Shown here piece after piece: positions 1 through 33,751 of a DNA stretch of 33,751 nt. Below the pieces are notes generated by a model. The model was given only the letters and a program-made list of their open reading frames with translations. It was not told the origin of the DNA and did not search any database. Both the position numbers and the translations under genes were made by a program. Location of the stretch: NCBI GenBank assembly GCA_014730065.1, contig WJIW01000603.1:1-33751 (forward strand), in the 5' to 3' direction. How positions within the stretch are numbered: position 1 is the stretch's first letter; each line of letters starts with the position of its first letter. This DNA comes from Armatimonadia bacterium (GTDB lineage: Bacteria > Armatimonadota > Zipacnadia > UBA1398).

Positions 1-1357
1 GCCATAGAGGCAGCCCCGCCGGGTCCAGCTCCGCAGGCTCGGGCCCGCCCCTGTCGTCGAAGTACGTCTCCATGAGCCCCTGAGCTTCGAGGGCGGTGGC
101 AGCCACAAGTGCGGCGTCCCCCCTTTCCGGCCTCTCGCCCGGGCCCAGCCGGCCCGCCCGGCCCGCCATGGCCTCGAACTCGCTGCGGCTCACCCGGTCG
201 GCAACCCATCCACGCTCCCCCGGCGTCCAGCGCCGGGGATCGACGAGCACCACGTCCACAGGCAGGTTCACCCCCGAAGCCAGCGTTGTGGTCGCCACCA
301 GGCACCGCAGCTCCCCCGCGCGCGCAGCCTCCTCGACAACGGCCCGCAACTCGCCGGGAAGATCGCCGTGATGCACGCCGATGCCACGGGCGAGCAGCGG
401 GGCCAGTCGGGCCGCCGCCGTGGTCTCAGGGAGCTGGGCGAGCCGACGCAGTACCGGGGGGTCGCCCGCCTCCAGCTCCTCGGCCAGGTCGCGAGCCAGG
501 GCGTGACACTCGTGCTTGGAGGGCAGGAAGCACATGACACGCCGGCCCCGATCCAGCAGCTCCGCGGCTGCGGCCCGCATCTGGCCGCGGCGCACATCGT
601 CGGGCTCATCCCACTCATCGGCCGGCGAGTCATGGAGCCAGGTCTCGCGCTCCCACGGACGGTCGGGCGCCGCACGGTAATGGAAGACCCCGCCTTGTAG
701 CACCCCCACCCGGAGCGGCACGGGCCGGACATCATCGGTTACCTTCGCGACCCCAAGCTGCCCAGCCAGCCCCGGCGCGCCGCCCAGATCGGCCGTCAGG
801 CCCAGGAGCTGGGGCGTGCCGCCGTACCCCCGGACCTCGCTTAGGCAGTGGAGCACCCACTGAGCATGCCATCCGCGCACCGGGTCGCTCAGTGTCTGAA
901 GCTCGTCCAGCACCACCAGCGCGACCCCGTCCAGGTAGTCCGGCACCGAGACGAGAAGCGACGCCAACTTCTCGTATACCACCACGGCCACGTCGTAGTC
1001 TCGGCGGCGAAGCGCCCACTCGTGCTCCCGCCGCTCCCGCGTGCCGGCGACGACTCGCAGTCCGATCCCCTCGTACGCGTCCTCGAGGTCAGCCACCTTG
1101 TCTTCGACCAACGCCCGAGTCGGCAGGACGATGATGGCCCGCCCTCCCCCCACCACGGCCTTGAGCACCGCTAACTCAGCCACCAGGGTCTTGCCGGCCG
1201 AAGTGGGCGCCGCAACAAGCCCGTCACCCCCGCCCAAGATGTCCAGCTCTCGCACCGCTCGCTCCTGGACGGGCAGCAGCTCCTCGCCGTACCGCTCCAT
1301 CAAGGCGGCCAGCACCACCGGCGGCATCCCGAAGGCCTCGAGGCTCTCAATACGCAT
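1..1357 (-). CDS. Superfamily 2 DEAD/DEAH-box helicase, Ski2/Hel308-like (3' end truncated by window edge)
   Basis: Translated by hand because the frame is open at the edge and absent from the ORF track: MRIESLEAFGMPPVVLAALMERYGEELLPVQERAVRELDILGGGDGLVAAPTSAGKTLVAELAVLKAV...VVLDELQTLSDPVRGWHAQWV...GIGVHHGDLPGELRAVVEEAARAGELRCLVATTTLASGVNLPVDVVLVDP...MAGRAGRLG. Motif I APTSAGKT, motif II DELQ, motifs V/VI ATTTLASGVNLP and AGRAGR. SD GGGAGGTGG upstream of ATG. Confidence 0.9.
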   Translation of the reverse strand, partial: MRIESLEAFGMPPVVLAALMERYGEELLPVQERAVRELDILGGGDGLVAAPTSAGKTLVAELAVLKAVVGGGRAIIVLPTRALVEDKVADLEDAYEGIGLRVVAGTRERREHEWALRRRDYDVAVVVYEKLASLLVSVPDYLDGVALVVLDELQTLSDPVRGWHAQWVLHCLSEVRGYGGTPQLLGLTADLGGAPGLAGQLGVAKVTDDVRPVPLRVGVLQGGVFHYRAAPDRPWERETWLHDSPADEWDEPDDVRRGQMRAAAAELLDRGRRVMCFLPSKHECHALARDLAEELEAGDPPVLRRLAQLPETTAAARLAPLLARGIGVHHGDLPGELRAVVEEAARAGELRCLVATTTLASGVNLPVDVVLVDPRRWTPGERGWVADRVSRSEFEAMAGRAGRLGPGERPERGDAALVAATALEAQGLMETYFDDRGGPEPAELDPAGLPLW

Positions 1358-1380
1358 TGGTCCACCTCCCGCACCGGAAG

Positions 1381-1407
1381 CCTATAAAACATGTGTTTGC
1401 GTGTCAA
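1381..1407 (-). promoter_or_regulatory. Putative sigma70-type promoter for the helicase gene
   Basis: Minus strand reads TTGACA-CGCAAACACATGTTT-TATAGG: perfect -35, 15 bp spacer to TATAGG, or 17 bp to TAGGCT, then SD and ATG at 1357. Confidence 0.55.
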
Positions 1408-1493
1408 GGAGTCTCCGCCACTTTCTTCGCCAGCCGCATGCCGGACGCGAATGGTGCGGGCCATGATCGGAGCTCGGGGTGGGTGTCAGCGGG

Positions 1494-4400
1494 CTAATTC
1501 CGGCGGTACTCCGCGGGCTCGATGCCGACTTCACGGACAAGACGGTCCAGGAGGCTCGCCAGGGCCTCATCGTGGGCCCGGAGCTCATCGGGGCGGGCGC
1601 CATCGCGGAGCATGGTGACGATGGAGGCGTCCTCCTCCACTCCGGCCCCCTGGGCCTCCACGAGTGCCCCGGTCGCCTCGGCACGGACCTCTAGCAAGCG
1701 ATGGCTTGGCGACCCCGGTCCCGTCCGCACCGACGCTCCCGCAGAAAGGCGTCCCAGTACCTCAATGGCCTGGAGATAGCGCCTAGCCGAGGCAGTGATG
1801 TCGTCCCTCGCGCGAAGCACCCGCGCCAGCTCCAGGTGGGCGGTAGCCGCGCCCTCCAGGTAGTCGATAGCTTCGGAGTGCTCGGCCGCCGCTCGGAGCA
1901 GGTCCACACCACTCGCGTCGCCCTGGGCGGCCCGCACGCGCCCCAGGCCGAGTTTGGCCATGGCCAGCGGTTGGCGCGACCGGATCTCGTCGGCGACGTG
2001 TGTGGCCTCCTCGAAGGCCAGGTCGGCCTCCGATGGATGCCCTTGGAGGCGCAGGACCTCACCCAGGCTGACCATGGCCTCGGCGCGCACCCGCTTGCCA
2101 GTGGCCTGGCGTGAAGCCTCGTCGGCGATCCGCGCGTGCTGGAGCGCGTCGTCGGTCCGTCCCGCAGCGGCCAGAGCCAAGGCGTGACCTGCGTGACACC
2201 GGGTCATGTAGTCCATGTTCCCCAGCGGCTTGGCCGCCTCCAGCGCCCGCTGGCTCAGCTCGACGGCTCGCTCGGCGTCTCCCAGTTGCGCCAGCACCGT
2301 GCACTCGGCGAGCAGTGCGTCGAACAGGGCATCCTGGGACTGGGTCTCTTCGGCGATGACCACAGCCTCTCGGGCCGAGGCCAAGGCGTAATCGTACTGG
2401 CCCAGGGTGATTCGGCTCCACGCGATGTCCTTCAGGAGCTGGCCCTCCATGAAGCGGTTATCGGTCTCCCGGAAGACCTCCAGCACGTCCTCGGCGATCT
2501 CCAGGGCCTGATGGCACCGGCCCAGATAGTAGTGTATTAGGGCGTTGTTGGCCCGGGCGTAGGCCAGGCCGATGGGATCGACGGAGACGCCTTCCTCGTC
2601 GTCGGCGGCCATGTCCTCTACCTCGCGGAAGTACTCCAAGGCCTCGTCGTACTGATCCAGGTGCTGGAGACATGACCCGATGTTGATGAGCACAGCGACT
2701 TGTGTCCGCACATTAGGCCGGCTGCGGTTTGCCGATGCCCGCTCCGCCTCGAGAATCTGCCGGTACGTGGCCAGGGCCGCCGGGTAATCGCCGTACTGAT
2801 GCATGACCAGTGCCGCCGCCAGGTTGGTCCGGTGGATGCGGTCTCGGTGGGCGGTAACGGCCTGGATCTTCAGTGCGAGCCGGAAGTAGCGATCGGCCTT
2901 CGCGTAGTCCCCGAGCATGGTGTGGGCGTAGGCCATCTCGTGGAGGGCTTGGGATTCCACGTCGGGCGCCGATGCCGACATGGCCAGCTCCAAGGCCCGG
3001 TGGCAATCCTCGATGGCCATCGACGCCTCGCCCGTGCGGGTACGCACCGAGCCCCGCTCCACGTAGAAGGCCGCGGTGACGGCTTTGTAGTCGGGGTCGG
3101 AGGCCAGCTCTTCCAGCAGGGACAGGCCATGGGTGATGCGGTCGTGAAGCTCGCGGTTGAGGCCCAGTTTGAGGTCGGCCTCGATGGCCATACCCAGGTA
3201 AGGAATGGCCATGCGGCTGAGGCCGGCGCGCTCGAAGTGGAAGCCGATCACGTGGGCCTGGTGAGCGAGTCGATCGGCGTACAGATCCTCCATGGCCTGG
3301 GCGACCCGGCGATGGAGCTGGCTGCGTCGGCGGCGGGGGATCGAGTTGTAGGCTACCTCCTGGGCGAGGTGGTGCTCGAAGTCGTACTCCTCCTCCTGGC
3401 CCGAGCGTTTGCGCAGGAACCGAAGCCGCACCAAAGCCTCGACGGCCTCCTTGGGGTCGGCCCCAGCCTCTCCCACGGCAGCCAGCACGGGCAGGCGCAG
3501 GGGCGGCCCAACCACGGCCGCCAACTGGAGAACGCCGCGCCACTGGGGGCTCTCGTGGCCCAGGCGATCGAGGCGGGCCATGAGCAGCTCGTAGACCGTC
3601 GCCGGCACCGCACTCAAGTCGATCTCCTCGCTTGGCCCGTCGAGCTGCCCCGATGTGATGAGGTTGCGGACGATCTCCTCCAGGAAGAAGGGATTGCCCG
3701 CGGCCCGCTCCACGATCTCGTCCTGAACGCTCTGCTTGAGGCGGCGGCCCTCCAGCCGATCGGAGAGAAGCTCCAGGGACTCGGTGGGGCTCAGGCGACT
3801 GAGCTCGATGGAGGTCAGGCTGGGTGCCGACTCCCAGAAGGGCGCGTAGTCCAGGCGGTGGACGTATGCCACGAGCATCCGGCTATCGACCATGCGCTCG
3901 GTCAGCTCGACCAGGATCTCCTCGGACGCCGAATCCAGCCACTGGACGTCATCGATGACTACGAAGGTAGGCCGGTCCTGGCTCAGGGCCACCAGAAGCT
4001 CGACCACGGCCTCTTTGACCGTGGCTCGTAGCTCCCCGGCGTCCATGGCGTCCATGTCCGCGCCTGGGAAGCTCACGCCCAGCACCCACCCCAGGGCAGC
4101 GGGCCGGGTCTCGTCGGCCAGGTCCAGCTCTCTGAGGGCGGCGATGAGCTTGTTCCGCTGGGTCACGTCGGACTCCAAGTCGGCGATGCCACACGCCGAT
4201 CGGATGAGATCTCTGATGGGCAGGTACGGCACGTTATAGCCGAAGCTCAGGCAGTAGCCCTCGACGACCCGAGCGCCCTCGTCGCCGCAGCGCTTGGCGC
4301 ACTCGTGGATCAGCCGGGATTTGCCCACCCCGGCCTCTCCGGTGATGGCCAGGATCTGCCCCTCGCCACTCTGGGCGCGCTGCCACGCCTGCTCGATCTC

Positions 4401-5462
4401 CCGCTGCTGGGTCCGGCGGCCGACCATCCGGGACAGACCGTACCGAGCGGCCCGATCCAGCCGGCCCTCGCGACGGCGGAACCCCTTGACCACATAGGCC
4501 TGCACGGGCTCAGCGACGTTCTTCAGATCCAGACCGCCCATGCTCTCGAACTCGAAGGAGTCTCCGGCGCGATCCCGCACCTCCTGGGACACCAGAATGC
4601 CGCCGACCGGGGCCGCGGACTCCAGGCGCTGGGCGATGTTCACCGCCGTGCCCATCACATCGAAGCGACGGGTGCCGTCGGCCATGATCCCACCGGCCAT
4701 GACCTCGCCGGTGTTGATGCCGATACGAACCTTCAGGGGCGGATCGTCGGACTCGAGACCCGAGGGCCGGAACTCGGCCATGCGGTCCTGAATCTCCAGG
4801 GCGGCCCGGATGGCGCGCTCGGGGGCGTCCTCCAGAGCCAGGGGCGCGCCGAAGGTGATGAGGCACGCATCGCCGGCGGTCTTGACGAAGAACCCCTCGT
4901 ACTTGGTGAAGGCGATGTCCACGAACAGATCCCAGACCTGCTCCATGATCCGGGTGACGTCCTCATGGTCCATCTGGCCCGACATCCGGGTGTACCCCGA
5001 GACGTCGGCGTAGAATACCGTCGCTTCCCGCCGCTCGCCCTCCGACGCCGCGAGCCACTCGGCTTTCTGACGCTGCATGGCCTCGGCGGGGATCCGGGTC
5101 AGGATGTCCAGGGCATCGGCTGGCTCCGGCGCGGCGGGTGGCTCGGGCACCGGCGCTTGAGGGGCGGGCTCGATAGGCGGCGCGGGGGCCGGGGGCTGCT
5201 GCGGCCACTGCGGCACCGCTCCCGGCGCGGCGGGGGCGAAGGCCGCCGACTGTGGCGCCGGGCCGGCTTGGGCGGCGCCCGCCGCGGGAGCCTGGCCCGC
5301 CACCGCGCCCTGCACCAGACCCGTGCCGCAGTTGCCACAGAACCGGTCGCTCGGCCAGCATGCGGCCTGGCACCGGGGGCAGGCAGCAACGACCGGCACC
5401 CCACACTGGGTGCAGAATCGGTTGCCCAATCTGGCGGCGGCGCCGCAGCTCGAGCAGTACAC
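1494..5462 (-). CDS. Zinc-ribbon / class III adenylate-guanylate cyclase / AAA-type ATPase / TPR multidomain protein
   Basis: N-terminal CxxC ribbons (YCSSCGAAARLGNRFCTQCG, CPRCQAACWPSDRFCGNCG); cyclase domain ATVFYADVSGYTRMSG...KTAGDACLITFGAP...VMGTAVNIAQRLESA; P-loop ITGEAGVGKSRL and Walker B FVVIDDVQW; C-terminal TPR-like helices. GTG at 5462 preferred over the track start at 5534 because SD GGAGG lies 7 nt upstream and a promoter-like element overlaps the extended N-terminus. Confidence 0.9.
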   Translation of the reverse strand: MYCSSCGAAARLGNRFCTQCGVPVVAACPRCQAACWPSDRFCGNCGTGLVQGAVAGQAPAAGAAQAGPAPQSAAFAPAAPGAVPQWPQQPPAPAPPIEPAPQAPVPEPPAAPEPADALDILTRIPAEAMQRQKAEWLAASEGERREATVFYADVSGYTRMSGQMDHEDVTRIMEQVWDLFVDIAFTKYEGFFVKTAGDACLITFGAPLALEDAPERAIRAALEIQDRMAEFRPSGLESDDPPLKVRIGINTGEVMAGGIMADGTRRFDVMGTAVNIAQRLESAAPVGGILVSQEVRDRAGDSFEFESMGGLDLKNVAEPVQAYVVKGFRRREGRLDRAARYGLSRMVGRRTQQREIEQAWQRAQSGEGQILAITGEAGVGKSRLIHECAKRCGDEGARVVEGYCLSFGYNVPYLPIRDLIRSACGIADLESDVTQRNKLIAALRELDLADETRPAALGWVLGVSFPGADMDAMDAGELRATVKEAVVELLVALSQDRPTFVVIDDVQWLDSASEEILVELTERMVDSRMLVAYVHRLDYAPFWESAPSLTSIELSRLSPTESLELLSDRLEGRRLKQSVQDEIVERAAGNPFFLEEIVRNLITSGQLDGPSEEIDLSAVPATVYELLMARLDRLGHESPQWRGVLQLAAVVGPPLRLPVLAAVGEAGADPKEAVEALVRLRFLRKRSGQEEEYDFEHHLAQEVAYNSIPRRRRSQLHRRVAQAMEDLYADRLAHQAHVIGFHFERAGLSRMAIPYLGMAIEADLKLGLNRELHDRITHGLSLLEELASDPDYKAVTAAFYVERGSVRTRTGEASMAIEDCHRALELAMSASAPDVESQALHEMAYAHTMLGDYAKADRYFRLALKIQAVTAHRDRIHRTNLAAALVMHQYGDYPAALATYRQILEAERASANRSRPNVRTQVAVLINIGSCLQHLDQYDEALEYFREVEDMAADDEEGVSVDPIGLAYARANNALIHYYLGRCHQALEIAEDVLEVFRETDNRFMEGQLLKDIAWSRITLGQYDYALASAREAVVIAEETQSQDALFDALLAECTVLAQLGDAERAVELSQRALEAAKPLGNMDYMTRCHAGHALALAAAGRTDDALQHARIADEASRQATGKRVRAEAMVSLGEVLRLQGHPSEADLAFEEATHVADEIRSRQPLAMAKLGLGRVRAAQGDASGVDLLRAAAEHSEAIDYLEGAATAHLELARVLRARDDITASARRYLQAIEVLGRLSAGASVRTGPGSPSHRLLEVRAEATGALVEAQGAGVEEDASIVTMLRDGARPDELRAHDEALASLLDRLVREVGIEPAEYRRN

Positions 5463-5518
5463 GGGCACGCCTCCGTTACCCAGCCAGCACCCGCAGCTCC
5501 CGCTGACTGGCCCACGCG

Positions 5519-5548
5519 ATGCTGGCAAACACACAGGAAACTTGTCAA
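5519..5548 (-). promoter_or_regulatory. Putative promoter of the cyclase/ATPase gene
   Basis: Minus strand TTGACA (5548-5543), 18 bp spacer, weak -10 CAGCAT (5524-5519). Confidence 0.4.
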
Positions 5549-5636
5549 GCGACCTGCCCGGTTCACGCCGGGACGGGCCGCGTCTCCATTATGCCTCGTC
5601 TGGGGTCCGGAATGAGATGAACGCCCCGGGGGTTGG

Positions 5637-6782
5637 CTACGCCCGCCGGGCCTCCTCACGCTCGATGATCTCCCAGGCCTTCCGGTGGTAGTACCGGTAG
5701 CCCTCCAGCGGGGTGCCGTTAGGGATCCGATGGTCCAGGGCGAGCATGCAGCCACCGGAGGCCACCATGGGCGGGATCTTGTACTCCAGCTCCGCGTCGA
5801 TCTCGGCCGTCGTCCGCTGAAGCACGAACTTGTCCAGGCCGCCATAGAAAGCCAGCCGGTTCCCGAGCCGCTCGCGGATCGCCACGGTGTCCATCCCCGC
5901 CGCGGGCTCCATGGGATGCATGCAGTTGATGCCGGCCTCCACAAAGGCCTCCAGCACGGGGTTCATGTCACCATCGGAGTCTTGGTCGAAGAGCCGGGTG
6001 CCTCGGTCCCGTAGCATGTCCCATACCTTGCGGTAGTAGGGCTTGATGAACTCGCGCACCTGAGCCGGGCCGGCCAGGGGACCGCTCTTGCCGGCCATGT
6101 CCTCATGCACCGAGAGCTGGTCGATGACCACCCTCGCCGAGACCCGCTCCAGCACCCGATAGGCGGTATCGGACAAGGTACCCAGGATCGCGTGCATCAG
6201 CTCGGGGTCGTCGTGGTAGGTCATGCAAGCGGCCGCATCGCCCATGAGCTGGCGTGGGGTGTCGTACCCGCCGGGGATCCCCGCCACCGTCGCCCGGCCC
6301 GCTTCCAGGTGGCCCAGTGCCACGGCCTCCCAATCGCCCGCGAGCCGCTCCTCGGTGAACTCGAAGTGAGGCTTGATCCTCAGCCAGTCGTCCATGCTCC
6401 TAACGGGGTAGTCGAGGGGTAGTGCCAGAGTCGCCCGACCCTTGGGCAGCTTCATCCGGCGTCCCATGGCGTCCCGGTAGATGGTGTGGGCGTCGGTCTC
6501 CTCGAGCACCTCATGCTCACTGCCGCCGCGCCACCCCGTGCTCACGGGGATGCCGCCCATCATCGGGCATCGGTACCGGAAGGCTCGGAAGCTCAGCTCG
6601 TCCTCGGTGGCGCCCTGGGCCTCCCACTCCTCCTTGAGCCCGATCAGAGGCCCGAAGATCTCGGTGAAGAGGGCGCGGTCGTTTGCTTGGAAGGTCATGT
6701 GATCCAGGTACTCCTCGCGCCGAACCGAGCAGCCCCTCTCGATGGCGAGGTCTTGGTGCCGCGTCCACTTGAGCTGAGCCAT
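5637..6782 (-). CDS. Uroporphyrinogen decarboxylase (URO-D) family protein
   Basis: Start MAQLKWTRHQDLAIERG at 6782 after a GGAAGGGAAGAGG SD; URO-D-like features GIPGGYDTPRQLMGDAAACMTYHDDPELMHAIL, LFDQDSDGDMNPVLEAFVEAGINCMHPMEPAAGMD, RLAFYGGLDKFVL. Role in haem synthesis is not implied. Confidence 0.8.
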   Translation of the reverse strand: MAQLKWTRHQDLAIERGCSVRREEYLDHMTFQANDRALFTEIFGPLIGLKEEWEAQGATEDELSFRAFRYRCPMMGGIPVSTGWRGGSEHEVLEETDAHTIYRDAMGRRMKLPKGRATLALPLDYPVRSMDDWLRIKPHFEFTEERLAGDWEAVALGHLEAGRATVAGIPGGYDTPRQLMGDAAACMTYHDDPELMHAILGTLSDTAYRVLERVSARVVIDQLSVHEDMAGKSGPLAGPAQVREFIKPYYRKVWDMLRDRGTRLFDQDSDGDMNPVLEAFVEAGINCMHPMEPAAGMDTVAIRERLGNRLAFYGGLDKFVLQRTTAEIDAELEYKIPPMVASGGCMLALDHRIPNGTPLEGYRYYHRKAWEIIEREEARRA

Positions 6783-6828
6783 GCCTCTTCCCTTCCGCCT
6801 CGTGGGCTTCCCAGCGGCCGGCCGGGAA

Positions 6829-9498
6829 TCACATCCCGTCGCGCACATAGGCCAGCGGGAGCCGCACGAAGGTGATCGTCTCGTAGGGGCTCCCCTGACC
6901 CTTCTCGTATAGCAGGCCCACCGAGCCATCGGGCAGCACCGTGAGGCACGAGTAGGCCGAGGGGCCGGGGTGCACGAGCTTCGAGAAGGCCCATGTTGCG
7001 CCCTCGTCGTCGCTCAGGCGGACGGTCATCTCTACCCGCCCCTCGGTGGAGGCGGGGTTGGAGAACAGCACCCGCCGGTCGCCCGTGTCCGAAGGCTCGT
7101 AACGGATCAGCGAAGCCTGGCAGTGGGGCTCGGGAAGCGCCGGGTCCTCCTCGATGGCGGACCACGTGTCCCCGCCGTCATCGCTGGTGGCGATCATCCG
7201 CTGATCCGTTGGCAGCGTTCCGCCGTGGGTGCGCATATTGAGCAGCAGGGAGCCGTCGGTGCGCTCGATGACCTGGCATTCGTTGGTGCCATCCTCGGTC
7301 CGGCCACCGAGTTGCCACGACCCGCCGCCGTCGTCGGAGTAGATGGCGTGGGAGAAGTACCCGTCGGGGCCCTGGTGGTCGCAGGGGATGACCAGCCGGC
7401 CCTCATACGGCGGCACGCGCATCTGGATCCCCATTCCGGGGCCCGTAGCGTACCAGGTCCACTCGGGCCGCTTGGTGTCGGCGGTCAGCTCCCTGGGCGT
7501 ATCCCAGCTCAGCCCCTCGTCCTGGCTCCGGGTAACCCACACCGTCCGGGTGCCTTCGCTGGTGCCCCGAACGATCTCATGCTCCGAATCCTGGCCCAAG
7601 TTGTGGGTCAGCAGCAGCCACAGGGTGCCGGTCTCCCTATCCTCCACGATGCATGGATTGCCGCAGGTGTTGCCGCGATCACTCCACACGACCTGCTGAG
7701 GTGACCAGGTGCGTCCCCCGTCGGTGGAGCGCCGGAGGAGCAGGTCGATGTCGCCGCTGTCCGATAGCCCATCGGCCCGCCCCTCGCAGAAGGCGAGAAC
7801 CGTGCCGTCGGAAGTGGTGTAGAGGGCCGGGATGCGGTAGATGGCGTAGCCCCGCTGGCCGGAGATGAAGAGCGGCTCCTGGCGCGGCTTCAGGGTAGCG
7901 GCTTGCTGATCCAGGTCGATGAGCCGGAAACGCACGGCGATGACCGAGGGTGGCGCCCCCGCCTTCAGCGGCGCGTACGTTACCGCCACAAAGCTGCCAT
8001 CGGGCAGCCGCTCCAGACCCGCGTATCCCGTGTCCGCCGGCTTCCCGTAGCTGGTGAGCAGCCGGGCCCGGTACTCCCCCTCCCGCCCCTCGACCAGATC
8101 ATCGAACCGGCCCACCCATACCACGAAGTCGCCCCGGGTGGGGCTGTCCTGCGCCATGTCCCGGAAAGTGATGAGCAGCCGGCCATCCTCGGCGTACCGC
8201 GGCATGTGGCGGTCGCCTGTGAGGCTCGCCGGTAGCTCCACGGGGGCGGTCCACGTCTCGCCTTCGTCATCACTGAAGCTAATGAGAGAGTTGTACCGGC
8301 GCGAGTTCTCCCGGATCAGCATGGCGATCCGCTCGCCATCGGGCGACTTCACCACGGCTGGCTCGCAGGGCCGCCCGGCGGGGTAGCGCAGAACGACCTC
8401 CTCCGGCTCCCACGTGAGGCCCCCGTCACGAGAGACGCTCTGGCGGATCGTCCAGTCGTCATCATCCCGGCTGTGGTAGACCGCCAGGAGCCGTCCGCCG
8501 GAGATGGGTACGATGGTGTTGGGAGCCACCACACAGTGAAGGCCATTTGGCTGGAGGGGCGTCCAGGTCTCGCCGCCGTCCTCGGAGACGGCCTGGCGCA
8601 TCACCCGGTCGTCGGTCCGACCGCCCTCCATGATGATGAGCCGCTCCACCCCGTCGGGGCCGATGAGCCGGTGAATGGACGGGCAGTTGTTGGCCGTGCT
8701 CCAGTTGTCCGGCACCGGCAGCCGGTCGGACCAGGTCTCGCCGCCGTCATCGCTTCGCTTGAGCACCGCCGCTGGGCCGCCGTGCCCCAGGGGATAAGTC
8801 GTGTAGATCGTCCGGACATCGCCCATCAGGACCGTGGTCGGGTGGCCCAGGTACTGGCCCGGCACATGGTCGACGACGACCTGCTTCCGGGAGTCGAAGG
8901 CCAGGTCGATCTGGGGTATGGAGAAGCGTGTGGGCTGACTGCGCTCGGGCACGGGCTCGGTCATGTTCCCCTCCGCTCTGAAGTCGGTCACGCGCATGGT
9001 GGCTCGCCAGGGCCGCAGTCCGACGGAGCCGATGGCCGCGGAGCCGATCTCGTGCTGGACGATCCGCTCGCCATCGATGTAGATGGCCAGCACCTCGCCG
9101 CGGCGGGCGGCGGTCAGGCGGAAGTACTCGTCTTCATCGACCGACGGGAGGTCCTCCAGCATGATCGTCGGGCCGCCGAAGAGCGGCCCTTCGATGAAGG
9201 GATGACCCGTCCGGCCCTCCAGCCCGAAGTGGCTGGCGCCGAGAGCCAAGCTCGCCGCGCTGCCCCCGAGACCGGTGACCGACAGCCGGGCGGTGACGGT
9301 GAAGTCGCCCTCCCCGACGTCCAAGCCACCCCATAGGTAGTTGTTTGTGCCCGAGCACACCAGGGCGCCGCCCCGCTGCTGCCACGGTGCGCCCTCGGCC
9401 CGGACGAGTAGTGGCTCTCCGTCTTGAACGAAGACGGCTGGCCCTGCGAAGGCGGGCACACAGCATAGCGCTAACGCGATGGACAGAATGGCACGCAT
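6829..9498 (-). CDS. Secreted exo-alpha-sialidase (GH33-type) with N-terminal concanavalin-like region and two BNR/Asp-box propeller halves
   Basis: Signal peptide MRAILSIALALCCVPAFAG; at least nine Asp-box-like S/VxDxGxTW motifs; C-terminal half has YRIPALYTTSDGTVLAFCEGR, GDIDLLLRRSTDGGRTW, NECQVIERTDGSLLLNMR and YSCLTVLPDGSVGLLYEKG. SD GAGGAGG before ATG at 9498. Confidence 0.9.
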   Translation of the reverse strand: MRAILSIALALCCVPAFAGPAVFVQDGEPLLVRAEGAPWQQRGGALVCSGTNNYLWGGLDVGEGDFTVTARLSVTGLGGSAASLALGASHFGLEGRTGHPFIEGPLFGGPTIMLEDLPSVDEDEYFRLTAARRGEVLAIYIDGERIVQHEIGSAAIGSVGLRPWRATMRVTDFRAEGNMTEPVPERSQPTRFSIPQIDLAFDSRKQVVVDHVPGQYLGHPTTVLMGDVRTIYTTYPLGHGGPAAVLKRSDDGGETWSDRLPVPDNWSTANNCPSIHRLIGPDGVERLIIMEGGRTDDRVMRQAVSEDGGETWTPLQPNGLHCVVAPNTIVPISGGRLLAVYHSRDDDDWTIRQSVSRDGGLTWEPEEVVLRYPAGRPCEPAVVKSPDGERIAMLIRENSRRYNSLISFSDDEGETWTAPVELPASLTGDRHMPRYAEDGRLLITFRDMAQDSPTRGDFVVWVGRFDDLVEGREGEYRARLLTSYGKPADTGYAGLERLPDGSFVAVTYAPLKAGAPPSVIAVRFRLIDLDQQAATLKPRQEPLFISGQRGYAIYRIPALYTTSDGTVLAFCEGRADGLSDSGDIDLLLRRSTDGGRTWSPQQVVWSDRGNTCGNPCIVEDRETGTLWLLLTHNLGQDSEHEIVRGTSEGTRTVWVTRSQDEGLSWDTPRELTADTKRPEWTWYATGPGMGIQMRVPPYEGRLVIPCDHQGPDGYFSHAIYSDDGGGSWQLGGRTEDGTNECQVIERTDGSLLLNMRTHGGTLPTDQRMIATSDDGGDTWSAIEEDPALPEPHCQASLIRYEPSDTGDRRVLFSNPASTEGRVEMTVRLSDDEGATWAFSKLVHPGPSAYSCLTVLPDGSVGLLYEKGQGSPYETITFVRLPLAYVRDGM

Positions 9499-9666
9499 GG
9501 ACGCCTCCTCGTCCCGGTGGTTCGCGCGGGCGGCCCCGAGACCCTCGCCCTTGCAGGTAAGCTCTGGTACCGTTCGGAACACTTATCGGGAGTCTAGGGT
9601 TACCAGCGAGGTGGAGGATCGCGTGGTCTGAGGCAACCCAGCGCCGGCGGGGACGGGGGGACATTC

Positions 9667-12060
9667 GTGTCCGGTCGAGCTGAGGCGCAATCGGGCGAGA
9701 GGCAGTCCAATCACACCGAGGCGTCACCGCGCGAGCCTGAGCCGAGATCTCGGCGCGTCGACCTCGCCCTGGAGGCTGCCGGGGCGGGGATCGTCAGTCA
9801 CCACCTGCCCACCGGTGAGCTGCTCGCCGATGAGCGCGCCGCCGGCATCCTGGGCCACCCGCGCGAGGGCCTCCCCACATCGATCGAAGGCTGGTGGGAG
9901 CTAACCCATCCCGACGATATCGAGCAATGCCGCGGCAGCCTGGATGCCCACCTACGGGGCGAGACTTCCAGCTACTACTGCGAGACCCGCATGGGCGACG
10001 CCCAGGGCCAGTACCGCTGGATCTCGATCCGCGGCAGGATCACCGAGCGCGATGAGGCCGGCCAGCCCACGCGGGTGGACGGCATCGTCATCGACATCGA
10101 TGAAGAGAAGCGCCGTGCCGCCCTGACCGACACCCACGGCCAGGTAATCCGGGGACTGACGCAAGGGTACTGGCACGTGGACCGCGACGGCCGGACGGTG
10201 GCAGCCAACCCGGCTATGACCGAGATGCTCGGCGTGGCTGAGGATGCGCTCCGGGGCGGGCCCTTCTGGGAATACGTAGCACCCGAGCTTCGCGACCAGA
10301 CCGAGGAGCTTTGGAGCCGGCGCTCCGCCGGGACCGCCGAGCGCCATCCGAGCGTTCTCGTACATGCGAGCGGCGACAGGGTGGAGGTGGAGATGAGCGC
10401 CCTCCCTCTCTTCGACGCCGCCGGCGAATTCGATGGAGCCGTCGCCCTGGTCACCGACGTTACCGAGCGCAACGCCGCCGAGCGCGAGCTAAGGGACCGG
10501 GAGCGCGCACTCGAGCAGCTCGTCGAGCAGATCCCCTACCCCATGCAGGTGCTCGACACCGACGGCACTGCCGTCATGGTCAATCAGGCCTTCCTGACCA
10601 CCTTCGGCATCGACTCCGCCGAGCGGGTCATCGGCAAGTACAACGCCCACACCGATCCCCTGATCGACCATGTCGGCCTCAGGGAGGACGTTCTGCGGGC
10701 CTTCGCCGGAGAAGTGCCCCCATGCAGGGAGTTCATGCTGGAGCTGAGCGAGCCGGCGCGCAAGTTCGGGGCCAAGCGCGACGGGAGACTCTACATGGAG
10801 ATCACCCTCTTCCCCGTGCTCGACGAGAGCAGCCAGGTGCGCCAGGTGGTCACCATCTGGCGCGACCTGACCGCCGAGAAGCGCGCCAGGGAGGAGCAGC
10901 GACTCGCCGAGAGACAAGCCGAGCGCTCCCAGAGACTGGAGAGCCTGGGAGTCCTCGCCGGCGGCGTGGCCCACGACTTCAATAACATCCTCGCCGCCAT
11001 CCTGGGCTATGCCGAGATCACCGCCGAGAGACTCTCCGATGACGGGCCCGCCAAAGCCAACCTCGAGGAGATCATGAATGCCGCCGAGCGCGCCGGACAG
11101 CTCAGCCGGCAGATCCTGGATTTCACCCGCAAGGGGGATGAGGAGCGCAGGGAGCTGAAGCTCCAGCCCATCCTGAAGGAGACCGTCCGGCTGCTGAGCG
11201 CGACTCTGCGAGCGGCCGTGGAGATCCGCGAGCGAATCGATCCCCACGTGGGCCCCGTGCTAGGCGATGCCAGCCGGCTCCATCAGGTGGTCCTCAACCT
11301 CTGCACGAATGCCCGCCAGGCGATCGTCGGCCCCCATGGCACTATCGAGGTGGGTCTGGGCGAATGGACCTCCGGCGACGCCCTCGAGCAGGGCCGGCCG
11401 CCGCTGCCCCCCGGCCGGTACGCGCACATCTGGGTCTCCGACACAGGCTGCGGCATGTCGGCCCAGGTCCTCGAGTCCATCTTCGAGCCCTTCTACACCA
11501 CCAAACACGCGAGCCAAGGCTCGGGGATGGGGCTGGCGATGGCTCAAGGCATCGTCCAGATGCACGAGGGCCTGATAACCGTGGAGAGTGCTGTGGGCAC
11601 CGGGTCCACCTTCCATGTGTACCTACCGATCCACGAGCCGGGCCGGAGCCAGGGCGCGGGACGGCGCGACGGTCGGGTGCCCGAGGGGGACGGCCAGCAC
11701 ATTCTATTGGTCGACGACGATGAGACCATCCTCAGCGCCCTGCAGCCGATCCTCAGCCTCCTTGGCTACCGCGTCACCGCCCGCTCCGACCCCAAGGAGG
11801 CTCTCGCCGACTTCTCGGCATACCCCGGCGAGTTCGATCTGGTCCTTACCGACCAGCTCATGCCCGACATGCTGGGCTCCGAGCTGGCCGCGGAGATCCA
11901 CGAGGCCCGGCCCGAGCTACCCGTCATCCTCCTGACGGGCTACGCGCGGGAGCTGACTGTCGACGAGATCGCCGCAAGCCACCTACGCGCGCTGCTCCAG
12001 AAGCCCATCGCCAAGTCGGACCTGGCCAGGGCGGTCGCCGACGCCCTGGGCCGCGCCTAG
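9667..12060 (+). CDS. Hybrid sensor histidine kinase (PAS repeats - HisKA - HATPase - REC)
   Basis: PAS/PAC segments ending in DVTERNAAERELR and RDLTAEKRAREEQ; H-box LGVLAGGVAHDFNNILAAILGYAE; ATPase VSDTGCGMSAQVLESIFEPFYTTK; receiver ILLVDDDETILSAL...DLVLTDQLMPDMLG. GTG start. Confidence 0.93.
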   Translation: MSGRAEAQSGERQSNHTEASPREPEPRSRRVDLALEAAGAGIVSHHLPTGELLADERAAGILGHPREGLPTSIEGWWELTHPDDIEQCRGSLDAHLRGETSSYYCETRMGDAQGQYRWISIRGRITERDEAGQPTRVDGIVIDIDEEKRRAALTDTHGQVIRGLTQGYWHVDRDGRTVAANPAMTEMLGVAEDALRGGPFWEYVAPELRDQTEELWSRRSAGTAERHPSVLVHASGDRVEVEMSALPLFDAAGEFDGAVALVTDVTERNAAERELRDRERALEQLVEQIPYPMQVLDTDGTAVMVNQAFLTTFGIDSAERVIGKYNAHTDPLIDHVGLREDVLRAFAGEVPPCREFMLELSEPARKFGAKRDGRLYMEITLFPVLDESSQVRQVVTIWRDLTAEKRAREEQRLAERQAERSQRLESLGVLAGGVAHDFNNILAAILGYAEITAERLSDDGPAKANLEEIMNAAERAGQLSRQILDFTRKGDEERRELKLQPILKETVRLLSATLRAAVEIRERIDPHVGPVLGDASRLHQVVLNLCTNARQAIVGPHGTIEVGLGEWTSGDALEQGRPPLPPGRYAHIWVSDTGCGMSAQVLESIFEPFYTTKHASQGSGMGLAMAQGIVQMHEGLITVESAVGTGSTFHVYLPIHEPGRSQGAGRRDGRVPEGDGQHILLVDDDETILSALQPILSLLGYRVTARSDPKEALADFSAYPGEFDLVLTDQLMPDMLGSELAAEIHEARPELPVILLTGYARELTVDEIAASHLRALLQKPIAKSDLARAVADALGRA

Positions 12061-14297
12061 GGCCGCCATCCCTCGACGGTCTCCCCCGCCGCCAGCTCCA
12101 CAACCAGGTCGTCGCCATCGGGGACCACGGGCACCGACCACTCGCCCGCCCCACCGAAGCAATCGCGAATCCGTACCCGACCATCGCTGCCAGCGGTAAC
12201 CCGCACCCAAGTCGTGCGGCCTTCCTCCCTCCGCGCCGATACCCGGTGCCCGCCCTCGGCCCGCAGGTCCGCGAAGGAAGCATCGGCCCAGGAGTCCGGC
12301 ATCGAAGGGAAGATCCGTACCACCGAGCTGGAGGGATCCGAGGGGTCCGTCGACCAGGATTGCAGAAGCATCTCGTGCACGGCCTGGGCCGCCAGGAAGT
12401 TGCCCTCCAGGGTGAAGGGGCGGTACGTGAACCCCGAGTACCCCGAGCGAGTCTGGTCGCCGTTGACATGGAAGCCGTTGCGGAGGACAAAGGCACGCAC
12501 GAAGATCTCCAGGTTGTCCAAGGCCGCCTCCGGCTCTCCGGCACGGGCCCGCAAGCATGACATCCACGAGAAGCTGTACCCGACCCACGCCTGGGTACCC
12601 AGCTCGTCGTAACGGGCGTTCGTGGCCTCGATGATCCGGCGCTGGTCCTCCCCCGCCTCGACGTGTATGAGCCCGAAAGGGTGAATGGCCATACTATGCG
12701 ACAGGTGACGATGGGACTCCCGCACCGGCTCCCCCTCGGCGAACATCAGGCATCCGGTGCCGGGCTCGATCACGGGGCTACCCAGCCCATCGGCGGCGGC
12801 ACGCCACGAGGCCGCCTGGTCCGCCTCGCCCATCGCGCGAGCCATGGCGGACAGGGCCAGGAACAGAGCCTTCATGCAGGCGGAATCGTAGTTGCTGTTG
12901 GGCTCTAGCCAAGCGTCCAGTGAGTTGTCGTGGACCTCCGGCGACGACGACAGTGGCAACCGGAGCGTGCCCTCGGCGTCCGGCTCCAGCAGATCCAGCA
13001 GCGACCTGCCAATCTCCGAGCACCACGGGTACGCCCGGGTGCGAAGGAACACATCGTCGGCGGTGTAGAGCCAGTGCTGGTAGTACATCCAGCCGATCCA
13101 CGCCGCGTTGGTCGGCGACAAGCTGTACTGGGACCATCCCCCCAGCGGCGTGCCATCGAGAGCCATCACGCCCGGTATCGCGGCCCCGCTCGTACCGTAG
13201 AAGTCGCTGGCGAAACGGCGGAACTCGGGCAGAAGCTCCCACATGAACTCCAGGAAGACCCGCCCCTCCTCCCAGTGCCCCGCCGTCAGGTATGCGTGGT
13301 ACGTCATCTGGGTGTTGAGGTCGTGGTGGTAGTCGCCCTTCCACGGCGGTAGTCCCCCCGCATCGGCCGTCCATACCCCTTGCAGAGGCATCGGTGGGGC
13401 TCCCGGCCGCGAGGCCGCGCCGTGGAAGTACTGCACGAGGTAGTAGTGTCTCAGGATGTCATGATCGGGAACCCGAATCCATGACTCCGACCAGAAGGAC
13501 CGCCACCATTCACGATGGGGCCCGGCCATGGCCTCGTAGCCCTGCGACAGCGCCGCGTGCACGGTCTGCCAGGCCTGGCCCAGAACGTCGCGTCCCCCGC
13601 GAGACGCCGCTACCGTGGCTGCCACGAGCGTTCCCTCTGGCGTATCGCGCCATGCCACCATGCCTACGTACATAAGGTCCAACGCACCCTCTTGAGTGTA
13701 CCACCGGCTGGAGGGGCCACTGCCTAGGTCGGCGGGAGGGTACTCCAGAACATCCACCGAAGCCGGCGGCTCGATTCGCACCTCGCCCAGGGGCGCGCCC
13801 GGGATGTACATCAGAGCCACGGGCTGGTCGGCGGAGTAGAAGCAGCGCAAGGCGTGGCCCGACGACATGAGCGCGCTCGCCTCAGCGGTGGCAAGGTGCA
13901 GCCGAAAGGTCTCCAGATGCCTCTCGCCCAGGTCGATCTCCACCCGCCCGGCGGGGATCTTCGTCGGGTGAGGCACCGAGCCGTAGGGGGCGTCGAAGAG
14001 CCGGTTGATCTCGGCCTGATCGCCTTCGGCCACGAGCCTCTGGAGCGTGCTCCAGGTCCACCCCTCGGTCTGCGTCACCTCGGCCGGGCGCAAGTCCCAC
14101 AGGTCGCCCCGATCGAGGGAGAGCCGGAGCGTGGATCCCTCGCCCCACAGCAGCCCACCCAGCAGCCCATTGCCCAAGGGGATCGCCTCGTCCCAGGTCG
14201 TGATCGGGGCATCGAGGACAAGATCCAGGTCCGCCGGGGGCAGGTAAGCTTCATCGGCGGCGCCCAGCAGTAGCAGAGGGATCAGCGCGGACGGCAT
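12057..14297 (-). CDS. Secreted glycoside hydrolase, GH95 (alpha-L-fucosidase)-like
   Basis: MPSALIPLLLLGAADEAYLPPADLDLVLDAPITTWDEAIPLGNGLLGGLLWGEGSTLRLSLDRGDLWDLR; RPGAPPMPLQGVWTADAGGLPPWKGDYHHDLNTQMTYH; LEGNFLAAQAVHEMLLQSW. AAGGAG SD before ATG at 14297. Confidence 0.82.
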   Translation of the reverse strand: MPSALIPLLLLGAADEAYLPPADLDLVLDAPITTWDEAIPLGNGLLGGLLWGEGSTLRLSLDRGDLWDLRPAEVTQTEGWTWSTLQRLVAEGDQAEINRLFDAPYGSVPHPTKIPAGRVEIDLGERHLETFRLHLATAEASALMSSGHALRCFYSADQPVALMYIPGAPLGEVRIEPPASVDVLEYPPADLGSGPSSRWYTQEGALDLMYVGMVAWRDTPEGTLVAATVAASRGGRDVLGQAWQTVHAALSQGYEAMAGPHREWWRSFWSESWIRVPDHDILRHYYLVQYFHGAASRPGAPPMPLQGVWTADAGGLPPWKGDYHHDLNTQMTYHAYLTAGHWEEGRVFLEFMWELLPEFRRFASDFYGTSGAAIPGVMALDGTPLGGWSQYSLSPTNAAWIGWMYYQHWLYTADDVFLRTRAYPWCSEIGRSLLDLLEPDAEGTLRLPLSSSPEVHDNSLDAWLEPNSNYDSACMKALFLALSAMARAMGEADQAASWRAAADGLGSPVIEPGTGCLMFAEGEPVRESHRHLSHSMAIHPFGLIHVEAGEDQRRIIEATNARYDELGTQAWVGYSFSWMSCLRARAGEPEAALDNLEIFVRAFVLRNGFHVNGDQTRSGYSGFTYRPFTLEGNFLAAQAVHEMLLQSWSTDPSDPSSSVVRIFPSMPDSWADASFADLRAEGGHRVSARREEGRTTWVRVTAGSDGRVRIRDCFGGAGEWSVPVVPDGDDLVVELAAGETVEGWRP

Positions 14298-14393
14298 GGC
14301 GACACTCCTTACGCGAGCGATGCAGGCGGGTACTTCGGGCAGGAGGAACGGTGCAACCTCCCTCAAGCCTCACAGACCGCCTAAGGAGATCCC

Positions 14394-15455
14394 ATGCGCA
14401 AAGCAGTCCCCTGGCTCATCGCCCTCAGCGCCGTCGCCCTTCTCATCGCCGGCTGGCAGACCGCCCGCGACACCACCCTCGTCACCGTTCGGACCGCCGA
14501 CGAGCTGCTCCGCGAGGTCCCCCATGCCGCCGGCCGCACCATTGTCCTGGCCCCCGGCGTCTATACCATCGAAGAAACCCTGGACCTGAGCGGTCAGAAC
14601 CACGTCAACCTGCGCGGGTCGGGCTGGAACACTACCATCAAGAAGCTCGGGCCCGGCCCCGCGATCCTCCTCGAGGAGAGCCAGTTCACCGTCATCGAGG
14701 ACCTGCTGATCGGTGGCGGCGAGGGAGCCGACGTGGGCATCCTCTACCGCGGCTATAGCAGCTCCAACATCATCGCCCACTGCCGCATCACGGGGTTCGA
14801 GGAGAGTGGCGTCCGCTACGAGGGTACCGCCGAGAAGCCCATGTCCACCAACACCCTCCGGGACTGCCATTTCATCGACAACCGCGGGACCCAGCTCCAC
14901 TCCCTCTGGAACAACGACTTCTACATCATGGGGAACCAGTTCGGGCGCTGGCGACACGTGCCCAGAGTGGGCTGCCACCTGGAGCACTCGTCGGCGGGGA
15001 GCTATACCCTCAACTACCATTGGGACAACGAGATCGGCCTGTGGCTCGGGCCGGGCTCGGACTACAACCGAATCGAGAACAACCGCCTGGAGGAGAGTCG
15101 CACCCATGGGCTGCTCATCGGCAACCCCGAGGAGCCCGACCAGTGGAACCGCTACAACACCATCACCGGCAACACCATCCACACCAACTCCAAGGAGAAC
15201 TGGCGCGGATACGCCGCCGTCCTCGCCTACGATGCCCATGACACCATCTTCAGCTCGAACCAGATCTTCAGTTGGTATCCGCCGGAGACGCAGCATCGCG
15301 AGGGGCTAGTGCTGGAGCGGGGCAGCTTCGACTGGATCGTGACAGGGAACATCATGCGCCACCAGAGCGAGCTGGCGATCCGCGCCCTCCCCGACCACGG
15401 CCATCTGATCAAAGATAACCTCATCGACACCGAGCCGTGGGAGGCCCCGGAATGA
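14394..15455 (+). CDS. Right-handed parallel beta-helix repeat protein (pectate-lyase-like fold), secreted or membrane-anchored
   Basis: N-terminal hydrophobic segment; TADELLREVPHAAGRTIVLAPGVYTIEETLDLSGQNHVNLRGSG...RIENNRLEESRTHGLLIGN...YNTITGNTIHTNS. SD AAGGAG. Confidence 0.8.
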   Translation: MRKAVPWLIALSAVALLIAGWQTARDTTLVTVRTADELLREVPHAAGRTIVLAPGVYTIEETLDLSGQNHVNLRGSGWNTTIKKLGPGPAILLEESQFTVIEDLLIGGGEGADVGILYRGYSSSNIIAHCRITGFEESGVRYEGTAEKPMSTNTLRDCHFIDNRGTQLHSLWNNDFYIMGNQFGRWRHVPRVGCHLEHSSAGSYTLNYHWDNEIGLWLGPGSDYNRIENNRLEESRTHGLLIGNPEEPDQWNRYNTITGNTIHTNSKENWRGYAAVLAYDAHDTIFSSNQIFSWYPPETQHREGLVLERGSFDWIVTGNIMRHQSELAIRALPDHGHLIKDNLIDTEPWEAPE

Positions 15456-15459
15456 CGAC

Positions 15460-15485
15460 GGGCCCGTCGCCGTAGCGACGGACCC
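15460..15485. terminator. Putative hairpin between convergent genes
   Basis: GGGCCCGTCGC-CGTA-GCGACGGACCC: 11-bp stem with one mismatch and a 4-nt loop, 5 nt after the stop codon of the beta-helix gene; no U-tract. Confidence 0.45.
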
Positions 15486-15515
15486 GCCCTCCAAAGCCTG
15501 GCGCACCCTCCGTGG

Positions 15516-15731
15516 TCATGCCGTGATGTCGATGTTCCGCCCTAGGTGCGGCACACGCATCGCATGGGATGGGGTGTGGTTCACCTGGGGGAGGGACTCG
15601 AGCAGGGCCGCGGCTTGCCCCTTGGCCAGGTCCATGGACTTCTTGAGGGTGGACGTGGTGGCTTCGGCTTGCACGCGCTGCTGGGCCTGGGCCATCGAGA
15701 GTGCCGCGATCGACGAGATCATTCCCTCCAT
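15516..15731 (-). CDS. YjfB family putative motility protein
   Basis: 71 aa MEGMISSIAALSMAQAQQRVQAEATTSTLKKSMDLAKGQAAALLESLP, resembling the YjfB family pattern (IAALSMA...Q...LKKAMD...A..LL). SD AAGGGGG upstream. Confidence 0.75.
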   Translation of the reverse strand: MEGMISSIAALSMAQAQQRVQAEATTSTLKKSMDLAKGQAAALLESLPQVNHTPSHAMRVPHLGRNIDITA

Positions 15732-15760
15732 GGAACGACCCCCTTTCGGGTTACCCTTTC

Positions 15761-15769
15761 AGTATAGCA
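15761..15769 (-). promoter_or_regulatory. Extended -10 element upstream of the yjfB-like gene
   Basis: Minus strand TGCTATACT, standing out in GC-rich DNA about 30 bp upstream of the ATG; possible weak -35 TGGCCA 16 bp upstream of TATACT. Confidence 0.45.
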
Positions 15770-15937
15770 TACGAGGATTCCTTGGCCACGGGGGCCTGTG
15801 CCCGCCCGCCCCGGCGCCCCGGGGCTGGCTTGACCACCCCCCAGCCATTCAGTACACTCCACCGAGGCGTAGTAGGCCCGAGGGCGCGAGGCGTCGCGGC
15901 AGGCCATACCCGTTTCCACGCAGAGGTCCGGTATCCC

Positions 15938-16777
15938 GTGTCGGAGATAAGCAGGCGGTTCAAAGGCGCCTTGATCGGCCACTTCAGGTCCTGGTCCTTC
16001 ACCTGGGACCTGGTGTGCTCCTTCGGCGCCGTGTACCTGCTCCAGCGCAACTTGCCCCACTGGACCGGCGACGAGATCCGGGACAACGTGGTGCTCTACG
16101 TCTGCATCGCCGCCTTCGCGCTGGCCTGTCTTGTGGCGTACCGGCGTGCCAACAGCCTCCGGACCGAGACCTCATGGACGGACCCAGCCCAGGAAGACAA
16201 CCATGGGGCCCTCCTGACCGCCGAGGTGCTCTGCTCCATCGCCGTTGTCTTCATGCTGCTGATCCCACCTTTCGCCTTCATCGCCGCCAGAGCGCCGTCG
16301 GCCCTGGTGCCTACCGCCATGGCCCTCCCGGTGCTCCTGGTCAACCTGACCATCATCGTGGTCGCGTCCATAGGCGTGTTCTTCCTACTATCCGGCTACA
16401 CCCTGGGCACCGAAGGCTACTCCGTCTTCGCCTGGGTCATCGTCGTCCTCGGCTTCTCGCGCTCCGAAGTGGCCGAGCGGGTTACCGATGGTCTTTCCGG
16501 CGTGCCCTTCCTGCCGGCTCCCAGTATCGGAGCGGCGGCGGGGGCCGTGAGCCGCGTCTTCACGCCCCCCATCGAGGAGCTCATCAAATCAAGCATGGCG
16601 GGCACATGGGCTGGCCACGGCCTTCACCTGGCCCAAGGGCTGCTTATCGCCGCCTTCACGCTGTGCCTATCGGCCTACGTCGTCAGCCGGTGGGGGAAGT
16701 ACGATCGGCGCGAGCGCCGGGAGATCCGGGCCCAGGACCGCCAGGGCTCCTCGGCGGGCGACGCCGACGCGGCCTAA
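15938..16777 (+). CDS. Polytopic membrane protein of unknown function
   Basis: From GTG 15938 (VSEISRRFKGALIGHFRSWSFTW...), four or five hydrophobic stretches (NVVLYVCIAAFALACLVAY, VLCSIAVVFMLLIPPFAFIAA, TAMALPVLLVNLTIIVVASIGVFFLLSG, YSVFAWVIVVLGF, LLIAAFTLCLSAYVV). The track's extension to 15701 is low-complexity and antisense to the yjfB start. Confidence 0.7.
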   Translation: MSEISRRFKGALIGHFRSWSFTWDLVCSFGAVYLLQRNLPHWTGDEIRDNVVLYVCIAAFALACLVAYRRANSLRTETSWTDPAQEDNHGALLTAEVLCSIAVVFMLLIPPFAFIAARAPSALVPTAMALPVLLVNLTIIVVASIGVFFLLSGYTLGTEGYSVFAWVIVVLGFSRSEVAERVTDGLSGVPFLPAPSIGAAAGAVSRVFTPPIEELIKSSMAGTWAGHGLHLAQGLLIAAFTLCLSAYVVSRWGKYDRRERREIRAQDRQGSSAGDADAA

Positions 16778-16790
16778 GCGGGGTGCCGCT

Positions 16791-18464
16791 GTGACCGGCC
16801 ATAGAACCCGATCCACAACCAGCCTTCTGAGCGGAGCCGCGCTCGTTCTTGTCACCTGCATGGCCTCGGCCTGGGGTCAAGTCACTGTCGGCGATCGCGG
16901 GCGCCAGGGCGGGCGCGATCTGGAGCCCGCTCGGGAGACGCTTCGCCCCTTCACCGACTACCGCCGCTCGGCCCTGGTCACCGTGTACGTCTATCCCGGC
17001 GATGCCGCCGCCGAAGTCTACCGGAACGACGAGCTGGTCGCCGAGCCCCAGCCCCGGGGCCCGGCCGACAACGCGCTGATGGTCCGCTTCTTCGATATCG
17101 ACCCCAGGGGCGAGACGGTGGCCTTCCTCATCTACAAGGAGGGCTACCGCGACGCGCGGCTCTTGGTGCGCATCGGGCGCCATACGAACCAGGTCCTGGG
17201 TGTGGTGCTGGCTTCGGACTATGAGGCCGACCGCATCCTCTTCGAGACGCCCGGCCTGGGCGGCTCCGCCATCGCCGCCGTCCTGCCCGATGGCAGCGAC
17301 CGGGCCATCGTGGTGGACACCCCCGACGCCGACTCCCAGCCTGCCGTCGCCCCCGGAGGGTACCGCGTCGCCTTCGCCTCGGGCGCCCCCGGCGCTCGCC
17401 GCGTACTCATCTTGGACCGGCGCACGGGCGACATCGAGGCCCTCCTGGACGAGCAGGGCAGCGACTACTCCAGCCCCGGCTGGCTCGATGATCGGCGCGT
17501 GGTGGTGCTCCGCCGGTTTGGTGGACACGCCGATATCGAGATCCATGACCTCGACTCGGGCACGCGCCGAGTCATGCCCGGCACGGGGGAGGTCAGAGAC
17601 CCCGTGCCCGATCCACGTGGGGGGCGGGTCGTGCTGGCCTCCGATGCGTACGGCGCGGGCTGGGACCTGGCCGAGTGGGACCTGGGCTCCGACCAAGTGC
17701 ACCGGGTCACCTCCCTGCCCGGCGACGAGTGGGCACCCGCCATCAACCCCCTGAACGGCCGGGTCGCCTACGCGTGGGACGCCGGCGAGGAGGCCGGGCC
17801 CGCCATCGCCCTGGGCGCCGGCGACCCTCCGGTGGTGTTCCGCGCGCCGGCTCGCGAGGCCGCCTTCGCGCCCGACGGCGAGCTGCTGTTCGTCCTCACC
17901 CCCGAAGGCGTCGTCGGGCAACCCCCCGGCGTCACCTGGTGGGCCCATCCCGCGCGGAGCGAGGTGGCCGTGGGCGGGCTCACATGGGGACGCTTCGCCC
18001 GCCTCGATCCCGAGCCCGCCCTGGTGGTCCTGGAGACCGATGTGGGCCGCGGGCTGATCCGGGTGGATCCCGCTGACCAGCCCATGGCGGCTCGGCAGTT
18101 TCTCGACCTGATCGACACGGGCTTCTACGAGACCACCCGCGTGCATCGGGTCAGCCCCGGCCTGGCGGTGCAGCTCGGCTGTCCCCTGGGCAACGGCACG
18201 GGCGGCGCGGGGCCTCCACTCCCCCCCGAGCCCTCGCGACTGGCCCTGGAACGGGGCCGAGTCGCCTTCGAGCCCGAGGGCGCGGGGCTCGCATCCTCGC
18301 GACTGTTCATCGCCCTCGACGACCTCCCCCACATGGACCACCCCGGTGCTTTCGGCGAGGTGGTCGAGGGACTGCCCGTGCTGAGCCGCCTGCTCCCCGG
18401 TGACCGCATCCGGCGCACCTACCGCGTGCGCTTCGACGAAGCCGACTACTTCGCCGAGCCCTGA
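16791..18464 (+). CDS. Secreted TolB/WD40-like propeller protein with C-terminal cyclophilin-type peptidyl-prolyl isomerase domain
   Basis: Signal peptide ...LLSGAALVLVTCMASAWG; PEGA-like segment VTVYVYPGDAAAEVYRNDELV; TolB-like repeats (DSQPAVAPGGYRVAFAS, SDYSSPGWLDDRRVVVLRR, EWAPAINPLNGRVAYAWD); C-terminus VVLETDVGRGLIRVDPADQPMAARQFLDLIDTGFYETTRVHRVSPGLAVQLGCPLGNGTGGAG...SSRLFIALDDLPHMDHPGAFGEVVEGLPVLSRL, which aligns by eye to cyclophilin. Confidence 0.8.
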   Translation: MTGHRTRSTTSLLSGAALVLVTCMASAWGQVTVGDRGRQGGRDLEPARETLRPFTDYRRSALVTVYVYPGDAAAEVYRNDELVAEPQPRGPADNALMVRFFDIDPRGETVAFLIYKEGYRDARLLVRIGRHTNQVLGVVLASDYEADRILFETPGLGGSAIAAVLPDGSDRAIVVDTPDADSQPAVAPGGYRVAFASGAPGARRVLILDRRTGDIEALLDEQGSDYSSPGWLDDRRVVVLRRFGGHADIEIHDLDSGTRRVMPGTGEVRDPVPDPRGGRVVLASDAYGAGWDLAEWDLGSDQVHRVTSLPGDEWAPAINPLNGRVAYAWDAGEEAGPAIALGAGDPPVVFRAPAREAAFAPDGELLFVLTPEGVVGQPPGVTWWAHPARSEVAVGGLTWGRFARLDPEPALVVLETDVGRGLIRVDPADQPMAARQFLDLIDTGFYETTRVHRVSPGLAVQLGCPLGNGTGGAGPPLPPEPSRLALERGRVAFEPEGAGLASSRLFIALDDLPHMDHPGAFGEVVEGLPVLSRLLPGDRIRRTYRVRFDEADYFAEP

Positions 18465-19006
18465 CGCACAGACCGGCCCTTGCCTCGCCGGGTTTCCAGA
18501 AGCCAGCACCTCCGGATCTGCACCTCCTCGGGATCGGCCTCCCGGAGGGTATCCAGCAGAGCCCGGCACAGCTCCGACGGGGCATCCTCCGGCTCCACTC
18601 CCAAGGCTCGAGCCACCACGCTCATGGGCTCACCTAGCGAGACCAGCGCGAAGGCGGCGCGGTGGGGAGGGTGGATCGACAGGTCTCGGGCCCGGGCCAG
18701 GAGAGTCACCCGGGCCCGCTCCCAGTACTTCTTCACACGGCTACGCGGCATGTTCAGCTCTCGGGCGATGGACTTGATCGTACGTCCCGCCGCCCACAGG
18801 GCGATGACACGATGGGCCGATTCGGGCAGGTCGTCCCCGGGCCACCACCGCCCTGCGACGTCATCGAGACTGTCCCTGGCCAGGGCATCGTCGGCTCTCT
18901 GGAGCGCCGAGGGCGCCTGGCTGAGGGAGACCGTGCGGCGGCTGCGTGGCAGCCATCGCCTGCTCCGTTGCGCGTACTGTCGGATGGAGGGTGTCTGGCA
19001 TGACAT
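18446..19006 (-). CDS. Helix-turn-helix regulator-like protein
   Basis: HTH-like SAHRVIALWAAGRTIKSIARELNMPRSRVKKYWERAR and a second VSLGEPMSVVARALGVEP; SD AGAAGG before ATG at 19006. 3' end overlaps the convergent gene. Confidence 0.65.
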   Translation of the reverse strand: MSCQTPSIRQYAQRSRRWLPRSRRTVSLSQAPSALQRADDALARDSLDDVAGRWWPGDDLPESAHRVIALWAAGRTIKSIARELNMPRSRVKKYWERARVTLLARARDLSIHPPHRAAFALVSLGEPMSVVARALGVEPEDAPSELCRALLDTLREADPEEVQIRRCWLLETRRGKGRSVRQGSAK

Positions 19007-19007
19007 G

Positions 19008-19038
19008 GATCGCACCTTCTCTCGGAAACGGTGCGATC
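19008..19038. repeat. Perfect 9-bp inverted repeat at the HTH gene start (putative operator or RNA hairpin)
   Basis: GATCGCACC (19008-19016) / GGTGCGATC (19030-19038), 13-nt spacer; overlaps the SD region of the 19006 start. Confidence 0.6.
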
Positions 19039-19120
19039 AGCGTAGGCGGTCCCCAGGCAGCCCGCCCTGGGGACCGGCGGTGGTTTCCCGTGGACTATCC
19101 CGTGGTTTCGGCGGAGCGGC

Positions 19121-20380
19121 TCAGCGGGTGGAGTTGAGCCCGATCTGCACGTCGGCCTCGGGACAGTCGGTGGTGACGCCCCCGCCTCCGTGGAACCGAT
19201 TCCCGTAGATCAGCGCGCACTCCGTCTCACCCTCGACGAGGACATCGAGCTGGTCCTCCATCATGAATTGGCAGCCGTTGACGGTGAGCCCGCCCCGCAG
19301 GCTCCGGACGGCTGGGATGGACGCATCGACCGCGCCCCAGCCCGAGAAGTGGCACGCGGTGAACATGGTGTGCCCCGTGCCCTCCAGGATGGCCTGCTCC
19401 TGTGTCTCGGGTATGGGCCAGAAGCCGCAGGCGGTGAACTTGACCGGCCCACGGTTACTCTCGGCGATGCGTACGGTGGACATGAACTGGGAGTTGGCGA
19501 AGCTGATGCCGGAATGGGGCTGCACGGCGTCGACCAGGACCGCTGTGGGACCTATGTCCGCCCCCGACTGAGTGTAGACGCCGTTGCCGGGGCCGTGGCC
19601 GAAGTCGGCGAAGTGGAAGCCCACCTTGTACCAGATGGTGAAGCAGTTCAGGAAGTACTCCCAGTCGGTGCGGCCGATAAGGAAGGCCGTGGCGTTCTGC
19701 TGGGTCCACTCCATGGCTTCCTCGTCGGCCCGCCAGAAGGGCCAGAAGTGGACGTCCTGGACCCGGCCCACGTCGTAGCACTGGTCGATGAACAGACCCT
19801 TGTACAGGGCCTGGGCGTACAGACCTCGTATGTAGTGCCTCCCAGCCGGGAAGGTGCCGAAATCCACCGCTTGGTAAGGGTTGATGAGCAGGCAGTCCAG
19901 AATGGTGCAGTTGTCCCCGATGCCCCGCACGCACCACGGGTATGGCACCGGCGGCATGGTCTGCTCGGGATGGAACACCACGATCCCCTTCAGCACACTG
20001 TTCTCGTGAAGCGTGATGAAGGGCTCGCCGTCCTCCTCGCCCCGGCCCGCGTAGGCATGGAGCACGCTGCCCCCTTCGGCACTGCGCACGGGGGCCCGGA
20101 ACACACCCTCCAGCGTCACGTTCCGCGGCACCGACAGGTTGCCGTCGATGCGGTACGTGCCCGGCGGAACGCTGACCACTCCGCTCCCCGCCTCGGCCAC
20201 ATGCTCCATGGCCGCCTGGAAGGCTAGCGTATCGTCGCGCTCGCCATCGCCCTCAGCCCCGAAGTCGGTCACGCTCACGTGCCAGCTCTGCTCGGAAGCC
20301 GGGGTGCGGATCACCCCCCCATCGGCGACCGCCGCCGAGGCGATCACCGCCCACGCGGCCACTAGCCACAGGTGTCTCAT
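19121..20380 (-). CDS. Secreted right-handed beta-helix protein (Pectate_lyase_3-like)
   Basis: MRHLWLVAAWAVIASAAVADGG signal peptide; VTDFGAEGDGERDDTLAFQAAMEHVAEAGSGVVSVPPGTYRIDGNLSVPRNVTLEGVF. Confidence 0.85.
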   Translation of the reverse strand: MRHLWLVAAWAVIASAAVADGGVIRTPASEQSWHVSVTDFGAEGDGERDDTLAFQAAMEHVAEAGSGVVSVPPGTYRIDGNLSVPRNVTLEGVFRAPVRSAEGGSVLHAYAGRGEEDGEPFITLHENSVLKGIVVFHPEQTMPPVPYPWCVRGIGDNCTILDCLLINPYQAVDFGTFPAGRHYIRGLYAQALYKGLFIDQCYDVGRVQDVHFWPFWRADEEAMEWTQQNATAFLIGRTDWEYFLNCFTIWYKVGFHFADFGHGPGNGVYTQSGADIGPTAVLVDAVQPHSGISFANSQFMSTVRIAESNRGPVKFTACGFWPIPETQEQAILEGTGHTMFTACHFSGWGAVDASIPAVRSLRGGLTVNGCQFMMEDQLDVLVEGETECALIYGNRFHGGGGVTTDCPEADVQIGLNSTR

Positions 20381-20402
20381 ATAGGTCCGCCTTCCCGTCG
20401 CC

Positions 20403-21218
20403 CTAGCCGATCAGCTCACGCAGGTAGTCCACATCCCGGCTCGCCCGCGCCAGGACGTCGTCCACCCCGTCGGTGCCCGAGTACTGGCCGTGCAGGCTGA
20501 TGGGTCCGTCGTACCCCGCCGCCTTCAGGGCCCGGATCGTCCCCGGCCAGTCCTGAAGTCCCTCGGAGAGCTGCACCCACTCGTCGTCCCAGTGGGAGTC
20601 GCGGCCATTGGCGACGAACCGGTACCGCACGTTCTTCGCGGCGACCATCCGTAGCGACGGCCGCGCGATGTCCACGGCCATGGCGATCAGCTCACCCTCC
20701 AAGGCGAGATGGCCGGGGTCGATGTACAGCCCCACCCGGTCGGGGTCGATCCCCTCCAGGGCGAGCATGCCCCCTGTGGCGTGGGACCCGTACCGGTGGC
20801 CCGAGTGGTTGTGGAGCAAGAAACAGACCCCCGTCTCGGCGGCGATCTCCGCGAAGCCCGCCAGGTCGCTGCGCACGCGATCCAGGCCCGGCCAGAACCC
20901 CTCACCGGGATCCCACCCCCAGTACCCCAGCTTCAGGTAGGGGATCCCCACACCGGCGCACGCGGCGGCCAGGTCGCGCACCGGCTGCTGACTCGGGTCG
21001 GTCCAGCTTCCCTCCAGCGTCACCAGGGGTACGCTCAGCCCGGCATTGGCGAACACTTCCATGGCCGGCGCCAGGGTCGTCTCGAAGTCGCCGGAATTGA
21101 CGCAGTAGCCGCCCCGCACGGTCAGGTCCAGGCCATCCACGCCGATTTCCCTGGCTTTCTCCGCCGTTTCCTCGGCGGACAGCCCTTTCAGGGATTTCGT
21201 GAAGAAGATCAGGTCCAT
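20403..21218 (-). CDS. Sugar phosphate isomerase/epimerase (xylose isomerase-like TIM barrel)
   Basis: MDLIFFTKSLKGLSAEETAEKAREIGVDGLDLTVRGG...IPYLKLGYWGW...VCFLLHNHSGHRYG...DRVGLYIDPGHLALEG...GYDGPISLHGQYSG. SD GGAGG 9 nt upstream of ATG 21218. Confidence 0.87.
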   Translation of the reverse strand: MDLIFFTKSLKGLSAEETAEKAREIGVDGLDLTVRGGYCVNSGDFETTLAPAMEVFANAGLSVPLVTLEGSWTDPSQQPVRDLAAACAGVGIPYLKLGYWGWDPGEGFWPGLDRVRSDLAGFAEIAAETGVCFLLHNHSGHRYGSHATGGMLALEGIDPDRVGLYIDPGHLALEGELIAMAVDIARPSLRMVAAKNVRYRFVANGRDSHWDDEWVQLSEGLQDWPGTIRALKAAGYDGPISLHGQYSGTDGVDDVLARASRDVDYLRELIG

Positions 21219-21241
21219 TCGCGTCAACCTCCGCTCCTTCA

Positions 21242-21305
21242 GGGGGTTCTCCCCCATCGAGGCCGGGGCCTACACAGGAAGCCCGGCCACCGGGGAGAAC
21301 TCCCC
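21242..21305. repeat. Nested dyad in the divergent TIM-barrel/sulfatase intergenic region
   Basis: GTTCTCCCC (21246-21254) / GGGGAGAAC (21292-21300); inner GGCCGGG (21261-21267) / CCCGGCC (21282-21288), nearly the same centre. Each outer arm lies in its own short dyad (GGGGGTTCTCCCCC; GGGGAGAACTCCCC). Confidence 0.6.
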
Positions 21306-21327
21306 ACCAAACCTGGAGGAGGCCGCC

Positions 21328-22710
21328 ATGCCCCCGAGCCCCAACTTCCTGATCTTCATCACCGACCACACCAACGCCCAGGCCCTCAGGCCCCAGAGCC
21401 AGTGCCGCACCCCCAACCTCGACGCCCTCGCCGAGCGGGGGGCGCGCATCGAAGGCATGTACACGGTCAACGCCATCTGCTCGCCATCGAGGGCCACGCT
21501 GATGACGGGCATGCACCCATCGACCCACGGCGTCTGGGACTGCACCCATACCCAGCGGAGGGAATGGGTCGACGTGCGCGGCTACCCCTTCTGGAGCGAG
21601 CGGCTGGCGGCGGCGGGATACACGTGCGGGCACTTCGGGAAGTGGCATGTGGAGCAGTCGGGCAAGCTGGACCAATACGGCTTCCTGGAGTACGACCCGG
21701 ACGGGAGCGCCAAGCTGAAGGCACGGGCGCGCCGGCTGGAGATCACCAAGCCGGGATACCGAGACTACCTTATGGCGGGCGTGGACGACGAGCCGCCGGC
21801 GACCCACCAAGCCGTCGACAAGGGGATCGATTTCGTGCGCCGCCACGGCGGTGATGGGCCCTTCGTCTGCGTCGTCTCCACCGCCGAGCCCCACGATCCC
21901 TATGTACCGCCGGCGAGCTTCCTCGATACATACGACATCGACTCCATCGAGCTGAGCCCCACGGCCCATGAGGACGTCGCGGCCAAGCCCGAGGTGGTGC
22001 GGCGAATGGCCCAGATCTGGGAGGGGCTGACCGATGCCGATTGGCGCCTGGCTCGGGCCTGCTACTTCGCCACCGTGAGCTTCCTGGATGCCGAGGTGGG
22101 ACGGGCCGTGGATGCGCTGGAGGAGGCCGGAGTCGCCGAGGATACTGTCGTGCTGTTCCTCTCCGACCACGGCGACATGCTCGGGGCCCACGGCCTGGCC
22201 ACAAAGGGCATCGGCACGCCGTACGAGGAGGTCTACAACATCCCCCTGGTCGCGTGCGGGCCGGGCATCGCGGCCCAGGGCAGCCTGCCCCACCGAACCA
22301 GTATGGTGGACCTAGCGCCGACCCTATGCGACCTGGCGGGGGCCCAGCCCCTGGCGGGCGGTCAGGGCCGGTCCCTACGCCCTGTCCTCGATGGCACCGC
22401 GGACCCGGCCGAATGGACCTCAGCCTATGCCGAGTTCTACGGCCAGCGGTTCGTCTACACCCAGCGCATCGTCTGGGAGGGCCCCTGGAAGTACGTGTTC
22501 TCGCCGGGCGGCGCCGACGAGCTGTACAACCTGGACGAGGACCCCGAGGAGAGACACAACCTGGCAGGAGACGCCGCCAGCCGAGAGCGGCTGGAGGCCA
22601 TGGCGACGGCCATGTGGCGCAAGGTCAAGGAGATCGGCGACGAGTCGCTGCTCCACTCCCATTACGCCACGCTTCGCACGGCGCCGGTGGGGCCGCTGGT
22701 TGCCGACTGA
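21328..22710 (+). CDS. Sulfatase (S1 family, Cys-type formylglycine motif)
   Basis: MPPSPNFLIFITDHTNAQALRPQSQCRTPNLDALAERGARIEGMYTVNAICSPSRATLMTGMHPSTHG; CxPxR = CSPSR; VVLFLSDHGDMLGAHGLATKG; SD GGAGGAGG before ATG 21328. Confidence 0.92.
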   Translation: MPPSPNFLIFITDHTNAQALRPQSQCRTPNLDALAERGARIEGMYTVNAICSPSRATLMTGMHPSTHGVWDCTHTQRREWVDVRGYPFWSERLAAAGYTCGHFGKWHVEQSGKLDQYGFLEYDPDGSAKLKARARRLEITKPGYRDYLMAGVDDEPPATHQAVDKGIDFVRRHGGDGPFVCVVSTAEPHDPYVPPASFLDTYDIDSIELSPTAHEDVAAKPEVVRRMAQIWEGLTDADWRLARACYFATVSFLDAEVGRAVDALEEAGVAEDTVVLFLSDHGDMLGAHGLATKGIGTPYEEVYNIPLVACGPGIAAQGSLPHRTSMVDLAPTLCDLAGAQPLAGGQGRSLRPVLDGTADPAEWTSAYAEFYGQRFVYTQRIVWEGPWKYVFSPGGADELYNLDEDPEERHNLAGDAASRERLEAMATAMWRKVKEIGDESLLHSHYATLRTAPVGPLVAD

Positions 22711-22795
22711 CTATGCGGATCGGCGCCTCCGGGTCGCGGATGTCCGTACCTTGTCCCTCTCCCATCGCGCGCCCGCGGGTGCCACGAGAAGGGCA

Positions 22796-24841
22796 CTAGC
22801 TGTCGCCTTCAGCCCGCCGCCCCACAGCCCCCTCACTCGCCGGGTACGCGTTCCCCGAAGCCGGTGGCGCGGGACTGGGCCGGACCTCGGTCCATCGGAA
22901 AGTGGCATAGTCGTCCGAGGCCGACGTCGCGGGGATCACCCATGTATCGGGCAGTGCCATCGATGGGGTCAGCCCACCGGTCTCATAGTTGGCGGTCCAG
23001 CTATCGGTCGAGGTGCCGTCGTGGTCGGTACGGGTGAGGGTGCCGTCCACATCCAGGGTCAGCCGTCGCCGGACGGTGCTGGCGTCCAGGTCGATCTCGT
23101 AGGCGTGGATGAAGTCACCCCCATCGGAGTCGTCATCCTTGAAGCCCGAGGCCGCGAGGGAGTAGTGGACTGGCCGCCCCATGCCGTCGGTGGTATCCCA
23201 CTCGCCCGAGATGTTCCAGCTCATCTCCCAGTCGTCGATATGCAGCAAGCAGAAGCCGCTGGGCGTCGGCATTGTGACGGGCTCCTCGCCAAGCTCGGGC
23301 CGGATGACCTGCACCAGGGCGCGGCCGGCGAAGTTCGCTTGGACGTAACCTTCGTAGCGCCCGGCTCGCTCCACGTCCAGGTCCACGCTCCCCGTGAAGC
23401 GGGTCAGCCGGAGCGGGATGCTGGGCAGGTTGTTGACCTGCACGATCACATCACCCGTCAGCTCATCGGCGCCGGCGGGGAGCTCGGCCCGGACGTAGTA
23501 GGGCAGCCAGTCCAGGATGGTGAGGTCGGTGTCACCGATGTACACCCGTCCCCTGGATGGGCCGAAGTACCCGTTGAGGAAGACCTCGGACCGGCCGTGC
23601 TCGTTGTTCGCATGGTAGACGCCTCCGCTCACCACGGGCCGGGCGCCGGTCCTCTCGTCGGCGGACGGATTGCGGTAGGAGACCATCTCGGCTGAGGTGC
23701 CGTCATCCCACGTGAAGCGAGTGAAGCCCCGCCCCTCCATGTACTCGTAGACCTCGTCGGCGGTGTAGGCACGGGTCGGCGGCGAGAGGGGCTCCACCAG
23801 ATTGCCGCCACAGAGCCGGTCCAAGAAGTAGAGACCCCACGCATTGCCCTGGTCCCTGGGTGCGATGCCGCGCCATCCGTAGACGACCTCGGCTCCCAGA
23901 TCCGTCAGGGTGGCCGCCATGTCGGTGTAGTAGGTCAGCCCGTTACAGGTCATGAGGTAGACGATGGCGTGGGACGGCAGGGCGTCGATGTAGTGCTCGA
24001 AGAAGCGCGAGGTGACGGCGAGGGCCTGGACGTTGGAGTCGGATGTGTTGAACACCGCCAGCCGGCCCGCGAAGATGTCATCATCGAAGGCCTCGTCCCA
24101 CACGTGGCGGATATCCCACGTGTAGTCGGTCTGCATCCCGAAGAGGTGGGTGACCTCGCCGTCGTGGTGGATCCAGTCGCCCCAGCCGCCGTGGCCCGCG
24201 TAGTAGATGATCCCGTAGTTCTGCCAGCTCCGGAACCACTCGCGCTCACAACCGGGCACGTTGGTAGGCACCTGGTACCCCGCGGTCTCACAGCACTCCA
24301 GGACACGGCCGCAGAGCTGCCGCAAGGTGGCGCGGCCCTCGGGCACGCTGTGGCTGGTCGACGCCGTGGCCCGCGGCGTCTCCTGGGAGGGGAACCACCG
24401 GGCGCCCGCGCCACCCCTGCGCTCGTGGGCTCCGGCGCGAGCCACCAAGGCTTCCACGTCCACCTCGTCACCGGGCGGATGGGCCGGGTGCAGGATGTGC
24501 ATCACCCCGCCCTCGTACACCACCGACGCGTCTCCGGTGAAGCCGTCGATGCTGGCACGACGCACATCGGGCCGGGCCTGGGCGTACACCAGGAACTCGG
24601 CAGCGCCGTCCGGCCAGCCCGAGGCGGCCACGATCTCCCGGAACCGGGCCGCCACCTCCTGAGAGGCCTGGGCCGCGGGCGACGCTGTTGGCGTGCCCGT
24701 CAGGTCATCCCCGGGGGGGCCGTCCGATCCGTCGTCATCGCCAGTGCCGGGGTCGGGAGCCACGGCTCCACCGCAGCCCCAAGCCACCAACACGGAGACA
24801 AGGAGTAGAGCGCCGATCAGTACCCACCTGCTCGCAGCCAC
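22796..24841 (-). CDS. Predicted lipoprotein, caspase-clan-like (CHAT/C25-like) cysteine protease with IPT/TIG-like domain (paralog B)
   Basis: From GTG 24841: MAASRWVLIGALLLVSVLVAWGCGG (lipobox-like) after SD-like AGGGGGTGA; WFRSWQNYGIIYYAGHGGWGDW (His codon 24191-24193) and HAIVYLMTCNGLTYYTDMAATLTDLGAEVVYGWRG (Cys codon 23945-23947); GRVYIGDTDLTILDWLPYYVRAELPAGADELTGDVIVQVNN resembles IPT/TIG. Alternative start ATG 24967 (SD AGGAG); the track uses 25066. Confidence 0.75.
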   Translation of the reverse strand: MAASRWVLIGALLLVSVLVAWGCGGAVAPDPGTGDDDGSDGPPGDDLTGTPTASPAAQASQEVAARFREIVAASGWPDGAAEFLVYAQARPDVRRASIDGFTGDASVVYEGGVMHILHPAHPPGDEVDVEALVARAGAHERRGGAGARWFPSQETPRATASTSHSVPEGRATLRQLCGRVLECCETAGYQVPTNVPGCEREWFRSWQNYGIIYYAGHGGWGDWIHHDGEVTHLFGMQTDYTWDIRHVWDEAFDDDIFAGRLAVFNTSDSNVQALAVTSRFFEHYIDALPSHAIVYLMTCNGLTYYTDMAATLTDLGAEVVYGWRGIAPRDQGNAWGLYFLDRLCGGNLVEPLSPPTRAYTADEVYEYMEGRGFTRFTWDDGTSAEMVSYRNPSADERTGARPVVSGGVYHANNEHGRSEVFLNGYFGPSRGRVYIGDTDLTILDWLPYYVRAELPAGADELTGDVIVQVNNLPSIPLRLTRFTGSVDLDVERAGRYEGYVQANFAGRALVQVIRPELGEEPVTMPTPSGFCLLHIDDWEMSWNISGEWDTTDGMGRPVHYSLAASGFKDDDSDGGDFIHAYEIDLDASTVRRRLTLDVDGTLTRTDHDGTSTDSWTANYETGGLTPSMALPDTWVIPATSASDDYATFRWTEVRPSPAPPASGNAYPASEGAVGRRAEGDS

Positions 24842-24986
24842 CGCAGTCACCCCCTGCCGGCTCGGAAGGAGACAGCCAGCCGGCGCGGTCGAGGCGGCCC
24901 CCTGGAGCGGCCGCCGGGGAGGCGTTCCGTCGCCAGACACTCGCGAGGGGGTTTCGCTCGCCGCCATGGACTCTCCTGGCTCCCGA

Positions 24987-25015
24987 GGTGTTTCCCCGCC
25001 CTTGGGGAAGCTACC
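24987..25015. promoter_or_regulatory. Strong hairpin in the divergent region between the caspase-like paralogs
   Basis: GGTG(T)TTCCCC-GCCCTT-GGGGAA(G)C[T]ACC: 6-bp core extended by a T:G pair and four further pairs across one bulge; 5' leader position for the + gene. Confidence 0.4.
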
Positions 25016-25042
25016 GGCAAAGGGGACGATAGGAGGGGCACC

Positions 25043-27070
25043 ATGCGCACGGCCGGACTGCCGCACCTGCTTCCGCTCCTAGCCATCGCCACACTCCTGG
25101 CGACGTTGCTGCCCATGGGCTGCGCCGGGGGCGCGCCCGCCCCGACCAATGGGGACGATCCTCCAGTAGGTGACTCCGACATCCAGAACGCCATCACCAC
25201 AGGCGACGCCCTCGGCGCTCTCTACCAGGCCCAGTGCGCCGCGGGCACGTGGGACTCCAATGCCTTCGCCGCTCAGGTCGGCGCCATGGCGGGCATCGGC
25301 TCGGCGACGGCCAATGCCACCTCGGGCGACGTGACAGTCGTTTACGACTCGGGGATCATGCACCTGTTCCATGCGCCCCACGACGAGGGCCCGACGGACG
25401 ACCTGCCGCCCGTGGAGGCAGCCTCGTCGAGCGAGGCCGCTCCGCGGGCCATCCCCTTCCAAGCGACCCACCAAGCCACCGTGGGCTTCAGCCTGGACAG
25501 CACCGACCAGCACTTCGGTCGGGTGCGGTCAGCCTGTGCCTCCATCCTCCGAAGCGCCCGGACCGCCGGATACCAGACCCCGCGAGCCAGCTTCACCGCC
25601 GATGTGGACTGGTTCCGGTCGTGGAGTGATTACTCGCTCATCTTCGTGGAGGGACACGGCGGTTACGGCGAGTACATCGATGCTGCCGGCGACCGCCAGC
25701 GGCTGTTCTGTATCGAGACGACCCAGAGCTACCGGTCCATCGCCGCCGTGCCCAGCGCATACTCAGCCGACCTGGCCAATGGACGCCTGATCTTCATGCA
25801 CGCGCCGGGCCAGCCTCAAGGCGTGCTGGCCGTTACCCGGGAGTTCCTCTCCCATCACGTCCGGCGGTTGCCGCCCGATAGCGTGGTGTTCATCAATAGC
25901 TGCTACTCCGCCGACACCGACGACAACATTTGCAGCACCGTCCGGAGCATGGGCGCCCAGCTCGTGCTTGGCTGGAATGGCCCCGGCCCCCTGGCCCACG
26001 CCGCCGACTGGGCCGCCTACTTCTTCGACCGGTTCCTGGGCGGCAACGACAAGGAGCCCCAGGATCCACCCACCCGCCCCTTCCCTGCCGATGAGGTCTA
26101 CGCCCACATGCAGACCCTCGGCCGCACGCAGCATATCTTCCCCGACACCGGGCTGGTCGGCACCCTCACCGCCTCGCCGCACTTCGGCTCCGAGGAGATC
26201 CTCTCCCGCCCCATCCTGCACTCCGGTGTCGTCATCCCGCCTAGGTCCCGAACGACGGGGTACGCCCGCATGATTCTGGGAGGTAAGTTCGGCAGCGACC
26301 GGGGCGAGGTCTACGTCGGTAACACCCTGATGCGGCTGATCTCCTGGTCCGCGACAAGCATCGAGGTGGAGCTGCCCGACGATGGCGCCGGCTCTACCGG
26401 CGACGTGACGGTCCGCGTACAGGACCTCCAGAGCAACCCCATGCAGCTCACACGCTTCGAGGGCGACCTGGTCATCGACGTGACCAATCCGGGACAGTAC
26501 TCGGGCACCGTCGACCTGGACCTGAACGGTAGGGGCCTGGTACACGTAAGGCGCGAGGAGGTGGACGCCGAGCCGGTCTCGGCCTTGCCCACACCCCGTA
26601 CATACTGGGTCCTCCAGGAGGACGGGCAGCTCAGGTGGGACATCTCCGGCTCCTGGACCGACGGCGAAGGCGGCGTGTACGGCCTCGATGCCAACGGAAG
26701 CGTCCGGACTCCAACCACGAGCACCGATCCGGGTGGCGTCATGTGGGCCATGGACTTCGATCCGGTGAACGAGCAGTACCGCATGAACTTCCTCATCACC
26801 GTGACGGGCACGTACTCCTACTCGGTGCCCGGCGTCGGCTCGGGCACCCGCGAGCACGCTCTGGGCTTCACGACCCCCGGCTACACCGAGCCCGAGGACC
26901 TGCAGGACGGTCTGGTGGTGCCCACGGGCACGTACTCGACCACTAGTGCCGATGGCACGAGCTACACCATGACATGGAACACCCTCTACCCCACTCCGTC
27001 GGGCAGCGGTTGGGACGCCTACCCCGCGTCGGCTAGGCTTGGTCCAGAACGCGCCGCACCTGCTCGGTGA
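25043..27070 (+). CDS. Predicted lipoprotein, caspase-clan-like (CHAT/C25-like) cysteine protease with IPT/TIG-like domain (paralog A)
   Basis: MRTAGLPHLLPLLAIATLLATLLPMGCAGG lipobox; WFRSWSDYSLIFVEGHGGYGEY (His205, 25655-25657), SVVFINSCYSADTDDNICSTVRSMGAQLVLGWNG (Cys287, 25901-25903); GEVYVGNTLMRLISWSATSIEVELPDDGAGSTGDVTVRVQD resembles IPT/TIG. SD AGGAGGGG. Confidence 0.8.
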   Translation: MRTAGLPHLLPLLAIATLLATLLPMGCAGGAPAPTNGDDPPVGDSDIQNAITTGDALGALYQAQCAAGTWDSNAFAAQVGAMAGIGSATANATSGDVTVVYDSGIMHLFHAPHDEGPTDDLPPVEAASSSEAAPRAIPFQATHQATVGFSLDSTDQHFGRVRSACASILRSARTAGYQTPRASFTADVDWFRSWSDYSLIFVEGHGGYGEYIDAAGDRQRLFCIETTQSYRSIAAVPSAYSADLANGRLIFMHAPGQPQGVLAVTREFLSHHVRRLPPDSVVFINSCYSADTDDNICSTVRSMGAQLVLGWNGPGPLAHAADWAAYFFDRFLGGNDKEPQDPPTRPFPADEVYAHMQTLGRTQHIFPDTGLVGTLTASPHFGSEEILSRPILHSGVVIPPRSRTTGYARMILGGKFGSDRGEVYVGNTLMRLISWSATSIEVELPDDGAGSTGDVTVRVQDLQSNPMQLTRFEGDLVIDVTNPGQYSGTVDLDLNGRGLVHVRREEVDAEPVSALPTPRTYWVLQEDGQLRWDISGSWTDGEGGVYGLDANGSVRTPTTSTDPGGVMWAMDFDPVNEQYRMNFLITVTGTYSYSVPGVGSGTREHALGFTTPGYTEPEDLQDGLVVPTGTYSTTSADGTSYTMTWNTLYPTPSGSGWDAYPASARLGPERAAPAR

Positions 27071-30000
27071 GGGCCTGAACGGTGAAGGGTTTTTGGAGGA
27101 AGTTGATGCCCTGCTCCATGACGCCCCGATCGGTCAGGACGTTGTCGGAGTATCCGGACATGTAGAGCACCTTTATGTGGGGATCGATGCGGCGGATGGT
27201 GTCGTATAGCTCCCTGCCGTTCATGCCCGGCATGATGACATCGGTGATGAGCAGGTCGATGGGACCGTTGCCGCGATCCAGCAGCTTCAGGGCCTCGCCG
27301 CCGTCCTGAGCCACCAGCACCTGGTACCCGCGCCGCTCCAGTAGAGATTGGGTCATGCCGCGAACCTGCTCATCATCCTCAACCAGGAGGACCCTCTCGC
27401 TGCCCCCCAGTGATTCGGCAACCAGCGCAGGCTGCTGTGCGGCCGTCTGGTCGACCTCGGCAACGGGAAGGCTGACCTGGAACGTGGCGCCCTGGCCCGG
27501 CTCGCTGTAAACCCGGACCTCCCCGCCGTGCTGCTTGATGATCCCGTAGACGATGGACAGCCCGAGCCCCGTGCCCTCCTCCTTGGGCTTGGTGGTGAAG
27601 AAGGGCTCGAAGAGCTGGGCCTGCATCTCGGGCGGGATGCCCTGGCCCGTATCGGTCACGGACAGGGTGACGTACGGGCCGGGCTCGACCTCCGACGAAG
27701 CGGCATCGAACACCCGTACCCCTGTCTCGATGGTGAGGGTGCCTCCGTCGGGCATGGCGTCCTGAGCGTTGACCGCCAGGTTCATGATGACCTGCTCGAG
27801 CTGCCCCACATCGGCCGTCACCGGCGGCAGGGATGGCGCCGCCACCGTCCTGATCTCGATGTCCTCCCGCAGGGTGCGTCTGATCAGCTTGCCGAAATCG
27901 CTCAGTACCTCGTTCAGATCGACATGCTTGACCTCCAGCATCTGCTTGCGGCTGAAGGCCAAGAGCTGGCGCACCAGGTCGCGCGCCCGCATGCCCGCAC
28001 TGAGCATCTGCTGGATCTGCTGAGCCCGTGGATCCGATGCGTCCAGATCCTCGAGCAGAATCTCGCCATAGCCGATGATGGGCGCCAGCAGGTTGTTCAG
28101 GTCGTGGGCGACCCCGCCCGCAAGCCGGCCTACCGACTCGATGCGCTGCGCTTGGTGCACCTGGGCCTGGAGGTCGGCCTGGGCCGCTTCGGCCTCCTTC
28201 CGCTCGGTCACGTCCCTAGCGATGCCCACGTACATGATGGGGTTGCCGTCGTCGTCGAACATGGCGGCACCGTTGGACGTATGCCACCGGATCTCCCCGC
28301 CGGGCCGGATGACCCGGTATTCCACGCTCTGGTCCGGGGTCCCCGTGCTCAAGACCTGCCCCAGGAACTCGTCGCACAGGTGTACATCCTCGGGATGCAC
28401 ATAGGGCCTGAATGACCTGCCCGTCGCCGCCTCGGCCGGTTCGCCCATGTGCTCGAGCCAGTTGGGCGACACGTACGTGAACACCCCTTCGGCGTTGAGG
28501 GCGTAGACGATGTCATTGGCATTCTCGACGAAGGACCGGAACCGGTGCTCGCTCTCACGCAAGGCCTCCTCGGCCCGGCGCTGCTCGGTGATGTTCTGGG
28601 TGATGATGATGACGTGACCGGTGAAGGAGCCATTGAGCCGGATGGGTATGCCCCGGTTGGCGTACAGGTTCCCCGCGTATTCCACCTCATAGTACACCTC
28701 CTCGCCCGCCACGGCCCGGCGCGTGTGCGGCTCCACTATGGGCCACAGGTCGGGGAAGACCTCGGAGACATGCCGGCCGACCACCTCCTCCGACCTCAGC
28801 CCCACCCTGGCGAACTCCTGACCGTCGGCGGCGAGGTAGTGCATGCTTCCGTCCAACAGGAACAGGGCCCCGTCGGGGAAGTGGGCCGCCAGCGAGCGGT
28901 AGCGCGCTTCGCTCTCCCGGCGTGCCGCCTCGGCCTCCTTACGCTCCGTCACATCGGAGGTGAAGGCATCGATGGTGAAGCTGCCGTCGTCGTACCGGTC
29001 GGCGATCCGGGCGTCCATGACAAGCCAGATGATCCGGCCGGTCCATGTGCGGGCCCGGTACTCAAAACCCTCAACGTAGCCATGGGCGGTTAGCTGCTCC
29101 AGGAACCTGTCTCGGGTGCCTTCGTCCACGTACAGGTCTCGGGCCAGGTCGGTGTAGTTCGCCAGGGCGTGCTCGACGGAATCGAAGCCGAGAATCCGCG
29201 CCATGGTGCTGTTGATCGCCAGCGGGCGGCCCGACGAGTGAGTCGTAACGATGCCGATGGGGGCGTTCCCGAAGGTATCGCGGAAGCGCTTCTCCCTCTC
29301 GACCAGCGCTCTTTGGGCTCGGTTCCGTTCGGTGACATCGACGGCCATGGCGTACGTGACGCCCTCTTCGGGCACCGGATGGGAGTTCCACTCCAGCTCC
29401 ACATACTCGCCGTCCTTCCGGCGGTAGCGGTTGGAGAAGGCGATGACCTCATGGCCCTCCCGGAGCTTCTCTTCGACGATCCGTGTGGTGGGCTCCACGT
29501 CGTCGGGGTGGATGAACTCGTAGAAGGGCTGCCCGAGGAGCTCCTCCTGGCTGTACCCCAGCACCGTCTCGAAGGCGGGGTTGACCTGCATGAAAGTCGC
29601 CGTCTGGATGTCAGCGACGCAGATCAGGGCCGAGGACATCTCACAGAACCGGCTGTAGGTATCCTGGACCCGGCGCGCCTCGGTCACGTCCAGCGCAATG
29701 GAGTAGGTGACGCCATCCTCCTCAACGGGACGCGCGTTCCACTCCAGCTCGGCGTACGAGCCGTCTTTGCGGCGGTAGCGATTGGAGAAGGCGATGACTG
29801 GCAACCCCTGCTCCAGTCTCTCTCGCACAACTGCGTTGGTGGGCTCCACATCGTCTGGGTGCATGAACTCGTAGAAGGCATGCCCCACCATCTCGTCGGC
29901 GGTGTATCCGAGCACCCGCTCGAAGGCTGGATTGACCTGAAGGAACGTATCCGTCTTCAGATCGGCGATGCAGATCAGCGCATCGGCCATCTCGCATAGC

Positions 30001-31346
30001 CGGCCGTAGGCATCACGGGCCTGGCGCGCCTCGGTAGTGTCCAGAAGAATGCCCTCGAACGCCGTCACGTTGCCCCGCTCGTCACGCCGAAGGGTCGTTC
30101 GATCATCAACCCAGCGCACTTCTCCGTCGCCATCGAATACACGGTAGGGCTGGTGCTCGAGCGCGGATGTATGTGGATCCTGAGCCGCCTGGGTAACCTC
30201 GGCTCGCACCCGGTCCAGATCGCCCGGATGGATCAGATTCTCGTACGGGAGAACGCCGGACAGCAGATCGTCTCTACTCCAGCCGAACACGGCCTCCGCG
30301 CCCTCGGAGACGTACTCGACCGGCCACCCCTCGCGATTGGCCCATACCATCGCCACCGCCGGGCTCCGGTTGATGATGTCGGTGGTCTGCCTGAGAAGGA
30401 CGCGCTGCTCGTACTCCTCGGTCACATCGCGGAACACCATGACCGTGCCCGTGACCTCGCCCCCCGGGCCCCGGATGGGTGCGGCGCTGTCGGCGATCTG
30501 CCTGACGCTCCCATCCCGGGCGGTGAGGCACGTATGGTTTGCCAGGCCCACCACAGTGCCCTCAGCCAGGACCCGGTCGACGGGGTTGTCGGCGGGCTCG
30601 CCTGTGACGGCATGGCGGATGTTGAAGATGGAATCCAGGGGCTCGCCCCGGGCTTCGGCCAGCGACCAGCCGGTTAGCTCCTCTGCGACCGGGTTCATAC
30701 GTACGACCCGGCCCTGTAGGTCGGTGGCGATCACGGCATCCCCGATGGAATCGAGCGTCACCGCCAGCTCACGCCGGCTGCGCCGCATGGCTCCATAGCT
30801 GCGTATGCTGACCATGCCCGCCGCGGACACGATACCAACCAGCAGCATCTCCACGGCATAGGGCTGTTCGCGCCAGCCGTCAACGATCGCACCGAGGAGT
30901 GGCTCGTCATGCAAATACGCCAGCACGGCCCAGACGGCGGGGGTGCTGAAGGCTTGGTAGACGACCACGATACACGCGAACCAGCCGACGCCGTACACGG
31001 CCATATTGCCCTGCCGAGACAGCACCCTGGAGTGCACCAGACGTAGCAAGGTAATCGCCGGAACGGCATACAGCATGTTGCCGAGGAAGGCGACGTACAG
31101 CGGCACCTCATGGGGGCCGGCCACGGCCAGTATCGCGGCCAGAAGCAGCGCCACCCACCAGCGCCTCAGGAGTACTGCGCCGACGTACCCAAAGGCCCAG
31201 CGGCCTTCGATGTACGTCTCCGTGTGGGGGATCTGGACGTTCAGGTACGCGGCAGCGAAGCCCAGGCCGCCGCACACGAGCAGGATCCCCAGCTCCCGCC
31301 GCTGACCTTCGTCGAGCAATGGCTTCGTCGTCCCTGCCTCCGCCAT
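27033..31346 (-). CDS. Membrane-anchored hybrid histidine kinase with about seven PAS domains, HisKA, HATPase and REC
   Basis: N-terminal multi-TM region; seven PAS-like segments; VGRLAGGVAHDLNNLLAPIIGYGEILLEDL; VTDTGQGIPPEMQAQLFEPFFTTKPKEEGTGLGLSIVYGII; ERVLLVEDDEQVRGM...DLLITDVIMPGMNG. Confidence 0.94.
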   Translation of the reverse strand: MAEAGTTKPLLDEGQRRELGILLVCGGLGFAAAYLNVQIPHTETYIEGRWAFGYVGAVLLRRWWVALLLAAILAVAGPHEVPLYVAFLGNMLYAVPAITLLRLVHSRVLSRQGNMAVYGVGWFACIVVVYQAFSTPAVWAVLAYLHDEPLLGAIVDGWREQPYAVEMLLVGIVSAAGMVSIRSYGAMRRSRRELAVTLDSIGDAVIATDLQGRVVRMNPVAEELTGWSLAEARGEPLDSIFNIRHAVTGEPADNPVDRVLAEGTVVGLANHTCLTARDGSVRQIADSAAPIRGPGGEVTGTVMVFRDVTEEYEQRVLLRQTTDIINRSPAVAMVWANREGWPVEYVSEGAEAVFGWSRDDLLSGVLPYENLIHPGDLDRVRAEVTQAAQDPHTSALEHQPYRVFDGDGEVRWVDDRTTLRRDERGNVTAFEGILLDTTEARQARDAYGRLCEMADALICIADLKTDTFLQVNPAFERVLGYTADEMVGHAFYEFMHPDDVEPTNAVVRERLEQGLPVIAFSNRYRRKDGSYAELEWNARPVEEDGVTYSIALDVTEARRVQDTYSRFCEMSSALICVADIQTATFMQVNPAFETVLGYSQEELLGQPFYEFIHPDDVEPTTRIVEEKLREGHEVIAFSNRYRRKDGEYVELEWNSHPVPEEGVTYAMAVDVTERNRAQRALVEREKRFRDTFGNAPIGIVTTHSSGRPLAINSTMARILGFDSVEHALANYTDLARDLYVDEGTRDRFLEQLTAHGYVEGFEYRARTWTGRIIWLVMDARIADRYDDGSFTIDAFTSDVTERKEAEAARRESEARYRSLAAHFPDGALFLLDGSMHYLAADGQEFARVGLRSEEVVGRHVSEVFPDLWPIVEPHTRRAVAGEEVYYEVEYAGNLYANRGIPIRLNGSFTGHVIIITQNITEQRRAEEALRESEHRFRSFVENANDIVYALNAEGVFTYVSPNWLEHMGEPAEAATGRSFRPYVHPEDVHLCDEFLGQVLSTGTPDQSVEYRVIRPGGEIRWHTSNGAAMFDDDGNPIMYVGIARDVTERKEAEAAQADLQAQVHQAQRIESVGRLAGGVAHDLNNLLAPIIGYGEILLEDLDASDPRAQQIQQMLSAGMRARDLVRQLLAFSRKQMLEVKHVDLNEVLSDFGKLIRRTLREDIEIRTVAAPSLPPVTADVGQLEQVIMNLAVNAQDAMPDGGTLTIETGVRVFDAASSEVEPGPYVTLSVTDTGQGIPPEMQAQLFEPFFTTKPKEEGTGLGLSIVYGIIKQHGGEVRVYSEPGQGATFQVSLPVAEVDQTAAQQPALVAESLGGSERVLLVEDDEQVRGMTQSLLERRGYQVLVAQDGGEALKLLDRGNGPIDLLITDVIMPGMNGRELYDTIRRIDPHIKVLYMSGYSDNVLTDRGVMEQGINFLQKPFTVQALTEQVRRVLDQA

Positions 31347-31373
31347 CTCCCAAGAACTCCCCGCTCACGCATC

Positions 31374-31429
31374 CATGCCCCGTCACATGTGTTCCACACC
31401 TGGCCAGCTCAACCCTACCCCGGGGCATG
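31374..31429. repeat. 9-bp inverted repeat in the divergent kinase/sulfatase intergenic region
   Basis: CATGCCCCG (31374-31382) / CGGGGCATG (31421-31429), 38-nt spacer. Confidence 0.5.
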
Positions 31430-31515
31430 TTAGCTCTCACAGGCCCGCGGACGCATCTCGGCGAACAGGGGTTTCGGTAGAGCATATGAACCAGAGCCCG
31501 AGAGGAGTCGGCCCC

Positions 31516-32949
31516 ATGGACCGGCGGCAGTTCCTGACCGGCAGCTCGCTCACGACCGCGGCGATGGCCCTAGCATGGCTCGGCGCGGGTAACGGAAAGG
31601 CGGCCCAAGTGAGACGACCCAACATCCTCTTCGCCATAGCCGACGATCAGTCGGCGGCCCATACCAGCATCGGCGGCGACCCCGTCGTCGAGACCCCCAA
31701 CTTCGACCGCATCGCCACTGAGGGGGTGCGCTTCACCAACGCATACTGCTCTTCGCCCTCATGCACCCCCTCTCGAGGCGCCATCCTAACGGGCCAGCAC
31801 ATCTGGCGGTTGGGCCAGGGCGGATCGCTGTGGAGCGCCCTGCCCAGCGAGCATGCCGTGTACCCTGATCTGCTCGAGGCCGCCGGGTACCACGTGGGAT
31901 TCGCGCGCAAAGGATGGGGGCCGGGCAGCCACGAGGCCAGCGGGTGGCCGCGCAACCCCGCGGGCGACCGCTACGACGGCCTCGGCGACTTCCTGGAGGA
32001 TCGACCCAGGGACGCGCCCTTCTGCTTCTGGTTCGGAAGCCACGAGCCCCATCGCCCGTACGAGCGCGGGTCGGGTGTGGACTCCGGCATGGACCCCGGC
32101 GCCGTCCGGGTGCCCGCCATGCTGCCCGACGCTCCCGAGGTCAGGAGCGACATCTGCGACTACCTCCTGGAGTGCCAGACCTTCGACAGGCAGGTCGGCG
32201 CCATGCTCGACATGCTGGAGGACCGGGGCGAGCTGGACAACACACTGATTGTGATGACCAGCGATAACGGCATGCCCTTCCCCCGAGCCAAGGCCAACCT
32301 CTACGACTGGGGCACCCGCATGCCCATGGCCGTCCGATGGGGAGAGGCCGTATCCCCGGGGCGCGTGGTGGACGACTACGTGGACCTGGCCGACGTGGCG
32401 CCCACTTTCCTGGAAGTGGCGGGGCTGGAGCCCACCGAGCACATGACGGCCCGGAGTCTCGCGGGCATCCTCACGGGCGAGGGCGAGGGGCGAATCGATC
32501 CCTTGCGAGACCGCATCTACCTGGGTCGCGAGCGCCACGCGTGGGTGCGTGAGGGGAACCTGGGCTATCCATGCAGGGCCCTCCGGAGCGACGAGTACCT
32601 GTACATCCGGAACTTCGAGCCCGATCGATGGCCCGCGGGCGATCCGCCGGGGTATGGGGACATCGATGGCGGGCCAACCAAGGCGTACCTGCTGGAGCAT
32701 CGCGATGACCCGGAGGTCGCCCCCCTCTTCGAGCTGGCCTGCGCGAAGCGGCCGGCCGAGGAGCTGTACCACCTGCCGAGTGACCCCGATCAGATGAACA
32801 ATGTGGCCGGGGACCCGGCGCATGCCGAGGCCCGGGACGGTCTGTGGGGCCAGCTCGAGCGATACCTGGACGAGACGGGCGATCCTCGGGCTCAAGGCGG
32901 GGGGGACATCTTCGAGACCGACCAGTACTTCGGCCGGCCCCACGTGTAG
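31516..32949 (+). CDS. Tat-exported sulfatase, sulfamidase (heparan N-sulfatase)-like
   Basis: Tat signal MDRRQFLTGSSLTTAAMALAWLG; NILFAIADDQSAAHTSIGG; SSPSCTPSRGAILTGQ (CTPSR formylglycine motif); LIVMTSDNGMPFPRAKANLYDWGTRMPM, reminiscent of sulfamidases. SD GAGAGGAG before ATG 31516. Confidence 0.92.
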   Translation: MDRRQFLTGSSLTTAAMALAWLGAGNGKAAQVRRPNILFAIADDQSAAHTSIGGDPVVETPNFDRIATEGVRFTNAYCSSPSCTPSRGAILTGQHIWRLGQGGSLWSALPSEHAVYPDLLEAAGYHVGFARKGWGPGSHEASGWPRNPAGDRYDGLGDFLEDRPRDAPFCFWFGSHEPHRPYERGSGVDSGMDPGAVRVPAMLPDAPEVRSDICDYLLECQTFDRQVGAMLDMLEDRGELDNTLIVMTSDNGMPFPRAKANLYDWGTRMPMAVRWGEAVSPGRVVDDYVDLADVAPTFLEVAGLEPTEHMTARSLAGILTGEGEGRIDPLRDRIYLGRERHAWVREGNLGYPCRALRSDEYLYIRNFEPDRWPAGDPPGYGDIDGGPTKAYLLEHRDDPEVAPLFELACAKRPAEELYHLPSDPDQMNNVAGDPAHAEARDGLWGQLERYLDETGDPRAQGGGDIFETDQYFGRPHV

Positions 32950-32969
32950 ACCGGAAGAGGAGACAGCTC

Positions 32970-33751
32970 ATGCCCCTCATGCTCACGCTAGTCGTCGGCG
33001 CATCTCTGGTCGGCCAGCCCGGCCTCACGAGCGACGGCTACACCCTTCGGCTCGCGGGCGACCAGCGCCAGCTCGTCGTCGAAGGCCCGGGAGGCGTGGA
33101 GATCGGCCGCGCCTCCATCTGCGAGCTGGGACTTGCCGATGGGTCGCGGGTCGACATGAGCCAGGGCCGGGTGCGAGCCAGTCAGGACGGCCCCACGATG
33201 AGCCTGGAGCTGATCCGTGGCGACCTCTCCGCAGTGGTGCTCATCACCGCCGGGGACGGCCAATTCGACATCGACCTGGCCGTTGCCACCAGCGGCCCTA
33301 CGGTGCTCTGGGCCCAGTGCCCCGGGCCGCTCCGATTCGACGAGGCCGCCGTGGAGCGCATGATCACGCCCACGAACGGTAACTTCGGGGTCGGCCTGGA
33401 GCTGCTGCCGGGCTTCTTCAGCGACCAAGCGGCCGTAGATGCCAGAGCGTGGACGGGCGAGCTGGCGGGAGGCGATGGCTACCGCCGACTCCTCGGCGGC
33501 GATCCCGTCATGCGGCCCGACCAGGACGTCCCCGTACCCCTGACGGTCACGCCCGAGGGCGCACAGATCCTCACCCCGGGCGCGGCGGAAGCGCTCGATG
33601 GTGCCTCGGCCATTGTCAACCGACCACCCTCCGACGAAGTGCCGGCCACCGCCCTGATAGCCTCCGAGCATGGTGCCTGGCTATCGCTTGCACCCATGGG
33701 CGATGGCGGCGTTCTCTGGATCGGGGGCGCCGTCCAGGAGGACCAGCGGCC
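32970..33751 (+). CDS. Secreted protein of unknown function (3' truncated by window edge)
   Basis: Translated by hand, absent from ORF track: MPLMLTLVVGASLVGQPGLTSDGYTLRLAGDQRQLVVEGPGGVEIGRASICELGLADGSRVDMSQGRVRASQDGPTMSLELIRGDLSAVVLITAGDGQFDIDLAVATSG..., open to the window end. SD AAGAGGAG; 20 bp after the sulfatase stop. Confidence 0.75.
   Translation, partial: MPLMLTLVVGASLVGQPGLTSDGYTLRLAGDQRQLVVEGPGGVEIGRASICELGLADGSRVDMSQGRVRASQDGPTMSLELIRGDLSAVVLITAGDGQFDIDLAVATSGPTVLWAQCPGPLRFDEAAVERMITPTNGNFGVGLELLPGFFSDQAAVDARAWTGELAGGDGYRRLLGGDPVMRPDQDVPVPLTVTPEGAQILTPGAAEALDGASAIVNRPPSDEVPATALIASEHGAWLSLAPMGDGGVLWIGGAVQEDQR

Follow-up and report, generated by a model that had tools for sequence, protein, structure and literature searches.

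A gene in the window (the whole 33,751-nucleotide stretch of Armatimonadia bacterium DNA that we analyzed) encodes a TolB/PD40-type propeller joined to a C-terminal cyclophilin whose catalytic Arg/Gln pair is kept while most of the surrounding pocket is replaced. In every genome where the fusion was found, its gene adjoins one for a multi-pass membrane protein. What makes the protein distinctive is the combination of a putatively exported TolB-type propeller, a PEGA-like domain, an eroded active site and an orphan membrane partner. We give about an even chance to the reading that it is a membrane-associated envelope scaffold, partnered with a membrane protein, in which a weakly active or inactive cyclophilin serves for binding.

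Architecture of the fusion protein

The open reading frame has exactly the coordinates given in the first-pass annotation of this DNA, and the following features were assigned to it.

16791 to 18464, plus strand: propeller-cyclophilin fusion gene; ORF of 557 aa with a GTG start, matched in Pfam, PDB and NCBIfam, with homologues in two further genomes
16791 to 16877, plus strand: putative signal sequence, residues 1 to 29; sequence VTGHRTRSTTSLLSGAALVLVTCMASAWGQ, helix 12 to 29 in the model, hydrophobic segment 10 to 28 in the homologue L006
16968 to 17207, plus strand: PEGA-like beta domain, residues 60 to 139; all-beta, pLDDT about 83 to 95, PEGA E = 0.045 in one family member
17226 to 17996, plus strand: six-bladed TolB/PD40-type propeller, residues 146 to 402; TolB in PDB, TIGR02800 and TolB in Foldseek, with low confidence in the blade 6 region (373 to 394)
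18018 to 18428, plus strand: cyclophilin domain, residues 410 to 546; PF00160 E = 3.1e-17, pLDDT about 85 to 97, Foldseek cyclophilins at E about 1e-9

Homology and fold both mark the C-terminal part as a cyclophilin. PF00160 matched residues 412 to 534 with 63.7 bits (Pfam cut-off, 21.7), and a phmmer search of PDB aligned residues 419 to 542 with the Geobacillus cyclophilin 2mvz (E = 8.3e-15). By the same kind of search, residues 148 to 355 matched TolB (E = 5.3e-9), and the NCBIfam model TIGR02800 (TolB) reached E = 3.6e-6, with 26.2 bits against an equivalog cut-off of 343. PD40 stayed below threshold in the window protein and matched two of the three family members (best E = 2.5e-34); no Pfam WD40 (PF00400) match was found in the family. 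The PEGA label is not firm, since its basis is a weak match to PF08308 in one family member and an all-beta domain in the model. Given the Pfam, PDB and NCBIfam matches, the combination of propeller and cyclophilin is real and far from a chance observation.

An AlphaFold2 model, with the three fusions and the propeller and cyclophilin sequences of other loci as input, had a mean pLDDT of 81.6, and its three domains lay mostly at 85 to 97. It showed strands at 61 to 139, six blades at about 146 to 402 and a cyclophilin at 410 to 546; pLDDT was low in the signal sequence, the linker at 22 to 49 and residues 373 to 394. When the model was compared with PDB by Foldseek, TolB came out on top (E = 7e-14), followed by spliceosome chains and then by cyclophilins. 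The spliceosome chains were 9fmd_w, 7a5p_z and 5yzg_2, with alignments of 434 to 535 columns; 5yzg_2 is PPWD1 by sequence search, and 7a5p and 9fmd are further entries of the same sequence. The Pfam and PDB matches and the model bear out the domain split that the first-pass annotation had made by eye, and the motif it quoted, VHRVSPGLAVQ, was correct, its catalytic Arg being R453. The N-terminal hydrophobic signal, judged by inspection, suggests that the protein is exported and supports the location read at that time. The homologue L006 has a lipobox-like LASC, by which the protein of that species would be a lipoprotein anchored in the membrane.

The frame of the fusion was conserved: a congener has it as an ORF of 583 aa, and a distant homologue keeps it as well. 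Between the congeners, dN was well below dS (about 0.32 versus about 1.6, NG86), a dS that is near saturation and makes the dN/dS figures rough. An overlapping antisense ORF at 16683 to 18569 was rejected as a real gene, as its frame was split into short pieces in the congener; it is a high-GC shadow.

The fusion is inherited with an upstream membrane protein

Full-length fusions were found in at least 3 of 291 Armatimonadota genomes, all in one order, a lower bound because scoring was confined to the four top first-look candidates of each genome. The carriers, all uncultured, were the window's genome, one congener (about 57 to 58% identity) and one genome of the same order (about 33%). Full-length matching records came from Armatimonadetes bacterium UBA1398 (L025, with the ORF as in G001) and Armatimonadota JPNA_maxbin.160 (L026, with the ORF as in G002). 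A scan of 84,980 species genomes with two short peptide patterns gave no further full-length member in its top 80 loci. Other long cyclophilin ORFs (L050, L081, L138, L142 to L147, L150 and L152) showed no propeller in Pfam and/or NCBIfam, the Pfam scan being one that misses the propeller of the window protein too.

In a tree of 121 cyclophilin domains the three fusions did not form one group (two changes, with one sufficing in 11% of bootstrap trees), and the stem of the genus pair was long, at 3.2 changes per column. Placement of the fusions in this tree is unsafe because of such long branches. Their common origin follows from full-length colinear homology and a shared operon, and not from the tree.

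Two genes flank the fusion gene.

15938 to 16777, plus strand: membrane protein of 279 aa encoded upstream, with four or more hydrophobic segments; ORF with its start set by homology, hydropathy
18446 to 19015, minus strand: convergent HTH (sigma-70 region 4-like) protein; Pfam HTH_7 / Sigma70_r4_2, with a 38% identical counterpart at the same place in L025

The membrane-protein gene ends 13 bp upstream of the fusion gene. Members of its family are multi-pass proteins of about 275 aa, and in all three fusion genomes they adjoin the fusion on the same strand. The membrane protein of the window is 62% and 30% identical to those of the other two genomes, and the distant pair aligned with E = 2e-25 in BLASTP. 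A profile search of the 291 Armatimonadota genomes recovered the family in the same three genomes as the fusion and in no others. Since the two genes occur in the same three genomes and adjoin each time, they form a conserved, co-inherited pair. The first-pass annotation had overlooked this constant neighbor, which had no Pfam or PDB relative and gave a poor structure model (pLDDT 46); its strict pairing with the fusion would be the first functional lead for an orphan membrane protein. The HTH gene had no match in the locus of the third genome, and its product is probably a neighbor in the genus only, not part of the pair. Neither the fusion nor its two neighbors, the membrane and HTH proteins, had a match in a library of anti-phage defence systems.

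Other genes of the window include two for PAS-rich hybrid histidine kinase-receiver proteins (27033 to 31346, minus strand; 9667 to 12060, plus strand) and one for a 1346-aa protein with a double zinc ribbon, an adenylate/guanylate cyclase, an AAA ATPase and TPR (1494 to 5534, minus strand). Five more genes, for one GH95 glycosidase, two sulfatases and a pair of beta-helix proteins, lie at 12057 to 14366 (minus), 21199 to 22710 (plus), 31375 to 32949 (plus), 19121 to 20380 (minus) and 14394 to 15455 (plus), and the setting of the locus looks like one of sulfated-polysaccharide degradation. Omp85 was present in G001 and G002 and was not found in the window's genome (G000), where the miss may be due to an incomplete assembly.

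The cyclophilin active site is eroded around a retained Arg/Gln pair

Arg55 and Gln63 (CypA numbering) are the key catalytic residues of cyclophilins. When human CypA was aligned with the three fusion domains and 117 further cyclophilin domains, two stretches of the active site were located in the fusion gene of the window.

18147 to 18173, plus strand: retained catalytic pair R453 (Arg55) and Q461 (Gln63), with L458 at Phe60 and A459 at Met61; alignment to CypA and 117 cyclophilins
18270 to 18344, plus strand: eroded pocket, E494 (Ala101), R504 (Gln111), H514 (Trp121), M515 (Leu122) and P518 (His126); same alignment

Both catalytic residues were kept in all three fusions. Across the three, Phe60 was replaced by L, M or Q, Met61 by A, T or L, Ala101 by E, E and V and His126 by P, P and F; in the window's genus, Gln111 was also changed to Arg and Leu122 to M or N. 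Among the 117 other cyclophilins, Ala101 and Gln111 were invariant, Leu122 was found in 116, and Tyr or His stood at position 126 in 115. Nine conserved active positions were scored, of which the window protein kept four, the congener three and the distant homologue L007 four, compared with seven to nine in the 117 others. None of the fusions has the complete pocket (Phe60, Ala101, Gln111, Phe113, Leu122, His/Tyr126) that we took as the mark of a competent site. The comparison set was recruited by searches with the fusion family, and conservation at positions 60 to 65 was partly selected for, because the two patterns cover CypA positions about 58 to 76; positions 101 to 126 are free of that effect. 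The first-pass annotation had described a retained catalytic Arg with changes in the surrounding aromatics; the Arg is indeed kept, but the site is far more altered than this suggests.

In L007, the loss is specific to the pocket, since 28 of 29 conserved positions outside the active site were intact (Fisher p = 0.0014). The same contrast was not significant in the window's genus (Fisher p = 0.23 and 0.12), because other conserved positions have drifted there too. The changes at Phe60, Ala101, Gln111 and His126 make it probable that the domain has a low general PPIase activity or none. We file the protein with the cyclophilins on its homology and fold, and neither with TolB nor with the demonstrated PPIases.

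A proposed scaffold role and its alternatives

In the mechanism we propose, an exported envelope protein would work together with the membrane protein encoded directly upstream, presumably by physical interaction. The propeller and the PEGA-like domain probably dock the fusion to its partner, which may be that membrane protein or another envelope component. The cyclophilin keeps its fold together with Arg55 and Gln63, but most of the proline pocket and the backbone anchors are lost. It would therefore most likely act as a pseudo-PPIase scaffold that binds a specific peptide or protein and whose general isomerase activity is slight or absent. More tentatively, and with rather less confidence than in the scaffold role itself, the pair may be a two-component envelope complex confined to one Armatimonadota order, in which an exported propeller carries a former enzyme, the cyclophilin, that now serves a multi-pass membrane protein as a regulatory module or by binding specific peptides. 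There are precedents for cyclophilins without efficient catalysis in SDCCAG10 and PPIL2; SDCCAG10 binds peptide without turnover, and the activity of human cyclophilins depends largely on the residue at position 121 (PMC2911226). AtCYP38 is PPIase-inactive (PMC7641896). The protein had earlier been proposed to be an envelope folding factor, of which the envelope and export part agrees with the signal sequence, but the folding part is weakened by the replacement of F60, A101 and H/Y126 in all three fusions.

The scaffold reading is drawn from three fusion sequences, and the retention of Arg55 and Gln63 in all of them counts against it, as this would be odd if catalysis were irrelevant. A serious rival, close to the view of the first-pass annotation, is an active envelope prolyl isomerase of shifted, narrow specificity, for which the propeller would recruit a client and the cyclophilin would isomerise one particular Xaa-Pro bond. 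Besides the kept pair, purifying selection on the cyclophilin domain would fit such an enzyme, and so would AquaCyp300, which shows substrate-selective activity although Arg55, Phe60 and Gln63 are all that it has left of nine active-site positions (PMC4898713). Human cyclophilins with His at position 121 still bind cyclosporin (PMC2911226). We nevertheless consider an active isomerase on the unlikely side, as all three fusions lack F60, A101 and H/Y126 and Q111 is Arg in the genus, with nothing comparable in any of the 117 others. With the Arg/Gln pair kept and the rest of the pocket lost, the domain would lend itself to a clear test of how far catalysis depends on the complete site.

Erosion of the active site and the long branch leading to the genus pair in the tree of cyclophilin domains might also be left by a chance fusion, in which a cyclophilin without a selected role has been decaying ever since the genes were joined. 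This we hold to be very improbable. Purifying selection between the congeners (dN 0.32, dS 1.6) argues that the domain is not decaying to junk, and an open frame, the fold and a dN/dS well under 1 persist. The cyclophilin is moreover better conserved than the propeller, both between congeners (62% versus 55% identity) and toward the distant homologue (45% versus 31%). A sensor pair is somewhat less improbable, though still doubtful: the exported propeller-cyclophilin would read a periplasmic signal or ligand, the membrane protein would relay it and the cyclophilin would be regulatory. Strict co-inheritance with an uncharacterised multi-pass protein would suit this arrangement, as would the adjoining HTH/sigma-region-4-like gene conserved in the genus, but the membrane protein has no recognisable signaling domain and is poorly modeled, and the HTH gene is without a match in the third genome's locus. 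As for a Tol-Pal TolB with an added cyclophilin, acting in outer-membrane constriction, the best matches of the propeller are TolB structures by both sequence and fold. This identity was rejected and has very little probability left: TIGR02800 scored 26 bits against 343, a PEGA-like domain stands in place of the TolB N-terminal domain, tol/pal genes were not found among the neighbors scanned, and none of the 38 to 46 TolB-like propeller matches per genome (G000, G001 and G002) rose above the cut-off. The fusion thus has a six-bladed propeller of the TolB type (model strands, Foldseek), and differs from TolB in lacking its N-terminal domain, in scoring far under the TolB cut-off and in carrying a cyclophilin.

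Related architectures in eukaryotes and bacteria

The first-pass annotation did not recognise the fusion as a named family, and the libraries searched indeed name no prokaryotic family with this architecture. Literature searches did not find a bacterial propeller-cyclophilin reported. In eukaryotes, the propeller plus cyclophilin layout is known from the characterised PPWD1 and AtCYP71 (PMC6315705, PMC7641896), which had been overlooked. Like the fusion, human PPWD1 and AtCYP71 have the propeller (WD40 in their case) N-terminal and the cyclophilin C-terminal (PMC6315705), and Foldseek aligned PPWD1 chains over both fusion domains (9fmd_w, E = 2.5e-12; 5yzg_2, E = 8e-11). PPWD1 is a nuclear protein whose active site is conserved and whose propeller, of the WD40 type, has seven blades, whereas the fusion is apparently exported, with a six-bladed TolB/PD40 propeller, an eroded site and a PEGA-like domain in front; the seven-bladed WD40 propeller and nuclear or spliceosomal location that mark PPWD1/CYP71 do not apply to it. 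Since TM-scores were low (0.2 to 0.3), the two have a layout in common and no common rigid arrangement, and convergence is a more likely source of the likeness than descent. Among prokaryotes, the fusion would be an exported equivalent of PPWD1 in layout.

Among cyclophilins outside the cytosol, the periplasmic AquaCyp300 of Hirschia baltica resembles the putatively exported fusion: it is an exported, enlarged bacterial cyclophilin that retains Arg55 and Gln63 while most of the remaining active positions differ (PMC4898713). It is set apart by a retained Phe60, by activity on hydrophobic substrates and by an extra domain, NIC, that is not a propeller. AtCYP38 and anaCyp40 are also multi-domain cyclophilins outside the cytosol, and CYP38 resembles our reading of the fusion in being PPIase-inactive (PMC7641896), whereas anaCyp40 is enzymatically active (PMC8967839). 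Both differ from the fusion in their N-terminal helical (PsbQ-like) domain and photosynthetic partners.

A further Armatimonadota protein, at L141:290-2209 (plus strand; G244) and L148:1541-3460 (minus strand; G243), combines Cu_amine_oxidN1, a PD40 propeller and a cyclophilin. It shares with the fusion the PD40 propeller and the C-terminal cyclophilin behind an apparent signal sequence, and differs in the copper amine oxidase N1 domain at its start and in a canonical cyclophilin active site. Its cyclophilin is 87% identical to a donor-like paralogue in its own genome and lies elsewhere in the cyclophilin tree. A single origin of the propeller-cyclophilin fusions of the phylum is thus unsupported, and this protein is an independent fusion, a second origin within the phylum. 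With this second origin and the PPWD1/AtCYP71 layout, the fusion of the window is unusual and not categorically new, and because the lineage is narrow and the role of the fusion inferred, its general impact is modest.

Cyclophilins were joined to other partners as well. In G084, a 579-aa frame (L140:1037-2773, minus strand) of an Armatimonadota genome combines a caspase (Peptidase_C14), PEGA and a cyclophilin with a canonical site; to our knowledge, this combination is not a named family. In G005 (L139:63-2129, plus strand), one chain has two unrelated prolyl isomerase folds, a SurA/parvulin PPIase and a cyclophilin, together with a copper-amine-oxidase N1 domain. A 931-aa open frame in G032 (L147:719-3511, plus strand) has a glycoside hydrolase 123-like N-terminal part and a C-terminal cyclophilin. 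The window's genome itself has three further clustered cyclophilin domains (G000:C30:16968-18762), two of them within one 466-aa frame.
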